From CAYFZR01 sp046760505 [NCBI: Candidatus Hydrothermarchaeota archaeon] (lineage in GTDB: Archaea > CAYFZR01): 64,000 nucleotides of DNA. The position numbers and the translations under genes were made by a program. The stretch covers positions 1-64,000 of the forward strand of contig JBHIEG010000005.1 of assembly GCA_046760505.1 (NCBI GenBank). The letters are read 5' to 3'. This document shows positions 1 to 64,000 of the stretch, piece by piece; the stretch's first letter is position 1; each line of letters opens with the position of its first letter. The notes under the pieces were generated by a model, which saw only the letters and a program-made list of their open reading frames with translations, was not told the DNA's origin and made no database searches.

Positions 1-132
1 AACAGTTGCTATGGGTATATCTAGTTCTTCACTTAACTGCAGGGCGGACTTTTCTTCTTTTACAGTAGCTGCTAATATCATTCTTGAATAATCGTCCGCC
101 AAGAATTTCAGTATTTCTATATCATTTTTCAT
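1..132 (-). CDS. Winged-helix (ArsR-like) transcription regulator, N-terminal part only
   Basis: The 44 visible codons start at ATG 132 and run off the left edge of the window. The peptide begins MKNDIEILKFLADDYSRMIL and continues with ATVKEEKSALQLSEELDIPIATV, a typical first half of an archaeal winged-helix domain (helix, then a helix-turn with 'LSEELDIPIATV' as turn and start of the recognition helix). The ATG overlaps the stop of the upstream frameshifted membrane-protein gene (ATGA), so the two were translated as a pair. Regulators of this kind usually act on their own operon; the target here cannot be known. The C-terminal half is missing, so family assignment is provisional. Confidence 0.7.
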   Translation of the reverse strand, partial: MKNDIEILKFLADDYSRMILAATVKEEKSALQLSEELDIPIATV

Positions 133-385
133 TTTAACCCTTTTTGACGGCATATATCAATACTACAAAGGGCTAAAATTTCGAAGACTTCTGAGATTAT
201 TCTGGTCAAATCATAATCATGGTACACCCTGAAAAAAAGATCCTCTATCAGCGTATCTCCAATCCAATCGCCAGCAAAATCATTGGAACGTATCTTGTTC
301 TTCTGTATCCTCTGAGTGCTAAAAATACCAAAATGAATCCGAGGAACAAATGTACAATCTCTAAGGCTAGCAGCTGATATGACAC
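129..385 (-). pseudogene. Small membrane-protein gene interrupted by a frameshift (DUF7521-like by appearance)
   Basis: From GTG 385, with a TATA-like box at 420-409 and a GGT-type site upstream, the frame reads SYQLLALEIVHLFLGFILVF and LALRGYRRTRYVPMILLAIG, one clear membrane helix, an Arg-rich loop and the start of a second helix, then hits TGA at 250-248. In the next frame from about 260 the reading continues GDTLIEDLFFRVYHDYDLTR through IISEVFEILAL to TGA 131-129, which overlaps the ATG of the HTH gene. The break falls on a tandem ATTGG-ATTGG (270s-260s, minus strand). Removing one 5-bp unit joins the two frames as ...LLAIGDTLIED; adding one base would also join them. The pairing of a small membrane protein with an HTH gene resembles ArsR/DUF7521 pairs in other archaea; that family name is from memory. 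It could be a true pseudogene, a phase-variable gene or an assembly error. Confidence 0.65.
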
Positions 386-408
386 GTATAATTACCTTCG
401 CATCTTCT

Positions 409-420
409 CTTATTTATAAT
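409..420 (-). promoter_or_regulatory. TATA-like box for the membrane-protein/HTH pair
   Basis: Minus-strand ATTATAAATAAG lies about 24-35 nt upstream of GTG 385, the usual archaeal TATA spacing for a short leader. A divergent TATA-like element lies about 60 bp away on the other strand. Confidence 0.45.
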
Positions 421-477
421 TGTACAGGGGACATGAAAAGTTGCAAAGACGTTATCACTCGTGAGAATGGTCGATAA

Positions 478-486
478 TTATATTTA
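478..486 (+). promoter_or_regulatory. TATA-like box for the broken secreted-protein gene
   Basis: TTATATTTA on the plus strand would place transcription start near 508, ahead of the GAGGTGA ribosome-binding site at about 533-539 and the TTG start at 546. The 386-545 stretch therefore reads as a divergent promoter region; I see no gene in it. Confidence 0.4.
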
Positions 487-545
487 TTTCAACTTCTATA
501 CAACTAAGAGCATTGGGGAGGAGTATCAGGGCGAGGTGAGAGGAT

Positions 546-950
546 TTGAAAAGAAACAAAATCCTTGGAATAATTTTGGTGAGTATACTTCTAGCGACCC
601 TTGTAGTGCCTGTTTGATCGTGGACGGTTACCGAAACAAAGACGAAATCTCTCCCTGTCATAGGCGATGTAGCGTTTACTTCATCCATCAGCGCTACGGA
701 TGGCGAAATCATTACTATTACCATCTGGCCGGTAGATCCATCAGTCACGATTACCGATGTGGTATTAGTCAGAGCCACCCCCAAACCGAATGAGTCCAAT
801 GCATACATAGATGGAATAAATATTGCTCCAAATGGAAAAAGTGCAACTCTAAATGTCCATAATGCCGGAAAGAAGACCCTTCACCTGTGACTCTACCTTA
901 ATACAGGAGAGCACGTGGGAGTCAACGTCCACTTCGGCTTAATTCCATAA
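546..950 (+). pseudogene. Secreted protein gene with two in-frame TGA codons
   Basis: From TTG 546 (GAGGTGA 6 nt upstream) the frame gives a textbook signal peptide, LKRNKILGIILVSILLATLV-VPV, then TGA at 615-617. The same frame stays open as SWTVTETKTKSLPVIGDVAF ... ITITIWPVDPSVTITDVVLV ... TLNVHNAGKKTLHL, meets a second TGA at 888-890, and continues LYLNTGEHVGVNVHFGLIP to TAA 948-950: 134 codons in all. The Thr/Val/Ile-alternating sequence looks like a small beta-rich extracellular domain. Both TGAs could be single transitions from TGG or CGA. TGA is an ordinary stop elsewhere in this window (for example 2208-2210 and 2986-2988), so recoding is unlikely and a pseudogene is the best reading. 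No family recognised. Confidence 0.6.
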
Positions 951-982
951 GTTGCCTCTATCAACAAAAAATGTCAAAAAAA

Positions 983-1010
983 ATGCACCTTTTGGGTGCA
1001 TGTCTTTTTT
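983..1010. terminator. Bidirectional hairpin terminator
   Basis: A perfect 7-bp stem ATGCACC (983-989) and GGTGCAT (995-1001) with a 5-nt loop is followed by TCTTTTTT on the plus strand and preceded by an A-run, so it carries a T-run on both strands. It sits between two converging genes (546-950 plus, 1045-1344 minus), as expected for a shared terminator. Confidence 0.65.
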
Positions 1011-1044
1011 AAAAAGTAGTTCGATGTAAAATTAAAAAGTTGAA

Positions 1045-1344
1045 TTATTTCTCATCACTTTTTTCCTTTTTCATTAACTCCAAAATCTGTCCGAGGTTTT
1101 CTGCTATCCTTTCGTTTGAAGAAACCATTCTCATACAACATTCCCAAGGCTTGAAATCTTCTGGACATTCTTCAATCATCTTGGAAATTTTTTTCATAAT
1201 TTTCTGCATCGATTCCATCATCTCATTTTTTTCTCCTAATAAACTCTCAATCATCTTTGGTATAGTTTCTTTCATCATCTCCTTCTTATCTTCAGCCGTC
1301 ATATCAGCAAAGAATTTCTCCATCATTTTTTCCATCAAATTCAT
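1045..1344 (-). CDS. Small Met/Lys/Glu-rich helical protein, unknown function
   Basis: A 99-residue product starting MNLMEKMMEKFFADMTAEDK, preceded by GAGGTGG about 4-8 nt before ATG 1344. It is almost wholly charged and helical with many methionines; the only cysteines are in 'EECPEDFKPWECCMRM' near residues 59-70, a tight C...CC cluster that might bind metal. It resembles short Met-rich 'MMEKMMPKMMEMM' proteins seen in anaerobic archaea, but I know no function for them. No membrane segment and no operon partner; its 3' end faces the hairpin terminator at 983-1010. Confidence 0.7.
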   Translation of the reverse strand: MNLMEKMMEKFFADMTAEDKKEMMKETIPKMIESLLGEKNEMMESMQKIMKKISKMIEECPEDFKPWECCMRMVSSNERIAENLGQILELMKKEKSDEK

Positions 1345-1430
1345 TTCACCACCTCTTCAAAACATTTTTTACTGGTGAACAAATACGATAATATAAAAAC
1401 AAAGATTAATGTTCTCCTTAAGGTGAGAGC

Positions 1431-2210
1431 TTGCGGGAAATTTATGTGCATCTCCCTCTTTTAGAGCCTTTAGAGGCTCTTAATCAATTAAAGGATACAG
1501 ATTTTGGCATAGTCCTTAATTTTGATTCCAGATACCTAGATTATCCTAAAAAGAAAATGACTGAGGTAAAGAAACTCACATCAGATGTGGATAACCTTTC
1601 GATTCATGGGCCCTTCATGGATTTAAACGCTGGGAGCATTGATGAAAGGGTAAGAAATCTTACCATGTACAGATACAACCAAGCACTGAACTTGTGCGAA
1701 TTTCTCGGTGCCAAAACAGTTATATTTCACACAGGCTATAGTCCCTTTTCCTATGATTTTATAGTGGATTTATGGATAGAAAATAGCATTGAGGCATGGA
1801 ATGAAATAGCAAAAGAAGCAAGCAAGATTGATATAAATATACATCTGGAGAATTCTTACGAAGACAAACCAGAGGTTATTTCACAACTCTTGGAGAAGAT
1901 CAATGCAAAAAACATATCTTTCTGCTTTGATGTTGGTCATGCCAACGTATATTCTGAAGAGAATTTAGATAACTGGATGTACTCTCTGAGAGATTACATA
2001 AAAGAAGTTCATCTACACGATAACGATGGTAAACAGGATTTGCATAAACCCCTTGGGGAGGGAAACATAGATTTCTCCTTCTTAACTAAATTTAAAGATA
2101 TTAAGCCAAGATTGACTCTTGAGATGATGACCTTGGAAGATGTTTCAAAAAGCGTAAAATTTCTGGAGGATCAAAATGGAAGAGTACGAAAAAATTGGCA
2201 AACTATCTGA
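1431..2210 (+). CDS. Sugar phosphate isomerase/epimerase-like TIM-barrel protein
   Basis: 259 residues of the xylose-isomerase-like/endonuclease IV-like barrel superfamily. Metal- and substrate-site motifs appear at the strand ends in the expected order: HGPF (59-62), FHTGY (99-103), LENSYED (139-145), FDVGHAN (166-172), VHLHDNDG (193-200), HKPLGEG (205-211) and LEMM (230-233). These supply the Glu, Asp and His ligands of a divalent metal site. The family includes sugar epimerases, inosose dehydratases and AP endonucleases, so the substrate is not predictable. Start is TTG 1431 with GGTGA 6 nt upstream. The last 35 nt overlap the downstream nucleotidyltransferase, suggesting coupled translation. 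Confidence 0.8.
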   Translation: MREIYVHLPLLEPLEALNQLKDTDFGIVLNFDSRYLDYPKKKMTEVKKLTSDVDNLSIHGPFMDLNAGSIDERVRNLTMYRYNQALNLCEFLGAKTVIFHTGYSPFSYDFIVDLWIENSIEAWNEIAKEASKIDINIHLENSYEDKPEVISQLLEKINAKNISFCFDVGHANVYSEENLDNWMYSLRDYIKEVHLHDNDGKQDLHKPLGEGNIDFSFLTKFKDIKPRLTLEMMTLEDVSKSVKFLEDQNGRVRKNWQTI

Positions 2211-2988
2211 AGAAATAGTAAAAGAAATCGTTGAAGGTCTAAGAAGAGAGTTGGATGATAAGTTAATATCTGTTTTTCTGATGGGAAGCGCTGCCGCAGG
2301 CAAGGTTAACCCCCTGCTTCAAGACTTAGACTTCATCATAGTTGTTCGCAGCGATATAAAGGTGAACGAACTGAAAAAAGTAGCAGAAATAGCTGAGAGA
2401 GTCTCTTCTAAATACAGGAGCGAAGATCTTGCGGTAAACTGGTATACAAAAGATGGCCCATGGAAACCAAAAATACAGGCCAAGAATAACATAGGAATTC
2501 ATCTTAACCTGCAAAATCCTTTACAGATTTATAGAAGAGCGGCTCACCAAACTAATCTCGCACACACCATGTTCCTCAAAAGCAAACTCCTGTATGGAAC
2601 CCCTCCGACTGAAATTTGGAATATTTCCCGAATAACTCCTAAAATCATGATGGAAAATCAGTATGCGGTTCCTTGGCTAAAAAAATTAATAATAAATACG
2701 CTATTCTCTTTCGGTTTTGAAGCCCCAGATGAATTCTTGTTTGAAATTTTGCAGTACTCTGTATTATCAGCTTCACTGAGTTATCTAATGATCCAAGGCT
2801 TAATACCTGAGGATCGAGAAGAAACAGCAGAAAAGTTCAATGAAATTTATAGAGGGAAGTATGCTTCTTTTCCTAAAGAAATATACGAAAAAAAAGATAA
2901 AATGGAATACAAAGTCTCAAAAGAGACTTTTGATAAGGCTTTAGAATTCTTGGATGAATTAATGAAAGAGGTTGGAAAATATGCCTGA
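2176..2988 (+). CDS. Nucleotidyltransferase-fold protein
   Basis: 270 residues. The N-terminal third carries the polymerase-beta-type core: LMGSAAAGKVNPLLQDLDFI, giving the GS of the nucleotide loop (about residues 37-38) and D50-x-D52 of the metal site, followed by a helical C-terminal region. The third catalytic carboxylate is plausible in 'EDLAVNWY' but not certain. The family transfers a nucleotide to a small molecule, RNA or protein; the target is unknown. GGAGG sits 7 nt before ATG 2176 inside the previous gene. The 3' end overlaps the next gene by 8 nt, so the three plus-strand genes 1431-3694 form one operon. Confidence 0.75.
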   Translation: MEEYEKIGKLSEEIVKEIVEGLRRELDDKLISVFLMGSAAAGKVNPLLQDLDFIIVVRSDIKVNELKKVAEIAERVSSKYRSEDLAVNWYTKDGPWKPKIQAKNNIGIHLNLQNPLQIYRRAAHQTNLAHTMFLKSKLLYGTPPTEIWNISRITPKIMMENQYAVPWLKKLIINTLFSFGFEAPDEFLFEILQYSVLSASLSYLMIQGLIPEDREETAEKFNEIYRGKYASFPKEIYEKKDKMEYKVSKETFDKALEFLDELMKEVGKYA

Positions 2989-3694
2989 AAACGCTCTTGA
3001 AGATATAATCAAACAAAAAGAAGTAAAAACAATAGTAATGAGAGATGATAGTTCTTTCTTTAAATCTCTTGGCCTTCATGAGACCTTTATTTTATTTATT
3101 ATACTAAAAGACGGAATTTTATCCAAAGACATTTTGAAACTCAGAGAAATATTTGACAGAAAATCTTTTCCCTACATAGACTACGTTAGAACGCAGGTAA
3201 ATCATATACTAAGTGAAAGAAAAGAGCCCATTTACATTTCAGTCGTTTTAACAGAAAATATATTCGATGTATTTTGTAATTCCCCAGAATACACCATTTT
3301 GATGAACAGGGATTTTTTAAGGGGAGAATTTTATAAAAGGAGGGATAATAAAACGTATAGAATAAGAAGAGTTTTACCCTACGATGTGGCAATGAGTACC
3401 GAAGAGGGCTTGGTAACGTTTCATCAAATATTTTTAGAATTTCTCGTAAACGAAAAAATAGAAAGCGAAAAGGTAATCGACTACTTAACCCTAGCCATGA
3501 TGAGAAACATGCTTCTAGTTTATAATGTGTACGAGGACGATAAAGAGGCTATAACTGAAGAGTACAAGAACTATTTCCCTAAATCATTTAAACTCGCAAG
3601 AGAAATATTAGAAGGTGATGAAAAATCTCAGAAACTTTTAGATTTCCCTAAAGTAGCCATCAAAGAACTATGGATCCCCATGGATCTCCTATGA
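2981..3694 (+). CDS. Unknown protein, possibly a degenerate nucleotidyltransferase partner
   Basis: 237 residues from ATG 2981, which has GAGGTTGG about 5 nt upstream; an in-frame TTG at 2972 is less likely. No cysteine-rich or membrane region. The middle ('PIYISVVLTENIFDVFCNSP' then 'YTILMNRDFLRGEFYKR') and helical C-terminus parallel in layout the C-terminal part of the preceding nucleotidyltransferase, but the GS and DxD catalytic residues are absent. I infer a catalytically dead relative or an accessory subunit; simple similarity of layout is weak evidence. It ends 7 bp from the convergent UbiA-family gene, with a T-run in between. Confidence 0.6.
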   Translation: MPENALEDIIKQKEVKTIVMRDDSSFFKSLGLHETFILFIILKDGILSKDILKLREIFDRKSFPYIDYVRTQVNHILSERKEPIYISVVLTENIFDVFCNSPEYTILMNRDFLRGEFYKRRDNKTYRIRRVLPYDVAMSTEEGLVTFHQIFLEFLVNEKIESEKVIDYLTLAMMRNMLLVYNVYEDDKEAITEEYKNYFPKSFKLAREILEGDEKSQKLLDFPKVAIKELWIPMDLL

Positions 3695-3700
3695 TTTTTT

Positions 3701-4603
3701 TTAAAATCCGCCCAGTATAAATCCAAGGCTTAAGAGGAGACCTCCTGTGAAGTGAAGCATATGAGTCATGTGGATTGATTTTACGAATTCTTCTTCGTTC
3801 TCGATATTGTCACTGGCGTTTCTCAATGCTTTATAAGCAAGAGGCAAGGTGAGCAAAAAAAGTAATGAAGGAAAAGGTTCTTGTTTTAACAGATAGTAAA
3901 GAGGTACAAGGAAAAAAGGAATCAGAATCATGGCATAGTATATCTTTAATGCTTTATTCCTTCCCAATTTAACTATTGGAGTGATTTTTCCGGCTTTTCT
4001 ATCGACTTCCTCGTGAATGAAATGATGGACGTATAGAATTGCAACAACCAAAAAACCTATGGGTATAGAGAGGAGAAAAGGAGCTAATGAGAGGGTATTG
4101 GTTTGAATGTAGTATGCTCCTAATACAGATAAAGGTCCGAAAGCCAAGAAAACAAAAGGTTCTCCTGCTGTGCGATAACTAAGTTTAATTGGCGGTGCAG
4201 TATAAAAAAATCCTGCTAAAACGCCTATCAAACCAAAGAGAATTATTGTGTGTCCCTCACTTACATAATCTAGGAAAAGACCTATTGTACTCCCCAAGGC
4301 AAAAAATGCCAGAGAAGCATAAAAGATAGAATCAGGTTTGGTTTCGAAACTTGAGAGTATTTTATCATCGATTCTGTGGGATATGCTTTGAGTTTCTCTA
4401 TCAACTCCGCTCAGATAATCGAAGTAATCATTGGCGAGATTTGCCCCTAACTGCAGCGATATCAAACCCATTAAAGTTAGAAAAAAGAGAGTTAAGGAAA
4501 TATCGCCGGTATGGTACCAAGCAATGGAAGCGCCTAAAATCACAGGTACTACCGAAGCAGATAAAGAGCCTCCTCGAATGCCCTTGATTGTTATTCTTAA
4601 CAT
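3701..4603 (-). CDS. UbiA-family membrane prenyltransferase (MenA-like)
   Basis: 300 residues with about eight hydrophobic segments. The first Asp-rich prenyl-diphosphate/Mg site is NDYFD (58-62) in 'LGANLANDYFDYLSGVD', and a second acidic site is 'HEEVDRKAGK'. The LGANLxNDYFD pattern is typical of the 1,4-dihydroxy-2-naphthoate prenyltransferase branch, so an isoprenoid quinone or another aromatic acceptor is possible, but archaeal UbiA proteins also make lipids and haem derivatives. I choose ATG 4603 because GGTGA lies 5 nt upstream; a GTG at 4612 overlaps that site. It follows dphB by 22 nt on the same strand. Confidence 0.8.
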   Translation of the reverse strand: MLRITIKGIRGGSLSASVVPVILGASIAWYHTGDISLTLFFLTLMGLISLQLGANLANDYFDYLSGVDRETQSISHRIDDKILSSFETKPDSIFYASLAFFALGSTIGLFLDYVSEGHTIILFGLIGVLAGFFYTAPPIKLSYRTAGEPFVFLAFGPLSVLGAYYIQTNTLSLAPFLLSIPIGFLVVAILYVHHFIHEEVDRKAGKITPIVKLGRNKALKIYYAMILIPFFLVPLYYLLKQEPFPSLLFLLTLPLAYKALRNASDNIENEEEFVKSIHMTHMLHFTGGLLLSLGFILGGF

Positions 4604-4625
4604 AATATTCACCGGTTTATTCAGA

Positions 4626-5399
4626 CTAAAGATCTATGGGCGCGTTCCATAATTTTTTAAGAGCCTCCTTTTCCATAAAATGAAGATCTCCTGGAATTAT
4701 AATGCTATGGGGCTTCTTTCCAACATCACATCCTTTAAGATTTGGGATAAAATCTATGGTTATCTTAGGATTCAGAGAGCCTACCTCTGCCAAGACTATT
4801 CCCAAGGTATCTTCTTTTATCAATCCTTCTTTTACTTGTTCCTCCATTTTTATCAGTAAATCGATAGCTTCTTTAGCGTGCATCATCCTATTATCCTTTA
4901 TATCCAAAAGGACCAGTGTATGCAGACCTCTATCCTTGTTTTCTTTTATCGTATAGTAGGGACTCTTTGGAAAGTATTTTTCCTCAGGAAAGACCAAGGT
5001 AGTAGATCTGCCAAATTTGTAGTGCTGCAATCCGACAATACTTGGAGCAGCAGAGTATATTGAAGGCGCATGAATTATGCGGGTTTCTATATCCATCTCT
5101 TTGGCTCTCAGGCGGAGCCAAGAATGTGTGGTTGCGATGAGAGGATCTCCAGGTATAAAAATGGCGATTTTATTTTCTTTTGCCCTGTTTAAGATTTTTT
5201 CTCCCTCTTCCTCTAAATCTCTTCTGGATAATAAAATGATCTCTTTATCTATTAGGGAAGACAAAGATTTAATATCTAAAGAGGGCAAAAAACTAGTGTA
5301 CAATTCGCAGTAGACCTTATCGCATTCCTTAGCGTATTTAATGCCTTTTAAGGTAATATCGCTCTCATCGTATAAACCGAGGCCTATGAGGTAAAGCAT
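4626..5399 (-). CDS. dphB: Diphthine synthase
   Basis: 257 residues, the family's normal length, starting MLYLIGLGLYDESDITLKGI. It belongs to the tetrapyrrole-methylase fold: GLGL at the N-terminus, 'FIPGDPLIATTH' as the central loop, and a C-terminal 'IIIPGDLHFMEKEALKKLW' typical of DphB. The enzyme uses S-adenosylmethionine to methylate the modified histidine of translation elongation factor 2 during diphthamide synthesis. It shares a divergent promoter region of only 16 bp with the tRNA methyltransferase at 5416, so both are translation-modification genes set head to head. Confidence 0.92.
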   Translation of the reverse strand: MLYLIGLGLYDESDITLKGIKYAKECDKVYCELYTSFLPSLDIKSLSSLIDKEIILLSRRDLEEEGEKILNRAKENKIAIFIPGDPLIATTHSWLRLRAKEMDIETRIIHAPSIYSAAPSIVGLQHYKFGRSTTLVFPEEKYFPKSPYYTIKENKDRGLHTLVLLDIKDNRMMHAKEAIDLLIKMEEQVKEGLIKEDTLGIVLAEVGSLNPKITIDFIPNLKGCDVGKKPHSIIIPGDLHFMEKEALKKLWNAPIDL

Positions 5400-5415
5400 A
5401 ATACCACGTGATAAA

Positions 5416-6414
5416 ATGAAAGGTTTAAAGGTAAATAAAGTTAGGGCTGAGTCCGTGAGAAAAATCCTAAGAGAAAGAATGCTTTTGGATGAAGATTATA
5501 AGATAACTTCTCAGGGAGAATACGTTTATTTCCCCTTGAAGACTTTTGAGAAAAATTTGAGTAAAATAGGAGAAATAATCGACTTCCAATTTGCTCCGAT
5601 AAAAAAGAAACGATCCTTCAGAGAAAGGTTGAAGGAATTGGGAATCAAAGATTTTAGATCATTTGATGTCATAGGAGACATAGCAATCCTCCAGATACCT
5701 GAAAAGTATAGGCCTCTGAAGAAAGAAATAGCAAAGATCTTGCTTGAAACAAATAAAAATATAAAGAGCGTGTTTGAAAAAAGAGGAAAGGTAGAGGAAG
5801 AATATCGCTTGGCTCCCCTGAGTTTTTTGGCTGGGTCAAAAAATACCATTACAGTACATAGAGAACATGGATGTTTTTTTGAATTAGATGTACAAAAAGT
5901 TTATTTTAGCCCCAGACTCTCCTATGAAAGGCTTAGAGTTGCGAAAAAAGTCAAAGAAGAGTTTGTTCTGGATATGTTCGCAGGCGTAGGACCTTTCTCA
6001 ATTGTCATTGCTAAACACTCCAAGGCAAGGAAAGTATATGCTGTAGACAAAAACCCGGAAGCATTTGGTTATTTAAAGAGAAATATAGAATTGAATAAGG
6101 TAAATAACGTTATTCCTATATTGGATGACGCCAAGAATATAAGAATAAAGTGTGACCGCATCATAATGAATCTTCCTCATTCTTCTCACGAATATCTAAT
6201 TTATGCTCTGAGAAATTTAAAAAGAGGAGGAGTTGTACATTATTACTTTACCTCTCAAGGAGAAGACATGTTTGAAAAAGGTACCGAAGAGTTCAATAAA
6301 CACTGCAAAGAATTCGAAGTGTTAGAAGAGAGAATAGTCAGATCTTATGCGCCCCGCAAGTATCATTGTGTATTGGATGTCCGCGTAGAAGATGTTGGAG
6401 ACAATTCCATATGA
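5416..6414 (+). CDS. trm5: tRNA (guanine-37-N1)-methyltransferase, Trm5 type
   Basis: 332 residues. The C-terminal Rossmann-type domain has the SAM-binding motif '[18 protein letters not shown]' (about 190-207), the acidic '[11 protein letters not shown]', and the active-site-region '[11 protein letters not shown]'. The N-terminal part with '[20 protein letters not shown]' is the domain typical of archaeal Trm5. It methylates G37 of tRNAs, protecting reading frame. The stop overlaps the ATG of the next gene (ATGA at 6411-6414). Assignment to Trm5 rather than another SAM-dependent RNA methyltransferase rests on the combination of both domains. Confidence 0.87.
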
Positions 6415-7838
6415 GTACCTTGGATGCAATAAAAAATAACAGAGAAATAATAATTATTTTATTGATTGGCGCACTTTTCAGAGTTATTGATTTAAATAGA
6501 CCATTTTACGGCATTCAAATGTGGCCCGAGGCACACTACAGCATGAAAGCGGAGAATTTCTTTAAGTACGGTCTTTTTAAACAATACGCTGAGTTTGGGC
6601 TAGATTATACCACCCCTCCATTAATACCTTGGTTCATCTTCTTGTCTTTCAAGGTATTTGGGATCCATGAGTGGGCAGCAAGACTTCCAATGTTCATCTT
6701 TGGGATGCTCTCTTTAATCATGCTATTTTTGATTACAAAAAAAATCTACACGAGAGACATTGCTCTTTTTGCCGTATTTATAGCCGCAACATCTCCAGGA
6801 ATAGTTTACTTCTCCAGAAATATTCAACTTGAATCGCCCATGACATTTTTTTCGCTATCATCCATGCTGTTTCTGATGAAATACAAAGAAAATTTCGATC
6901 TAAAGTGGTATTCTTTTTCATTGCTATCCTTTTCGCTTGCTATTCTCAGCAAGTATGTGGCCTTACTAGTTCTTCCAGCCTTGCTCGCGATTTGGCTTTT
7001 TTATGGTAAAAGAGAAGAGAAAAGTAGTAAAATTTTATCCTATATTTTCTTGGCTTTTATGCCTTCTTTACTCTGGATTTTATGGGGATTTTTCATCACG
7101 GAAGGGGGTACCCTGTGGTACTTCATGAGACCACATTTATTTTCAATAAAGCATATTTTTGAGGCTTTTTACTATACATTCACATATCTATTGCCTTGGC
7201 AACTTGGAATGTGGTTCCCTTTAGTGATAATCTCTCTTTTTAAACTTAAAAATATAAAAGAGCACATTATTCTCTTTTCTTACATTGTACCTTGGTTTTT
7301 TTTGATATTTCCCTATCCGAAGTTGTTTGTAATGGTAATAACCGGCTCTCCATGTGGATACTATGACTACCCTGCTTTATATGGGCTCTCAATTCTAGGT
7401 GCATCAGTGCTTTTAAACTTTGACTACAAAAGGTACTTGGAAATTTTTCTCCTAGCACTCATACTTTTAACTGTTATGCAAGGACTCGCTTACTACATTG
7501 GATACCACAAGGTAGTTTTGAACCTAGAAGAGTATAATGAAACCGAGCCTTATTATTCTGCTAAATACGTGAGAAAGATTAATGTTGAAAAGAAGCCAGT
7601 TCTGGTAGATTGTCCACCAATTATGTTCTATGCTGGAGGGGATCCTTCTTATATAAAGTGCGCGCTCGATGAAGAATTTGCAACTTCCGATAGAAATGTG
7701 CTTATAGAAGAAATTGAAAGTGAAAGATACGAGTATGTGGTTACATACTGGTACGATTACGGTATCGATAAAGTTTTAAAGGAGCATAACTACCAGCAGA
7801 TAGCGCCGAGGGCATGGAAAAAGTCGATTAATTCTTAA
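6411..7838 (+). CDS. PMT/ArnT-like membrane glycosyltransferase (GT-C fold)
   Basis: 475 residues from ATG 6411 (the in-frame extension back to 6366 lies inside trm5). About ten to twelve hydrophobic segments. After the first helix comes a lumenal loop with 'MWPEAHYSMKAENFF' and 'FGLDYTTPPLIPWFIF', the acidic residue plus TTPPL pattern of dolichyl-phosphate-sugar-dependent protein and lipid glycosyltransferases; 'GIHEWAARLPMFIFGML' is also characteristic. The C-terminal 'VLVDCPPIMFYAGGDPSY' region would be extracytoplasmic. It probably moves a sugar from a polyprenyl carrier to an external acceptor; sugar and acceptor are unknown. It is translationally coupled to trm5 and converges on an STT3-like gene. 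Confidence 0.78.
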   Translation: MSTLDAIKNNREIIIILLIGALFRVIDLNRPFYGIQMWPEAHYSMKAENFFKYGLFKQYAEFGLDYTTPPLIPWFIFLSFKVFGIHEWAARLPMFIFGMLSLIMLFLITKKIYTRDIALFAVFIAATSPGIVYFSRNIQLESPMTFFSLSSMLFLMKYKENFDLKWYSFSLLSFSLAILSKYVALLVLPALLAIWLFYGKREEKSSKILSYIFLAFMPSLLWILWGFFITEGGTLWYFMRPHLFSIKHIFEAFYYTFTYLLPWQLGMWFPLVIISLFKLKNIKEHIILFSYIVPWFFLIFPYPKLFVMVITGSPCGYYDYPALYGLSILGASVLLNFDYKRYLEIFLLALILLTVMQGLAYYIGYHKVVLNLEEYNETEPYYSAKYVRKINVEKKPVLVDCPPIMFYAGGDPSYIKCALDEEFATSDRNVLIEEIESERYEYVVTYWYDYGIDKVLKEHNYQQIAPRAWKKSINS

Positions 7839-9280
7839 AGAACCCTATATAACTCAAATCTGTAACCGTAACCTTTTTTCTCCGCAATTAGTTCAAAATA
7901 TTTTGTTTTATTGTGTTCGACAAATGGAAATTGCCTGTAGTCGTTGGATAAAAGCAAGTAGGTTATGTCGTTTTCTCTCAAGATATTTCTTGCATCTCTA
8001 ACCGATAGTCCGGGAGTCATCAACTTTTCATGGACCTTAATATTTTCTTGCCATTTTTTTGTATCCGTAAGATCGCTTAAGAATGTGTTGGCATCTGTGT
8101 AATAGACGATTACATGACCTATATCCCAATCGTTTGATAAAATTGTATCATTGGGCGAGAAACTTGTGCTTGATAGTATCTCTCTAATTAAATTTGCTTC
8201 CTTGTTTAAGGGCTTAAAATGATCATGTAGGATTCCGTTTATAGCAAATGGATTTAAAATTATGACTGAAATGGAAAAAATAACAAAAAGACGCATTTTT
8301 GAATCCTCTTGCTTGAGTAAATCAAATAATGCGATGGAAATCGCTAAACAGAAACTGAAGATGAAAAAAATTGTTATCTTCATCATGAAAAACAAGGAGA
8401 TAATTCCTATTAAAACGAAGTAAGTAAATAGATAATTTTTCAGTTGATACATTTTAAATACACCATAAACCAAAAAGGGAAAGCAAAAAAGCAGATAAAA
8501 TGTAAAAAGAGTAAAAAATATTGAGTAAAAACTTTTAAAATAGAATAATGAAGCGTATTCAATCGTGTATCCAGAGTGAGGATGCAAATACCCTATGAAT
8601 TTGAAAAAATAAAGCAGGTAAATCAAAAAAGAAAAAACTAGCACCAAAGAAATCTCTTTGAAATTATTTCTGGTTATTAGGGCAAATATGAATAAAATAA
8701 ACAGGAAAAAAAGTGCAAACGAATGTGTAAACAAAAATGAGGTGGCAATCATAAAAAAAAGGATGAAATTCGATGGAGAATTTTCTGAGAGGTTAACATA
8801 AGAAAAAGTCAAGAGAATAAGGAGAAGAATAGTTAATCCGGTGGGTCGCGCGAATAAGCCCGTTCTATACACTAAAGCTGGATTTACCGCAAAGAGAAAG
8901 GCGGATAAAAGTGCTATTTGCTGATTAAATAATCTCTTGCATAATACATACAAGGTGAGAATGCTTAGGTCCGCGCAGTAGACGGTTAAGAGACTGCCGA
9001 TTTTTAAGAAGTTTAGATTGATGAAGAACTTCGATATCACATTCAAGATATGATAAAAGGGAGGATAGTAGTAAGGTATACCCCCCAGTTCTCTACTATC
9101 CCAGTCAGGAATTTTACCCTCACTAAAAATATTTTCGCTTATTCTGGCATGATAAAAAGGATCTGAATCTATGAAGCCCAGCTCAAAATTATAGATCCAG
9201 AATCTTAATAGAGTAGCGATAAATAAAATAAAAAGTAGGGGTAAAATAGGATTTGGATTGGCCAGTACCTTTCTATCCAT
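7835..9280 (-). CDS. STT3/AglB-like membrane glycosyltransferase
   Basis: 481 residues with a dozen or so hydrophobic helices. The first loop reads 'FIDSDPFYHARISENIF', close to the DxDPxYHxR pattern of the oligosaccharyltransferase STT3/AglB. The C-terminal soluble part has 'LSNDWDIGHVIVYYTD', where canonical enzymes carry WWDYG; the first Trp is N/D here and Tyr is Ile. At about 480 residues it is shorter than classical AglB. I read it as a divergent or minimal STT3-like GT-C enzyme. Start ATG 9280 is about 24 nt after a TATA-like box (9301-9310, minus), suggesting a leaderless mRNA; TTG 9298 is an alternative. Its stop interlocks with that of the gene at 6411-7838 in a TTAA. Confidence 0.68.
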   Translation of the reverse strand: MDRKVLANPNPILPLLFILFIATLLRFWIYNFELGFIDSDPFYHARISENIFSEGKIPDWDSRELGGIPYYYPPFYHILNVISKFFINLNFLKIGSLLTVYCADLSILTLYVLCKRLFNQQIALLSAFLFAVNPALVYRTGLFARPTGLTILLLILLTFSYVNLSENSPSNFILFFMIATSFLFTHSFALFFLFILFIFALITRNNFKEISLVLVFSFLIYLLYFFKFIGYLHPHSGYTIEYASLFYFKSFYSIFFTLFTFYLLFCFPFLVYGVFKMYQLKNYLFTYFVLIGIISLFFMMKITIFFIFSFCLAISIALFDLLKQEDSKMRLFVIFSISVIILNPFAINGILHDHFKPLNKEANLIREILSSTSFSPNDTILSNDWDIGHVIVYYTDANTFLSDLTDTKKWQENIKVHEKLMTPGLSVRDARNILRENDITYLLLSNDYRQFPFVEHNKTKYFELIAEKKGYGYRFELYRVL

Positions 9281-9339
9281 AATTTTAAGGTTCTGCAAAG
9301 TATATAAAATAGTTTGGATAAAACGGTTTGGACGTTAGA

Positions 9340-9537
9340 TCATGTTTGTGCTTCATTCAGTAACGCTTCAATTGAGGTATTCGTATAGTTGTACGCTCTC
9401 TGTGCCTTGTTTTTAGTTGCAGTAGCCTTTCCTCTCATGAACACCACGATAACTGCTACTACCGCTAGTGCGACTGCTATCATTAGAATGTACTCTAAGG
9501 CTCCTTGCCCTTCCTCTTCCCAGATCATTTTTCTCAA
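9340..9537 (-). CDS. Class III signal peptide pilin
   Basis: 65 residues from TTG 9537, with GGAGG 8 nt upstream (9550-9546). The N-terminus LRKMIWEEEGQGALEYILMI has the class III signature: a short charged leader, cleavage before QGALEYIL (normally by the peptidase EppA), then one hydrophobic helix 'AVALAVVAVIVVFMR' and a short polar tail. Such proteins assemble into archaeal type IV pili. The gene lies 3' of the pilus motor genes on the same strand, about 120 nt after the second platform protein. The tail of about 30 residues is very short, so it may be a minor or adaptor pilin. The GTG at 9546 overlaps the ribosome-binding site and is less likely. Confidence 0.85.
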   Translation of the reverse strand: MRKMIWEEEGQGALEYILMIAVALAVVAVIVVFMRGKATATKNKAQRAYNYTNTSIEALLNEAQT

Positions 9538-9669
9538 ACCTTGCACCTCCAGCGGGTTTTTTGATGATATAATGGACTCGATTGGAGATATAGTTTACGT
9601 AGACAATTTTGAGGATTTGGACGACACTTTTCTGGCTGCCGCAATTTTGAGAGTTAAATTGACATTTTT

Positions 9670-10581
9670 CTAAGTTCCGAATAAGAGAGCCGTTAAATAT
9701 TTTACCAGCCAGAAGATGCCTATTGATCCGGGAACGATCAATGCGGCGAATTTAAGACCCCTTTGCATCTCGCCGTATCTTATTACACCAATTACAAGTG
9801 AGCTTATCAATGCCTGAAAGGCAATGTAACCTAGTAATATGTATGTTACTTCCCTAACTGGAAAAACTTGGGCTCCGATTGTTCCGAAAAGGACCATGAT
9901 GGTCGCAATCATTCCTATGGCTAAGGGAGCCGCAAATCCCGATGCCGCCGCTATGAAAGAGACCTGCATCATTGTGGTTGCTGCTCGTTCTCTCTGTATT
10001 CTCTGAGTTTCTCTTATATCATTTGAAACTGCTTCAAGAACCTCAGAAAGTGCAGCGCCCATTCTCATGCCTTCCACTACCATTCTTATTGCACGATCGA
10101 AAATAACAGAGCCTACCCGCTTTCCCAGAGCCAGTAATGCGTGCTCGACCATTCTTCCCCTTCTTATTTCCATCAGAGTTTTTTCAAATTCCTCGGATAT
10201 TGCACCATACTTTGAGACAGCGACATCTTCCATGGCTCCCTCGATTCCTAAACCTGCTCTTAAGGTAAGAGCCATTTGCCTTAGAACTTCTGGAAGCATG
10301 TTTTCCATCTGGGTAACTCTTCTCGATCTCAATCCGTATGGAATCGCATAATAGAAGATAAAAAATATCACCAAGGGAGTGGTTAAGGCCAGAGGGAAGT
10401 ATGGAGTGGGTCTTAAAACCAATATAGCCAGGGGAGTGAGAACTACAATGATGAGGAAGATGATCGATAAATATTCGCTTGAGGACAGGGGTATTCCTGT
10501 CATCTCTAATTTTCTATCTGCACTTTTCAGTCTAGAAGGGGGTATTATTCTCTCAACTGCCTTTGCGAGTGTTGCGAGCAT
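9670..10581 (-). CDS. tadC: Type IV pilus/Tad-like platform protein (TadC/GspF-domain)
   Basis: 303 residues. Two N-terminal helices ('YLSIIFLIIVVLTPLAILVL' and the next segment), a cytoplasmic GspF (T2SSF) domain with 'LPEVLRQMALTLRAGLGIEG' and 'MVVEGMRMGAALSEVLEAVS', and three C-terminal helices. This is the inner-membrane platform that works with the pilus ATPase. It is preceded by GAGGGTGA and starts 3 nt after the unknown gene 10585-11139. A separate second platform protein is encoded at 11139-12509; having two single-domain proteins instead of one fused FlaJ resembles the Tad/Epd branch. Confidence 0.85.
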   Translation of the reverse strand: MLATLAKAVERIIPPSRLKSADRKLEMTGIPLSSSEYLSIIFLIIVVLTPLAILVLRPTPYFPLALTTPLVIFFIFYYAIPYGLRSRRVTQMENMLPEVLRQMALTLRAGLGIEGAMEDVAVSKYGAISEEFEKTLMEIRRGRMVEHALLALGKRVGSVIFDRAIRMVVEGMRMGAALSEVLEAVSNDIRETQRIQRERAATTMMQVSFIAAASGFAAPLAIGMIATIMVLFGTIGAQVFPVREVTYILLGYIAFQALISSLVIGVIRYGEMQRGLKFAALIVPGSIGIFWLVKYLTALLFGT

Positions 10582-10584
10582 TTT

Positions 10585-11139
10585 TCACCCTCTTTTATAA
10601 CCTAGTTCTTCTAAGTCCTTGTAAATTATATCCCTTGATACCGTAAAAATTTCCGCCACCTTTGAAATGTTTAGTGCCTTCGGGTCTCCCCCTAACAATG
10701 AGATGGCGTTCCTTAGTATTTCTCTCCTACTACCCTTATCAACTGGTATTTCGGTCTGGGAGTTCTCGTTGATCGCCACAATTATTGTTGAGTAGACCCT
10801 TCCGGGAATTGGGGTTGTGGTTGTCTTTACAAAAAAATCTGCTATGCTACCGTTCAAGTCCTTTAAGATGTTATTTATTTTCCTCTCAGCATTTTTTAGG
10901 GCTTGTTCCTCACTTATTCCTCTTTCGTTCACGAATACAACTTTCTTTTTAGCATAGTTGTCTCCGCTAACCGAGAGGGCTATTTCTATGACTGCTCCTC
11001 CGACCCCTGCTTCAATGCTTACCCTCATCTTTTCGATATTTCCACCTATTCCTGTTAGTTTCTTGTTTATCTCCTCTCCTGCTTTTTCTAATGCAGTTTT
11101 AACATCACTTCCGCTCTTGCATACCCCTACGATCCTCAT
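10585..11139 (-). CDS. Unknown pilus-operon protein with possible C-terminal HTH
   Basis: 184 residues, no membrane segment and no signal peptide, so probably cytoplasmic. Residues 1-125 look like an alpha/beta domain ('VSIEAGVGGAVIEIALSVSG', 'RVYSTIIVAINENSQTEIP'). The last 50 residues, 'GDPKALNISKVAEIFTVSRD' followed by 'IIYKDLEELGYKRG', resemble a helix-turn-helix. The start ATG overlaps the stop of the upstream platform gene (TAATG) and the stop is 3 nt before tadC, so it is an integral operon member. It could be a regulator of pilus expression or an assembly factor bound to the platform proteins. I do not recognise the family. Confidence 0.7.
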   Translation of the reverse strand: MRIVGVCKSGSDVKTALEKAGEEINKKLTGIGGNIEKMRVSIEAGVGGAVIEIALSVSGDNYAKKKVVFVNERGISEEQALKNAERKINNILKDLNGSIADFFVKTTTTPIPGRVYSTIIVAINENSQTEIPVDKGSRREILRNAISLLGGDPKALNISKVAEIFTVSRDIIYKDLEELGYKRG

Positions 11140-12509
11140 TATACCTGAGGCTCCATTTTCTTAACGAAAAGACCAAAGTAGAATAGCATGAACGGAATTA
11201 GGATGAGATAAAGGATCGCTAGAACTGACGTGGAAAATACCATGGCTCCCGCAAGCGTTGAAACAGCCATATTTGTTGCCATTAGCATAACCGGAGCGAC
11301 AACCGAGAGCATCATGTACAAGAGCCCGAACGTATTCAAGGTTTGAGCGTAGTCTCTTAACTTCATCCTTAACTCAAATCCTACCTCGTCCGCTAAGATG
11401 GTAAGAGTTTCTGCAAGGTCTCCACCGGTGCGCATGGCCCTTATCATGTTTCTTACCGTTTTTTGGATTCCTTCAGTGGGAATTCTCTGAGAAAGCCTTT
11501 CAAATGCTTCTTCTACCGGAACGCCGCGGTTGATATCCAGTATAACCCTTCCGAATTCTTCTGAAAGGGCACCATATCCTGCATTCGCCACAGAGGTGAG
11601 GCTTTCAAACAGGCCTATTCCAGATTGCAGTTGAGTTGCAAGATGTCTCAGAGCGAATGGAATGGCTCTATTTGCTTCCCCGGCTCTTCTATTTGCGACC
11701 TGTTTTGGATACATTCTTACGATTAATAAGACTAAAACTGCTGCTATAATGGAGAATGGAATTGAGTACAAGGGGAGGAAAAATACAGAAACTGCGAAAA
11801 CGGCGGCTCCTGCCATCAGAGAAAAACCTATCATCATTGCCACGTATTTTATGGGAGTAATGAATAAATGGGCTCGATAAAGATCATCGTCTAAACCGGT
11901 GAAAAATCTAACAGAGCCTGAGGCTCCCCTTCCAAAAACAGAATAGAAAATATCAGCAAGTCTTTCGGCTAGGGGTCTTTCCAATTCTACTCTTTTCCAT
12001 TCTTCCTCTTCTCCTTCCATCGCTGATACAGTTTCCTTATAGAATTCCTGCAGTTCTTTAAGTTCCTTCAATCTTTCGGCGACCGCGCTGTCCACTTTTC
12101 TTTCAGGTCTGAGGCTTTTTAGGACGGAACCTATTTTCTCTCCGATTTCAAATGAGCCGAATATACCACCTATCCTGCTAACTCCTGAGGGCTTAGCCAT
12201 AGATTCTCTTGCAAATACCTTTTCTACGCCTTTAGCACGCTCAGCTGTCTTTACGATTCCATCGCCGGTTTTTTCGACAGATACTATAACGCCGCCGCCT
12301 ACTGTTGTTAAAAACCTCCTCAGACCTTTTTCGGTATATTTCTGACTTTTTTCAATTTCTCTTGATTGTAGAATTAGATTTTCGACTTCTTTTGCTACCT
12401 TTTCGCTTTTCTCGGTTTTAAACACTTCTTTCTCTGCTTTTTCATCTTTCTCCATCTTTTTCTTTCTAAGCAGTTCTTCTAATTTATCGAGGTCAAACTT
12501 TTTTGGCAA
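11139..12509 (-). CDS. tadB: Type IV pilus/Tad-like platform protein (TadB-type) with long N-terminal extension
   Basis: 456 residues. Residues 1-195 are soluble and very rich in Lys and Glu, predicted helical or coiled coil, an unusual extension for this family. Then follow two helices ('YVAMMIGFSLMAGAAVFAVS'), a GspF domain with 'PFALRHLATQLQSGIGLFES' and 'RAMRTGGDLAETLTILADEV', and three C-terminal helices. It should form the platform together with the 303-residue TadC-like protein. Start is TTG 12509, immediately after the stop of the ATPase gene, with a G-rich ribosome-binding site inside that gene. The charged extension might contact the ATPase or the cytoskeleton; that is speculation. 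Confidence 0.83.
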   Translation of the reverse strand: MPKKFDLDKLEELLRKKKMEKDEKAEKEVFKTEKSEKVAKEVENLILQSREIEKSQKYTEKGLRRFLTTVGGGVIVSVEKTGDGIVKTAERAKGVEKVFARESMAKPSGVSRIGGIFGSFEIGEKIGSVLKSLRPERKVDSAVAERLKELKELQEFYKETVSAMEGEEEEWKRVELERPLAERLADIFYSVFGRGASGSVRFFTGLDDDLYRAHLFITPIKYVAMMIGFSLMAGAAVFAVSVFFLPLYSIPFSIIAAVLVLLIVRMYPKQVANRRAGEANRAIPFALRHLATQLQSGIGLFESLTSVANAGYGALSEEFGRVILDINRGVPVEEAFERLSQRIPTEGIQKTVRNMIRAMRTGGDLAETLTILADEVGFELRMKLRDYAQTLNTFGLLYMMLSVVAPVMLMATNMAVSTLAGAMVFSTSVLAILYLILIPFMLFYFGLFVKKMEPQV

Positions 12510-14174
12510 TTAGGTAACCCCCCTACTTGCCATTGCGATATCAAGTAGTGTGTCAGGTTCTTGGTAGTACAACTGGACTATCTGGCCCACCTCTTCTACG
12601 CTCCTGATTCCTTTCTCAATCATCCATCTCAATATCTCTTCTCTCTTCTTAATTTCTGTGTTTAATTCATCTCCGACCATCCCAGCATATTCTCCAATCT
12701 CCTGTTTCAGTCTGCTGGGCACACCTGTGGGCCTTATGGTATCTGTTTTTGGATCCCATTCGTAGATCCTGTTTAATTGTATCTTACCTCTCTCCATTCC
12801 TGCTACCTCTGCTATCTCGGTGACTCTCCTTATAGATCCTTTTTCTCTGTGATGATACCTGTTCTGCATGATGATTAGATCCAAAGAGGGGATCATAATT
12901 TCCGGAACATTCATTGGTGCACTAGTTAAACGCGTTATTGTTTCCTGTGCACTATTTGAATGGATTGTACCCATGCATCCATCATGACCTGTGTTCATCG
13001 CGGTAAATAGAGTTTTCGCCTCTGGACCTCTCACTTCTCCAACTATTATTCTGTCAGGCCTCATTCTGAGGGTATTTTTCACCAAGTCATTCATGGATAT
13101 CTCTCCACGACCCTCAATGTTGGCGGGCCTAGTCTCTAGTCTTACCCAGTGTTTTATGGGTAACTTCAACTCAGCAGTATCTTCTATGGTAACGACTCGA
13201 TCTGTATCAGGTATAAAGGTGGCCAATGAATTTGCGGTAGTGGTTTTTCCGCTTCCTGTACCTCCTGAAACAAGAATGTTGGCTGGCTTTGTTCCCAGTC
13301 CTTCGACGCAGAGCCAGAGAAACGCGGCAACATCTGGACTTAAGGTCCTGAAGTTCATTATATCAACTATGGTAAGGGGATCTTCGCGGAATTTTCTTAT
13401 CGTAAGTGTTGGGCCATCTAAAGAGACGGGTGGTATGGTAGCGTTAACCCTACTTCCGTCAGGTAATCTTGCATCCAGCAGGGGGCTCTGATGATCTATT
13501 CTCCGGCCTATTGGTCGGGCAATTCTTTCGATTATCAGCTTTATATCCTCGTCACTCTCGAAAACTAAATTTGTTTTACACATGTCGTATTTTCTATGTG
13601 CGACGTACACTGGTTTACCGGTTGCGATGACCATTACCTCTTCTAGGTTATCATCTTCTATCAGATAATCGAGCAAGCCATAACCTATCATGTTGGAAGT
13701 AATATATTCTGCCAGTAATTTTCTTTTTCCTGGAGAAATAGAAGGATCAGTTTTTTTTATGAGCTCTTCGATTTCGTTCATGAATATTTGACGTCTCATT
13801 ACCGGATCAGGTATAGAATCAGGATCTATCTTTATCTCACTAATCGCAAGTTCCCTTATTTTTTTAATCAGTTCCTTTTCTTCCGTGAATTTTGGTATAT
13901 TTACTTTGTAGATGGGAATCGACTCCCTACCTACCTGCAATATTTCAACTCTGCCATAACTGTCGATTACATCTGCATCTCTGTATTCCCTTTCTGTTAT
14001 TGCATCTTCAGTTAGTACTCTTTCAAAAGATTTAATTTCAGGTTTAGATTCAGCTTCTGAAACAGGATTGGTTTTAGTTTGTTCGCCTTTAGATAAAATC
14101 TCGTCTAAGAATTTTTTTGAGTCTTGAGATCTTAAGCCGGTTAGTTTTTTTATTCTCTCTTCTTTTTCGCTCAT
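12510..14174 (-). CDS. tadA: Type II/IV secretion-family ATPase (pilus assembly, TadA/FlaI-like)
   Basis: 554 residues. Residues 1-75 are charged and probably disordered. The N2-like domain contains 'EVMVIATGKPVYVAHRKYDM', and the RecA-like motor has Walker A GGTGSGKTT (304-312), the Asp box 'VVTIEDTAELKL', Walker B 'DRIIVGEVRGPEA' and the His box 'NTGHDGCMGTIHSNS'. All catalytic motifs are intact. It powers assembly of the class III pilin through the two platform proteins just downstream. First gene of the five-gene pilus operon; GGTG lies 6 nt before ATG 14174. The 14175-14387 region upstream is AT-rich and holds its promoter; I see no other feature there. Confidence 0.92.
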   Translation of the reverse strand: MSEKEERIKKLTGLRSQDSKKFLDEILSKGEQTKTNPVSEAESKPEIKSFERVLTEDAITEREYRDADVIDSYGRVEILQVGRESIPIYKVNIPKFTEEKELIKKIRELAISEIKIDPDSIPDPVMRRQIFMNEIEELIKKTDPSISPGKRKLLAEYITSNMIGYGLLDYLIEDDNLEEVMVIATGKPVYVAHRKYDMCKTNLVFESDEDIKLIIERIARPIGRRIDHQSPLLDARLPDGSRVNATIPPVSLDGPTLTIRKFREDPLTIVDIMNFRTLSPDVAAFLWLCVEGLGTKPANILVSGGTGSGKTTTANSLATFIPDTDRVVTIEDTAELKLPIKHWVRLETRPANIEGRGEISMNDLVKNTLRMRPDRIIVGEVRGPEAKTLFTAMNTGHDGCMGTIHSNSAQETITRLTSAPMNVPEIMIPSLDLIIMQNRYHHREKGSIRRVTEIAEVAGMERGKIQLNRIYEWDPKTDTIRPTGVPSRLKQEIGEYAGMVGDELNTEIKKREEILRWMIEKGIRSVEEVGQIVQLYYQEPDTLLDIAMASRGVT

Positions 14175-14387
14175 AGGAGCACCATAAATCAGAAGTTATC
14201 TTGTAATACTTTTATGGTTACATTGCCTTAACTTTTTTGGTAATTTGCTCATTTCGTAAGTAAGGATACGCTTGGTTGAATGGATATAGTAGTTTCATAA
14301 ACTAATAATTCTTTTTGTTACAATTTTGAAAAACTCTTAGGCATAATTGTCTGGTCAAAAATATAATTAGTTTAGGTCATGGCTAAA

Positions 14388-15449
14388 TCAAGGAATCTTG
14401 AATCTAAAATCCCTCTTTTGCATCTTTAGGACGACCAAAGGCAGATTATCTTCTACTTCCAAAGATATCTTATCTAATACAGAATTCAAATCTTCCTTCG
14501 ATTTTAGGTAAAGAACTGCCAGAATGTTCCATTCTGATGCATTTTCGGTTAGAAATTTTGTCTCTTCGAGATCTTTCAGGTACGAAATGACTTTTTCTTT
14601 GTTTTGGGGAGTTACCTTTACCAGCAAGGCTACTGGAAAAAGTCTTCCCACCTTAGCCGGATCTATGGACATCGTATATCTCTCTATTATCTTGTCTTCT
14701 TCCAATCTCTTTACCCTATACCTGATGGTTGCCTCGCTAACTCCTATTTCATTTGCTATCTCTCTGAATGACTTTCTTGAATTCTGCTGTAATCTTTCTA
14801 AAATCTTAGAATCTAATTTATCCAAGGGTACACCAGGCTTAACCATTATTGGAGTGAGTATGGCTCTGTAACTTCTCAATATTTCTTCCTTATAATCTGC
14901 TATCTTCTCTGGATTTAGTAAGTACTCATAAGTCTCCATTGTCTCTACGTTATTTTTTCTGAAGGTGGAATTACAGTAAATGCAGTTAATCTCCTCGTTT
15001 GGAACCTGGAAAAAGTTTTTACATTTATTGCAGAAGTAAACATCGGTTACCCTTGTATAGTCGACTCCCAGCGACTTTAAAGGCAAGTCACATTTTGGAC
15101 ATCTTAATCTTGAAAATTCATCTTCCAGATCTATGTGTCCGCATTCAAAGTGCTCAATGTAAGATGCCTTTCTGATGTTTGATGAATTACAAAGTGAGCA
15201 TGTGGATTTTAGTTTAAAAACGAATTTATGACAGTTTGGACATGAGTATATCTTATCATAGGTTTTTTTTATCAGGAATCCGTTTGAATGTAATCCCTCA
15301 AGTATTTTAATGGTTTCTTCTCCTCTAGTTCCCAGTACATCATCTGCTTCGGGATAAGAAATTCCTTCGAGATCTATGTATGGAGATAGCGAATTCTTGC
15401 TTTCTGTTATCATCATTCCCAGTAAATCAATCTCTTTCTTACCGAGCAT
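14388..15449 (-). CDS. Triple zinc-ribbon/Lrp-AsnC fusion transcription regulator
   Basis: 353 residues in three parts. Residues 1-65 look like a small winged-helix-like region. Residues 66-160 hold three zinc-ribbon-like modules: C70-x2-C73 with C84-x2-C87; C103/H105 with C117-x2-C120; C140-x2-C143 with C156-x2-C159. Residues 210-262 form an AsnC/Lrp HTH (LDSKILERLQQNSRKSFREI and IANEIGVSEATIRYRVKRLE), followed by a RAM-like ligand-binding domain to the end. The zinc-ribbon part resembles the thaumarchaeal output domain (TackOD1) as I remember it, not confirmed. AGGGAGA precedes ATG 15449, 4 nt after the stop of the KaiC-like gene, so the two form an operon. Ligand and targets unknown. Confidence 0.8.
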   Translation of the reverse strand: MLGKKEIDLLGMMITESKNSLSPYIDLEGISYPEADDVLGTRGEETIKILEGLHSNGFLIKKTYDKIYSCPNCHKFVFKLKSTCSLCNSSNIRKASYIEHFECGHIDLEDEFSRLRCPKCDLPLKSLGVDYTRVTDVYFCNKCKNFFQVPNEEINCIYCNSTFRKNNVETMETYEYLLNPEKIADYKEEILRSYRAILTPIMVKPGVPLDKLDSKILERLQQNSRKSFREIANEIGVSEATIRYRVKRLEEDKIIERYTMSIDPAKVGRLFPVALLVKVTPQNKEKVISYLKDLEETKFLTENASEWNILAVLYLKSKEDLNSVLDKISLEVEDNLPLVVLKMQKRDFRFKIP

Positions 15450-15453
15450 GGAA

Positions 15454-16191
15454 TTATTTCTCCCTAATGAGTCTTAAACCATTTGAGTCTATTGTAAAAG
15501 GTATTAGCTCAGGTGAATGATTTGTGCCTCGCATCTTCAGTATCTCTAATGCGCGCACCCTTCTGTTACCTTTTCTCAAGTAGTATAGCACGATAACTCC
15601 ATCCGCAATGAAAGTCTCTATGCCGAAACGGCCCGTAGGGCTCCTTGGAGATGATTCAGCGATCATGAGAGTGGTCATGTTCTTGCTTTCCATGGATTTT
15701 GCCAAAACTGATATTTCCTGTCTCACCCTGAAGGTATTTGATTCATAGAATTCGAGAGATGATATTGGATCAAATACAATGCGTGTCGCATTTATTTGCT
15801 GAATGTTCTCATGAACTAGGCTTGCAAGATTTTCAACAGAAAAATCGCGGTACCCGGATGTGGATACTCTCTCTAAAATGTATTTCTCCTTTGAGAGTCT
15901 CGTTGGTATGGCTCTCACAATTCTCAACAAATCTGATTCTATCAACGCATCTAGATCCCATCCAAATCTCATCATATTTGCCTTGATTTTTTCAGGTTCT
16001 TCTTCGAGTACGACCAGCACTCCTGGCTCATCGTATTGGAGGGCGCCTTTCACTAGGAACTGGGTGGCCATTATGCTTTTACCTGTTCCTGCGGCGCCCA
16101 CTATTAGGATTGTTCTCTTTTTTGGAAATCCCCCCTCGATCAATGGATCCAGTCCATCGATACCAGAGGATATCCTTTCCACCCCTCTCAT
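15454..16191 (-). CDS. KaiC-like RecA-superfamily ATPase, single domain
   Basis: 245 residues, one KaiC-type domain. Walker A GAAGTGKS (32-39), the following 'IMATQFLVKGALQYDEPGVL', an acidic 'VVLEEEPEKI' and Walker B 'RIVFDPISSLE' are all present. Proteins of this type in archaea are signal-transducing ATPases, often paired with regulators. GAGGTGA lies 4 nt upstream of ATG 16191. It is co-transcribed with the zinc-ribbon/Lrp regulator 4 nt downstream, so it may sense a cellular state and control that regulator. No second KaiC domain and no membrane segment. Confidence 0.87.
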   Translation of the reverse strand: MRGVERISSGIDGLDPLIEGGFPKKRTILIVGAAGTGKSIMATQFLVKGALQYDEPGVLVVLEEEPEKIKANMMRFGWDLDALIESDLLRIVRAIPTRLSKEKYILERVSTSGYRDFSVENLASLVHENIQQINATRIVFDPISSLEFYESNTFRVRQEISVLAKSMESKNMTTLMIAESSPRSPTGRFGIETFIADGVIVLYYLRKGNRRVRALEILKMRGTNHSPELIPFTIDSNGLRLIREK

Positions 16192-16201
16192 ACTTCACCT
16201 C

Positions 16202-16275
16202 TGGGAACCTGTAAAATTACTTCAAACCTATTTTTAAGGTTTATAGAATCACATATATAGGTTTGTATGTTCCCA
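16202..16275 (-). promoter_or_regulatory. Promoter and candidate operator of the kaiC-like/Lrp operon
   Basis: The 16192-16358 gap holds repeated short motifs. AAACCT occurs at 16224-16229 (plus) and as AGGTTT at 16237-16242 and 16259-16264, so there are two copies in one orientation and one in the other. The outermost sites are TGGGAAC (16202-16208) and GTTCCCA (16269-16275), a perfect 7-bp inverted pair. A TATA-like TATATAT lies at about 16252-16258. Clustered sites around a TATA box fit Lrp-family binding and autoregulation, which is an inference. Confidence 0.45.
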
Positions 16276-16358
16276 TCTGGGTTTATGAGTTATCGGAAAA
16301 TTCCACCATTTTTTATCGTTTTTTCAAGGAAAAACTTAGGTTAAATCGTTCCTATTCA

Positions 16359-16970
16359 TTATTTAGGAATCAATCTGTAGGCAAGAGTTGCGGTGATTTC
16401 TGATTCGATGAAGGCCGCGATTATAAATAAGAGAATGGAAATGAAGAACAAGATAATAGAAGATCTAATTCCTTTCTTTACATCTTCCATTTCTCTTTCG
16501 ACGGTAAAGGTGATTAAAGACTTCCAAAACCTGATTCCCGCGGTACCAACCAAGATCAAGGCTGGTATTTCAAATATTCCATGTGGAACTAATAGAAATA
16601 GGACCGTATAGATATTTAGGCCCTTTTCAACCATAAAAAATACCATATAGGCTATTATGGATGCATTGGCAACTAAATACAGGCAAGTTCCAATTAAAGG
16701 AGCGGGAATATACTGCTCATCGTAGGGAATGACGCTCAGATAGATCAGAGAGGCGGTTATTAGATTATGCTTGAAGATAGATCCTGGTGAAATGGTTAAT
16801 TCACCGGTTCGAATTTGTTTCACTATTTCATTATAAACTGGCTCTATAACATCCTTAATTCCAGATTGGCTCCCCTGAAGTGAAATTGATGTTACTGCAA
16901 AGGATAGAGAAAACAGTAGGGAGCAAAAAAATATGATCTTTATGTTTTCTTTAATTAATTCCCCTATCAT
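16359..16970 (-). CDS. SpoIIM/DUF95-family integral membrane protein
   Basis: 203 residues with about five hydrophobic segments. The loop 'LLVPHGIFEIPALILVGTAG' is the hallmark of the DUF95/SpoIIM family. GGAGTG lies 6 nt before ATG 16970. In bacteria the family includes the sporulation protein SpoIIM; archaeal members are found in non-sporulating cells and their role is not established. Monocistronic as far as visible. The 3' gap to the divergent promoter region of the kaiC-like operon is about 167 bp. Confidence 0.8.
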   Translation of the reverse strand: MIGELIKENIKIIFFCSLLFSLSFAVTSISLQGSQSGIKDVIEPVYNEIVKQIRTGELTISPGSIFKHNLITASLIYLSVIPYDEQYIPAPLIGTCLYLVANASIIAYMVFFMVEKGLNIYTVLFLLVPHGIFEIPALILVGTAGIRFWKSLITFTVEREMEDVKKGIRSSIILFFISILLFIIAAFIESEITATLAYRLIPK

Positions 16971-17101
16971 TTAGGGCACTCCATGTTTTAAGTCGTCTTC
17001 AAGGGTTCTATAGGATATTGAGATCTTCATAGATAAAAGTTTTAAGTAAAAAAGAAAAAAAATAGTAGGCAAAAAAATGAGAACTCTTGGAGGGGAGATG
17101 T

Positions 17102-17971
17102 TTGCGTGAACCGCTGGTATTTATCAACGGTGAACTTGTTCCAAAAAAAGAGGCAAAAGTCTCCGTATTCGATCACGGTTACCTTTATGGAGATGGTGTT
17201 TTCGAAGGTATACGCGCGTACAATGGAAGGGTCTTCAAACTAAATGAACACATAGATCGGTTATATGAATCAGCCCATACAATAATGCTGAAAATTCCCA
17301 TATCAAAGGAAGAAATGAAAGAGAACGTGTTAAAGACACTTCGTGCCAACGGACTTAAGGACTCCTACATCCGTCTGGTTGTTTCGAGAGGCGAGGGCGA
17401 TCTTGGTTTAGATCCAAGGAAATGTGAAGGAAATGCCACAATAGTTATAATAGCGGAGAGACTCGAATTATATGACCAAAGTGATGTTGGAATTAAAATC
17501 ATTACTGCTTCCACTAGGAATCGATCGCCTGATTGTCTCAGTCCCAACATAAAAACCCTCAACTATCTAAGCAATATTCTGGCAAAAATAGAGGCTATCC
17601 AAGCAAATGCTCAGGAGGCGATTATGCTAGATTCCAGAGGTTTCGTTGCAGAATGCACCGGAGACAACATCTTTTTCGTAAAGAAGCGAACGATCTTCAC
17701 ACCTCCTGTGCACAATATACTTAAGGGAATAACAAGAGAGGTCGTATTCCAGATTGCAAATGAATTTAAAGTCCCGATAATTGAAAGAGAGTGCACCTTA
17801 CACGAATTATACAACGCTGATGAGGTATTTTTAACCGGTACGGGAGCCGAAATAGTTCCAGTGGTAGAAATTGACGGAAGGCGAATTGGTAATGGAAAGC
17901 CAGGGGAACTTACAAAGAGAATACTCTCAAGATTTAGAGAAATCACACAAACCGAGGGAGTTCCGATTTGA
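17102..17971 (+). CDS. ilvE: Branched-chain amino acid aminotransferase
   Basis: 289 residues from TTG 17102, 8 nt after GGAGG (17089-17093); the in-frame TTG at 17087 overlaps the ribosome-binding site. Fold type IV PLP enzyme: 'SVFDHGYLYGDGVFEGIRAY' near the N-terminus, catalytic Lys in 'SPNIKTLNYL', 'EAIMLDSRGFVAECTGDNIF' and 'EVFLTGTGAEIVPV' for the PLP phosphate. It makes or degrades Leu, Ile and Val by transamination with 2-oxoglutarate. A D-amino-acid aminotransferase is the alternative within the fold, but the motifs favour IlvE. The next gene overlaps its 3' end by about 80 nt. Confidence 0.9.
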   Translation: MREPLVFINGELVPKKEAKVSVFDHGYLYGDGVFEGIRAYNGRVFKLNEHIDRLYESAHTIMLKIPISKEEMKENVLKTLRANGLKDSYIRLVVSRGEGDLGLDPRKCEGNATIVIIAERLELYDQSDVGIKIITASTRNRSPDCLSPNIKTLNYLSNILAKIEAIQANAQEAIMLDSRGFVAECTGDNIFFVKKRTIFTPPVHNILKGITREVVFQIANEFKVPIIERECTLHELYNADEVFLTGTGAEIVPVVEIDGRRIGNGKPGELTKRILSRFREITQTEGVPI

Positions 17972-19328
17972 TTTTATTCGCGGAGGTCTTATCCTTCTCT
18001 TCAATAACCTATTTGTCAGGTTAGGTGGATATGCATACAGGATTTTAACCGCCAATCTACTCGAAATATCGGAGTATGGAATACTTTCCCTTGCTCTCCC
18101 AGTACAGAGTGGTCTTCTCCTCGTAACCTCGGGAGGCGTTGCACCGGGCGTTGCTAAATATGTTGCAGAGGGAAGAGATGTTCTAAGGTCTTCCTTTGTC
18201 TTTTATACCTTATTTTCCTCGCTTATTACCATAATCCTGATCTTTCTTATCCTGCTTTTTTCACCATTTGGCGAAAAAGCAAGAATTCCTCTTATTATAG
18301 CGAGTGCCTCAATTCCATTTGGTGTTTTAATCTCCGTTCTAACCGGCAATTTTCAGGGTAAAAGGAAATACGGTAGAATGTGCTTTGTCTTGTCCTTTGA
18401 ACAGGTCATGCGAATAATACTTGCTTTCTTGTTCATAGGTTTGGGTGCTACAGGAGCCATACTTGGATCTACACTGGGTTTTGTAATATCTCTATTTTTG
18501 GCTTTTCTTTTAATGCCCTTTAGACCTAGTTTTGGTAAAGAATATAAAGAAGTCTTTCTTTTTTCAATCCCTGCTTCTGTAACAGCAATAGGCGCGTTCC
18601 TTCTTTACAATATTGATACACTTTGCTTGGGCTGGCTGGATACATACAGAAACGTTGGCCTCTACAACGCTGCAAGCCCGACAGCTAGAATCGTTATGGG
18701 AATCTCAGTAGCGGCTTCTGCCTCTCTCCTACCTCTTATAGTTTCATCTGAGGAAAAAGAAATATTTTGGAGACAGTCTCAAAGATTTACAGCCTTTTTT
18801 CTATTTCCAGCTACGGGAATTCTTGTAGCGATGCCTGAATGGATATTGAAACTCCTTTTCAAAGATGAGTTTGTGCTTGCGAAGAATTCTTTAATTATTT
18901 TAGCGATTGGCATGTTTTTCTTTGCATTTTATACTCTTTCTACTAGTGTATTTCAGGGAATTGGAATGCCACATATACCTATGTATATTTTAATGGTTTC
19001 AACGATGTTGGATATTATATTGAACGTTATTTTGATACCAATTTACCATATAAACGGTGCTTCTTTATCTACTTCAATCTCTTGCGTGTATGCCTTTTTC
19101 ATGAGTATATTCTTCCTTAGACCTTTTGGATTTAAACTCGATACAGATGCAATATTGCGTGGATTTGTGTCTGTTCTACTACCCTTTTTCTTATGGTATC
19201 ACTTTAAAGGGTTAGCGGGACTATTTCTTGGATTGGTCACGTATATATCATTTTTCGTATTTTTTAAAGGCATAACCAAGGAAGAAATTGAACTCCTTTT
19301 TAAATGGCTACGTACATTGCATAAATGA
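17892..19328 (+). CDS. Polysaccharide flippase (Wzx/MATE-like, MVF superfamily)
   Basis: About 478 residues with some twelve to fourteen hydrophobic segments, beginning after a short basic N-terminus ('SHKPREFRFDFIRGG'). 'LFNNLFVRLGGYAYRILTAN', 'EYGILSLALPVQSGLLLVTS' and 'VFQGIGMPHIPMYILMVSTM' are typical of lipid-linked oligosaccharide flippases of the Wzx/RfbX group. It probably flips an undecaprenyl- or dolichol-linked sugar, which would connect to the glycosyltransferases at 6411-9280. The start is uncertain: ATG 17892 is the last good candidate and needs an 80-nt overlap with ilvE; TTG 17886 and 17871 are alternatives. Confidence 0.8.
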   Translation: MESQGNLQREYSQDLEKSHKPREFRFDFIRGGLILLFNNLFVRLGGYAYRILTANLLEISEYGILSLALPVQSGLLLVTSGGVAPGVAKYVAEGRDVLRSSFVFYTLFSSLITIILIFLILLFSPFGEKARIPLIIASASIPFGVLISVLTGNFQGKRKYGRMCFVLSFEQVMRIILAFLFIGLGATGAILGSTLGFVISLFLAFLLMPFRPSFGKEYKEVFLFSIPASVTAIGAFLLYNIDTLCLGWLDTYRNVGLYNAASPTARIVMGISVAASASLLPLIVSSEEKEIFWRQSQRFTAFFLFPATGILVAMPEWILKLLFKDEFVLAKNSLIILAIGMFFFAFYTLSTSVFQGIGMPHIPMYILMVSTMLDIILNVILIPIYHINGASLSTSISCVYAFFMSIFFLRPFGFKLDTDAILRGFVSVLLPFFLWYHFKGLAGLFLGLVTYISFFVFFKGITKEEIELLFKWLRTLHK

Positions 19329-19415
19329 TGAGAAATAATGCGAAACCGTTTACCCAAGAGATATATAATATAATTTAAATAGTTCGGATTGATGAACTAA
19401 TGTGAAGTGAGAGAC

Positions 19416-19886
19416 ATGACGGAAAAATCCAACGAAGAACTTAAAAAATGTGAGGCGAAACTGAATGCCCTCACCATTCTTGTAGGAGGGCTTTCAAGGT
19501 CAATGGAGGCTGTAATGGGAAAGGGAGGAAGAGCAGTAGCATATAAAATGGGGAGAGATGGCGGGAAGAGAATAGCGAAGAAGCTAGGCAAGGCTGAGAG
19601 CATAAAAGAGGCTATAACCAAACTTACAAGCGAAATTGGAGATCTCTATGATATTGAGATAAAGGAAAACGGAGATGAAATTGAATTAACTACAAATTAC
19701 TGTTACATAAGGGAGGTAATAAAAAAGAGACAGGCGGTGGGACTTAAACCTGCTGGTACTTTATGCAGGGTAACTAGGGGCTATCTGGAGAGCGTAATAG
19801 AAGAGATGACGGGAAAAAAAGTTCAACTTAAACTGATAGAATCTGACTTGGAAAAGGACTTTTGCAAGGTGACGCTAAAGGGGTAG
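19416..19886 (+). CDS. Single V4R-like (4-vinyl reductase fold) protein
   Basis: 156 residues from ATG 19416; GTG 19407 is an in-frame alternative. Residues 30-75 ('AVAYKMGRDGGKRIAKKLG') and the C-terminal 'CRVTRGYLESVIEEMTGKKV' followed by a Cys near the end follow the V4R layout, a small ligand-binding fold related to haem-NO-binding and TRAPP proteins. Relative to the tandem V4R protein at 24724-25695 the Cys-x25-Cys spacing is kept, but the second Cys is Ser and the last sits one residue closer. It may bind hydrocarbons, tetrapyrroles or a metal. Convergent with the radical SAM gene, overlapping it by 12 nt. Family by eye only. Confidence 0.6.
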   Translation: MTEKSNEELKKCEAKLNALTILVGGLSRSMEAVMGKGGRAVAYKMGRDGGKRIAKKLGKAESIKEAITKLTSEIGDLYDIEIKENGDEIELTTNYCYIREVIKKRQAVGLKPAGTLCRVTRGYLESVIEEMTGKKVQLKLIESDLEKDFCKVTLKG

Positions 19887-20912
19887 AGGTATCCTTTCAA
19901 TTTCTAACCTATCGTGGGTTGGATACTCCTTAACTATCGCTGCATCACAATCTAGAAGATCAGAGAGACGCTCAGCAATGTACCATGAAGTCTCAATCCT
20001 TTCCTTAGATTCGTCTACATGAAACATATCTTCTGGAATGGAGAATTCGAAAATTAATCTTTTTTTAAGTGTTTTTAGGTCTTTACTTGATTTTGGATAG
20101 ATTATACCTTTGACAAGCAGACCTTCTTCGGTAATCTCCTCGTACTTTTTTCTAACGTTCTTTGCTCTTCTTAAAAATCTGTTTTTCAACTGGACTGAAT
20201 CCTTTATAAAAGAAGGGCAGAAATGTATGTTAAATCCTTCTAAATTCTTGAAGATTTCCATTGCTTTTTCAAAACTTCCCTTTATGGCATTCGATGAATC
20301 ATTTACTAACCCATATTTTTTCAGATAGGGTGCATTCGTTTCAGAGAGTTCCAGTTCGTTTATGTTTATGAAAGAGTAATTCGATTCAGGGAGATATTCG
20401 ATTAAACCACTGTAATCTTTATCTGGAATTGCGGGGATCTCTATCCCTGTATGGAGATATTCTGTAACCCACTCAAGGCTCTTTAACCCTTGCAGTTCAG
20501 CGTTAATCCTGAGTTCATCCAATCCTGCATCGGCGAGCAATTCTGCTTGCCTTTGATTCAGGAGATCACCACATGTATAAAGATGGATGTGATGTTTGCC
20601 AAAATTTTCTTTGAGAAGGTTTATCACTTCCAAAGTTCTGTTAAACACGAGTAAAGGCTCGCCTCCCGTTATTCCGGTTCCCCTGGCATCTATTAACCTC
20701 GCCTCCTCTAATATATCTTCATAAGATCTCACCTTTCTTTCATTCGCCCATATTGCGTCAACCTTTCTCTCATTTGAAACAGGACAGAAATAACAGTTTT
20801 TTTTGCATAGCCCCGTTATGAAAAGTACTAATTTCGCACCCTTTAAGCATAGTCTGCATCCTTTAGACATTTTGCCTTTCAGGAATGAGCCGTATTTGGT
20901 CTTCATATTCAT
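19875..20912 (-). CDS. Radical SAM protein (COG2108-like), function unknown
   Basis: 345 residues from ATG 20912 (TTG 20930 possible). The radical SAM cluster is C-x3-C-x2-C in 'LCKKNCYFCPVSNERK', preceded by an extra pair 'GCRLCLKGAKL' that could bind a second metal. 'GTGITGGEPLLVFNRTLEVI' is the SAM-binding GGEP motif. The layout matches an archaeal family related to pyruvate-formate-lyase activating enzymes (COG2108 in memory). It lies 23-40 nt after a DUF2226-like gene and near Pelota on the same strand, so the three may be one transcript. Substrate unknown. No ribosome-binding site is visible. Confidence 0.8.
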   Translation of the reverse strand: MNMKTKYGSFLKGKMSKGCRLCLKGAKLVLFITGLCKKNCYFCPVSNERKVDAIWANERKVRSYEDILEEARLIDARGTGITGGEPLLVFNRTLEVINLLKENFGKHHIHLYTCGDLLNQRQAELLADAGLDELRINAELQGLKSLEWVTEYLHTGIEIPAIPDKDYSGLIEYLPESNYSFININELELSETNAPYLKKYGLVNDSSNAIKGSFEKAMEIFKNLEGFNIHFCPSFIKDSVQLKNRFLRRAKNVRKKYEEITEEGLLVKGIIYPKSSKDLKTLKKRLIFEFSIPEDMFHVDESKERIETSWYIAERLSDLLDCDAAIVKEYPTHDRLEIERIPLPL

Positions 20913-20953
20913 CAACGGAAAAGTTATCAAGGTGATTGTGAAATGCAGGTTAA

Positions 20954-21736
20954 TTACTCTTCATCTTCATTAAATCTCTTTAATATTCGGTCTATTATCT
21001 TTTCCTCAGGATCTTTGAGTCGGTGCGTTTTCAAAAGCAAGTCCCTTGAAAGGTAGACCCTATGAACGATATTAAATCCCTCTTCCGTTATGTACATTTC
21101 ACTATGGTCCTTCAAAAATTCAACCAACTTATCTACTTCCACAGAAAATATCTCGATCGAGCATGGACCCAAATTGTACAAAAAATATTGGAGAGCCTTA
21201 TCGGATGTGAACTCTTCCTTTCCAACCGCAAAGCATGCCATTGGAGCGCCCTCTTTGGCGACTATGTAAAAGTCAAAATCTTCCATGGAGAACTTGGCAT
21301 ACCCAGACAATAATTCAGAGCCTATTTCAGCAAAAATATTCCTTAAATCTGGTGTTTCAACCTTAATTTTCTTTATTAACTTTCCACGAGGCAGTTCAGT
21401 CACTATCCTGAACCCAGTGAAAAGATACTTTGAATTCAGCTCTTTTATGTATCTCAGTTGGTATGGAGAAAATTCAAAAATTGCAAATGAAGGATTTTCA
21501 ATTGACTTTATGCATTCGAGAGCATCTTTTCCTTTTTTTGTATTTTCTTTGCCTTTTTTACAACTAGCCCCGATTAAAACTCCCTTTTCAAATATGAGAT
21601 AAGATTCTGCGTTGGGGGCTGAGATCTTTATGTATCCGTTTAATTTATCTTCTTCTTTTTCTCTAATTAAAGTATCAATTTCAACCTCATTCGGAGAAAA
21701 TGATGCGATTAAAGTACCCTCTTTTGGTATCAACAT
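20954..21736 (-). CDS. DUF2226-like protein
   Basis: 260 residues from ATG 21736, giving MLIPKEGTLIASF; a GTG at 21754 is less likely because the paralogue at 26021-26533 begins the same way (MLLPKGVRLEET). The protein has no Cys-rich site or membrane segment, apart from GASCKKGK. It contains 'LNGYIKISAPNAESYLIFEK' and then 'GVLIGASCKKGKEN', and later 'LLSGYAKFSMEDFDFYIVAK': strand-rich half-repeats of the same type, each ending in a hydrophobic 'viaxG' patch. So it may be two copies of one domain. I place it in DUF2226/PATAN-like from memory. In bacteria such domains work with small GTPases and Roadblock proteins. Confidence 0.6.
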   Translation of the reverse strand: MLIPKEGTLIASFSPNEVEIDTLIREKEEDKLNGYIKISAPNAESYLIFEKGVLIGASCKKGKENTKKGKDALECIKSIENPSFAIFEFSPYQLRYIKELNSKYLFTGFRIVTELPRGKLIKKIKVETPDLRNIFAEIGSELLSGYAKFSMEDFDFYIVAKEGAPMACFAVGKEEFTSDKALQYFLYNLGPCSIEIFSVEVDKLVEFLKDHSEMYITEEGFNIVHRVYLSRDLLLKTHRLKDPEEKIIDRILKRFNEDEE

Positions 21737-21786
21737 ATTTTTAATCCCATCCACTTTCGTTATTTGAGATCTTTATATTAAAATGT

Positions 21787-22908
21787 TTAGGCCTGAATTT
21801 TGTACCTTAACAGAGCAGCGATACCTCCTAGCGATAATAAATTCTCGCCAGCCTCGTGTTCGGAGCTAATTATCATTATGTGAGAGGAAGTCTTTCTTGC
21901 ATTTTCCATTATTTCTTCTATTCTATCATCTTTTCTCGATCTGAACTCCCTCAGAGTTCTATCGGATACGATTAGTTTGTCTACGGCCCCATAGTTCACC
22001 GCCCTTTCTACTTCCTGCAAGCCGTATACTCCGAGACCTGTGCCCTTTCCTATTTCTTCGAGAAGACTTTCCACCACCTTGAATTCCTTGGATATACGAT
22101 CATCCTTTATTACTCTATCTATCGCCCCCCTCTTTATTATTTCATGGACTCCCGGTTTCCCTGTGTTACTTGCTGGCTCGAGTTTAGAAATTTCGCTCAA
22201 TTCCTTGTAGTTTTCAGATAAAAAGTTCAAGAAATCTTCCTTCATAAATCCCGGGCCACAGATTATTATTGCTTGTATCATCTCATTTTTTATCATTTCC
22301 CTTGTCATTTCACTTTCAGTTGATTTATTCTCTATTATTTTATTTTCCATCATTTTATTTGCTATTTCCCTGAAAAATCCTTTCTTTGTGGTTGAAAATG
22401 ACTTTTCGTCCATCTTCTTGCTAAGCCCTGAGTATATCTTACCAAGCGACTCTATACCATACTGGCGGAAAATAAAAATCTCTGCCTCACTCTCATCTAT
22501 GGTCACAACCATTATTAAAGGTCTTTTTGCCTCTATTTCCGCCTCTTTAAGCCTTTCTAATTGATCATTTTTCCAAGATTTTTCTATCGTAATAATGGTT
22601 CTCTCGGTTACATCCAGAGTATGGTGCTTTCCAAGGTCTGTGCCATGTTCTATTACTCCTAGAATTCTTAAACGGTTTGAATGGGGATGAAAATCAACAT
22701 TCTTTACCCTTATTCCGAGGTATACCAGTTTTTTTTCTGGTCTTTCTGTCCTTATCTTATTTTTAATAACTTCCTGATCCCTTCGATAAGACTTAGAAAA
22801 AACAAGGTCTCCACTTTCGATGATGTTCTGTAGGTGCCAGAGGTCATTTAAACTATCTATCCTGAGTTTGATCCTGCCCTTCTTTAGGTCTCGATGTATG
22901 ATTTTCAT
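21787..22908 (-). CDS. pelA: mRNA surveillance protein Pelota
   Basis: 373 residues, typical archaeal length. The N-terminal domain starts MKIIHRDLKKGRIKLRIDSL and 'NDLWHLQNIIESGDLVFSKS', followed by the central domain ('LIMVVTIDESEAEIFIFRQY') and C-terminal eRF1-like domain ending 'SSEHEAGENLLSLGGIAALL'. The GGQ of release factors is absent, as expected for Pelota. With aEF1A and ABCE1 (encoded here at 29113-30885) it rescues stalled ribosomes. First gene of a probable minus-strand operon with a DUF2226-like and a radical SAM gene. Confidence 0.95.
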   Translation of the reverse strand: MKIIHRDLKKGRIKLRIDSLNDLWHLQNIIESGDLVFSKSYRRDQEVIKNKIRTERPEKKLVYLGIRVKNVDFHPHSNRLRILGVIEHGTDLGKHHTLDVTERTIITIEKSWKNDQLERLKEAEIEAKRPLIMVVTIDESEAEIFIFRQYGIESLGKIYSGLSKKMDEKSFSTTKKGFFREIANKMMENKIIENKSTESEMTREMIKNEMIQAIIICGPGFMKEDFLNFLSENYKELSEISKLEPASNTGKPGVHEIIKRGAIDRVIKDDRISKEFKVVESLLEEIGKGTGLGVYGLQEVERAVNYGAVDKLIVSDRTLREFRSRKDDRIEEIMENARKTSSHIMIISSEHEAGENLLSLGGIAALLRYKIQA

Positions 22909-22965
22909 ACGAGCACCATCGAAATCTATATTTAGTCTTATAATAATCTTCCCAGAGGGTCATAA

Positions 22966-23265
22966 GTGAATGAGTGCACCAAAGATATTAGAAAAGATGC
23001 TGAAGATTTGATTGAAAAGTTCAAAAAATCCAAAGGGGAAATGCCCTTTAACCTTTATGCAACCGTTAACATAGAGATAATCTGGAAAGAAGGGGACATT
23101 CACAATTGTATCTTAACCATCGACGCATGTGATCCTGATGAATTAAAGGCTATAACTGAAAACTTAACTTCCTCTATCACTGGAGAAATCAAATTTTGTG
23201 AGGTTTTCATCGAGTACTATGACGAAAAAGAAGATAACTATATGGAATTCAGACTTCAAGACTGA
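22966..23265 (+). CDS. Small protein of unknown function
   Basis: 99 residues from GTG 22966, with GAGGG 6-7 nt upstream. It starts with a charged helix (MNECTKDIRKDAEDLIEKFK) and continues with strand-rich sequence ('YATVNIEIIWKEGDIHNCIL', 'EIKFCEVFIEYYDEKEDNYM'). Soluble and acidic, two Cys in the beta part. Divergent from Pelota (57 bp between starts) and 100 nt upstream of trpB2. I do not recognise it; the alternating beta/alpha layout might suggest an ACT- or Pcc1-like fold, which I could not establish. Confidence 0.6.
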   Translation: MNECTKDIRKDAEDLIEKFKKSKGEMPFNLYATVNIEIIWKEGDIHNCILTIDACDPDELKAITENLTSSITGEIKFCEVFIEYYDEKEDNYMEFRLQD

Positions 23266-23288
23266 ACTCGCGTTATCTCAATATCAAC

Positions 23289-23331
23289 GTACAAATGTGT
23301 ACTCAAAATACTTAAATATTGCACTGTACTA
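23289..23331 (+). promoter_or_regulatory. trpB2 promoter with a near-palindromic GTACA site (TRP-box-like)
   Basis: GTACAAATGTGTAC (23289-23302) matches its reverse complement at 12 of 14 positions, leaving GTACA and TGTAC half-sites. It sits just upstream of a TATA-like CTTAAATATT (23311-23320), with a further TGTACT (23325-23330) near the expected start. The methanogen regulator TrpY is known to bind TGTACA boxes at trp promoters; whether a TrpY-like factor exists here is unknown. A GGAGGGAAG site precedes ATG 23365. Confidence 0.45.
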
Positions 23332-23364
23332 CATAAATGGACATCATAATCGGAGGGAAGAGAA

Positions 23365-24693
23365 ATGTCGGTTGTAACTTTATCAATAGATGAAATGCCG
23401 AGAAAGTGGTACAACATCCTTCCAGATCTGCCAAGACCTCTAGATCCTCCAAAAGATCCTGATGAAGGCCCATCAAGAATGGCGAACTTGCCAAAAATCT
23501 TCCCGAAAGCCCTGTTGCAACAAGAAATGAGCATGGATCCATATATTGATATACCAGAGGAGATAGTAGAGATTTACTACAAAATAGGAAGACCCACCCC
23601 TCTTTATAGAGCAACGAGGCTCGAAAAATTTCTGAATACGCCCGCCAAGATATATCTCAAGAGAGAGGATCTTTCTCCTACAGGCAGTCATAAGTCAAAC
23701 ACTGCTGTAGCACAGGCATACTATGGAATGAAGGAAGGCGCAGAAAGATTGACCACAGAAACAGGTGCTGGACAGTGGGGATCTGCACTTTCCCTCGGAT
23801 GCGCTCTGTTTGACCTTGAGTGTCTAGTTTATATGGTGAGAGTGAGTTACGAGCAGAAACCATATCGAAGAATTGTAATGCAGTTGTACGGTGCAGAAGT
23901 TGTCCCATCCCCGAGCGAGAGAACAGAGGCAGGCAGAAAGATATTGGCAGAAAATCCTGATCATCCAGGATCTTTGGGTATTGCCATCTCAGAAGCGGTG
24001 GAAACAGCCATAAATCACGATGAAACATTCTATTCTCTGGGAAGTGTATTGAATCACGTGCTACTTCACCAAACAGTGATCGGACAGGAGTTGATAAAAC
24101 AGTTTGAACTCCTCGATGAAACTCCTGATTTCATGGCAGGCTGTGTGGGAGGAGGAAGCAATTTCTCAGGATTTATGTTTCCTTTCATAGGCAAAAAGCT
24201 CAGGGGAGAATACGATGAAACAACGTTTATGGCGGTTGAGCCTAAAGCGGTGCCAACTCTAACTGGTGAGAAGATCTCGGTGTCTCAATACAGATACGAC
24301 CACGGAGATACTGCAACGCTCACTCCCTTGTTGAAGATGTATACACTAGGTCATGATTTTGTACCTCCACCAATCCACAGCGGCGGACTGAGATACCATG
24401 GAGATGCTCCGATCCTATGTTTGCTAGTAAAAGAGGGATTAGTTAAGGCCAAGGCATATCATCAGAGCGAGATATTCAGAGCGGGTCAGATACTGGCAAA
24501 AACAGAGGGATTAGTAACAGCGCCAGAGACCTGTCATGCGCTTGCAGCTGTGATAGACGAGGCAAGAGAAGCGAAAAAGACAGGAGAGAAAAAAATCCTA
24601 GTGTACAATCATTCTGGACATGGATTGTTAGATCTCGCGGGATACGATGATTTTCTTTCTGGAAGGCTAAAAGACTACGAACCAACTAAGTAA
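23365..24693 (+). CDS. trpB2: Tryptophan synthase beta chain, TrpB2 type
   Basis: 442 residues; the N-terminus with '[20 protein letters not shown]' is specific to the TrpB2 branch. PLP Lys is in '[17 protein letters not shown]', PLP-phosphate-binding glycines in '[16 protein letters not shown]', and '[15 protein letters not shown]' is the catalytic Glu/Gln region. It condenses indole and serine to tryptophan; TrpB2 enzymes are also thought to salvage indole without TrpA. No trpA or other trp gene is in the window. Convergent with the V4R gene 30 bp downstream, which has a T-rich gap. Confidence 0.95.
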
Positions 24694-24723
24694 GGGCTTT
24701 TGTACTATTTTTTATTCCCTTTC

Positions 24724-25695
24724 TCAATCCATTTCTATACCATAGACACAAGAATGATTACCTTTTTTTGTGCAGGCAATTTCTTTGACCTTAACATCTT
24801 CTCCCGTAGCTGTAGATAGTGCGGAGGCAAAAAAACTGGCATTCCAAACACAATATCTTGAGTCGACTTCTGTCTTGGGTATAGTGGAACAGAGCCAGCA
24901 GTCCTCAACCACAAAAGTATTGCCATCCACGCTTACTTTGCCCAACCCGAGTTCATTGGAGACATCTGCTAACATTGAAATAGATTCTTTGGGGTCTTTT
25001 TCCAGTGATCTCCCCACGTTCTGACCTACTATTATGGCTCCAGTTCTGAGCACGGATCCCGCCCTGCCTACGCCAAGCTGCCTAACAACTGAAGCACCGA
25101 TCATGTGTCCTAGGTGAATTGGACTTCTTACATCCTTAACCTTGTTGAACGTGGAGAAGTAAGTCTTTATGAGTTTATCAGCATCATTCATTGTGTACTC
25201 AATGGGCTTTATTAGAAGATCCTTTATACTTCTTGATGGGGAGAAAACAAACCTACATTCATCCTCTCCTTTTGCTATACACTTTTCTTCCACAACGCTG
25301 TAGTTCTTGCCAGTAGCCCCCTTCAAGATATATTGAAGTAAAATTCTTGTGGTACTGCACATGGGTTTTTCCATAGAATTCTCAAAACTTAAACATTCAT
25401 GACAGTTTCCAGTGGTTGCGAAGCCTAATTGGTCAAACTCCAAATCGAAGACTTTGAGCGCCTCATTAAAGGTCGTTTCTGAACTTAGAATACCCTTCCC
25501 AATATGCTCGCTTACCTGTCTCAAAATTGGGTGACATCCTCCACCCATATTCTTTATTACACCAACGTAAACCCCTGTATTCACCGCAAGGCTCATAGAA
25601 TCTCCGATCTTTCTAGTCTCTTTCTGGTCACAGAGTTCAGATAGCTTTTCCGCTATCTCCTCCATAGCATCTACAGATATCCTTTGCCAGTCCAT
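24724..25695 (-). CDS. Tandem V4R-domain protein with conserved Cys spacing
   Basis: 323 residues, two V4R domains. Domain 1 (about 60-155): C98-x2-C101-x11-C113-x25-C139-x7-C147. Domain 2 (about 200-323) repeats it: C-x2-C-x12-C-x25-C-x7-C ('EDCWLCSTIPK', 'RYCVWNAS', 'ACTKKGNHSCVYG'). The near-identical spacing in both copies implies a shared metal or cofactor site. 'GCHPILRQVSEHIGKG' adds Cys54. V4R folds bind small hydrophobic or tetrapyrrole ligands. It is the last gene of an operon with a Roadblock protein (9 nt upstream) and a DUF2226-like protein, suggesting a sensor module. Start ATG 25695. Confidence 0.82.
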   Translation of the reverse strand: MDWQRISVDAMEEIAEKLSELCDQKETRKIGDSMSLAVNTGVYVGVIKNMGGGCHPILRQVSEHIGKGILSSETTFNEALKVFDLEFDQLGFATTGNCHECLSFENSMEKPMCSTTRILLQYILKGATGKNYSVVEEKCIAKGEDECRFVFSPSRSIKDLLIKPIEYTMNDADKLIKTYFSTFNKVKDVRSPIHLGHMIGASVVRQLGVGRAGSVLRTGAIIVGQNVGRSLEKDPKESISMLADVSNELGLGKVSVDGNTFVVEDCWLCSTIPKTEVDSRYCVWNASFFASALSTATGEDVKVKEIACTKKGNHSCVYGIEMD

Positions 25696-25704
25696 TAGAG
25701 GGCC

Positions 25705-26061
25705 TCACAGCAGTGCGCTGAGTTCGGGAACAATCTTATTCATCTGCATTCTTATGTAGCCCAAGTTGGCCGAGGTATCAGCAAGAACTCCCAGCACAGC
25801 TGAATCATCAACCGAAATTAAGAAAACATTTCCATTCTCACCCTCCGCGATAACAAACTTCACGGCACCCTGCTTTAACTCTTCAAAAGAAACTGAAAGG
25901 GCACCATAAGAGGCTGAGAGTGTTGCGCCTGCATCATCTTTACTTATGTTCTTTGGGAGGACTTCTGCTATTATAAATCCATCCATACTCACCAAGAAAG
26001 ATCCTTTTACGCCTGAGATATCATTCAGCTTCGATATTATTCTCTCTATCTCGGCTACCAA
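25705..26061 (-). CDS. Roadblock/LC7-domain (MglB-like) protein
   Basis: 118 residues from TTG 26061, 8 nt after GGAGG (26074-26070). The sequence 'VKGSFLVSMDGFIIAEVLPK' and 'GATLSASYGALSVSFEELKQ' followed by strand-rich 'KFVIAEGENGNVFLISVDDS' matches Roadblock proteins such as MglB, which act as GTPase-activating partners of small GTPases. No small Ras-like GTPase gene is adjacent. Overlaps the preceding DUF2226-like gene by 41 nt. The likely partners are the DUF2226-like and V4R proteins of the same operon. Confidence 0.85.
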   Translation of the reverse strand: MVAEIERIISKLNDISGVKGSFLVSMDGFIIAEVLPKNISKDDAGATLSASYGALSVSFEELKQGAVKFVIAEGENGNVFLISVDDSAVLGVLADTSANLGYIRMQMNKIVPELSALL

Positions 26062-26533
26062 CCCATACACCTCCACTCAGTATTCTATCTATTTCCTCCT
26101 CCGTAGGTTCCTTTATCTTGTACTTCTTAAGAAGAGCTTCTCGGAGAGCCTCTCTTTCACTTTCGATCGGACATAGATCCACTCCAGACTCGCTTATCAA
26201 ATGGTCCTTGTAGTACTCGTTGATCAGGCCTATTTCCGAGTCAGAATACTCGAACAATTCAATCCTTATATTGTTCCATCTTCGACTCGAAAGTTTCTTT
26301 ATAAAATCAATGCCTTTTCCCTCTTCACCTTCTCTCAAAAATTTTCCAACCGCAAGAATTGCCTTACCATCTTTAAGAACTACCTGACATCTTACCGACT
26401 GATCTGGACTTCTTAGGTAAGCATCGACAAGTCCGGTAAATTTCTTGCAAGAAATCTCTTGTAAATACAAAAGCAAGTTACTATCCTTCGCTTGGTAAGT
26501 TTCTTCTAGCCTAACACCTTTTGGGAGTAACAT
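26021..26533 (-). CDS. DUF2226-like protein, short paralogue
   Basis: 170 residues from ATG 26533. Starts MLLPKGVRLEETYQAKDSNL and contains 'FTGLVDAYLRSPDQSVRCQV' followed by 'VLKDGKAILAVGKFLREGEE', matching in layout the first half of the protein at 20954-21736 (GYIKISAP...LIFEKGVLIGASCKK...GKDALECIKSI). The C-terminus, 'REALLKKYKIKEPTEEEIDR', is helical and could be a HTH-like tail or interaction segment. First gene of the DUF2226-like/Roadblock/V4R operon; the 26534-26680 stretch upstream is AT-rich with likely promoter sequence only. Confidence 0.65.
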   Translation of the reverse strand: MLLPKGVRLEETYQAKDSNLLLYLQEISCKKFTGLVDAYLRSPDQSVRCQVVLKDGKAILAVGKFLREGEEGKGIDFIKKLSSRRWNNIRIELFEYSDSEIGLINEYYKDHLISESGVDLCPIESEREALREALLKKYKIKEPTEEEIDRILSGGVWVGSRDRENNIEAE

Positions 26534-26680
26534 GAAAACCCTTCCTCAACCATTCAGCCTTAATTAAAATAAATTATAAGGCTCCGTATATAAAAATTCT
26601 TCCGTAACGAAATTTATTAAATAATTTCAAATTTAGAAGTTAAGTCGTGGACGATCAACAAAAATTTTAATTAAAAAAGA

Positions 26681-26911
26681 TTAAAATAAGTGAAATATTG
26701 GATAATACCTACTATTTCTTAAAAAAACTAAGTTTTTTTCTTCTAATTTGTCCAAGGCCTTTTTAATGGAATCTTCTTTTAATTCTGTTTCGTTTTTAAT
26801 TTCTGATTGGCTGATTCCTCTAGATCTGTTGCTCAGAATACAGTTGTAAACAACTCTCTCGGTTACCGTCAAACTTCCTGAGAGGGGGATTCTTATTCTC
26901 TCATCCATCAT
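26681..26911 (-). CDS. Small winged-helix protein
   Basis: About 76 residues from ATG 26911 (ATG 26908 and GTG 26917 possible). 'LTVTERVVYNCILSNRSRGI' and 'SQSEIKNETELKEDSIKKAL' followed by 'DKLEEKNLVFLRNSRYYPIF' form a compact winged helix (MarR-like or RPC34-like), with no room for a second domain. Starts within the last bases of the NFACT gene on the same strand, so translation may be coupled. It probably binds DNA; no target can be suggested. Confidence 0.7.
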   Translation of the reverse strand: MMDERIRIPLSGSLTVTERVVYNCILSNRSRGISQSEIKNETELKEDSIKKALDKLEEKNLVFLRNSRYYPIFHLF

Positions 26912-28838
26912 GATCACATATACTTGAGTTTCCAGGTATTGCCTGCATTATCTCATCTAGATCTCCATTTATCCTGTTTTTAATAATCTTTGCGATTTCG
27001 TTCTTTGGAGTGTCACCGGGCTCTATGACAACAAAGTTTTTTGTTTTGCTGGCAACGGATGATAAAGGACCGTATATTATCTTATCGTTAACTCTTCCAA
27101 TGGCAATTTTAAGGTCCACAGATAGATAATTTCTTTTTCCGTATATCATGAATCCTCCTTTTGGGATGTATTCTCCGGATGGCGCCTCCTTTGAAACCTG
27201 ATCAGGGTATACCCAGTAAACTTCTGTCCCATGAAAACCCATCTTCCAGGCATTTGAATAACAAGCAGCGAATATTGCTGCCTCTTTCATTGATTGCTCT
27301 GATGGCTCTTTTCCTTTTGTCTTAAGTATCACGTGGGGGGCTCCGCTTATATTAGCATGAAAATAACGGTCTGAAGGTTCCATATGTCTTTTTACGACTT
27401 TTTCATTGCTTTTGGCATCTTTTCCCCCTATTACAAGAAATCCCTCCGAAGTGAAAAACCACCTGTATTGCTCATACCACTTTTTCTTTCTTACTTTTTT
27501 CTCTTTGGGCATTTTAATCTCTACAGGGACTTCTTCTTTTTTTGCATACTCTATGAGCTTTTTTGTTTCTTCTATTGCTTTTTTGGCGCCCTCTATCTTT
27601 TCTTTGGCTTTTTTAGCCTTTTTATAGTGTACTTCGGCATTTTCAGGTAGAGTTTTTTTCAAGTCTATTTCCACTTCATCTTCTAAATCCAAGTAAATTT
27701 TCCCTGTTTTGAGATCTATTCTCTTTAAAATCTGTAGTTCCTTGTTTTTTTCTTTGCTTGATTCAATAGCAGCTAGTATATCTTCCCATGAATATCCTTT
27801 ATCCCTCGCCTCTTTAAGCATATTCAATATGTTCTCTATGATGTGATAATTAGCGTATATTAAATCTCCCAATTTTTTCTCTTTGATAGCAACTTTTTCC
27901 AAATTTTTCAATGTCTCTTCTTGTTCATTTAGCCTTATATACAATTTAGCCAGTTTATTTTCCTTTAAATCATAAGTTTTTTTATCCAAGATTTCTATTT
28001 CAGTTTTTGTAAAGAAATCGTCCAGTGCTTGATTGAAAGATTCGTAATATACAAGTTTTTTCCCTTCATAGACTTCTAAGGGGAAAGGTAAAACATCTAT
28101 TAGGTTTCCATTTTCAATTACCATAACTGGTCTTGGATTTTCAAGTTTGCTTATCAAATTTCTGAATGATAGGTACAATTTTTCTATATCGTTGTCTTCT
28201 AGTTCTTCTCCAAGAATATTTTTCTCCAATCCAGCGATTTTACATACTTCTTCTGCATATATGCCACTCAAATTTAGTTTTCTCGCCAGCAATCTCACTG
28301 TTTCAATAGGCTCGTTTAACAATTCTTTTAGATCTTCCTTGCTTATGGAGAAAATATCAATACCTGAAGGTGGGTATTCATAGATTTCTCCACTTATAAC
28401 ATTTCTATGTCTCCATTTTTGCGGAAATAGAGGTCTTATAATTTTTTTAGAACTATCCAATAAAATAAGATTGCCCTTTCCAAATATTTCAAATACAAGC
28501 GTGTAGTTTTCTTTATGAGATAGATCAAACTCTAAAATCCTGTCGAAGTTGTGTTGCCTTATATCGGCGATTATTGAATTACCTACGTATTTCCTTAGGA
28601 ACATAGCAAAGTTTGAGGGCCTTTCAGGGTTTTCTCTGGGGTATTTTGTTATGTGGGCTCTTTTTCCAAGTGTAAAGACAAAATCTATAGTTCCTTGAGG
28701 TGATTTGTGCAATTTGAATGTGAATTCTTCAGGGAGCGGCTGATAGATTTTAACTATCCTACCGCCTTCTAGCCATTTTAATTCTCTTACCAATACACTT
28801 ATATCAACGTTAGTCATCTCTTTTTTCATATTCTTCAT
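26901..28838 (-). CDS. rqcH: NFACT-family protein (archaeal RqcH/fibronectin-binding-protein homologue)
   Basis: 645 residues from ATG 28838 (MKNMKKEMTNVDISVLVREL). NFACT-N domain from residue 9 ('MTNVDISVLVRELKWLEGGR'), a helix-hairpin-helix and coiled-coil middle part (about 300-450, 'KLYIRLNEQEETLKNLEKVA'), and the NFACT-R domain with 'RWFFTSEGFLVIGGKDAKSN', 'YFHANISGAPHVILKTKGK' and a C-terminal 'YLSVDLKIAIGR'. Eukaryotic Rqc2 and bacterial RqcH work on the large subunit of split ribosomes, adding C-terminal tails; Pelota and ABCE1 are encoded nearby. A start at ATG 28814 is possible. Its start is 11 bp from that of the divergent gene at 28850. Confidence 0.9.
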   Translation of the reverse strand: MKNMKKEMTNVDISVLVRELKWLEGGRIVKIYQPLPEEFTFKLHKSPQGTIDFVFTLGKRAHITKYPRENPERPSNFAMFLRKYVGNSIIADIRQHNFDRILEFDLSHKENYTLVFEIFGKGNLILLDSSKKIIRPLFPQKWRHRNVISGEIYEYPPSGIDIFSISKEDLKELLNEPIETVRLLARKLNLSGIYAEEVCKIAGLEKNILGEELEDNDIEKLYLSFRNLISKLENPRPVMVIENGNLIDVLPFPLEVYEGKKLVYYESFNQALDDFFTKTEIEILDKKTYDLKENKLAKLYIRLNEQEETLKNLEKVAIKEKKLGDLIYANYHIIENILNMLKEARDKGYSWEDILAAIESSKEKNKELQILKRIDLKTGKIYLDLEDEVEIDLKKTLPENAEVHYKKAKKAKEKIEGAKKAIEETKKLIEYAKKEEVPVEIKMPKEKKVRKKKWYEQYRWFFTSEGFLVIGGKDAKSNEKVVKRHMEPSDRYFHANISGAPHVILKTKGKEPSEQSMKEAAIFAACYSNAWKMGFHGTEVYWVYPDQVSKEAPSGEYIPKGGFMIYGKRNYLSVDLKIAIGRVNDKIIYGPLSSVASKTKNFVVIEPGDTPKNEIAKIIKNRINGDLDEIMQAIPGNSSICDHDG

Positions 28839-28849
28839 GGTGAACACAC

Positions 28850-29101
28850 ATGGATAACGAAAGTAAAGCTGCGATGGTCTATATGTTGTTTGGTGTGTTA
28901 TCTGGTATATTAAGTTGGGCACTCGTGCTGGGAGTACTCTTTGCTCCTGTGATATTGGTGCTTGTGGGTAGATTAAATGAGAAAATACTCAAGATAACGG
29001 TAGAAGACATCGGAGGCTCCAAGGGCTGGTTTGGAAACTGTTTCGTTCCTTTTGTTCTTTTATGGTTGTTTACGTGGATTCTGTTATTTAATCTCTTTTG
29101 A
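28850..29101 (+). CDS. Small membrane protein
   Basis: 83 residues with two hydrophobic helices ('VYMLFGVLSGILSWALVLGV' with 'LFAPVILVLVG', and 'FVPFVLLWLFTWILLFNLF') joined by a charged loop. GGTGA lies 6-7 nt upstream of ATG 28850, inside the divergent NFACT start region. A TATA-like sequence (about 28795-28805) lies inside the NFACT coding sequence. Next gene (ABCE1) follows 11 nt later on the same strand. Function unknown. Confidence 0.7.
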   Translation: MDNESKAAMVYMLFGVLSGILSWALVLGVLFAPVILVLVGRLNEKILKITVEDIGGSKGWFGNCFVPFVLLWLFTWILLFNLF

Positions 29102-29112
29102 GGTTCGTTTTT

Positions 29113-30885
29113 ATGAGAATCGCCGTTTTAGATAAAGATACCTGTCAACCAAAGAAATGCTCATACGAGTGCGTAAAGTACTGTCCTGGAGTGAGGATGA
29201 AAGAAGAAACGGTGATAATCGACGAAAAAACAGGAAAGCCTATAATATCAGAGGAACTTTGCTCGGGCTGTGGAATATGCATTAAAAGATGTCCTTTTGA
29301 GTCTATAACTGTTATAAATCTTCCAGAAGAACTTGAAGAGGAAAGCATCCACAGATACGGGTTAAATCAATTTAAGCTGTATGGTCTTCCATATCCACTT
29401 GAATCTGGCGTAGTCGGCTTGATAGGTCCTAATGGCATTGGAAAAACAACCGCCATAAATATTCTATCTGGGGAGATAAAGCCGAATCTCGGTAGATTCG
29501 AGGACCCTCCTGACTGGGACGAAGTAATCCTTTCTTTCAGAGGATCAGAAATCCAAAAATACCTTGAAAATCTCTCAAAAGGCAAAATAAAAGCAATACA
29601 CAAACCACAGTATATAGAAGGACTCTCAAGGGCAGTATCTGGATGTGTGAAGGATCTTTTAAAAAATATTGACGAGAGAGATCAATTGAAAAACTTAATC
29701 GAAATGCTAGATCTGGAAAGTTTTCTGAATAAGGACATCAAAGAATTAAGTGGAGGAGAATTACAGAGAGTAGCGATATCTGCTTGTTTATTAAAAGAAG
29801 GGGATGTATATCTCATTGATGAGCCTTCAAGTTATTTAGACGTGAGACAAAGGGTGAACGTGGCGAGAGCAATACAAGAACTTGCTAAGGAAAAGATGGT
29901 CGTTGTTGTGGAGCACGATCTTGTAATTTTAGACTGGATATGCGACTACGTGCAAATTCTCTATGGAAAGCCAGGCGTCTATGGTATTATTACCCACCCC
30001 AAGAGCGTCAGGGTAGGGATAAACGAATACCTAGAGGGATATTTAAGAGAAGAGAACGTGAGATTCAGAAAGGAAAGAGTTACTTTTGAGATTAGACCAC
30101 CTTCTCGTCCAACAGAAGGAGAAGAGTTGCTCACTTATCCAAAATTAACAAAAAAATATGATGGTTTCTCTCTTAAATGTAATGCTGGTTCCTTGATCAA
30201 AAGAGAAATAGTGGGTGTATTGGGTCCTAATGCAATTGGAAAAACAACGTTCGTAAAGATGCTTGCAGGGGTTTTAAAGCCCTCTACAGGCACTTTAGAT
30301 TTAAACATTAAGGTATCATACAAGCCCCAGTACCTCTCGCCAGAGTATGAAGAAACCGTATTAGAATTATTATCTAAGGTAACGAAAGAGTTTGGAACGA
30401 GTAGATATGAGAATGAAATACTCAAACCTCTGCAACTTGAAAAACTGTTAAACCAGCGAATAAACGAGCTCAGCGGAGGAGAACTACAAAGGGTTGCAAT
30501 TGCCCTGTGCCTCTCAAGGGAAGCGGATATTTACCTTCTGGATGAACCAAGCGCATATCTTGATGTGGAGCAGAGAATTTCGCTGACAAAAATGTTGAGG
30601 AGACTGATGGAACAAAGAGAAAAAACTGCTTTGGTCGTAGATCACGACGTGTTGCTGATAGATTATCTCTCGGATAGGATAATGATTTTTGATGGATATC
30701 CTGGAATTCAGGGTGAATCTATCGGACCGTTAGAAAAAAGAGACGGCATGAATCATTTTTTGAGAAAAATGAACATTACATTTAGAAGAGACAAAGAAAC
30801 CGGGAGACCTAGAATAAACAAAGAGGGCTCAAAACTTGACAGAGAACAGAAGATGGCGGGAGAGTACTACTACGTTATTTCATGA
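29113..30885 (+). CDS. abcE1: Ribosome recycling ATPase ABCE1/Rli1
   Basis: 590 residues from ATG 29113 (GAGGT upstream); TTG 29098 would add five residues. Eight Cys in two clusters form the N-terminal 4Fe-4S domain (C11, C16, C20, C24, then 'CSGCGICIKRCPF'). Two ABC domains follow with Walker A GPNGIGKTT and GPNAIGKTT, signatures 'LSGGELQRVAI' twice, and 'LIDEPSSYLDVRQR' and 'LLDEPSAYLDVEQR'. It splits ribosomes after termination or Pelota-dependent rescue. All catalytic motifs are complete. Confidence 0.97.
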   Translation: MRIAVLDKDTCQPKKCSYECVKYCPGVRMKEETVIIDEKTGKPIISEELCSGCGICIKRCPFESITVINLPEELEEESIHRYGLNQFKLYGLPYPLESGVVGLIGPNGIGKTTAINILSGEIKPNLGRFEDPPDWDEVILSFRGSEIQKYLENLSKGKIKAIHKPQYIEGLSRAVSGCVKDLLKNIDERDQLKNLIEMLDLESFLNKDIKELSGGELQRVAISACLLKEGDVYLIDEPSSYLDVRQRVNVARAIQELAKEKMVVVVEHDLVILDWICDYVQILYGKPGVYGIITHPKSVRVGINEYLEGYLREENVRFRKERVTFEIRPPSRPTEGEELLTYPKLTKKYDGFSLKCNAGSLIKREIVGVLGPNAIGKTTFVKMLAGVLKPSTGTLDLNIKVSYKPQYLSPEYEETVLELLSKVTKEFGTSRYENEILKPLQLEKLLNQRINELSGGELQRVAIALCLSREADIYLLDEPSAYLDVEQRISLTKMLRRLMEQREKTALVVDHDVLLIDYLSDRIMIFDGYPGIQGESIGPLEKRDGMNHFLRKMNITFRRDKETGRPRINKEGSKLDREQKMAGEYYYVIS

Positions 30886-30890
30886 GAAAA

Positions 30891-31187
30891 TTAAGTTGTT
30901 AGCCAGTATGAAAACAGGATCCCTATTATGAACATTATGGCGTTGAACTCGCCAGCAAGAACGAATGCTACGCTAAAAACGATTATCGAGAAAATCATGA
31001 AGATTATTTTTGCCTTATAACCTAAATCTGTGGTTTCGAAGCTAAAACTCTTGGATAGAATTGATACGATAACTCTTCTTAAAAAAACACCCGTCACTAT
31101 ACCTACCGCGATACTTACTAGGGGCCCTATCAGGGCTAGTGAGTAATACGCTAGGGCATCCAGTATGTTGGGCAAAGTTTCCACCAA
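30891..31187 (-). CDS. Small integral membrane protein
   Basis: 98 residues from GTG 31187, with three hydrophobic helices ('YYSLALIGPLVSIAVGIVTG', 'IIFMIFSIIVFSVAFVLAG', 'AIMFIIGILFSYWL'). Between helices 1 and 2 is an Arg/Lys region. No motif recognised. It ends 5 bp before the convergent abcE1 end and is divergent from the phosphoglycerate mutase. It might be a channel or transporter fragment by appearance only. Confidence 0.65.
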   Translation of the reverse strand: MVETLPNILDALAYYSLALIGPLVSIAVGIVTGVFLRRVIVSILSKSFSFETTDLGYKAKIIFMIFSIIVFSVAFVLAGEFNAIMFIIGILFSYWLTT

Positions 31188-31239
31188 TCCAATGAAAAAA
31201 TGAAAACCATTATAAACCTTTGCATCGATGTTGATGCAA

Positions 31240-32451
31240 ATGAAGTATATATTGATTGTGGCAGATGGGATGTCTGATTATCCCGTTGAAGAACTCAATG
31301 GTAAAACGCCATTAATGATCTCTGAAAAACCAAACATCGATGAAATAGCACTTAAGGGTAGATGTGGCCTTCTAAAGACCATACCAAACGACATGCCTGC
31401 GGGTAGCGATATAGCTAATTTATCAATCCTTGGGTACGATCCAAGAATATATTATACGGGAAGAGGACCCCTTGAGGCCGCGAGTATTGGCATACCTCTT
31501 GGGAAATCAGACATAGCCTTTAGATGTAACTTGATTACGGTAGAAAAGGGAGAGATTAAAGACTATAGCGCAGGGCACATATCAGACGGTGAAAGTAGAG
31601 AGTTGATAGACACTCTGAATCAAAGATTTGGCTCTGACAAAATCTGTTTTTACTCTGGTGTAAGCTACAGGAACCTAATGGTTTTAAAGGACGACATAAA
31701 CCCAGAAGATATCGAAACAACGCCGCCTCATGATGCGTTGGGCAAAAAAATAAAAGAGGTTCTTATCAGATCTAAAGAAAGATCCAAAACAGGTCTTATA
31801 AATATTTTGAACGATATAGTTGTTGATTCAAAAAAAGTACTTGAAAAACATCCTGTAAATATAAAAAGAATAGAAGAGGGAAAAAATCCTGCCAACATGA
31901 TATGGCTGTGGGGACAAGGTAGAGCTCCAAAAATGACCCCTTTCTTGGAAAAATATAATCTGAGAGGCTCGGTTATATCTGCAGTTGACCTGATAAAGGG
32001 AATAGGCGTATTTACCAAAATGAACGTTATAAATGTCCCTGGAGCAACCGGATATTACAATACAGATTATAAGGCCAAAGCCGAATACACTTTAAGGGCA
32101 CTTGAGGATTCTGATTTCGTTTTCCTGCATATTGAATCTCCTGATGAAGCGGGTCATGCGGGAGATATTGAAGAGAAGGTGAAGGCGATTGAAAGAATTG
32201 ACAAATTCGTAGTAGGCAGGATATTGGATTCAGGAATCGAAGATCTATCCATAGGAATTATGTCGGATCACCATACGCCGGTAAGTGTGAAAACACACGT
32301 TAAAGATCCAGCCCCCTTTGCATTATACGATCCTCTAAAAGAGGGGGATGATGTCAAAAAATTTGATGAGGAATCCGTAAGGAAGGGGATTTTTGGCATA
32401 ATTGAAGAAGGTTTTTTGAGAACTTTCTTCAAAGTTGAAAAATTAAAATAG
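31240..32451 (+). CDS. apgM: Cofactor-independent phosphoglycerate mutase, archaeal type
   Basis: 403 residues from ATG 31240 (MKYILIVADGMSDYP); ATG 31234 and 31228 are in frame, but the archaeal family usually starts here and a TATAAA-like box at about 31210 suggests a leaderless message. Alkaline-phosphatase-fold motifs: 'VADGMSDYP' (metal), 'PAGSDIANLSILGYDP' (catalytic Ser), 'HDALGKKI', 'IMSDHHTPVS'. It interconverts 2- and 3-phosphoglycerate in glycolysis and gluconeogenesis and supplies serine synthesis; serB is 22 nt downstream. The Ser in 'GSDIANLS' is the likely phosphorylated residue. Confidence 0.93.
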   Translation: MKYILIVADGMSDYPVEELNGKTPLMISEKPNIDEIALKGRCGLLKTIPNDMPAGSDIANLSILGYDPRIYYTGRGPLEAASIGIPLGKSDIAFRCNLITVEKGEIKDYSAGHISDGESRELIDTLNQRFGSDKICFYSGVSYRNLMVLKDDINPEDIETTPPHDALGKKIKEVLIRSKERSKTGLINILNDIVVDSKKVLEKHPVNIKRIEEGKNPANMIWLWGQGRAPKMTPFLEKYNLRGSVISAVDLIKGIGVFTKMNVINVPGATGYYNTDYKAKAEYTLRALEDSDFVFLHIESPDEAGHAGDIEEKVKAIERIDKFVVGRILDSGIEDLSIGIMSDHHTPVSVKTHVKDPAPFALYDPLKEGDDVKKFDEESVRKGIFGIIEEGFLRTFFKVEKLK

Positions 32452-32473
32452 TATAACTGAACATTTTTGATCG

Positions 32474-33703
32474 ATGCCCCGATACAGAAGCACTCCAAGA
32501 AGTAAAATAAGGGACGAAGAAAGCGCCATGTACGTGATAACGCTTACAGGAAACGACCGGCCTGGACTAATAGCAGGAATAACCTCTGTACTCGCAAAAC
32601 ACCACGTTAACATCGTGGACATCGAGCAAACGGCTCTCCAAGGCCTCTTTTTAATGTTTACCATAGTAGATTTTAAAACCAGCGACTCTTCCTTCAAGAC
32701 CGTAATGAAAGAACTCCGGGAAGAGGCGAATAAATTAGGATTGGATATCCAGATAACGCCATACCACAGATATGCGGCACTGAGAAGATTGGAAAGAAAG
32801 AAGTTGTACGTCGTTACTGTATTAGGCAGAGACAGGCCAGGCATCGTATATGCATTATCCAGTTTGTTTGCGAGCATGGGGGTAAACATTGAAAAAACCC
32901 AGTTAATTGCCAGAGGAGACATTATTTCCCTTCAAATGACGATTGATATAAGAGACTGCGATCTTCCATCACTCAAAGAAAAGGTTGCCAAAAAATGCGA
33001 AGAACTGGGTCTAGATGCTGTAGTACAAGATTATGATATTTACAAGAAGGAGAAACGCCTTATCGTTTTCGATATGGACTCTACAATTGTGGATGTTGAA
33101 ATAATAAATGAACTTGCCAAGGCGGCTGGAGTCAGTGAAAGGGTTGAAGACATAACCAAACTTGCAAAGCGCGGTGAGATCGATTTTGAACAATCTCTAA
33201 GAGAAAGAGTTAGACTTCTCAAGGGCTTGTCCGTCGATGTTCTTGAAAAAATATCAGAAAATCTCACGTTTACCCCTGGAACAGAAGAACTAATTACTGC
33301 ACTCAAGAGAAGCGGTTACAAAATAGCCTTAATAAGCGGAGGATTTTCGTACTTTACGGATAAAATACGAGAAAAGCTTGGATTTGACTATGCATTTGGC
33401 AATAAATTGGTCATAAAGGACGGTATAGTAACCGGTGAAATAGAAGGTCCGATAATCGATGCGGAGGCGAAGGGAAGAATCATACGGGAATTATCACAAA
33501 AAGAGGGTATCTCACCTGATCAAATTGTTGCCGTTGGAGACAGCGCCAACGATAGGATCATGTTACAAAATGCAGGTTTAGGTGTTGCATTTAACGCGGA
33601 AGAGATTTTAAGATACGTATCAGATGGCTCTCTCTCTAAGAATAATCTCATTGGGCTATTGAATGTCTTGGGATTATCTGATGTCGACTTAAAAGGCGAT
33701 TAA
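32474..33703 (+). CDS. serB: Phosphoserine phosphatase with two ACT domains
   Basis: 409 residues. Two N-terminal ACT domains: 'YVITLTGNDRPGLIAGITSV' (about 20-90) and 'YVVTVLGRDRPGIVYALSSL' (about 110-180). HAD-type phosphatase from about 195: 'FDMDSTIVDVEIINELAKAA' (DxDxT nucleophile), 'ALISGGFSYFTDKIRE', and 'VAVGDSANDRIMLQNAG'. It dephosphorylates phosphoserine; ACT domains usually sense serine. Start is uncertain: ATG 32474 has no ribosome-binding site; ATG 32528 (MYVITLTG) would drop the basic 18-residue leader MPRYRSTPRSKIRDEESA. It follows apgM by 22 nt and precedes bud32 immediately. Confidence 0.92.
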   Translation: MPRYRSTPRSKIRDEESAMYVITLTGNDRPGLIAGITSVLAKHHVNIVDIEQTALQGLFLMFTIVDFKTSDSSFKTVMKELREEANKLGLDIQITPYHRYAALRRLERKKLYVVTVLGRDRPGIVYALSSLFASMGVNIEKTQLIARGDIISLQMTIDIRDCDLPSLKEKVAKKCEELGLDAVVQDYDIYKKEKRLIVFDMDSTIVDVEIINELAKAAGVSERVEDITKLAKRGEIDFEQSLRERVRLLKGLSVDVLEKISENLTFTPGTEELITALKRSGYKIALISGGFSYFTDKIREKLGFDYAFGNKLVIKDGIVTGEIEGPIIDAEAKGRIIRELSQKEGISPDQIVAVGDSANDRIMLQNAGLGVAFNAEEILRYVSDGSLSKNNLIGLLNVLGLSDVDLKGD

Positions 33704-33706
33704 GTG

Positions 33707-34321
33707 ATGAGAATTATAGCAAGAGGTGCAGAGGCAGTTATCTACCTTAGAGAATGGCACGGAGAACACGTTATTGAAAAGAGAAGAATTGAGAAAAAGT
33801 ATCGTGTTCGTAATCTTGACGAAAGGCTGAGATACGAAAGAACTAAAAAAGAAGCCAAACTCCTGAGATTGGCAAGGGAAAGCGGCGTTCCCACACCAAT
33901 TGTTTTAGATATACTGCTGAGAGGCACTTCCATTCTAATGGAGTATATTCCAGGCAAAATTCTGAGAGATATGTTGGATGGCGCTAAAAAAGAAGATAGA
34001 GATGAATTGTGCGCAAGAATAGGGGATATGATCGGAAAACTTCACAATAAGGACATAATTCATGGAGATCTAACAACATCGAATATGATTTTCCATGAAG
34101 ATCTCATATACTTTATAGATTTTGGCTTGGGGGAGATCTCGAATTCCATAGAAGACAAGGGAGTCGACCTACATCTAATGAGAGAAGCATTTTACAGTAC
34201 ACATCATAGTATAGCTGAATCCTGCTATTCATCAGTGATTGATAGTTACCTCAACATAATGGATAAAGAAGTTGTCAGGAGAGTAGAAGAAATCGAAAAG
34301 AGGGGAAGGTATGCCAGATAA
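33707..34321 (+). CDS. bud32: KEOPS kinase Bud32, stand-alone
   Basis: 204 residues from ATG 33707 (GTG 33704 is also in frame). Small RIO/Bud32-type kinase: 'IARGAEAVIYL' glycine-poor loop, 'EYIPGKILRDM', catalytic 'IIHGDLTTSNMIF' and metal-binding 'YFIDFGLGEI'. It is a subunit of KEOPS, which makes t6A in tRNA. Many euryarchaea carry a Kae1-Bud32 fusion; here Bud32 is separate and no kae1 is in the window. Downstream, rdgB overlaps its last 11 nt with GAGGGGAAGG as ribosome-binding site. Confidence 0.93.
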   Translation: MRIIARGAEAVIYLREWHGEHVIEKRRIEKKYRVRNLDERLRYERTKKEAKLLRLARESGVPTPIVLDILLRGTSILMEYIPGKILRDMLDGAKKEDRDELCARIGDMIGKLHNKDIIHGDLTTSNMIFHEDLIYFIDFGLGEISNSIEDKGVDLHLMREAFYSTHHSIAESCYSSVIDSYLNIMDKEVVRRVEEIEKRGRYAR

Positions 34322-34886
34322 AAAAATTATAGATAAAATAGCCATAGTTACAACCAACACCGGAAAAATGAGGGAGTTTGAGGAGTTACTTGGCGATTAC
34401 ATCGAGCTAGAACAAGTCAAATTAGAATGCCCAGAGATTCAATCAGAATCGCTTGAAGAGATATCCTGCCACTCTGCTATTTTTGCCTGCAAGGTGATAA
34501 ACATGCCTGTAATTGTTGAGGATTCTGGTTTGTTCATTCATGCGCTTAAAGGATTCCCCGGCCCTTACTCATCCTATGTTCAAAAAACCATAGGGAACGA
34601 GGGAATACTTAAGTTGATGGAGGGTTTAAAAAACAGAAAGGCTTACTTCAAATCGGTTATAGGCTTTTGTATGCCCGATGAGGAGCCTGTTTCTTTTGAG
34701 GGAATCGTTAAAGGAAATATATCTCGGGAAATAAGGGGAGAGGAAGGCTTTGGTTACGACCCAATATTCATACCAGAAGGTTATAGCAAGACGTTTGGAG
34801 AGGATAAAGAACTTAAAAATAGGATTTCACACAGGAAAAGAGCTATAGAAAATTTTGTCGCCTGGTTGGAAAAAAATAATTATTGA
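34311..34886 (+). CDS. rdgB: XTP/dITP diphosphatase (HAM1/RdgB family)
   Basis: 191 residues. Family motifs: 'IAVTTNTGKMREFEELL'-like N-terminus, 'IVEDSGLFIHALKGFPGPYS', 'SVIGFCMPDEEPVSFEG' and 'EEGFGYDPIFIPEG' plus 'KNRISHRKRAIENFVAWL'. It hydrolyses non-canonical purine nucleoside triphosphates to the monophosphate, cleaning the nucleotide pool. Translationally coupled to bud32. ATG 34311 has GAGGGGAAGG a few nt upstream. Confidence 0.94.
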   Translation: MPDKKIIDKIAIVTTNTGKMREFEELLGDYIELEQVKLECPEIQSESLEEISCHSAIFACKVINMPVIVEDSGLFIHALKGFPGPYSSYVQKTIGNEGILKLMEGLKNRKAYFKSVIGFCMPDEEPVSFEGIVKGNISREIRGEEGFGYDPIFIPEGYSKTFGEDKELKNRISHRKRAIENFVAWLEKNNY

Positions 34887-34908
34887 TTGGTTTGCACACT
34901 CATGACCC

Positions 34909-34939
34909 AAATATTAAAATATCAAATATCAAAATATCA
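34909..34939. repeat. Short tandem AAATATC repeats upstream of rps15
   Basis: Four head-to-tail 7-8 bp units of the type AAATATCA (34909-34916, 34917-34924, 34925-34931, 34932-34939). The first differs in its last bases (AAATATTA). The block lies 28 bp upstream of ATG 34967 and replaces an ordinary TATA box, so it is likely part of the promoter or leader. Confidence 0.5.
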
Positions 34940-34966
34940 TTACAGCAAATTTCCACGAGGTGAAGT

Positions 34967-35422
34967 ATGGCAAGAATGCACTCAAGAGCAAAAGGCTCCT
35001 CCAGATCAACGAGACCTCCAAGAACCATAGCTCCAAGTTGGGTAGAATACTCTGCGGAAGAAGTTGAGGAGCTGATAGTAAAGTACGCCAAGGAAGGTTA
35101 CTCCCAAAGTGAGATAGGTACCATTCTCAGGGATCAATACGGGATCCCGCAAGCAAAACTTTTGACCGGGAAAAAGATTCAGAAAATACTTCAGGAATAC
35201 GATTTGGCTCCAAAAATACCTGAAGATCTAGGAAACCTTATTAGAAGGGCAATTAGGGTAAGGAAGCATCTATTAGAACATAAAAAAGATTTGCACTCAA
35301 GAAGGGGGCTAGAACTGCTGGAGTCTAAGATAAGAAGGCTGGCAAATTATTACAGAAGGAAGGGTGTGCTCCCGGAGGATTGGAAGTATACTCCTGAAAT
35401 GGCAGAATTACTTCTTGAATGA
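34967..35422 (+). CDS. rps15: 30S ribosomal protein S15 (archaeal S13e type)
   Basis: 151 residues, archaeal/eukaryotic length. Starts [20 protein letters not shown] and has the S15 core: '[20 protein letters not shown]' and '[20 protein letters not shown]'. GAGGTG precedes ATG 34967. It begins the conserved archaeal string S15 - DHH nuclease - Pcc1-like - S3Ae, interrupted here by an unrelated minus-strand gene and serS. Confidence 0.97.
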
Positions 35423-35427
35423 TCTAA

Positions 35428-36822
35428 ATGCCTTTTCCTGATTTAAGAGAGGCTGTACAATGGATAGAAGATAGAAAAAATGAGTGTTTTAGATGCGTTT
35501 CGCATTACGATGCTGATGGCATCTCCGCTGCTGGAATCTTGGGAAAACTCTTAATTGATCTGAAGGCTGATTTTCACTTCACCATCTTAAGGCAACTCGA
35601 GAAGGATAAAATTAAAGAGCTTGCAAGAGAGAATTATTCATACTACATATTTACAGATTTTGGAAGTGGTCAGTTACCACAGCTCCAAGAAATTTTGATA
35701 AACAATGGAAAAGAGGCAATGGTGATAGATCATCATCAGCCAGAAGAAATTAAACCCAGTAGATCTTTGCTACATATAAATGCTCATGAATTTGGCATGG
35801 ATGGCTCAAGAGAGATTTCTGGTTCTGGAATGACATATCTTATTGCTAGAGGTATCTCAAAGAATTATTCCCATCTCGCCATAGTAGGCGCCCTCGGGGA
35901 TATGCAAGATAGAGATGGAAAACTCATAGGAGTAAACAGGGAAATCCTAAATGAGGGAGAAAAGGAAGGTACAATAAAGTCAGAAATTGATCTCAGGTTT
36001 TTTGGAAGATTTACACGACCTATATACAAGGCAATGGAGTATACTACAGACCCATTTATTCCGGGAATAACTGGAAACGAAGAAAGATGTCTCGCAGTTC
36101 TTAGAGAATTGGGAATAAAGATTAAGGACGGCGAACATTGGAGAAGAGTCGTAGATCTTGACTTTGAAGAGAAAAAATCCCTTGCAACCTATTTACTTTT
36201 TAAAATTCTTGGAGATGCTCCTGAAGAAAGGGCAGAAAGCCTAATAGGAGAAGTATACACGGTATTGGGGGAGGACGATAGAAGCGAGCTAAGAGACGCC
36301 AAGAGTTTTGCTACTCTACTAAATGCGTGTGGAAGAAACAACTATGGCGGAGTGGGACTCTCCATATGTTTGGGCGAAAGAGATTCAATGTACAAACTAG
36401 CGGAAAACATCCTTCTAGAACATAGAAGACTGTTATCTGAGAGTATAAACATTTTAAATGAGTTAGAGGTTTCTAAACTTGAAAATATACAATATTTCCA
36501 TGGAAAGGAGAGAATAAAAGATTCCATAATAGGTACAGTTACTATGATGGGGCTTGGCACTAGGATAATTGATGTTTCAAAGCCCTCGATAGGGATGGTA
36601 TATGCAGAAGATAACTTGACCAAGGTTTCCGCAAGAACTACAAGAAAACTCTGTAGAATGGGTATAAATCTAGGATTGGCTCTGAAAAAGGCATCTGAAC
36701 AGGTAGGCGGAGAAGGAGGAGGTCATGATATCGCTGCTGGCGCAAAAATACCCAGGGAAAAGGAACAAGAATTTTTGAGGGCTGTGGATAGTATTGTGGG
36801 AAAACAGCTCGGTAAGGGTTAA
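35428..36822 (+). CDS. DHH-family archaeal RecJ-like exonuclease
   Basis: 464 residues, 5 nt after rps15. DHH phosphoesterase motifs: 'SHYDADGISAAGILGKLLID', 'DFGSGQ', 'IDHHQPEEIKP', 'GALGDMQDRDG', and C-terminal DHHA1 'GGEGGGHDIAAGA'. The archaeal family (sometimes called RecJ-like/GAN) degrades single-stranded nucleic acid and binds the CMG helicase in some archaea. Its place next to rps15 and a Pcc1-like gene is conserved. A second DHH protein is encoded at 55192-56178. Confidence 0.9.
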   Translation: MPFPDLREAVQWIEDRKNECFRCVSHYDADGISAAGILGKLLIDLKADFHFTILRQLEKDKIKELARENYSYYIFTDFGSGQLPQLQEILINNGKEAMVIDHHQPEEIKPSRSLLHINAHEFGMDGSREISGSGMTYLIARGISKNYSHLAIVGALGDMQDRDGKLIGVNREILNEGEKEGTIKSEIDLRFFGRFTRPIYKAMEYTTDPFIPGITGNEERCLAVLRELGIKIKDGEHWRRVVDLDFEEKKSLATYLLFKILGDAPEERAESLIGEVYTVLGEDDRSELRDAKSFATLLNACGRNNYGGVGLSICLGERDSMYKLAENILLEHRRLLSESINILNELEVSKLENIQYFHGKERIKDSIIGTVTMMGLGTRIIDVSKPSIGMVYAEDNLTKVSARTTRKLCRMGINLGLALKKASEQVGGEGGGHDIAAGAKIPREKEQEFLRAVDSIVGKQLGKG

Positions 36823-36823
36823 G

Positions 36824-37048
36824 TTGAAAATCCAGATGGATGATAAAAAAACATCGTTAACCGTTTTTAGGGCGGTTTCTCCTGAAAATAAGGAAACTCC
36901 AGAGGAAGTTATGATAAAAAGCTGGATAGAGGACGATGTTTTTTTTACAGAAATGGAATCCAAAAACCTTCAAAAGCTGATCAGCACATTGGATGATCTC
37001 CTAGGCGCGATAATACTTAGTAAGAGATGTATTTCTGCAGTTGAATAG
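36824..37048 (+). CDS. Pcc1-family KEOPS subunit, first of two paralogues
   Basis: 74 residues from TTG 36824, the codon after the nuclease stop, with GGTAAGGG about 5-7 nt upstream; the in-frame extension to 36794 lies inside the nuclease gene. 'SLTVFRAVSPENKETPEEVM', 'WIEDDVFFTEMESKNLQKL' and 'STLDDLLGAIIL' follow the Pcc1 pattern (PEN/S, then strand, then Leu-rich dimerisation helix). Pcc1 forms the dimer at the core of KEOPS. A paralogue is at 54595-54984; archaea are known to have Pcc1 and a Pcc2 paralogue as KEOPS core subunits, and I cannot say which is which. Confidence 0.8.
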   Translation: MKIQMDDKKTSLTVFRAVSPENKETPEEVMIKSWIEDDVFFTEMESKNLQKLISTLDDLLGAIILSKRCISAVE

Positions 37049-37081
37049 TGGTGCTCAGAAAATATCACAAATTTATTGGAT

Positions 37082-37297
37082 TTATATTTCTAACTTCTCT
37101 GATATCTGGTCTAGCCGCCTTTCTATTTTTTGAAGTTCAGCGAGGAGGTCTTCAACAGTATGGCTGGTCAGTTTTTCTTCAAGCTCTATAATCCTTTCCT
37201 CTAGGTCTCTGTCCTTTTTGGAACGCGCAAGTATATCCAAGATTATATCTTCAAGTCTCTTTATTCTCTCCTCGAATTCCTGAATTTTCTCGTCCAT
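37082..37297 (-). CDS. Small coiled-coil protein
   Basis: 71 residues. Almost entirely heptad-like (MDEKIQEFEERIKRLEDIIL and DLEERIIELEEKLTSHTVED), ending 'LLAELQKIERRLDQISEKLE'. GGGG lies upstream of ATG 37297. It is opposite in strand to its neighbours. No enzyme domain; it probably oligomerises. Function unknown. The 37298-37536 gap to serS is AT-rich with a TATA-like TTAAATATAAATA near 37489-37502. Confidence 0.6.
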   Translation of the reverse strand: MDEKIQEFEERIKRLEDIILDILARSKKDRDLEERIIELEEKLTSHTVEDLLAELQKIERRLDQISEKLEI

Positions 37298-37536
37298 CCC
37301 AGGCCCCCGTGAAGTAGGGTATTAAATGATCTTCTTGCAAGATGATTCTTTTTCTTTGGAAGCATATATATATTTCTATAAAACCATAAAAAATTTGAAA
37401 TAAACTTCGTATCAGAGTAAAATGAGAAAGGAAGGTTTATAAGTTCCATTCAAAATAAATAGCACCTCTCCTGCTGATATGATTCAGGAAATTAAATATA
37501 AATATGCAGATAAAAACAAAATTTAGAGGCATGTAG

Positions 37537-38814
37537 ATGTTGGATATCAGATTATTCAGAGAAAATCCAGACTTAATAAGAAAATCCGAGGAAAAAAGAT
37601 TTAGAGATCCCAAATTAGTAGATAAGGTTATATTCTATGATAATGAGTGGAGGAAGGCAGTACGAGAAGTAAATGAACTGAAAAGTAAGAGAAACATTAT
37701 ATCAAGGGAAATCTCTGAGATGAAAAAAAGAGGTGAAGACACATCATCTAAAATTAAAGAAATGCAAGAATTAAATGATAAAATCAAGAATCTAGACCGT
37801 AAAACAAGGGAATTGTTAACAAAAAGAGATGAAATTCGCTATCGTATCGGGAACATCTTGCACGATTCAGTTCCTGTGGGCCCTGATGAATCATACAACG
37901 AGATTGTGCGGGAATGGGGTAAGATTCCTAAATTTGATTTTAAGCCAAAACATCATGTAGATTTAGTTTTAGATCTAAATCTAGCTGATTTAGAAAAAGC
38001 AGCCCAGGTTTCTGGTTCAAGGTTTTACTATCTAAAAAATGACCTCTTATTTTTAAATTTAGCCTTGATTCATCTTGCCCTAAATTATCTTGTTAGTAAG
38101 GGTTACACCCCGTTTTGGACCCCTTACCTAATAAAGAAAGAAGTAATGAGGGCTGTTTCCGAGCTAGCGGATTTTGAAGAGCAGTTATATAAAGTAGAGG
38201 GCGAAGATCTCTTCTTAATTGCAACTTCAGAACAAACCCTCGGCGCCTTGCATTTCAATGAGATCATTGATGAAAGAGACCTTCCTTTAAAGTACACAGG
38301 GTTCTCAACTTGCTTTAGAAGAGAAGCAGGAGCCCATGGCAAAGATACAAAAGGAATCTTCAGAGTTCATCAGTTCGATAAGGTGGAGCAGTTTGTATTT
38401 TGTAAACCAGAAGATTCTTGGGATCTTCACGAGGAAATGATACAGCATGCGGAGAAACTATACCAGATGTTGGAACTGCCCTATAGAGTGGTAAATATCG
38501 CGAGCGGAGAGATGAACGATAACGCTGCGAAAAAATATGACCTAGAGGTATGGTTTCCAAGCCAGAGTACGTACAGAGAAGTCGTTTCTTGCAGCAATTG
38601 CACAGATTACCAGGCAAGAAAACTAAATATACGTTATGGCAGGGTTGGAACGAAAAAAGAATTTGTACACACACTAAATTCAACTGCAATTGCCACAGAG
38701 AGGACTATATGCTCTATACTTGAGAATTACCAGAGAGAAGATGGATCGGTAGAGATCCCAAAGGTACTACGAAAATATATGGGTGGAAAGAAAGAGATAC
38801 TGACTCCTGCCTGA
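37537..38814 (+). CDS. serS: Seryl-tRNA synthetase
   Basis: 425 residues, the common (bacterial/eukaryal-type) SerRS. N-terminal coiled-coil arm (about 1-105, 'LKSKRNIISREISEMKKRGE'), class II core: motif 2 'CFRREAGAHGKDTKGIFRVH' with 'QFDKVEQFVF', and motif 3 'NSTAIATERTICSILENYQ'. It charges tRNA-Ser, supporting the serine genes serA, serB and apgM in this window. All motifs are present, no truncation. Confidence 0.97.
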   Translation: MLDIRLFRENPDLIRKSEEKRFRDPKLVDKVIFYDNEWRKAVREVNELKSKRNIISREISEMKKRGEDTSSKIKEMQELNDKIKNLDRKTRELLTKRDEIRYRIGNILHDSVPVGPDESYNEIVREWGKIPKFDFKPKHHVDLVLDLNLADLEKAAQVSGSRFYYLKNDLLFLNLALIHLALNYLVSKGYTPFWTPYLIKKEVMRAVSELADFEEQLYKVEGEDLFLIATSEQTLGALHFNEIIDERDLPLKYTGFSTCFRREAGAHGKDTKGIFRVHQFDKVEQFVFCKPEDSWDLHEEMIQHAEKLYQMLELPYRVVNIASGEMNDNAAKKYDLEVWFPSQSTYREVVSCSNCTDYQARKLNIRYGRVGTKKEFVHTLNSTAIATERTICSILENYQREDGSVEIPKVLRKYMGGKKEILTPA

Positions 38815-38848
38815 GAATTTCATGTTGCTCTTTATTCATAACCGATAG

Positions 38849-38858
38849 ATATATAAAG
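38849..38858 (+). promoter_or_regulatory. TATA box of rps3ae
   Basis: ATATATAAAG is centred about 31 nt before ATG 38885, which predicts a transcription start only a few nt before the start codon; the message would be almost leaderless. No ribosome-binding site is visible in the short gap. Confidence 0.5.
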
Positions 38859-38884
38859 CGACTCTCCATCAAATTTGTGATCGT

Positions 38885-39478
38885 ATGGCGAAAAGAAAGA
38901 GAGTAAGTAGGAAGGCAAAAGATACATGGAAGGCAAAAAAATGGTACAAAATAATATCCCCAGAGACCTTCGGGTCTACTCCCATCGGGGAAACTCCAAG
39001 CGACGATCCCTCAAAACTCATAGGCAGGGTTGTAGAGGTTACATTGCATGAGCTCACCGGGGATTTCAGCAAGAGTTACGTAAAATTAAGGTTTGAGATC
39101 AATGAGGTAAGAGGAGACAAGGCTTATACAAAATTCATTGGTCATTCACTTGCAAGAGATTACATACGGAGTCTTGTAAGGAGAGGTTCAAGTAAGGTTG
39201 AGGGAATCACAGACGTATTCACAAAGGACCAGTACAAAATCAGGGTAAAGGGTCTGGTCTTTACTACAAGAAGAACTAAAACCTCACAAGAGAGACTGAT
39301 CAGAAAGAAGATGTTTGAAACCGTGGAAAAAATAGCCCAAGAAAGACCTTTTAAGCAATTCGTACAGGAAGTCGTTTTGGGTAAATTGAGTGCAGATGTG
39401 TATAAGGCGGCTCTTAAGGCATACTCCTTGAGGAGTGTTGAGATAAGAGAAACAGAGGTTCTAGCAGAGCCAGCCTAG
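38885..39478 (+). CDS. rps3ae: 30S ribosomal protein S3Ae
   Basis: 197 residues. 'KAKKWYKIISPETFGSTPIG' and 'GRVVEVTLHELTGDFSKSYV' with 'GHSLARDYIRSLVRRGSSKV' are characteristic of archaeal S3Ae. Normally the fourth gene of the S15 cluster; here a minus-strand coiled-coil gene and serS lie between it and the Pcc1-like gene. Own promoter (38849-38858). Confidence 0.96.
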   Translation: MAKRKRVSRKAKDTWKAKKWYKIISPETFGSTPIGETPSDDPSKLIGRVVEVTLHELTGDFSKSYVKLRFEINEVRGDKAYTKFIGHSLARDYIRSLVRRGSSKVEGITDVFTKDQYKIRVKGLVFTTRRTKTSQERLIRKKMFETVEKIAQERPFKQFVQEVVLGKLSADVYKAALKAYSLRSVEIRETEVLAEPA

Positions 39479-39516
39479 TCCATTTAGAATAAATAAAAAC
39501 TACACAGGATTAAAAA

Positions 39517-40281
39517 ATGACCAGAAAAATTCTAGGAGTCGTACATCTCTTACCATTGCCTGGCTCCCCAGATTTTGAGGATATTGACCTAGTATTAGAG
39601 AGAGCAAGGTCAGACACTTCAAAGTACTATGAAGCAGGCTTCGATGGAATAATAATAGAAAACTTCGGGGACATGCCCTTTGAAAAAGAAGCGAGAAAGG
39701 AAACCATCGCTTCCATGGCTATAGTAGCAAACGAAATACGTAAAACTTTTGATTTCACCATTGGAATAAATTTACTTAGAAATGACCCTATCGGGGCTAT
39801 AGCGATTGCTGGAGTCGCAAAATGCGATTTTGTCAGAATTAACGTTCATGTGGGAACATATGTAACGGATCAGGGAATAATTGAGGGAAACGCGGGTAAA
39901 ACGCTCCGATACAGAAGGATGTTTCCATCCATAAAAATATATGCGGACGTTCATGTAAAGCATGCATATCCCCTAATGAACCTAGCAATTGAAGAAGCCG
40001 CATTGGATTGCTGGAAGAGAGGTAAAGCAGATGCCTTAATTGTTACAGGGAAACGCACGGGAGGAAAAATAGATATCGAAGAATTGAAAAGAGTTAAGCA
40101 AACTGTAGGATGTCCGGTCTTTGCAGGAAGCGGTGTGGGTAAGAATAACATATCGGAAATACTTAAATATGCAGACGGTGCTATAATAGGAAGCCAAGTG
40201 AAGCGCAACAACGATCCTAATCAGCCAGTTGATGAGGTAAAAGCGAAAGAAATTATAAAATTGGTCAAAAGTTCTATATAA
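39517..40281 (+). CDS. BtpA-family TIM-barrel protein
   Basis: 254 residues. 'ILGVVHLLPLPGSPDFED', 'YYEAGFDGIIIENFGDMPFE', 'TIGINLLRNDPIGAIAIAGV', 'VTDQGIIEGNAGKTLRYRRM' and 'VGCPVFAGSGVGKNNISEIL' match the BtpA/SgcQ family, first described in cyanobacterial photosystem I biogenesis, widely distributed in archaea with unknown substrates. Start ATG 39517. Co-transcribed with a DUF92 membrane protein immediately downstream. Confidence 0.88.
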   Translation: MTRKILGVVHLLPLPGSPDFEDIDLVLERARSDTSKYYEAGFDGIIIENFGDMPFEKEARKETIASMAIVANEIRKTFDFTIGINLLRNDPIGAIAIAGVAKCDFVRINVHVGTYVTDQGIIEGNAGKTLRYRRMFPSIKIYADVHVKHAYPLMNLAIEEAALDCWKRGKADALIVTGKRTGGKIDIEELKRVKQTVGCPVFAGSGVGKNNISEILKYADGAIIGSQVKRNNDPNQPVDEVKAKEIIKLVKSSI

Positions 40282-40295
40282 TGGGGAGTTGGATG

Positions 40296-40976
40296 ATGTT
40301 TTGGTCAAAGATTCTCATTTGCTTAGTTCTTGGAATTCTCTGTTATATGAAAAAAGTTTTTGACTTCACTGGCTCCTTGTCTGCTTTCTTCGTTGGACTC
40401 ATAGTCCTTTTTTCAACCGATTTCTCATGGTTTTTTCTTCTCCTAAGTTTTGTTTTTTTCGGTTATTTGTCAACGCGGTATAAATACGATAAAAAAAAAT
40501 CCATGAACGTCGCCGAGGGAGATTCAGGAAGAAGATCTTGGAGAAATGTTATGGGAAATGGACTGATTCCCACCATTATGGCTGTAACAGGAAACTTTCA
40601 TGGTTACCTTGGAGCGGTTTCAACTGCATTGGCTGACACCTTGGCTGCTGAAATAGGTGTGTTATCGAAGACCCAGCCTCGGTTAATCACAAATCCTTCG
40701 AAGATTGTCCCGCATGGAACAGATGGCGGAGTTACTCTATTGGGCACCACAATGGGAATCATTGGTGCCTCCTTCATGGGTATTTTTGCATACGTATTGT
40801 TCCATAATCTCTACTATACCACAGTTGCCCTGTTATCAGGTTTCATCGGGTGCATGGCAGATAGCGTACTGGGTGCCCTTCTCGAGAGAAATGGGTATAT
40901 TACTGGAGATGTCGTGAATATCTGCGCAACATCCGTAGGAGCTTTCGCAGGGATATTCGTGGCTAGGGGAATTTGA
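40296..40976 (+). CDS. DUF92 (TIGR00297) integral membrane protein
   Basis: 226 residues from ATG 40296, 7 nt after GGGGAG; ATG 40281 is also in frame and overlaps the btpA stop. About six to seven hydrophobic helices, with 'FDFTGSLSAFFVGLIVLF', 'GHRRSWRNVMGNGLIPTI'-type loop ('GRRSWRNVMGNGLIPTIMAV') and 'DTLAAEIGVLSKTQPRLITN' followed by a poly-Gly region 'TDGGVTLLGTTMGIIGASFM'. The family includes a plant phytyl-phosphate kinase-like protein (VTE6), so a role in isoprenoid-alcohol phosphate metabolism is possible. The 40977-41201 gap holds AT-rich sequence only. Confidence 0.85.
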   Translation: MFWSKILICLVLGILCYMKKVFDFTGSLSAFFVGLIVLFSTDFSWFFLLLSFVFFGYLSTRYKYDKKKSMNVAEGDSGRRSWRNVMGNGLIPTIMAVTGNFHGYLGAVSTALADTLAAEIGVLSKTQPRLITNPSKIVPHGTDGGVTLLGTTMGIIGASFMGIFAYVLFHNLYYTTVALLSGFIGCMADSVLGALLERNGYITGDVVNICATSVGAFAGIFVARGI

Positions 40977-41201
40977 TTTATTGGATAATAAGGAGTAAAT
41001 AATAAGAAATAAAGTAAGAGGGAAATAAGTAATGGGTAAAATGATACAGAAAGGTACCCTAAGTAAATTATATTTTTAAATTAGGTGAAATTAAATTATG
41101 CCGGGTATAAATTACACTGGATATGCTATATAGGTAACTAAATTCAGTTTACCATGATAAAGATAATAAGTTTAAAATAATAAGTTAAGGAAGTGAACTG
41201 A

Positions 41202-42557
41202 GTGGGGTTATTTGGCACATCAGGAATAAGGGCTGTCGTCCAAGAAGAACTTACATCCGAGATAGCACATCTTGCAGGTCTTTCTCTCGGCACTTATTTG
41301 AACAATCAGGGCATGGTTCTGGTTGGGAGAGATCCCCGAACTTCTGGAGAGATGATCGAGCACGCGGTAATATCAGGGCTTCTCTCCTCAGGCTGCGAGG
41401 TTCTAAAACTTGGAATAGTGCCCACGCCTACGATTGCTCTTGCGACTAAGTACTATAATGGAGATGCGGGCGTTTCCATTACAGCGTCTCATAACCCGCC
41501 TGAATACAACGGAATAAAGTTCTGGCAACCGAACGGCATGGCGTATACTCCACACATGGAAGAGAAGATTGAAAACATTATAAAACACAGATCTTTCAAA
41601 AGAGTTGACTGGTCTCGAATAAAAGGCGTTTCCTCCCTCCATGGTGTCAGTGACGTTCATATTAACGCCATTATAAAGTCTGTAAGCATAGACAATCCTT
41701 TAAGAGTCGTCATTGATTGCGCGAATGGAGCATCTTCAAGTATAACTCCATACGTGCTTAGAAAATTGGGATGCGATGTAATCACATTGAACTCCCAGTT
41801 GGATGGTCATTTTCCAGGCAGACATCCTGAACCATGTTCAGATACCCTGAATGACCTTTGTAAGGTGGTGAAGTCTATAGGCGCTGATGTCGGTATTGCC
41901 CATGATGGAGACGGCGATAGAACGGTAGTTGTAGATGAAAGAGGATCTTTGGTAGATTTTGATAAGTTTCTGGCACTTGTAGCAGGTGAAATGACCGTTA
42001 AGAACTCTATTGTAGTTACAAACATCGATACTTCAATATGCGTTGACGAATATGTTGCTAAAAAAGGAGGAAATGTTATAAGAACTAAGGTAGGCGACGT
42101 TCATATAGCAGAGGCTATAATAAACCATGGCGCAGTATTTGGAGGGGAACCAAGCGGTTCTTTAATATTTCCGGATGTGCACCTATGTCCTGATGGCCCT
42201 CTTGCTGGGGCAAAGATTGTTGAGATAATAGATAAGTCTGGGGAAAGTCTAAGCGAGCTCGTCGAGAGAATTCCCAGTTATCCCTTGGAGAGAGGCAAAG
42301 TAAAATGCAGAAATGACCTTAAATTAATTTTAATGAACCTTCTAAAGGAGGAATTACCGAAAAGATTAGAGGACATAGATCATGTGGATGAAATAGACGG
42401 TATTAGAATTGTACTGAAAGATAATTCTTGGATACTTGTCAGACCTTCTGGAACAGAGCCTTATATGAGGATAACCGTGGAAGCAAAGGAGGATCCAAGT
42501 TGTCTGTATGAAACTACCTTCGAAACCCTTAAGGAGCTCTTGGAGAAAATAGGATGA
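41202..42557 (+). CDS. glmM: Phosphoglucosamine/phosphohexomutase
   Basis: 451 residues from GTG 41202 with GGAAGTGA upstream. Alpha-D-phosphohexomutase family: N-terminal 'MGLFGTSGIRAVV', active Ser in 'VSITASHNPPEYNGIKFW', metal-binding 'AHDGDGDRTVVVDE', sugar-specificity 'GGEPSGSLIF', and phosphate loop 'VRPSGTEPYMRITVEAK'. It interconverts hexose 6- and 1-phosphates; pairing with the GlmU-like gene that overlaps its end points to glucosamine-6-phosphate as substrate, leading to UDP-GlcNAc. PMM/PGM activity cannot be ruled out. Confidence 0.9.
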   Translation: MGLFGTSGIRAVVQEELTSEIAHLAGLSLGTYLNNQGMVLVGRDPRTSGEMIEHAVISGLLSSGCEVLKLGIVPTPTIALATKYYNGDAGVSITASHNPPEYNGIKFWQPNGMAYTPHMEEKIENIIKHRSFKRVDWSRIKGVSSLHGVSDVHINAIIKSVSIDNPLRVVIDCANGASSSITPYVLRKLGCDVITLNSQLDGHFPGRHPEPCSDTLNDLCKVVKSIGADVGIAHDGDGDRTVVVDERGSLVDFDKFLALVAGEMTVKNSIVVTNIDTSICVDEYVAKKGGNVIRTKVGDVHIAEAIINHGAVFGGEPSGSLIFPDVHLCPDGPLAGAKIVEIIDKSGESLSELVERIPSYPLERGKVKCRNDLKLILMNLLKEELPKRLEDIDHVDEIDGIRIVLKDNSWILVRPSGTEPYMRITVEAKEDPSCLYETTFETLKELLEKIG

Positions 42558-43801
42558 AGGTTGTCATACTTGCTGCAGGAGAAGGGACAAGACTTAGGCC
42601 TCTCACACTCACCTCCCCTAAGGTATTGCTTCCCCTAGCAAATAAGCCCCTATTAAAACATGTAATAGAGAGAACTAAAGAAAGAGAGATAATTTTGGTC
42701 GTCAACTACATGAAGGACAAAATAAAAGAGTTCTTTGAGAATAATGATTATGAAATCGTTTTTATAGAGCAAGGAGATACGTTAGGCACGGCTCATGCTA
42801 TATCTTGCGTTGAAAAATTTATCGATGAGGACTTCATAGCGATAAACGGAGATATAGTTTACGATCAAAGTCTAAAAGATGATATAGTATCATTTCACTT
42901 TAAAAACAACTCAAAAGCAACTTTAGCCGTAAAAAAAATTAGAAACTGCTCTAATTATGGTGTAATCAAGTTAGAGGGTTATAAGGTAAAAAATGTAGTC
43001 GAAAAACCTGAGAAAACTGAGAATATGGAGTACGTGAATCTTGGGTTCTATGTGTTCGATCCAATAATATTTGATTACATAAAAAAGACAAAAACGTCGA
43101 AAAGAGGAGAATACGAGATAACGGACTCGATCCAACTTATGTTGAGTGAAGAAGACGTATTTGCCTTCCCGTATGAAGGAACTTGGATAGACATCGGTAG
43201 ACCATGGGACCTGCTGACTGCGAATCAGTATTTCCTTTCCGATTTAAAAAGAGAGTTGGGTGGCGAGTGTGAAAATAACGCAAAAATAATAGGAAACGTG
43301 AAGATTGGAAAGGGAACCAAGGTAAGGAGCGGATCCTACATCGAGGGTCCTGCTATAATAGGAAACCACTGTGACATCGGACCTAACTGTTACATAAGAA
43401 AAGGTACTTCCATTGGTGATTATGTAAGGATAGGGAACGCAGTCGAGATAAAAAATTCCATTATAATGGAAGGAACCCGAATAGGTCATCTCACATACGT
43501 CGGAGACAGTATTGTTGGAAGGGAATGCAATTTTGGTGCTGGAACACTGGTCGGAAATCTTCGCTTAGATGAAAAGAACGTCTTTGTAACCATAAAGGGT
43601 GAGAAGGTAGACAGCGGAAGGAGAAAGTTGGGAGCAATAATAGGAGATAGAGTGAAGACAGGTTTGAACGTCACAATTAATCCTGGCGTTACCATAGGTC
43701 ACAACTCCTTCATTTATCCAGGAGTTAACCTGATGGAAGATTTGCCGCCTAATTCTATAATATATGCGGAGCAAAAGATAGTTAAGAAAAGGAAAAAATA
43801 G
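42554..43801 (+). CDS. Bifunctional sugar-1-phosphate nucleotidylyltransferase/acyltransferase (GlmU-like)
   Basis: 415 residues, overlapping the mutase by ATGA. N-terminal nucleotidylyltransferase: 'VVILAAGEGTRLRPLTLTSP' then 'KVLLPLANKPLLKHVIERTK' and 'AINGDIVYDQSL'. C-terminal left-handed beta-helix (hexapeptide repeats) 'VRSGSYIEGPAIIGNHCDIG' through 'VTIGHNSFIYPGVNLMEDLP'. Members of this archaeal group have GlcN-1-P acetyltransferase plus UTP transferase activity, giving UDP-GlcNAc. Which sugar is used is inferred from the operon. The activated sugars may feed the glycosyltransferases at 6411-9280. Confidence 0.87.
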   Translation: MKVVILAAGEGTRLRPLTLTSPKVLLPLANKPLLKHVIERTKEREIILVVNYMKDKIKEFFENNDYEIVFIEQGDTLGTAHAISCVEKFIDEDFIAINGDIVYDQSLKDDIVSFHFKNNSKATLAVKKIRNCSNYGVIKLEGYKVKNVVEKPEKTENMEYVNLGFYVFDPIIFDYIKKTKTSKRGEYEITDSIQLMLSEEDVFAFPYEGTWIDIGRPWDLLTANQYFLSDLKRELGGECENNAKIIGNVKIGKGTKVRSGSYIEGPAIIGNHCDIGPNCYIRKGTSIGDYVRIGNAVEIKNSIIMEGTRIGHLTYVGDSIVGRECNFGAGTLVGNLRLDEKNVFVTIKGEKVDSGRRKLGAIIGDRVKTGLNVTINPGVTIGHNSFIYPGVNLMEDLPPNSIIYAEQKIVKKRKK

Positions 43802-43816
43802 TTTGGAGATGTTTAA

Positions 43817-44995
43817 GTGCGAATCGGAATTGTTGGGAAGCCAAACGTAGGGAAGACTACATTCTTCAACGCAATAACTCTAGCTCATGCAGAAGTAGGG
43901 GAGTATCCTTTCACAACTATTAAACCTAACAGGGGTATCACATCTGTCAGAGTGAACTGCGTATGCAAGGAGTTCAATGTTGAATGCAATCCGAGATTTG
44001 GCTCATGTGAGGATGGCATAAGGTTGGTTCCAACAACAATCATAGATGTCGCGGGATTGGTGCCAGATGCCCATAAAGGTAAAGGCCTAGGAAACCAGTT
44101 CTTAAATGATTTGAGTAGAGCAAAGGCATTGATTCATGTAGTTGACATATCAGGCTCAACAGATTCGGAAGGAAATCCTTGTGAGGCAGGGAGAAACGAT
44201 CCCCTTTCGGATATTACATTCCTTGAAAAAGAGATAGACATGTGGTTTCTATCAATACTGGAAAAAGAGTGGAAAAAAATCCTGAGGAGATCTAAACTAA
44301 AAAAGGAAAAAATAGAAGATTTAATTCACGAAAAGATGTCTGGTGTGGGAGTAACAAGGGAAAACGTAATGGATGCAATGAAAAATATGGAAGATGATTG
44401 TGAGTCATGGGATTCTGATAAATTGTTTGAATTCGTTTCTAATCTAAGAAAATTATCAATGCCCATCGTAATCTCAGCAAATAAGATCGACTTACCGCAT
44501 GGAGAGGAAAATTTCAAGAAGATTGAAAAGAAAGGGATAAAACTAATTCCAACCTGTGCTGAGGCTGAACTTGCACTGAGAAGAGCTAGCGAACAAAAAT
44601 TAATCAAATATTCGCCGGGTGATAACCACTTTGAAATAATAGGCGACCTAGAGGAAAAACAAAGAGCAGCACTGAAGTTCATCGAGAAGTTGATCAGAAA
44701 GTGGAACGGCACAGGAGTGCAGCAATGCATTGATTATGTGGTCAAGGACGTGCTTTCATTTATCCCTGTATTTCCGGTTGAAGACGAAAACAAACTCACT
44801 GATAAGGATGGTAACGTGCTTCCAGATGTTTTTTTGATGCCAAAAGGCTCAAGGGCAATAGATCTGGCATACAACATACACACAGAAATCGGAGAAGGAT
44901 TTATATGCGGGATCGATGTTAGAACAAAGAAGAGGGTAGGTAAGGACTACCAATTAAAGGAAGGGGACGTAATCAAAATAATAACTGAGAAATAA
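43817..44995 (+). CDS. YchF-like GTP/ATP-binding protein with TGS domain
   Basis: 392 residues from GTG 43817. 'RIGIVGKPNVGKTTFFNAIT' (G1), 'IIDVAGLVPDAHKGKGLGNQ' (G3) and 'VISANKIDLPHG' (NKxD) show a GTPase fold; archaeal members of this family (OBG-HflX-like, YchF-related) have a G-domain insert and a C-terminal TGS domain, here the last 60-70 residues ('SRAIDLAYNIHTEIGEGFIC'). They associate with ribosomes. An NKxD motif favours GTP over ATP. Its place between the GlmU-like gene and serA is not informative. Confidence 0.88.
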   Translation: MRIGIVGKPNVGKTTFFNAITLAHAEVGEYPFTTIKPNRGITSVRVNCVCKEFNVECNPRFGSCEDGIRLVPTTIIDVAGLVPDAHKGKGLGNQFLNDLSRAKALIHVVDISGSTDSEGNPCEAGRNDPLSDITFLEKEIDMWFLSILEKEWKKILRRSKLKKEKIEDLIHEKMSGVGVTRENVMDAMKNMEDDCESWDSDKLFEFVSNLRKLSMPIVISANKIDLPHGEENFKKIEKKGIKLIPTCAEAELALRRASEQKLIKYSPGDNHFEIIGDLEEKQRAALKFIEKLIRKWNGTGVQQCIDYVVKDVLSFIPVFPVEDENKLTDKDGNVLPDVFLMPKGSRAIDLAYNIHTEIGEGFICGIDVRTKKRVGKDYQLKEGDVIKIITEK

Positions 44996-45060
44996 AAGCT
45001 TCGGAAAAATTTAAAGTTATGACAAGTCTTAAATAAGAAAATATTCCTACTGATGAAACA

Positions 45061-45070
45061 TTTAAATATA
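45061..45070 (+). promoter_or_regulatory. TATA-like box of serA
   Basis: TTTAAATATA lies 37-46 nt upstream of TTG 45107 and would place transcription start near 45090, followed by GAGGGTGA (45094-45101) as ribosome-binding site. An in-frame ATG at 45053 lies upstream of this box, so it is an unlikely start. Confidence 0.45.
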
Positions 45071-45106
45071 AAATCAGATCTGCCTAACCTGAAGAGGGTG
45101 AAAAAC

Positions 45107-46687
45107 TTGAGGGTTCTTATCACGGACCCGATTGACGAAGAAGGGATAGCACTAATTAAGAAGGTAGGAGAGGTAGAGTACTTGCCGAACATTCCTAGAT
45201 CCGATCTGATTGAAAAAATAAAGGATTACGATATACTAGTTGTAAGAAGCGGAACAAACGTCGACGAAGAAGTTATAAATAGTGGTACAAGGCTCAAGAT
45301 GATTGCCCGAGTTGGAGTTGGAGTAGACAACGTAGATGTCGATGCAGCCACCAGAAGGGGTATAGTGGTAATAAATTCACCAGATGCAAGTTCTATCTCG
45401 GTGGCTGAACACTCTTTTGGTCTTATGCTTGCTCTTGCGAGAAAGATTGTCCAATCAAATATTTCTCTCAAGGAAGGGAAATGGGACAGAAAAAAATTCA
45501 TGGGTACCGAATTACACGGCAAAACCTTGGGCATAATAGGATTAGGAAGAATTGGCTCTCAGGTTGCAATTCGGGCTAAAGCCTTTGGTATGAAGGTAAT
45601 TGCCTATGATCCTTACATATCCGAGGCTGCCATAAAAGAGATGGATGTAAAACTGGTGGATCTTGAGACACTCCTCAAAACATCTGATGTGATATCCATC
45701 CATGTGCCGTTAACAAATAGTACAAGGGATATGATAGACGAAAAAGAATTGAAAATGATGAAGAACACTGCTTTATTGATTAACTGTGCAAGAGGAGGAA
45801 TAGTGAATGAAAAAGCCCTTTACAAAGCGTTGAAAGAAGGTTGGATTGCAGGGGCTGCACTGGATGTGTTTTCCACAGAGCCTCCAAGGGACAATCCTTT
45901 ATTGACCTTAGAAAACTTAATTTCAACCCCTCACTTGGGCGCTTCTACGGAGGAAGCGCAAAAAAGCGCTGCTGTGGAGATAGGTAACGAAATAATTAAT
46001 TTCACCAATAACAAGCCACTGCACAATGTCGTAAATATGCCGGTTATGGATCCAGAAACCTTAAAGAGATTAGAACCGTATATTCCACTCTCAGAGAAAC
46101 TAGGGAGGCTTGCGATACAGTTAATTAAGGGCAGATTGGTTGAGGTAAACGCTACTTATTGTGGTGAACTCTCTAAAATCGACCAACTGGCTCTACTAAC
46201 TTCCTCATGCTTGAAGGGAATCTTGAATCAGATAATTATGGAGCCGGTGAACGTGATAAATGCACCAGTTATTTCGAAAAAGAGAGGTATTAAAGTAGTA
46301 GAAGGAAAAACTGAGGTAGCAAACGGTTTCAAAGCTCTTATCAGGCTGAATTTGAGAACAGAAGAGGGCAATTCCATAGAAGTGGCAGGTACCCGCGATA
46401 TCAGAGGGATGGAAAAACTTCTTGAAATAGACGGTTACAGCATGGATATTCCTCTGGAAGGAATACTTTTATTTGTGAAAATAGAAGATCGTCCTGGAAT
46501 GATAGGAAGAGTAGGAACGATACTTGGATCTCATGCAATCAACATTGCAGCAATGCAGGTGGGGAGAAAAGAAAAAGGTGGAATCATGCTTATGGCTAAT
46601 GTATTAGATCATGACGTAACAAAGGAAGTGTTGGCGGTCTTGGAGAGCGCAGACGGTATAATAGAAGCCACTCCAGCAAGGATATGA
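45107..46687 (+). CDS. serA: D-3-phosphoglycerate dehydrogenase
   Basis: 526 residues from TTG 45107 ('LRVLITDPIDEEGIALIKKV'). NAD-binding 'GKTLGIIGLGRIGSQVAIRA', 'HVPLTNSTRDMI', 'INCARGGIVNEKALYKALKE', 'STPHLGASTEEAQKSAAVEI' (catalytic His), then an intervening (ASB-like) domain and a C-terminal ACT domain ('LFVKIEDRPGMIGRVGTILG'), the type-1 long form. It starts serine synthesis; serB and serS are also in the window but not adjacent. The ACT domain implies feedback control by serine. Confidence 0.95.
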   Translation: MRVLITDPIDEEGIALIKKVGEVEYLPNIPRSDLIEKIKDYDILVVRSGTNVDEEVINSGTRLKMIARVGVGVDNVDVDAATRRGIVVINSPDASSISVAEHSFGLMLALARKIVQSNISLKEGKWDRKKFMGTELHGKTLGIIGLGRIGSQVAIRAKAFGMKVIAYDPYISEAAIKEMDVKLVDLETLLKTSDVISIHVPLTNSTRDMIDEKELKMMKNTALLINCARGGIVNEKALYKALKEGWIAGAALDVFSTEPPRDNPLLTLENLISTPHLGASTEEAQKSAAVEIGNEIINFTNNKPLHNVVNMPVMDPETLKRLEPYIPLSEKLGRLAIQLIKGRLVEVNATYCGELSKIDQLALLTSSCLKGILNQIIMEPVNVINAPVISKKRGIKVVEGKTEVANGFKALIRLNLRTEEGNSIEVAGTRDIRGMEKLLEIDGYSMDIPLEGILLFVKIEDRPGMIGRVGTILGSHAINIAAMQVGRKEKGGIMLMANVLDHDVTKEVLAVLESADGIIEATPARI

Positions 46688-46696
46688 GGTTTTTTC

Positions 46697-47281
46697 ATGT
46701 CATACTATAAATATCTAGCAGAAGCTTGGAAATCGCCCGAAAAAAGTTATATTGGAGAATTGTTAAAGAAAAGAATGATCTCCTGGAGAAAAGGGCCTAG
46801 TGTGGTAAGGGTAGAAAGACCTCTCAGGATTGATCGTGCAAGGAGTTTAGGATACAAGGCGAAACAAGGCTTTGTTGTATGTAGAATTCGCATAAGAAGA
46901 GGTGGAATGAGGAAATCTAGGCCTAGGGGTGGAAGAAGGCCTAAGAGGATGGGAGTCAGGAAACTATCTCCCAAGAAAAGTTTGCAGTGGATCGCGGAAG
47001 AGAGAGCAGCAAGAAGATTCCCAAATCTTGAAGTTCTAAACTCTTATTGGATAGGCGAGGATGGAAAATACAAATACTTCGAAATTATTCTGGTTGATCC
47101 AAATCATCCTGTTATAAAGAGTGACCCAAAGATAAATTGGATTACAGAATCTGTGCATAGGGGTAGAGTCTTTCGAGGGCTTACCAGTGCGGGAAGAAAA
47201 TCGAGAGGCCTTAGAAATAAGGGTCGCGGATCTGAAAAAGTAAGGCCCAGTGTAAGAAAATATAGGAGTAGAGGTAAATAA
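46697..47281 (+). CDS. rpl15e: 50S ribosomal protein L15e
   Basis: 194 residues. '[20 protein letters not shown]', '[15 protein letters not shown]'-type core ('[20 protein letters not shown]') and '[20 protein letters not shown]' identify L15e. ATG 46697 is 9 nt after serA. Its TAA overlaps the ATG of the next gene (TAATG). Confidence 0.96.
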
Positions 47282-48447
47282 TGAGTAGCAGGTTTGATGC
47301 AAAGAGGAGAAGAACGGTAAGAAAGAAGAAAAGTAACGCTCCCTTGATTGCAATCGCAGCAGTAATCATAATCGCTGCAGGTGCCTTCTCCTATCTGTAT
47401 TTACTCAAACCTAAACCCCCGGAGAAGATAACCCCAACTGCTCCAGAAGAAAAAGTTCCAGAAGAAAAGGAAGTAATTCCAGAAAAAGAAGTTCCAGAAG
47501 AAAAAGTTCCGGAAGAAAAGCCACCTGAGACAAAACCTCCAGAAGAAGTACCAAAGGTTACAGAAAATGTGACAAAACCTGCAATTACATTTGTAAAAAA
47601 AATTGTGCTCATCCTTCCAAAGTACAATTTGCCTAGCGGCTTGGAGTTTTCAAAGGAAATAGGTCCAACGTTTCCTTTGGCAAACACAAAGCACACTACC
47701 GGAGTATATACTTTAAACGGCAATCCAGTTCTTTTCGTCCATATTATTGAAGGACCTGACAATGCTAGCGTAAAAACCGTTATGAACCCAATTTTACAGG
47801 ACATGGGTATATCAGGAACAGGGAGAGAAGAAAAAATAGAAGGATACAAGGTAACTTTCTATGAGGAGGTAGCAGGAAAGCCAGAGATTGTTTATGTTTC
47901 CTACTTAAATCAAGCAGGGGTTATAACGACCGGTTCAGGCGCAGTAACCAAAGATTTACTTAGAGAAGTTACTTCAAGAGTATTAAAGGGTGAGATAGGC
48001 GCTAGGGAGATAGTACGCGTAATTACCCTGCCTGAACCCCCGAGGGATGATCTTCCAGAGGGTGTAGCATGGGGCAGACATCCTAGAAATCCAATCATTA
48101 CTGAGAAAAGAGATGCTGAAGGTAACCTCTATCTAAAAGCATACACTGGAATATATTCAGCAAACGGAAAGGGACTTTACGTGCATATAGTAAGAGGAAA
48201 AACTCTTGAAGATACCCAGAAAGAGATTGAGAGCAGATTGAGAGGAATGGGTGCTTACCAAGCATCTAAAAGTACTGAGACAATAAACTGGATACCAGTC
48301 ACAAAGTACACAAATGCCCAAGGAGAGTACAATGTTTTTGGCTATATCTATACTTGGTACAAAGGCGATACCGGTTTTATCGTTGATGCAGTTGAAGGAG
48401 TGAGTGAAGATACAGTAGTAAGCATGGTTAAGAGGGTAATGGAGTAG
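47281..48447 (+). CDS. Membrane-anchored surface protein with P/E-rich linker and two tandem repeats
   Basis: 388 residues. A basic N-terminus (1-20) and one transmembrane helix ('LIAIAAVIIIAAGAFSYLYL', 22-41) anchor it; no signal peptide cleavage is expected. Residues 44-92 form a Pro/Glu/Lys-rich linker with PEEK-type repeats. The extracytoplasmic part has two related domains: A (about 141-236, 'GVYTLNGNPVLFVHIIEG' ... 'VTSRVLKG') and B (about 290-388, 'GIYSANGKGLYVHIVRG' ... 'VSMVKRVME'), each with a helix, then strands. Pfam not recognised. It lies between rpl15e and a RNA-binding gene, an unusual place for a surface protein. Starts at ATG 47281. Confidence 0.75.
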   Translation: MSSRFDAKRRRTVRKKKSNAPLIAIAAVIIIAAGAFSYLYLLKPKPPEKITPTAPEEKVPEEKEVIPEKEVPEEKVPEEKPPETKPPEEVPKVTENVTKPAITFVKKIVLILPKYNLPSGLEFSKEIGPTFPLANTKHTTGVYTLNGNPVLFVHIIEGPDNASVKTVMNPILQDMGISGTGREEKIEGYKVTFYEEVAGKPEIVYVSYLNQAGVITTGSGAVTKDLLREVTSRVLKGEIGAREIVRVITLPEPPRDDLPEGVAWGRHPRNPIITEKRDAEGNLYLKAYTGIYSANGKGLYVHIVRGKTLEDTQKEIESRLRGMGAYQASKSTETINWIPVTKYTNAQGEYNVFGYIYTWYKGDTGFIVDAVEGVSEDTVVSMVKRVME

Positions 48448-48461
48448 TTCGGAGCATTACC

Positions 48462-48869
48462 ATGCCTGTTCGCAAAATAGTAGGTAGAATCTCCTGTCAT
48501 GCAACAGAAGACGAAAGAAGGATAAAAGATTCAATTCGATTTCTCCTTACCGAAAAAGCCAAGGTTAAAGAATTTACACTCCTTGGCCATCATGGAAATC
48601 CTATAAAGGTATTTGAGGCAAGCTTGTCCGATGAAGAAACCATCAAATCAGTGATTTCTAGGCTGAAAGATGGTTTAAGGGAGGACATACACACACTGAG
48701 AGACAGTTTTTCTGAAAGAATTGAAAATAATGTATATTTTTTAAGACTTGATAAGCAGGAACTCGTTAAGGGAGGTTATAAGCTAGCAAATGATGGAGAA
48801 TCCATCCAGTTGAAGATCTTTATAAAGTCCAAAGAAAGATTTTCAACCGAAATGTTTGGTGGGATTTGA
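48462..48869 (+). CDS. RNA-binding protein of the archaeal exosome/RNase P neighbourhood (COG1325-like)
   Basis: 135 residues, starting MPVRKIVGRISCHATEDERR. 'EFTLLGHHGNPIKVFEASLS' and 'RLDKQELVKGGYKLANDGES' match the short archaeal RNA-binding family usually next to rnp3 and rnp2. Likely involved in RNA metabolism with RNase P or the exosome; the exact role is not established. ATG 48462; last codons overlap the next start (TGATG). Confidence 0.82.
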   Translation: MPVRKIVGRISCHATEDERRIKDSIRFLLTEKAKVKEFTLLGHHGNPIKVFEASLSDEETIKSVISRLKDGLREDIHTLRDSFSERIENNVYFLRLDKQELVKGGYKLANDGESIQLKIFIKSKERFSTEMFGGI

Positions 48870-49540
48870 TGTACGATCTCCACGTTCATAGTTCACTCTC
48901 CACTGGATCTACTTCTCCAGTCAAATTAGCCGTGGATGCTAAAAAACTTGGACTAAATGGGATATCTCTAACCGACCTGAGCGATCGCATGGAGTGGAAG
49001 ACACTTGAAAACAATAGAAAAGCTATCTATGAGGAGTTAGATGATTTTAAAATTTTATTAGGGGCGGAAATTAAAGGTACATCTACATACGAGCTGAAAA
49101 AGCAAATAAAAAAATTTAGAAAAAAATGTGATTTAATACTCGTTCACGGAGGAGATTTGAAGATAAATAGATGGGCTGTAAAAGAGAAAGAAGTTGATAT
49201 TCTTGCACATCCAGAACTGTACAGACAGGATAGCGGTCTCGACCATGGTATGGTTAGGTTAGCTGAGAAAAATGACGTGGCGATTGAACTGAATTTTCGT
49301 AATTTATTGTCTACATCCCACTCCTCTAGAGCCAGATTGATAGAGAAGATGAGGAAGAACCTGAGATTGTGCCTGAAGTACAACGCAAGGGTCATTGTAA
49401 CAAGCGGAGCGCACTCCACATATGATTTAAGAGGTCCGTATGATTTCCGCGCCTTTTTGCATATTTTAGGCGCCAAGGAAGATGAAAGTAAAAGGATAAT
49501 AGAAGAAACAGAAAATATCGTAACAAAATGGGGACTCTAA
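48869..49540 (+). CDS. rnp3: RNase P protein component 3 (Rpp30)
   Basis: 223 residues from ATG 48869 with GGTGGG upstream. PHP-like TIM-barrel start 'MYDLHVHSSLSTGSTSPVKL', then 'LNGISLTDLSDRMEW', 'CDLILVHGGDLKINRWAVKE' and 'RVIVTSGAHSTYDLRGPYDF', the Rpp30 pattern. Together with Pop5 (next gene) it forms part of RNase P, which cleaves the 5' leader of tRNA. TTG 48866 in frame is a less likely start. Confidence 0.93.
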   Translation: MYDLHVHSSLSTGSTSPVKLAVDAKKLGLNGISLTDLSDRMEWKTLENNRKAIYEELDDFKILLGAEIKGTSTYELKKQIKKFRKKCDLILVHGGDLKINRWAVKEKEVDILAHPELYRQDSGLDHGMVRLAEKNDVAIELNFRNLLSTSHSSRARLIEKMRKNLRLCLKYNARVIVTSGAHSTYDLRGPYDFRAFLHILGAKEDESKRIIEETENIVTKWGL

Positions 49541-49921
49541 TTGAAGAAAGATAAGCCAAAAAGACCTAAGCCAAGCCAAAGGAGGAAAAAAAGATATATA
49601 TGCTTCAGGATAGACTATGAAAACCACCCTATAAAAAGAAAAGACCTAATTAGCCTAATATGGAACTCTGTACTGCAAACTATTGGCGAGTTAGGAATGG
49701 GTGAATCGGAATTAAAGTTAATTTCGTTCGATGAGGAAAAACAGGAGGGAATATTGAGGTGTAATCATTACATGGTTGATCACGTAAGATTCTCATTATC
49801 TCTGATTTCTAAAATTAATGATGGTAGGGTTGCCATAAACGTTTTAGGTATCAGCGGTACAATAAGATCAGCAAGGGAAAAGTTTTTAGGAAAGGAAAGA
49901 TCACCTATATCCCAAACCTAA
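49541..49921 (+). CDS. rnp2: RNase P protein component 2 (Pop5)
   Basis: 126 residues from TTG 49541, directly after the rnp3 stop. Basic N-terminus 'KPKRPKPSQRRKKRYICFRI', then 'LISLIWNSVLQTIGELGMGE' and 'EGILRCNHYMVDHVRFSLSL', the Pop5 core. It binds RNase P RNA as a dimer with Rpp30. Next gene psmA follows after 127 nt of AT-rich sequence carrying its promoter. Confidence 0.9.
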   Translation: MKKDKPKRPKPSQRRKKRYICFRIDYENHPIKRKDLISLIWNSVLQTIGELGMGESELKLISFDEEKQEGILRCNHYMVDHVRFSLSLISKINDGRVAINVLGISGTIRSAREKFLGKERSPISQT

Positions 49922-50048
49922 GTAAACAAAAAAAGGATAATGAGACAAACTCACACGTAAACAAAGTTATAGAATAAAGTACAGAATAGATGAATATAAA
50001 ACATGATTTAACATAACGATTTTGACTTAAAATTGTGGAGGATAAACA

Positions 50049-50786
50049 ATGCAACCTATGACAATGGGTTATGACAGGGCTATTACTGTTTTTAGTCCTG
50101 ATGGAAGATTGTTTCAAGTAGAATATGCAAGAGAGGCTGTAAAAAGGGGTACCACATCTATAGGAATAAAATGTAAGGATGGAGTTGCACTTCTCGTGGG
50201 TAAGAGACTTACCAGCAGACTAATCGAACCAAAATCCATCGAAAAAATATTTCAAATAGACGAGCACATTGGTGCCTCTACATCAGGTCTCGTGGCTGAC
50301 GCCAGGATTTTGATAGACAGAGCAAGAGTAGAGGCCCAAATAAATCGAATAACCTACAACGAACCTATCAGTGTTGAGACGTTAACCAAAAAAATATGTG
50401 ACCTCAAGCAACTGTACACCCAGCACGGCGGTGTTAGACCCTTTGGCACTGCATTACTAGTAGCAGGTACAGATGGAGATGGTGCCAGATTATTTGAAAC
50501 AGATCCGAGTGGCGCTTTAATTGAGTACATGGCAACCGCTATAGGAGCAGGACGGCCTACCGTGCTAGAAACTTTCGAGGAAAAGTATACCCCTGATATC
50601 GACGTCAATAAGGGCATTGATCTAGCCCTGGAAGCACTTTACCATGTGACCGAGGGAAAATTGAATCAAAACAATTTAGAGATAGCCGTAATTTATGTGG
50701 ATGAGAGAAAATTCACAAAATTCACACCAGAAGAAGTCTCAAAATATGTGGACACGGTTCTCAAGCGATTACGAAAGGAAGAGTGA
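50049..50786 (+). CDS. psmA: Proteasome alpha subunit
   Basis: 245 residues. N-terminus '[20 protein letters not shown]' followed by '[15 protein letters not shown]' is the alpha-subunit signature, including the gating residues; no N-terminal catalytic Thr, as expected for alpha. '[20 protein letters not shown]' is conserved. GGAGG lies 7 nt upstream of ATG 50049. First gene of the proteasome-SBDS-exosome operon; the last codons overlap the SBDS start region. Confidence 0.97.
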
Positions 50787-50791
50787 AAGTA

Positions 50792-51499
50792 TTGGTTACC
50801 ATAGACGAAGCAGTCATCGCTCGTCTTGAGACTCACGGGGAGAAATTTGAAGTTCTCGTAGACCCAGATAAAGCGGCTGAGATTAAAAAAGGAAAGAAAT
50901 ACGAGCCTAACGAATTTTTAGCCGTGGAAACTATATTTAAAGATGCTAAAAAAGGTGATAAAGCATCTGAAGAGAAAATGAAACTTTTGTTCGGGACAAC
51001 TGATCCCATAGCCATAGCAGAGATAATAATAAAGAAGGGAGAGATTCAGCTTACAACTGAGCAAAGGAGAAGGATTCAGGCAGAGAAAAGACAAAAGATA
51101 GTGTCAATAATTGCAAGAAATGCTATAAATCCTCAAACAAATACGCCACATCCACCAAAAAGGATTGAAAAGGCTTTAGAAGAAGCCAAGGTACACATAG
51201 ATCCCTTTAAAGATGCGGAGGAACAAATACCTGCAATCTTGAAGGCATTGAGACCAATAATCCCATTGAGGTTCGAAGAGAGGACTGTTGCGGTAAAGAT
51301 ACCCTCTAAATACACCGGCTCAGCCTATGGAGTCGTCAAGGAATTCGGTAAGATCACCAAAGAAGAATGGCTGAATGACGGCTCGTGGGTTTTTTTGATC
51401 AAAATACCAGCTGGCATTCAGGATGAATTCTATTCTAAATTAAATAAATTAACCAAGGGAGAAGCACAAACAAAAATAATCGAGAAGGGATCAAAATGA
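50792..51499 (+). CDS. sdo1: Ribosome maturation protein SBDS/Sdo1
   Basis: 235 residues from TTG 50792, preceded by GGAAGAGTGA; the product begins [20 protein letters not shown], matching the family's usual start, while GTG 50783 would add three residues. '[20 protein letters not shown]', '[20 protein letters not shown]' and '[20 protein letters not shown]' are SBDS hallmarks. It releases eIF6-type factors from the large subunit in eukaryotes; archaeal role is similar by inference. Stop overlaps the rrp4 start. Confidence 0.93.
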
Positions 51500-52197
51500 A
51501 AAAAACTTCACATCCAAGAAAAATTGTGGTTCCTGGAGATATCTTGGCGGAAAAATGGAAAAATCCTCCAATTTATGGCACGTATCTAGATGGCGATAAA
51601 CTCTGTTCATCCGTGGTTGGCGTGGTAGAAGTAAAAAACGACAGGGTAAAGATAATTCCTCTACAGGGAAAATATATCCCAAGAGAAGGAGACAAGGTTA
51701 TCGGCAAGATAATTGAAGTCCGTTTCTCAAATTGGCTTGTAGACGTAAATGCAGTCTATCCCGTAACCATGCACGTGGCCGACGTTGTTTCTGGTAAGAT
51801 AGATGTTCAAAACACAGATATTAGGAAGATCTATGATGTAGGAGATGTTGTTTATGGTGTGATAAGCAGGATAGATGAGCTAAGGAGAGTATCGATGTCT
51901 TGCAAGGGTAAGGGACTCGGCAAGATAAGAGGGGGAAGATTGCTGACCCTTACATACGCAAAGGTTCCTCGATTAATAGGAAGAGGCGGATCAATGATAA
52001 ATCTGATTAGGGAAAAAATGAACCTGAGGTACATTATAGGACAGAATGGGATAATTTGGGTTGATGGACCAGATAGAGACATCGAGTTAATGGCAAACAT
52101 GATTAATATGATAGAGAAGGAATCGCATACCACTGGTCTTACAGACAGGGTCAGAGCGATGTTAGAGGAAAGCATGGAGAGTGATTCAAATGGATAA
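51496..52197 (+). CDS. rrp4: Exosome subunit Rrp4
   Basis: 233 residues. N-terminal domain '[20 protein letters not shown]', S1 domain '[20 protein letters not shown]' with '[20 protein letters not shown]', and C-terminal KH domain '[20 protein letters not shown]'. It forms the RNA-binding cap of the exosome. ATGA overlap with SBDS at 51496; its last 8 nt overlap rrp41. Confidence 0.95.
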
Positions 52198-52924
52198 ACC
52201 CGAATATTTAGTGAAGGACGGCATAAGATTAGATGGCAGGAGATTGGATGAACTGAGACCGCTCAGCATAGAGGCAGGCATCTTAAAAAGAGCGGATGGA
52301 TCCGCTTACGTTACATTAGGGAACAACAAGATAATTGCAGCCGTCTATGGTCCGAGGGAGGTCCATCCCAGACATCTCCAAAAGTTGGACACTGCGATAG
52401 TAAGGTGTAGGTACAACATGGCTCCATTTTCCGTAAGGGAAAGAAAAAGACCGGGTCCGGATAGAAGGTCTGTTGAGATATCAAAGGTTATCAGAGAAGC
52501 GCTGGAGCCAGCGTTATTCGTTGAAGATTTTCCCAGGACTAGCATAGATATATTTATTGAAGTACTAGAATCCGACGCCGGTACAAGATGTATGGGTATT
52601 ACCGCTGCTTCCGTAGCCCTGGCCGATGCAGGAGTACCTATGAAAGACCTTGTATCCGGTGTTTCTGTTGGCAAGATAGACGGAAACATCGCCTTGGATC
52701 TGAACGGAATAGAGGATAACTACGGAGAAGCAGATATGCCGGTCGCAATAATGTCCAAAAAGGAGGAAATAACGCTTCTCCAGATGGATGGTCATCTAAC
52801 AGAAGAAGAATTTAAAGAAGGTCTAAAAAAGGCAATAAGCGTATGTAAAGAAATTTATAAAGAGCAAAGAAACGCATTGAAGAGAAAATATGCGCCTAGG
52901 GTAGGAGGAAATAAAAATGACTGA
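52190..52924 (+). CDS. rrp41: Exosome catalytic subunit Rrp41
   Basis: 244 residues from ATG 52190 (GGAGAGTGAT upstream); GTG 52181 in frame is possible. RNase PH fold: '[20 protein letters not shown]', '[20 protein letters not shown]', '[20 protein letters not shown]' and '[20 protein letters not shown]'. The phosphate-binding Arg and catalytic Asp (in 'EADMPVAIM') are present. With Rrp42 it forms the hexameric ring that degrades RNA with phosphate. Active subunit by these residues. Confidence 0.97.
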
Positions 52925-53717
52925 AGTGGTGGCTGAGATAAAAAAAGATTACATACACAACCTTGTTAAAAACAATAAAAGGATTGATGGACGACATTTT
53001 GAAGAATATAGAGAAATAAGCATAGAAACAGGAATCATCTCCCATGCAAATGGTTCTGCCCTTGTAAAAATAGGGAATACTCAGGTGATAGTGGGAATTA
53101 AGGCAGAAATTGGGGAACCCTTTTCAGACACCCCAGACAAGGGAGTACTTACAACAAATGTAGAGCTGGTTCCTCTAGCGAGCCCAACATTTGAGCCCGG
53201 CCCCCCAGATGAAAATTCAATTGAAATAGCAAGAGTTGTGGATAGAGGAATTCGAGAAGGTAAAATGATAGATCTAGATAACCTCTGCATCATCGAAGGA
53301 AAAAAGGTGTGGGTGATATTTATAGATGTTCACGTCCTAGATCATGACGGAAATTTAATAGATGCTTCTGCACTAGGGGCTGTTGCTGCCTTATTAAACT
53401 CGAAAATTCCTAAGGTTGAGGTTGTTAACGACGAGGTTATAATAAACGAAAAGGAACTTATACCCTTGCCTATAAATTCCGTGCCGGTTTACTGTACCAT
53501 GGGGAAGATCGACGACAAGCTTATAGTAGATCCCGTGCTTGATGAGGAGATGGTCATGTCAGGTAGATTGACCTTTGTTTTGCTAGAGGATAACACAATA
53601 TGCGCCATGCAAAAAGGAGAAAATGAAACATTTAAATTGGAAGAGGTATTCTCAGCACTGGAAAAAGCAAAGAAAAACGCATCCAAGATCAGATCAATGC
53701 TGAGGGGGGTAATATGA
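52917..53717 (+). CDS. rrp42: Exosome subunit Rrp42
   Basis: 266 residues. '[20 protein letters not shown]' and '[20 protein letters not shown]' and '[20 protein letters not shown]' identify Rrp42. The catalytic residues of Rrp41 are replaced, as usual for this inactive partner. ATG 52917 overlaps the rrp41 end by 8 nt; the stop overlaps the L37Ae start. Confidence 0.95.
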
Positions 53718-53974
53718 CAAAGAAAGTGGGACCAACAGGACGTTTTGGGCCAAGATACGGTAGGAGACTCAGAAAACTGGTGGCAGATATTGAAAGAAAG
53801 TCTAAGGTCAAGCATAAATGTGTAAAATGCGGAGAAACTGTGTTAAAGCGAACAGGGACTGGTATATGGAAATGTAAAAAATGTGGAAGCGTAATGGCTG
53901 GGGGCGCATACACCCCAACTACGCCTGGAGGAGATGAGGTAGAGAGGGTAATCAAACGTATGGAAGGAGAGTAA
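53714..53974 (+). CDS. rpl37ae: 50S ribosomal protein L37Ae
   Basis: 86 residues. 'GPTGRFGPRYGRRLRKLVAD' and a zinc ribbon with CVKC (about 36-39) and CKKC (about 54-57), then 'SVMAGGAYTPTTPGG'. This is the L37Ae/L43e family. ATGA overlap with rrp42. Starts the conserved tail L37Ae - RpoP - Brix - Pcc1-like - prefoldin. Confidence 0.97.
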   Translation: MTKKVGPTGRFGPRYGRRLRKLVADIERKSKVKHKCVKCGETVLKRTGTGIWKCKKCGSVMAGGAYTPTTPGGDEVERVIKRMEGE

Positions 53975-53975
53975 G

Positions 53976-54125
53976 ATGTATAAATGTGCGAATCCAGATT
54001 GCAACAGGGAAATATTGGATATTGAAGAAAAAACTGGACTTATTGGAGTAAGATGCCCATACTGCGGCCACAGAATTATATTCAAAAAGAGGGCCCCCTT
54101 TAGAAAAAAGATTAGGGCAAGATAA
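53976..54125 (+). CDS. rpoP: DNA-directed RNA polymerase subunit P (Rpb12-like)
   Basis: 49 residues. MYKCANPDCNREILDIEEKT, then 'GLIGVRCPYCGHRIIFKKRA' and a basic tail. Four zinc ligands: C4, C9 and C27, C30 (CPYC). Starts 1 nt after the rpl37ae stop region (ATG 53976, GGAGAG upstream). The TAA overlaps the ATG of the next gene. The start is in the right place and the motif complete. Confidence 0.95.
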   Translation: MYKCANPDCNREILDIEEKTGLIGVRCPYCGHRIIFKKRAPFRKKIRAR

Positions 54126-54598
54126 TGCTGATAACGAGTTCTCTTAATCCAAGCAGGAAGACGCGCCTTCTGTGCAGAGATCTCGAAAGAGCTATATGGA
54201 ACGCCACTTACTTGCCGAGAGGAAAATTAAAACTTGAAGATATATTTCTGGAAGGAAAAAAACGCAAAAAAAAAGTAATATGCTTCATCAAGGAATTTGG
54301 AAAGAGACCGGGAGTTTTAGAGTTTACCGATACCGAAGGAAACATCATCTTAAAAATAAGGATCAGGGACATTTTATTCCAAAAGGATATTAGGAAGAAA
54401 CCCAGTAGGATGATTCACCACATAAAGGTCTTGGATGCCTCCAAGAATGGTAGTAACAAAAAATTGGTAGAAAAACTTTCATCTGTCTTTGGTAAAGAGG
54501 GTGAACTGAAACTCTTGGTCGATCGGGAGAAGATGGGTTTCGTTTACAAAGGAAAAGAAATTGGTCCAAGATTATATATTCATTCGGTGGATATATGA
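54125..54598 (+). CDS. Brix-domain protein (IMP4-like, archaeal)
   Basis: 157 residues. 'MLITSSLNPSRKTRLLCRDL' and 'ERAIWNATYLPRGKLKLEDI' start the Brix domain; later 'RKKPSRMIHHIKVLDASKNG' and 'KMGFVYKGKEIGPRLYIHSV' fit its C-terminal half. Brix proteins assist ribosome assembly, in eukaryotes the U3 snoRNP protein Imp4. Coupled to rpoP (TAATG) and to the next gene (ATGA). Confidence 0.87.
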   Translation: MLITSSLNPSRKTRLLCRDLERAIWNATYLPRGKLKLEDIFLEGKKRKKKVICFIKEFGKRPGVLEFTDTEGNIILKIRIRDILFQKDIRKKPSRMIHHIKVLDASKNGSNKKLVEKLSSVFGKEGELKLLVDREKMGFVYKGKEIGPRLYIHSVDI

Positions 54599-54984
54599 GG
54601 AATGAAGTTGTCATCGAAATTCCATGCAATGAGCATATGTACGGTATCCTCAAAGAATCGTTAATTAGAGAGGTTGATCTTTCAAGAAAAAGACAAGAGG
54701 TAGATATAAATTATTGTGATGGATTACTAATAATAAATATAAGAACTCGAGATCTCCCTTCGTTAAGGGCAGGAGTAAACACTTATTTAAGGTTGGTGTT
54801 ATTAATCCAACAGATTGCGAGGTGGTTAAATGAGTGCCGAGATTCCGCAGCATATAAGACATCAGATAGCCCAACTTCAGCAGATGCAACAGCAAGCACA
54901 AGCAATAGTCAATCAAAGATATCAGATAGAACTACAACTAAAGGAAACAGAAAAAGCACTGGAAGAACTCAACAAAAGTTCTGA
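54595..54984 (+). CDS. Pcc1-family KEOPS subunit (second paralogue), read-through tail over prefoldin gene
   Basis: 129 codons. Residues 1-80 are Pcc1-like: 'VVIEIPCNEHMYGILKESLI', 'DINYCDGLLIINIRTRDLPS' and 'LRAGVNTYLRLVLLIQQIAR'. No stop follows; the frame stays open through the first 155 nt of the prefoldin gene, adding a Ser/Thr/Lys-rich tail ('STSNSQSKISDRTTTKGNRK') before TGA 54982-54984. A TAA at 54827-54829, just before the prefoldin ATG, lies one frame away, so a 1-bp indel near the end of the Pcc1 region could have removed the normal stop. Either the tail is real or the gene is frameshifted. Brix stop overlaps its ATG. Confidence 0.75.
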   Translation: MRNEVVIEIPCNEHMYGILKESLIREVDLSRKRQEVDINYCDGLLIINIRTRDLPSLRAGVNTYLRLVLLIQQIARWLNECRDSAAYKTSDSPTSADATASTSNSQSKISDRTTTKGNRKSTGRTQQKF

Positions 54985-55195
54985 AGGAGCAACAGTTTAT
55001 AAGGCGGTTGGCAGTATACTGATAAAATCTGAGAAAAATCTCCTTGAAGAGGAGTTGAATGAGAGGAAAGAGACCCTCGAACTCAAAGTTCAAACCCTTA
55101 AAAGACAAGAAGAAAGATTACAAACGAAGATACAGGAAAGACAGCAAAAACTTCAACAAGAACTTCAAGGATCTTCATTAGGAATGGCGGGATGA
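54830..55195 (+). CDS. pfdB: Prefoldin beta subunit
   Basis: 121 residues, starting MSAEIPQHIRHQIAQLQQMQ, with coiled coils on either side of a beta hairpin ('EGATVYKAVGSILIKSEKNL'). GAGGTGG 4-6 nt upstream of ATG 54830. Prefoldin passes unfolded proteins to the thermosome. The 5' half is overlapped in another frame by the Pcc1-like gene. Its stop overlaps the next ATG. Confidence 0.95.
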   Translation: MSAEIPQHIRHQIAQLQQMQQQAQAIVNQRYQIELQLKETEKALEELNKSSEGATVYKAVGSILIKSEKNLLEEELNERKETLELKVQTLKRQEERLQTKIQERQQKLQQELQGSSLGMAG

Positions 55196-56178
55196 AGGAA
55201 TTAATAGAATACTTCGAAAAGAACAGAAATAAAAAATTTTTAATCCTTTCACACCATAATTCGGATGCAGATGCCATAAGTAGTAGCATCTGCTTGAGAG
55301 ACATAATAAAAAAGAAGTATCCTGATTTTAACTGTTCAATAGGCGTGGCAAAGAGCGCAAACAAATTCGTTAGGGAACTTTTCGATGTGGATATAATTAG
55401 TAATCCAGATTTAGAAGAATACGACGAGATAATTGTTGTTGATACGGGAAGTATGGATCAACTTAGCCCTTTGAAGCCAGATAACTTCGTTTTGATTGAT
55501 CATCATGTGGTACATCCTGATATGGTAAAGAAAAGTAAGATCCATCTCGTCGATCCAAATGCATCATCTACAGCAGAGATCATATATGAACTATCCAAGG
55601 AGATGAACGTTTTCGACGAAAACATCTTAAAAAATATCGTAATCGGAATAATGGCGGATACTGGCCATTTACGCTTTTCAACTCCAAGAACTCTTAAAAA
55701 CTTGGCAGAGATCTTGGAAAAGACTAACTGCGAAATTGAAGATTACTTCAGGATTATGGATGGAAAATTAGATGTCTCACAAAGGATAGCTCATATAAAG
55801 GCATCTAAGAGGGCAAAGATAACCAGAAATAACGATATCCTGATCGCAACTTCTTTCGTTAGTGCCTTCGAGTCTTCTGCCGCGAGAGCTCTTTTATCTC
55901 TAGGTGCAGACATAGCCTTCGTAGCCTCTAAAAAAGAGGACGAGATAAGAGTCAGTGGCAGGACTACAGGTGAGATGATAAAGAGAGGAGTAAATCTTGC
56001 GGAGATTATGAAGGAAATAGGAGACTTAATAGAAGGAAGTGGTGGAGGGCACCCTGGCGCTGCGGGAGCAAACGGAGTTAAGGGAGAGATTGAAGGAATC
56101 TTGGATGCGTGCGTAAATCTAACTCTAAAACAGCTGGACCCAAAATCTATTGCTTCTGATAAAGTTCCTTCCTCCTAG
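55192..56178 (+). CDS. DHH-family phosphoesterase (NrnA-like)
   Basis: 328 residues. DHH motifs: 'LSHHNSDADAISSSICLRDI', 'IDHHVVHPDM', 'TGHLRFSTPRTL', and DHHA1 'LIEGSGGGHPGAAGANG'. The single-domain pair of DHH and DHHA1 is typical of NrnA (nano-RNase/pAp phosphatase) or of an archaeal nuclease. Different from the RecJ-like protein at 35428-36822 in length and layout. ATGA overlap with pfdB. Its 3' end overlaps the convergent UPF0282 gene by 32 nt. Confidence 0.88.
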   Translation: MKELIEYFEKNRNKKFLILSHHNSDADAISSSICLRDIIKKKYPDFNCSIGVAKSANKFVRELFDVDIISNPDLEEYDEIIVVDTGSMDQLSPLKPDNFVLIDHHVVHPDMVKKSKIHLVDPNASSTAEIIYELSKEMNVFDENILKNIVIGIMADTGHLRFSTPRTLKNLAEILEKTNCEIEDYFRIMDGKLDVSQRIAHIKASKRAKITRNNDILIATSFVSAFESSAARALLSLGADIAFVASKKEDEIRVSGRTTGEMIKRGVNLAEIMKEIGDLIEGSGGGHPGAAGANGVKGEIEGILDACVNLTLKQLDPKSIASDKVPSS

Positions 56179-57007
56179 CCTCTAGTAGATCATTTTCCTG
56201 ACCCAAGAATTCTGCTGCCGTTAAAATCCTTACATCTTGATCTTCCGCTGCCTCAAATACATTTTCTATCCTTTTTTTCCATTCCAGATCTCTGAGGAAG
56301 TGATGATCAACTACGAAATCTTTTACGATGGTTTCGTTGATTATTTTTGTCATATTCTCAACTGATTTTTCCAGACTGAGTTTTGAGTAGCGGAAACCTA
56401 GCATATAAGTCATTGGTCCGTCTAGGAAAATTGTTCGGGGATTTTCTTGAATTATGAAGTTAGTTTGCTCATCAATGCTAGGACCTTCTACATCCGATGT
56501 AAAGAGAAAGCGATCTTCACCCTCTACTATTGACACCTCTGTTACATACCCCAACTTGCTGCTGGTCCCATGAAATACGGGAGCTGAGAATCTAATCTGA
56601 GTATCCCCAAACGTAAATTCTCTACCATCTGAATACTCTAAAGTTTTAGGCAAGCCCTCTATTTGATCCAAAAAATATTTTGCCCTTTTTTTCTGGCTAT
56701 AGTTTATATTCTGAGTAGGATGCTTGATGAGGGCGATCTTGTCGCGGTAAATCTCGGGTTCATTTGGATCGTGGTGGTCATAGTGATAATGGGTTACCGC
56801 GAGAACATCTGACATCTCAGCGTATTTCTTAATTTCACTCCAGTGGGTGTTCATTCTTTCTATCTCTATTGGATGGGGGGATAATCCGTATCTGGTCGGT
56901 GCCAATGAAACTCCTGGATCTAAAAGTATCTTAACATCTTCTGTCTCTACATAAGTGGCCATGCTTCTAGTTCCTAGGGAATCGAATGCAATTGGCAATA
57001 TTTTCAT
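56147..57007 (-). CDS. UPF0282 metallo-beta-lactamase-fold hydrolase
   Basis: 286 residues. 'DVKILLDPGVSLAPTRYGL' and 'LAVTHYHYDHHDPNEPE' give the THxHxDH metal-binding motif of the MBL fold; 'FLFTSDVEGPSIDEQTNFII' supplies further ligands and 'VVDHHFLRDLEWKK' the C-terminal His. UPF0282 proteins are archaeal and uncharacterised. ATG 57007 is 7 nt after the end of the DRG GTPase, so the two form an operon. Confidence 0.88.
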   Translation of the reverse strand: MKILPIAFDSLGTRSMATYVETEDVKILLDPGVSLAPTRYGLSPHPIEIERMNTHWSEIKKYAEMSDVLAVTHYHYDHHDPNEPEIYRDKIALIKHPTQNINYSQKKRAKYFLDQIEGLPKTLEYSDGREFTFGDTQIRFSAPVFHGTSSKLGYVTEVSIVEGEDRFLFTSDVEGPSIDEQTNFIIQENPRTIFLDGPMTYMLGFRYSKLSLEKSVENMTKIINETIVKDFVVDHHFLRDLEWKKRIENVFEAAEDQDVRILTAAEFLGQENDLLEARRKELYQKQ

Positions 57008-57013
57008 TTTTTA

Positions 57014-58105
57014 TCACCTCTTCAATCTAATGCTAACCACATCATTATCATGCAGAATATAATCCAATCCTACTCTTTGCCCATCAAACTTTCCTGAGCC
57101 CCAGATCTGGGCGTACGAAAATCTTCTGACAAAGTCTCTGTGTAATTTTTCACAAACATCTCTAACTGTGGAACCCTCTTTCAATATCATGGGCTCTTCA
57201 TAATCGACCTCTCCTCTTTGAGGTTTAAGGTAAACTCTTATAAATTTCAATTTTCTGTATATTTCATCTACCAATATATCTACGTTCGTTCCATTAAGAG
57301 CAGAGATCGGTATGACCTCAGAATTAAACTCCGAGGAGATTTTCTCGACCTCTTCTTCATCCAGCAGATCAATCTTATTCAGAGCCAGAATGCATGGAAT
57401 GTAAACCCTGTTTCCCATAAGCGCGTCAATGAATCTATCTAAGGTTATGTCTTCTCTTATGGTGATCTCAGCATTGTGAATGCCGTACTCCCTCAATACT
57501 GCGAGAATAGTATTTTCTTCCAGTTCCTTAATTTTTCTTGAAAAATTTAATTTAATGCCGCCTTGTCCAAGTTTTTTTATCTTTACCTTAGGTGGTTCTT
57601 CGTTAATCCTAACACCAGTTTCATACAATTCTTTTTTTATGTTTTCAAACTGCTTTTTATCAAATGGATCCAACATTATAAGTATTAGATCTGCATTCCT
57701 TATAACAGATATTACTTCTTTTCCCTTCCCTTTACCCTTAGAGGCCCCCTCTATGAGACCTGGAACATCGAAAATCTGGATCATTGCGCCCTTATATTCT
57801 AGCATTCCGGGTATAACGTCCATCGTTGTGAATGCATAAGAATCAACCCTTGAATTTGCCTGAGTAATCCTGTTCAGTAGGGTGGATTTTCCCACGGATG
57901 GATAGCCTACCAAGACAACGGTAGCGTCGCCGCTTTTCTTCACAGCAAACTTTTTTCCCTTTCTCTTTGATGACTTTTTTATCCTTTCTTCCTTTAATTT
58001 CGCGAGTTTTGCCTTTAATTTACCGACGTGGTGCTGAGTGGCTTTGTTATACGGTGTATTTTTGATTTCTTCCTCTATCTGTCTGATTTTCTCATCTACA
58101 TCCAT
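57014..58105 (-). CDS. DRG-family GTPase
   Basis: 363 residues. Obg-HflX superfamily: 'VVLVGYPSVGKSTLLNRITQ' (G1), 'VDSYAFTTMDVIPG' (G2), 'IQIFDVPGLIEGASKGKGKG' (G3), 'CILALNKIDLLDEEEV' (NKxD), 'PISALNGTN' (G5); C-terminal TGS domain from about 288. The N-terminus is helical and basic ('QHHVGKLKAKLAKLKEERIK'), the HTH-like helix of DRG proteins. They bind translating ribosomes; archaea normally have one DRG. Confidence 0.94.
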   Translation of the reverse strand: MDVDEKIRQIEEEIKNTPYNKATQHHVGKLKAKLAKLKEERIKKSSKRKGKKFAVKKSGDATVVLVGYPSVGKSTLLNRITQANSRVDSYAFTTMDVIPGMLEYKGAMIQIFDVPGLIEGASKGKGKGKEVISVIRNADLILIMLDPFDKKQFENIKKELYETGVRINEEPPKVKIKKLGQGGIKLNFSRKIKELEENTILAVLREYGIHNAEITIREDITLDRFIDALMGNRVYIPCILALNKIDLLDEEEVEKISSEFNSEVIPISALNGTNVDILVDEIYRKLKFIRVYLKPQRGEVDYEEPMILKEGSTVRDVCEKLHRDFVRRFSYAQIWGSGKFDGQRVGLDYILHDNDVVSIRLKR

Positions 58106-58193
58106 AAGAAGAACACCGTTGATTTAGCCTCATCTTCATTGATTTATTAAAATGGGATAAACTTTAAATGTTATCTTGCTCATCTCTCTGGTA

Positions 58194-58553
58194 ATGGTGT
58201 GGGGCGAATATATCCTTTGGTTATATGAGGTAATCACCAGGTATGAAGTTTTGATTCTATTGATCGTTTTCATCCTATTAATCTTTGTTCTAAGGAGTAC
58301 AATTAGGCAGAGAAGGTCCTTGAGAGAACTCGATGCAAACATCGAAAAAACGAATAAAAACATTGAAGACCTCAAATCACAACTAAAAGAAATTGCAGAA
58401 TTGCAAAACAAGAACATAGAAATGTTACATGGTAAAATAGCAGCAATAAAATGTGTTTTAGATGAAATGAAGGAAAAAAAGGAAGAACTAGAATTGGAAG
58501 CCTTAATAAACGATGCTATAGCCTTCAGAAATAGATTGTTCAATAGAAAATGA
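58194..58553 (+). CDS. Single-pass membrane protein with coiled coil
   Basis: 119 residues from ATG 58194; TTG 58176 and GTG 58197 are alternatives. One transmembrane helix ('EVLILLIVFILLIFVLRSTI') near residue 20, followed by a long coiled coil ('DANIEKTNKNIEDLKSQLKE'). No cleaved signal peptide. A TATA-like TTTAAATG at about 58157 fits the start. It is convergent with the geranylgeranyl reductase at 58554. Function unknown. Confidence 0.7.
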   Translation: MVWGEYILWLYEVITRYEVLILLIVFILLIFVLRSTIRQRRSLRELDANIEKTNKNIEDLKSQLKEIAELQNKNIEMLHGKIAAIKCVLDEMKEKKEELELEALINDAIAFRNRLFNRK

Positions 58554-59738
58554 CTAATCTGAAAGAAAAATTTCCAATCCCGCTTTCCCTATAATTTTTA
58601 TGACTTCAGGAGATCTTAAGAGACAAAAAATCAATTTGCCATGCCTGTCAAAATGAGATTCTTCCTTGATGATTTTCTGAATCTCATCGGACTCAAGCAA
58701 TTCCAAAAGAGCATCAATTTTTTCATCATCCAACTTTCTGTACATTTTTCTGAATATTCTTCCCGCCTTTATTTCCCATCCAATCTCCTTTTCCCATCTT
58801 TTCTGGTATCTTTTTAGATTATTTTCTGAGAACTCCTTCATCTCAAATGATTCTTTCACGGTTTCGTATGCGCATTCAGCGCACAGCATACCATAGTAAA
58901 TCCCCCCTCCTGTGGTAGGTTTTACCTGACCTGCAGTATCTCCTACGAGGATAATTCTATCACCGTATGTCTTCTTTCTAGGCTCTAGCGGTATCAGACC
59001 TGCGTTAACTTCAAAATATGAGGTTTTTATCCTGTTCCTCAATAAATCCGAGTTCAGAAGACTATCAAGGTATTTTTTTGGCGTTTCTCTGGCACACAGA
59101 CCGATCCTAGCGATTCCTTCATAACTTGGAATGCACCATGCAAAGAACTCTGGGGCAATTTTTTTCCCTATATAAACCTCTACATCCTCTATCTCAGATG
59201 GGACTTCGTACTGTAAGCCAGAGATATATTCCTTTATCCTTGGAAAACCAAGTCTGTTAGCGAGTTCCGATCTTGATCCTTCGCATATCATGGCTATCTC
59301 AGATTTTATTTCGAATTTTTCATCCATTCTTCTTGCTATTATTTTTACAAAGTCCTTTTCTACCTCAACGTTATAGCATCTTGTTTTTAATGATAATTCG
59401 CCTCCAGACCTCACATAATCCTTTCCAAGTTCTTTGTCAAAGATTTTTCTGTCAATTACATACGCATTTGGTTTTAAATCTGCGTTAAAAGACTTTTTTG
59501 AGGGTGAATATACCTTTATTTTATCTATTTTTCGTAAAATGCTCTTTCTACTCAAAGAAAATCTTTCAAAGACCTCTTCGCCAACCAATCCTGCACACTG
59601 AACCGGAATCCCGATCTCCTGATCTTCTTCTAAAATCAATACGTCTAATCCCTCTTTTGAGAGAAGTTTACCAGCATATAAACCGATTGGTCCAGCGCCG
59701 ATTATTACAACATCTTTTTCCATGTTAAAATTGCTCAT
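58554..59738 (-). CDS. Geranylgeranyl-reductase-family FAD oxidoreductase
   Basis: 394 residues. N-terminal FAD-binding Rossmann motif 'VVIIGAGPIGLYAGKLLSKE', 'GIPVQCAGLVGEEVFERFSL' (a GIPVQCAG variant of the family), 'RIILVGDTAGQVKPTTGGGI' binding FAD, and 'YYGMLCAECAYETV'. Archaeal members reduce the double bonds of isoprenoid lipids (digeranylgeranylglycerophospholipid reductase); other substrates such as menaquinone are possible. ATG 59738 follows a TATA-like box (GATATAAGG) by about 25 nt, so it may be leaderless. Start 59738; ATG 59723 is alternative. Confidence 0.88.
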   Translation of the reverse strand: MSNFNMEKDVVIIGAGPIGLYAGKLLSKEGLDVLILEEDQEIGIPVQCAGLVGEEVFERFSLSRKSILRKIDKIKVYSPSKKSFNADLKPNAYVIDRKIFDKELGKDYVRSGGELSLKTRCYNVEVEKDFVKIIARRMDEKFEIKSEIAMICEGSRSELANRLGFPRIKEYISGLQYEVPSEIEDVEVYIGKKIAPEFFAWCIPSYEGIARIGLCARETPKKYLDSLLNSDLLRNRIKTSYFEVNAGLIPLEPRKKTYGDRIILVGDTAGQVKPTTGGGIYYGMLCAECAYETVKESFEMKEFSENNLKRYQKRWEKEIGWEIKAGRIFRKMYRKLDDEKIDALLELLESDEIQKIIKEESHFDRHGKLIFCLLRSPEVIKIIGKAGLEIFLSD

Positions 59739-59801
59739 ATGGGATATTGTATTATCGAAAGCCTTATATCTCCTTCGAAGAAACTCTCTTCTGGTGTTCT
59801 C

Positions 59802-59960
59802 ATGAATATGCTTCTAGCGCTCACAGCAGGTCTCGTAATGGGAATAATAGAATCTATTTATCTCCAGAAGAAATCGAAATGGAACTCACAAACTGCTTGG
59901 TTTGTTGGTTTGATATCAGGAATTACAATATGGGGATTAATATTTGCTAAGTTTTTATGA
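59802..59960 (+). CDS. Very small membrane protein
   Basis: 52 residues from ATG 59802 (ATG 59808 possible), two hydrophobic helices ('MNMLLALTAGLVMGIIESIY', 'QTAWFVGLISGITIWGLIFA') joined by a basic loop with KKSKWNS. TATA-like TTATAT at about 59764 fits. 15 nt before the CTG of the cation-efflux gene; probably one operon. Function unknown. Confidence 0.6.
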   Translation: MNMLLALTAGLVMGIIESIYLQKKSKWNSQTAWFVGLISGITIWGLIFAKFL

Positions 59961-59975
59961 TTTGGAGGACTTAAA

Positions 59976-60839
59976 CTGGATATCGATGAAAAAGCCTCCA
60001 TAATTTCGATTGTAGTGAATATTTCCCTTACCATAATGAAGTTAATGGTAGGATTCTTTTCTGGGAGCCTAGGAATAATAGCAGACTCTTTACACTCTTT
60101 TTTAGACGCCATATCTTCTGTGCTAGCATATATCGGTATAAGGACAAGTAAAAAGCCCCCGGACGAATCCCATCCTTATGGCCATGCAAAAGCCGAAACA
60201 GTAACCGGAGCAGGAATAACCGCTCTTTTGGCTTTGACCGCAACAATGATACTCTATGAGGCAATTAAGAGGCTATTCAAACCAGTAGAATTAAAAGTGG
60301 GAGTAATTGCCTTTTCAGCGGTGATTTTATCCATATTTATAAACGAGGCTTTGGCAAGGTATAAGTTTAACGTGGGGAGAGATGCTTTCAGCATCTCTCT
60401 AATAGCGGATGCTCAGCATTCTAGAGCCGATGTTTGGAGTTCTATAGCAGTATTATTTGGATTAATAGGATTTAAATTAGGATTTAATAAGGCAGATCCT
60501 GTTGCCGCTCTAGTCGTTGCATTTCTCATTTTAAAGAGCGGTCTGGGGATAGGCAAGGAGATAATAGACGTGCTAATGGACGCAAGTCCTGGTGAAAGTG
60601 TAATTGATTGCATAAGAGAATCAGCGAATCGCATAGAGGGCGTGATAGAGTGCCATAATATAAGAGCGAGAAAAGTGGGAGACAACGTATTCGTAGATCT
60701 ACATATAGAAGTAGATGGCTCATTAAGCGTGAAGGCTGGTCATGAAATTTCAAATAAGGTTGAAAAAGAGATTTCAAAGTGTTTGATTGGAGTTAAATCA
60801 GTTATGGTTCATGTAGAACCCTTAAAGGACAGGCATTAA
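59976..60839 (+). CDS. Cation diffusion facilitator (Zn/Fe/Mn efflux), putative CTG start
   Basis: 287 codons from CTG 59976. Six helices; metal site residues in 'ADSLHSFLDAIS' (HxxxD, helix II) and 'ADAQHSRADVWSS' (helix V), with 'PYGHAKAETVTG' after helix III and a C-terminal cytoplasmic domain. The homologous N-terminus ('LDIDEKASIISIVVNISLTI') begins before GTG 60015, and no ATG, GTG or TTG is available upstream; GGAGG (59964-59968) sits 7 nt before CTG 59976. So either CTG is the start or the protein starts late at GTG 60015 without a ribosome-binding site and with a truncated first helix. Metal specificity unknown. Confidence 0.75.
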   Translation: MDIDEKASIISIVVNISLTIMKLMVGFFSGSLGIIADSLHSFLDAISSVLAYIGIRTSKKPPDESHPYGHAKAETVTGAGITALLALTATMILYEAIKRLFKPVELKVGVIAFSAVILSIFINEALARYKFNVGRDAFSISLIADAQHSRADVWSSIAVLFGLIGFKLGFNKADPVAALVVAFLILKSGLGIGKEIIDVLMDASPGESVIDCIRESANRIEGVIECHNIRARKVGDNVFVDLHIEVDGSLSVKAGHEISNKVEKEISKCLIGVKSVMVHVEPLKDRH

Positions 60840-60871
60840 TTTTCCTGCATCAATGCTCTACATTGGGGTGA

Positions 60872-62221
60872 TTACTCTATACTGTAATGGTATTCTCCGG
60901 TTAGGCACGCGATGCAGAGTTCATTCTCTGGAAGTCCTATGGAATTTATAAGACCCTCTATACTTAAATAACCAAGACTATCTGCGTTTAAAAGTTTTCT
61001 AATCTCTTCCACCGTCTTAAATGATGCGATGAGCTCTTCTTTGGTGGCTATGTCTATTCCAAAGAAGCACGGACCTTTTATTGGAGGACAACCAATCCTC
61101 ATATGGATTTCTTTTGCCCCAGCACTTCTAACCAGTTCGACTATTCTTTTTGACGTGGTCCCTCTTACGATGCTATCATCAAGCAATACTATCGACTTAC
61201 CTTTCAGCACTTTCTCCATGGGATTTAACTTAAGGTGTACCGCGTTTTCTCTGTGTTCTTGATAAGGCATGAGAAACGTTCTTCCAACGTATCTATTCTT
61301 TGTTAGTCCTAAGGCTAGTGGTATGCCAGATTCGTTTGAATATGCTATAGAAGCTGGAACTGCAGACTCTGGGACCGGTACTACCAAATCAGCATCTACA
61401 GGATGTTCTCTAGCGAGCGTTCTCCCTATTTTCTCCCTAACCTGATAAACCAGCCTGTTTTCTACTATAGAATCAGGCCTCGCAAAATAAACGAACTCAA
61501 ACATGCAGTGTCTATGTATCCTTGAGTCGCATATTTTATAACATTCGAAGCCATCTGATATGTAAACCAATTCCCCGGGAGATACATCTCTCTCATGGTT
61601 CGCGTTTAATATATCAAAGGCAACCGTTTCAGAAGCAGTCATGAAGGATGTTTTATTTCTACCCAAAGAAAGAGGTCTGAAACCTAAGGGGTCTCTAACG
61701 GATATAAGGTCTCCCTCAGATGTTAGTATGGTAAGGCAGTATGAGCCTTTAATGATTCGCATTATATCTTCAAATGCACTCTCAAAATCATTGCCTTTTA
61801 AAAGTAACAATGCGCCAATCGCCTCGCTGTCACTTGTAGTAGAAAGTTTTACACCATTGGACTTGAGGTATGACTTTATTTCTTCAAAGTTCATTACGTG
61901 ACCGTTGTGTCCTATAACGATGGAAAGGCTCTTTGATTCTAAGTAGAGGGGTTGTGCATTTTCCAATGCAGATACTCCAGCAGTAGAATATCTTACATGA
62001 CCAATACCAACGGTTCCCTTGAGAGTGCTCAAAAGTTCTCTGTTAAACACCTCACTCACAAGACCCATTCCCTTGTAGAGATATAAACTTCCGTCAAAGG
62101 TTGCTATTCCTGCTGATTCCTGACCTCTGTGTTGCAATACATGTAAAGCCTCGTATATGGAGTTAGATACTTCGGCACTTGAGTTTATACCGAATACGGC
62201 ACATTTTTCACCTAAAAACAT
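60872..62221 (-). CDS. purF: Amidophosphoribosyltransferase (glutamine PRPP amidotransferase)
   Basis: 449 residues. Cys7 in MFLGEKCAVFGI would be the N-terminal nucleophile after removal of a six-residue propeptide. N-terminal glutaminase: 'GHVRYSTAGVSALENAQPLY'; C-terminal PRPP-binding 'VLLDDSIVRGTTSKRIVELV'. Cysteines in 'RIGCPPIKGPCFFGID' and 'CIACLTGEYHY' match the 4Fe-4S ligands of the Bacillus subtilis type. First committed step of purine synthesis. Two nt separate it from purC upstream on the same strand (62224). Confidence 0.96.
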   Translation of the reverse strand: MFLGEKCAVFGINSSAEVSNSIYEALHVLQHRGQESAGIATFDGSLYLYKGMGLVSEVFNRELLSTLKGTVGIGHVRYSTAGVSALENAQPLYLESKSLSIVIGHNGHVMNFEEIKSYLKSNGVKLSTTSDSEAIGALLLLKGNDFESAFEDIMRIIKGSYCLTILTSEGDLISVRDPLGFRPLSLGRNKTSFMTASETVAFDILNANHERDVSPGELVYISDGFECYKICDSRIHRHCMFEFVYFARPDSIVENRLVYQVREKIGRTLAREHPVDADLVVPVPESAVPASIAYSNESGIPLALGLTKNRYVGRTFLMPYQEHRENAVHLKLNPMEKVLKGKSIVLLDDSIVRGTTSKRIVELVRSAGAKEIHMRIGCPPIKGPCFFGIDIATKEELIASFKTVEEIRKLLNADSLGYLSIEGLINSIGLPENELCIACLTGEYHYSIE

Positions 62222-62223
62222 CT

Positions 62224-62913
62224 TTATCCCATTATACGCGCGTAAATTTCTTTATAACCTTCTAATACATCATCTCTACCGAGTCTAAATCTATCCTTGT
62301 CCAATATCTCTTTTGTTTGAGAGTCCCATATCCTACAGGTATCCGGGCTTATCTCATCTCCGAGGATGATGTTTCCCTCTTCATCTTTTCCAAATTCTAG
62401 TTTAAAATCAACTAGAGTAAGACTCTTTTTGCTGAAGAAATCACTCAAAATTTCGTTTATTCTTATTGTAACCTTTTTTATGAAAGATATTTCTTCCCAA
62501 GTCAATATGCCCATAGAGACCAGATGATCCTCGTTTATCAAGGGATCACCGAGTTCATCATTTTTGTAGAAAAATTCTATGATCGGTGTATCCAATATCT
62601 GTCCTCTTTCAACAGGAATCCTTTTCAACAAACTACCCATCGCTATATTTCTGCAGACAACTTCTATGGGAAGCATCTCCAATCTCTTCGCTATAAAACA
62701 ATTTTTTCCATGTCTTTCTATAAAATGGGTTTTTATTTCCTTTGATTCCAATAATTGGAAAAGATACGCGGAGATATCTGCATTTAACTCCCCTTTTCCC
62801 GCTATTATATCGTGTTTCTGTCTGTTAAAAGCAGTGATATCATCTTTAAAACAGATCTTGATTAGTTGGGGGTCTTCGGTAAAAAAAATTTTTTTTGACT
62901 TCCCCTCATACAC
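62224..62913 (-). CDS. purC: SAICAR synthetase
   Basis: 229 residues from GTG 62913 with GGTGATGTGA upstream. 'YEGKSKKIFFTEDPQLIKIC', 'FKDDITAFNRQKHDIIAGKG', 'LEMLPIEVVCRNIAMGSLLK' and 'LVDFKLEFGKDEEGNIILGD' are the family blocks. It joins aspartate to CAIR in purine synthesis. Operon purC-purF; the divergent partner purM starts about 80 bp away, so the three purine genes share a control region. Confidence 0.95.
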   Translation of the reverse strand: MYEGKSKKIFFTEDPQLIKICFKDDITAFNRQKHDIIAGKGELNADISAYLFQLLESKEIKTHFIERHGKNCFIAKRLEMLPIEVVCRNIAMGSLLKRIPVERGQILDTPIIEFFYKNDELGDPLINEDHLVSMGILTWEEISFIKKVTIRINEILSDFFSKKSLTLVDFKLEFGKDEEGNIILGDEISPDTCRIWDSQTKEILDKDRFRLGRDDVLEGYKEIYARIMG

Positions 62914-62950
62914 TCACATCACCTTTTTACATATACGAAAAATTGATGTC

Positions 62951-62960
62951 CTATAAAAAG
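62951..62960 (+). promoter_or_regulatory. TATA-like box between purC and purM
   Basis: CTATAAAAAG is 35-44 nt upstream of ATG 62995 and would start the purM message near 62980. The 81-bp region 62914-62994 must also hold the purC promoter on the other strand. AAGGTG lies 7 nt before the purM start. Confidence 0.45.
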
Positions 62961-62994
62961 ATTTTTTTAGACAAACATTTAAAAAGGTGCATGA

Positions 62995-64000
62995 ATGATC
63001 AAGTATGCAGATGTAGGAGTGGATATAGAAGAAGAGGCTGAAGCGGTTTCTGCAATATCTAAATCGATAATAGAAACTTTTAAAAACAGAGAAGGTAAAA
63101 TTGGAAGAGTTTTAGAAGAATTCGGTCATTTTTCCGGTCTCCTGGATATGGGAGAATTTGCTCTCGCGATTACAACAGATGGAGTTGGTTCAAAGGTTCT
63201 CGTATCACAAGAAGCAGGTAAATTCGATACGGTAGGCATCGATCTCGTAGCGATGAACGTGAATGACATAATCTGCAATGGAGCAGAGCCCGTCGCGATG
63301 GTAAACTACATTGCCGTGCAAAAACCCAACCCGAGAATTATGTATGAAATAGGAAAGGGTCTTGAAAAGGGGGCTAGAGAGAGCGGTATAGCCATAGTAG
63401 GAGGAGAAACCGCTACTTTGCCCGAAATAATTAAGGGAAAAGATGGAAAGGGATTTGATCTGGCAGGAACCTGCATAGGAATAGTAAAAAAAGAAAACAT
63501 AATAACTGGAAAAGATATCAAAGAAGGAGACGTCGTTTTAGGAATAGAAAGCAGCGGTATCCATAGCAATGGACTTACTCTAGCAAGAAAAGTTTTCGAG
63601 GAAAAAGGTTTTGACTATAAAATTCCAAACGGTAAATCGGTAAAGGAAGAACTTCTGACTCCAACCAGAATATATGTCAAACCAGTTTTACAGATCTTAA
63701 AGGAACTAGATATTCATGGACTCGCACACATAACTGGTGGAGGTTTGCTAAAACTCAAAAGAATTGGAAAAATAGCTAAATTAGGTTTTATATTGGATAA
63801 TCTACCCGAACCCCAGCCCATATTTAAGGAAATACAAAGATTAGGTAATGTTTCCAATGTTGAGATGTACAAAACATTTAACATGGGAATAGGATTTTGC
63901 ATCGTATTAGACGAGGGAGAATCCCCAAGAGCCATAGAAATTATAGAAGGTTACGGATTTAAGGCAAAAATAATTGGTAAAGCAGTGAAAGAGGAAGGAT
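62995..64000 (+). CDS. purM: Phosphoribosylaminoimidazole synthetase (AIR synthetase), 3' end cut by window
   Basis: 335 codons visible, running off the right edge. 'IKYADVGVDIEEEAEAVSAI' and 'TTDGVGSKVLVSQEAGKFDT', 'VGIDLVAMNVNDIICNGAEP', 'AIVGGETATLPEIIKGKDG', 'GLAHITGGGLLKLKRIG' show PurM. Almost the whole protein is present. It converts FGAM to AIR, the step before those of PurE and PurC. Divergent to purC-purF, so regulation is probably shared. ATG 62995; the in-frame position is firm because of the AGGTG upstream. Confidence 0.94.
   Translation, partial: MIKYADVGVDIEEEAEAVSAISKSIIETFKNREGKIGRVLEEFGHFSGLLDMGEFALAITTDGVGSKVLVSQEAGKFDTVGIDLVAMNVNDIICNGAEPVAMVNYIAVQKPNPRIMYEIGKGLEKGARESGIAIVGGETATLPEIIKGKDGKGFDLAGTCIGIVKKENIITGKDIKEGDVVLGIESSGIHSNGLTLARKVFEEKGFDYKIPNGKSVKEELLTPTRIYVKPVLQILKELDIHGLAHITGGGLLKLKRIGKIAKLGFILDNLPEPQPIFKEIQRLGNVSNVEMYKTFNMGIGFCIVLDEGESPRAIEIIEGYGFKAKIIGKAVKEEG

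What the first reader, a model, noticed from the sequence alone, without database searches (positions are those of the whole stretch)
19416..26533. DUF2226-like/Roadblock/V4R signalling genes recur in this region
Two DUF2226-like paralogues, one Roadblock (MglB-like) protein, one tandem V4R and one single V4R protein lie within about 7 kb. At 24724-26533 three of them form a tight operon with 41-nt overlap and 9-nt spacing. Roadblock proteins usually act on small GTPases, but none is adjacent; DUF2226-like and V4R may form a new sensor pathway in archaea.
Basis: partly seen in the sequence, partly recalled or inferred. Interest (0 to 1): 0.65.

Follow-up and report, generated by a model that had tools for sequence, protein, structure and literature searches.

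The report
Archaeal Roadblock-DUF2226-V4R signalling genes
Three neighbouring archaeal genes probably encode parts of one signalling complex, a chemical sensor, a scaffold and an output adaptor, related to the switches that steer bacterial surface movement; in other archaea the same parts sit beside a small GTP-driven switch.

Summary
Window 24724-26533 (minus) is a tight DUF2226 > Roadblock > tandem-V4R operon (41-nt overlap if Roadblock starts at the TTG that has a Shine-Dalgarno; 9-nt gap). A second DUF2226 (20954-21754) and a remote single V4R (19407-19886) lie nearby. The contiguous trio was seen in no other locus examined, but every pair recurs. Roadblock-DUF2226 are neighbours or fused in 28 of 58 DUF2226 loci. 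V4R-Roadblock are neighbours in 6 of 80 ABCE1 loci and in 12 of 30 Halobacteriota GTPase loci, and fused in one Altiarchaeota genome. A small GTPase belongs to the wider system: a KaiC-like/Ras-Arf-type GTPase fusion adjoins Roadblock in 23 of those 30 loci, and a GTPase of that type precedes Roadblock-DUF2226 in five Altiarchaeota genomes. But Halobacteriota with DUF2226 mostly lack it (2 of 23 have its GTPase domain). DUF2226 resembles bacterial PATAN, below the formal cut-off, and in five Altiarchaeota loci directly precedes a pilus-type ATPase gene. Best reading: a V4R-sensing, Roadblock-scaffolded, PATAN-like adaptor module, an archaeal counterpart of bacterial MglA/MglB/PATAN systems. 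No function was tested.

The parts
26021..26533 (-). DUF2226 protein A (170 aa), first gene of the operon; PATAN-like N domain (inferred from relatives) plus the C-terminal motif REALLKKYKIKEPTEEEIDRIL
   Evidence: Pfam PF09987 46.3 bits; motif in 39 of 67 DUF2226 ORFs and 1 of 9400 other ORFs
25705..26061 (-). Roadblock/LC7 protein; probable start TTG 26061 (longest ORF starts at GTG 26076)
   Evidence: PF03259 46.2 bits; GGAGG at 26074-26070 eight bases before TTG; profile of it and 26 relatives matches solved Roadblock, MglB and LAMTOR chains
24724..25695 (-). tandem V4R protein (323 aa) with a Cys cluster in each half (by eye), last gene of the operon
   Evidence: PF02830 two stretches, 65.7 bits; model of mean pLDDT 60.2, second half mostly above 70, best matches PoxR and TRAPPC3/C6
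26587..26594 (-). TATA-like TTTATATA about 55 nt upstream of the operon's first ATG (read by eye)
   Evidence: sequence
20954..21754 (-). DUF2226 protein B (266 aa), apparently two DUF2226-like domains (by eye) and a degenerate form of the motif; in a same-strand run between pelota and a radical SAM gene
   Evidence: PF09987 35.0 bits; alignment A5; motif pattern not matched; gene order
19416..19886 (+). single V4R-superfamily protein, remote
   Evidence: profile-profile 96.6%, E 5e-10; relatives in L226 and L227
9670..16191 (-). context only: type IV pilus-type genes (T2SSF 9670-10581 and 11139-12509, T2SSE 12510-14174), TackOD1-HTH regulator 14388-15449, KaiC ATPase 15454-16191
   Evidence: Pfam

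Best explanation
The operon encodes one signalling complex. The tandem V4R protein is the sensor: a Zn/Cys-type small-molecule or redox pocket, as in PoxR. The Roadblock protein forms a homodimer that serves as platform. DUF2226, a PATAN-like adaptor, is the output arm that binds a downstream machine, most likely a type IV pilus-like motor ATPase or a signalling NTPase. In relatives a KaiC-like/small-GTPase fusion joins the same Roadblock platform; here such a GTPase could act in trans. Shown: domain identities, gene order, pairwise gene linkage and fusions in other archaea. Inferred: co-transcription, physical complex, homodimer, direction of signalling, ligand, target.
For: Roadblock-DUF2226 neighbours or fused in 28 of 58 loci, Roadblock upstream in 26; fusions in L227 and L331. 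V4R-Roadblock neighbours in 6 of 80 ABCE1 loci and 12 of 30 Halobacteriota GTPase loci; V4R-V4R-Roadblock fusion L279. GTPase next to Roadblock in 23 of those 30 loci, plus a KaiC-GTPase-Roadblock fusion, L248 (= L305). GTPase-Roadblock-DUF2226 in 5 of 16 Altiarchaeota DUF2226 loci (L198, L330, L333, L338, L342). DUF2226 directly before a T2SSE-like gene in 5 of those 16 (L199, L332, L334, L337, L341). Receptor context: an output-less HAMP receptor or its homologue beside 13 of 58 DUF2226 loci and an MCP in 3. 15 of 45 DUF2226 proteins match DUF4388 (PATAN) at E<=1, best 4.4e-5. The window Roadblock falls in the mainly DUF2226-partnered group of the Roadblock tree (SH-aLRT 96, long branch).
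Against: The contiguous trio was seen in no other locus examined. The window DUF2226 itself does not match DUF4388 even at E<=1, and the relatives checked one by one stay under Pfam's cut-off (best 23.5 against 25 bits). The DUF2226 model is poor (pLDDT 58.7) and no solved structure stands out. The conserved motif is absent from 14 of 14 Altiarchaeota DUF2226 ORFs of L329-L342, so the GTPase-linked form may differ. No V4R-Roadblock neighbours in 19 of 20 fetched V4R neighbourhoods; the other is the fusion L279. 30 of 58 DUF2226 loci have no Roadblock neighbour by the rule. No biochemical evidence.
Confidence: 0.55

Rival explanations
1. The complex is a dedicated regulator (GAP- or GEF-like) of a small GTPase, as MglB is for MglA, with the KaiC-GTPase encoded elsewhere in the genome.
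For: GTPase > Roadblock > DUF2226 in five Altiarchaeota genomes; GTPase > Roadblock > V4R in 12 Halobacteriota loci and in L344; GTPase motifs intact in six aligned domains (G1 GxxxxGK, G3 GTPG, G4 NKxD).
Against: No GTPase-profile match among the window ORFs. Halobacteriota with DUF2226 rarely have this GTPase: at E<=1e-30, 2 of 23 (one of them, G281, in a 177-aa frame, so not the fusion) against 51 of 271 without DUF2226 (p 0.39); with any match at E<=1e-8, 2 of 23 against 88 of 271 (p 0.017) (one search scored at most 12 candidates per genome). An Arf-family search matched 4 of 26 genomes with the Roadblock-DUF2226 pair and 6 of 20 comparators. The window Roadblock groups with the mainly DUF2226-only type.
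Confidence: 0.3
2. GTPase-independent receptor relay: Roadblock-DUF2226 takes a signal from HAMP/MCP receptors or V4R straight to a pilus or other motor, and GTPases were added in some lineages only.
For: A receptor that ends after its HAMP domain (L204) or a homologue beside 13 DUF2226 loci, MCP beside 3; DUF2226 before T2SSE-like genes in five Altiarchaeota loci; GTPase missing in most Halobacteriota with DUF2226. Bacterial PATAN response regulators are thought to act on type IV pili (PMC7690835, passages).
Against: No receptor gene next to the window operon; its pilus-type genes lie about 10 kb away.
Confidence: 0.3
3. Ordinary co-transcription: three unrelated small regulators share a promoter in this genome.
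For: The exact trio was seen once.
Against: Roadblock is linked to DUF2226 and to V4R elsewhere, including by fusions. DUF2226 and V4R are linked to each other only through Roadblock, apart from the longer runs of L226 and L227.
Confidence: 0.1

Closest known systems
Bacterial MglA/MglB polarity module with PATAN-domain partners
   Same: Roadblock protein encoded beside PATAN-type proteins and, in relatives, beside a Ras-type GTPase; PMC4316618 (passages) reports that some group 1 and 5 MglA genes occasionally, and MglB genes in an earlier study, lie near PATAN genes
   Different: Here the adaptor is archaeal DUF2226, a V4R sensor is added, and the relatives' GTPase is fused to a KaiC-like domain
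PATAN response regulators of cyanobacterial type IV pili
   Same: PATAN-like domain; DUF2226 adjoins a pilus-type ATPase gene in five Altiarchaeota loci; the review says PATAN regulators are thought or hypothesised to act on the pilus apparatus (PMC7690835, passages)
   Different: No receiver domain among the family matches shown for the DUF2226 proteins scanned (one search shows 25 of 65 families); binding to the ATPase is untested
Archaeal Roadblock (arCOG02603) and KaiC ATPases in type IV pilus loci
   Same: PMC4858521 (passages) notes both in archaeal pilus loci
   Different: The passages seen do not mention DUF2226, V4R or a KaiC-GTPase fusion
Asgard TRAPPC3/V4R, Roadblock and small GTPases; eukaryotic TRAPP
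   Same: V4R fold (PoxR, TRAPPC3/C6 and Thor TRAPPC3 among the best structural matches) together with Roadblock and a Ras-type GTPase
   Different: In the Asgard archaeon MK-D1 small GTPase genes generally do not share operons with Roadblock, longin or TRAPPC3 genes (PMC10933270, passages); no longin-type subunit was sought here

Membership tests
DUF2226 (PF09987) | score over Pfam's gathering cut-off | tested here: met
   46.3 and 35.0 bits against 22
Roadblock/LC7 (PF03259) | score over the cut-off | tested here: met
   46.2 bits against 23
V4R (PF02830), tandem protein | score over the cut-off, two copies | tested here: met
   65.7 bits against 31, two stretches; fold matches
V4R (PF02830), single protein 19407-19886 | score over the cut-off | tested here: inconclusive
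   no Pfam V4R match at E<=1; profile-profile 96.6%, E 5e-10
PATAN (DUF4388, PF14332) | score over the cut-off | tested here: not met
   window protein: no match at E<=1; best relatives seen one by one 23.4-23.5 bits against 25; 15 of 45 members match at E<=1, best 4.4e-5. So filed as PATAN-like, not PATAN
MglA/MglB GTPase module | cognate small GTPase gene beside Roadblock | tested here: not met
   no GTPase-profile match among the window ORFs; present in relatives
MglA/MglB GTPase module | GAP activity of the Roadblock homodimer | not testable with these tools
   biochemistry needed
TRAPP-like GEF | V4R fold subunit | tested here: met
   PoxR 5frw E 8.6e-4 (the only match at E<=0.001), TPC6 2bjn 1.7e-3, Thor TRAPPC3 7yh3 4.0e-3, from a model of mean pLDDT 60.2 with a better second half; H-NOX and soluble guanylate cyclase chains also match
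TRAPP-like GEF | longin subunits and exchange activity | not tested
   longin subunits not sought; exchange activity needs biochemistry

The most novel reading that the evidence does not exclude
V4R, Roadblock and a Ras/Arf-type GTPase form one ancient, ligand-gated switch in non-Asgard archaea, carrying in compact operons the fold set (V4R, Roadblock, GTPase) that eukaryotic TRAPP and Ragulator later elaborated; the window operon is a variant in which the PATAN-like DUF2226 is the output arm.
Probability: 0.13. Interest if true: 0.85.

Novelty: new variant of a known kind. Interest (0 to 1): 0.5.

Why it matters
The word DUF2226 is in no paper of the library searched (0 papers). Tying the family to Roadblock, V4R, a KaiC-GTPase fusion and pilus-type ATPases gives it a concrete role that can be tested, suggests that archaea have their own MglA/MglB/PATAN-type control of surface machines, and offers small operons in which V4R, Roadblock and GTPase occur together outside Asgard archaea.

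Tried and rejected
No whole genome is held for the window, so its own GTPases could not be searched. The ABCE1 tree leaves the window in an unresolved fork with Hadesarchaea, an Altiarchaeales/Hydrothermarchaeota group and a Thermococci/Bathyarchaeota/Asgard-type group; highest identity is 60%, to a Hydrothermarchaeota row. Neighbour 16084-18039 of L069 looked like RqcH by size, which would have meant conserved synteny with the window; it is an aldehyde ferredoxin oxidoreductase, so that idea was dropped. Tandem-V4R proteins of Altiarchaeota were expected to end in a Roadblock domain; only those of one genome (G016) do among the 17 ORFs checked, which include repeats of one gene. The DUF2226 motif was considered as a Roadblock-binding site; it also occurs in MCP-linked DUF2226 proteins without Roadblock and is missing in several Roadblock-linked ones, so its partner is open. 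DUF2226 fold search: nothing at E<=0.001; VIA-align best Z 7.2 to 2nmu, not above the usual noise. Sequence search for solved relatives of the tandem V4R protein gave none at E<=1, and of DUF2226 none better than E 0.055.

Choice of rows: the 60 neighbourhoods were picked by hand from the matches, mostly the stronger ones. 15 of them come from the Thermococcus phylum, where 69 of 115 genomes pass the cut-off; in Halobacteriota two of 23 matching genomes (G281, G320) were not fetched. 58 of the 60 held a DUF2226 ORF by my own profile. My Roadblock profile was seeded from the window protein, so distant Roadblock genes can be missed. GTPase-Roadblock counts use the best 30 loci only. The '53 of 294' GTPase count is my reading of the listing at E<=1e-30; two of the 53 (G281, G333) are in frames under 200 aa. 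The KaiC part was checked by family search in eight proteins: found in L198, L244, L245, L247, L248, L303 and L330, not found in L249; elsewhere it is inferred from length and similarity. The T2SSE-like gene of L334 is cut by the locus end and matched no Pfam model at E<=0.01; it was called by its 89-bit match to the window ATPase. The list headed 'L001-080 V4R loci' is a script artefact and was not used.
Full report
What is there. The minus-strand operon 26533-24724 encodes a 170-aa DUF2226 protein, a Roadblock/LC7 protein and a tandem V4R protein; all pass Pfam cut-offs. Spacing is 9 nt between Roadblock and V4R. DUF2226 and Roadblock overlap by 41 nt if Roadblock starts at TTG 26061, which has GGAGG eight bases before it. 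A TATA-like box lies about 55 nt before the first ATG. DUF2226 protein B (20954-21754) sits between pelota and a radical SAM gene on the same strand and appears to hold two DUF2226-like domains (by eye). The single V4R (19407-19886) is remote but supported by profile-profile comparison.

DUF2226. Only archaeal phyla were sampled; of 14 named control genomes, bacteria included, only Methanocaldococcus jannaschii matches. The family is over its cut-off in 22 of 294 Halobacteriota, 69 of 115 genomes of the Thermococcus phylum, 13 of 23 of the Hydrothermarchaeota phylum, 14 of 29 of the Altiarchaeota phylum, 2 of 243 of the Methanomassiliicoccus phylum and 2 of 250 of the Bathyarchaeota phylum (each phylum is that of a named locus, and the phylum names Halobacteriota and Altiarchaeota are recalled). 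15 of 45 aligned members match DUF4388 (the PATAN domain; that name equation is recalled) at E<=1, best 4.4e-5. In L204 and L218 the match lies in the N-terminal region and in L230 in the second half, all under the cut-off; the window protein itself gives no DUF4388 match. A C-terminal motif, of the form REALLKKYxIKxPSEEEI, is found in 39 of 67 DUF2226 ORFs, 1 of 9400 others and 2 of the same ORFs when shuffled, and in none of 14 DUF2226 ORFs of the Altiarchaeota loci L329-L342. The model of the domain is of low confidence and gives no convincing fold match.

Roadblock and DUF2226. In 58 DUF2226 loci, 28 have Roadblock as a same-strand neighbour or fused, 26 with Roadblock upstream. The window has the opposite order, seen otherwise only in L203 among those 58; L338 has a Roadblock on each side of DUF2226. 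Fusions exist in L227 (244 aa) and L331 (391 aa). In Halobacteriota 13 loci carry, beside DUF2226, the receptor of L204 or a homologue: in L204 two hydrophobic stretches and a HAMP domain close to the C-terminus, with no output domain matched. Most of them also carry a protein with a weak CDC48-N/UFD1 match (11 loci) and a 68-aa protein (12 loci). In Hydrothermarchaeota, DUF2226 proteins (one with HEAT repeats by Pfam, in L189) follow an MCP in L189, L190 and L197, without Roadblock.

Roadblock, GTPase and V4R. An Arf-family search led to proteins of about 400 aa in which a KaiC-like domain is joined to a Ras/Arf-type GTPase; of eight checked by family search, seven show both parts and L249 only the GTPase. 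In the one read by eye (L244) the KaiC Walker A lacks GK[ST]. Six aligned GTPase domains keep the G1, G3 and G4 motifs. Of the best 30 Halobacteriota loci, 23 have Roadblock next to it and 12 have V4R next to Roadblock (V4R confirmed by Pfam in L303 and L304); one of the 30 is a KaiC-GTPase-Roadblock fusion (L305 = L248); five of the 30 hold no Roadblock match at all. In Altiarchaeota, L198, L330, L333, L338 and L342 read GTPase > Roadblock > DUF2226 (KaiC part checked in L198 and L330), and L344 reads GTPase > Roadblock > V4R. L279, from the same genome as L198, is a V4R-V4R-Roadblock fusion. V4R-Roadblock neighbours occur in 6 of 80 ABCE1 loci (L038, L046, L069, L070, L075, L077; titled Methanomassiliicoccales, Thermoplasmata or Euryarchaeota); three more (L026, L028, L034) have both genes on one strand in overlapping ORFs.

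Against a simple GTPase story. In the same 294 Halobacteriota genomes, 23 have DUF2226 at E<=0.001 and 53 this GTPase at E<=1e-30. Only 2 have both: G071, and G281 in a 177-aa frame. So there is no positive association (p 0.39; at E<=1e-8, 2 of 23 against 88 of 271, p 0.017). Earlier, 4 of 26 genomes with the pair and 6 of 20 comparators had an Arf-family match. The window Roadblock groups with mainly DUF2226-partnered Roadblocks on a long, weakly placed branch. The GTPase is thus an occasional partner of the platform, not a fixed one.

Output. In 5 of 16 Altiarchaeota DUF2226 loci the next gene downstream resembles the window's type II/IV secretion ATPase (L199, L332, L334, L337, L341), against one such gene in 1128 reference genes. 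In bacteria, PATAN-domain regulators are thought to act on type IV pili (PMC7690835, passages), and PATAN genes lie near some MglA and MglB genes (PMC4316618, passages). Archaeal Roadblock and KaiC genes in pilus loci are noted in PMC4858521 (passages). The window has pilus-type genes and a KaiC ATPase at 9670-16191, about 10 kb from the operon, too far away to count as linkage.

Input. The second half of the tandem V4R model is mostly confident and matches PoxR, MopR, TRAPPC3/C6 and Thor TRAPPC3. PMC10933270 (passages) reports Zn-binding cysteines and internal cavities in such proteins and suggests ligand binding. The window protein has Cys clusters in both halves (by eye).

Conclusion. A V4R sensor, a Roadblock platform and a PATAN-like DUF2226 output arm most likely act together; which NTPase or motor they control here is open. 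Novelty limits: DUF2226 is in no paper of the library, and Roadblock with V4R and archaea gives three papers, seen only in passages. The main paper on archaeal KaiC proteins (mBio 2017) is not held, so I cannot say that the KaiC-GTPase fusion is unreported.

Noticed in passing
L226:8013-15342 and L227:6592-11618 (Halobacteriota phylum): A relative of the window's single V4R stands near the head of a same-strand run with [NiFe]-hydrogenase small and large subunits (VhuA-like but under that model's cut-off; both metal-binding CxxC motifs intact; the L226 large subunit ends at DPCLSCSTH), then Roadblock and DUF2226: a candidate H2- or redox-sensing input.
   Followed up: partly
L204-L207, L209-L212, L216, L217, L220, L223, L224: Receptor (L204 and homologues) that in L204 has two hydrophobic stretches and stops soon after its HAMP domain, beside DUF2226 (in 11 of the 13 loci with Roadblock too): a receptor without an output domain of its own.
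   Followed up: partly
L299-L328, L198, L330: KaiC-like domain fused to a Ras/Arf-type small GTPase, preceded by a DUF7504 protein in the two loci checked for it (L244, L248); one triple fusion with Roadblock (L248). A KaiC-V4R fusion also exists (L296:2936-4117).
   Followed up: partly
window 21787-30885: Ribosome-rescue genes pelota (21787-22908, 302.9 bits), RqcH (26901-28922, 697.8 bits) and ABCE1 (29098-30885, named by recognition; query) are interleaved with the DUF2226/Roadblock/V4R genes.
   Followed up: no
window 19875-20930: Radical SAM protein directly downstream of DUF2226 protein B and convergent with the single V4R gene, weakly like MoaA/HxsC.
   Followed up: no
window 22966-23265: 99-aa ORF without Pfam match at E<=1 or NCBIfam match at E<=0.1, between pelota and a TrpB-like gene.
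   Followed up: no
window 14388-16191: KaiC ATPase with a TackOD1-HTH regulator directly beside type IV pilus-type genes.
   Followed up: no
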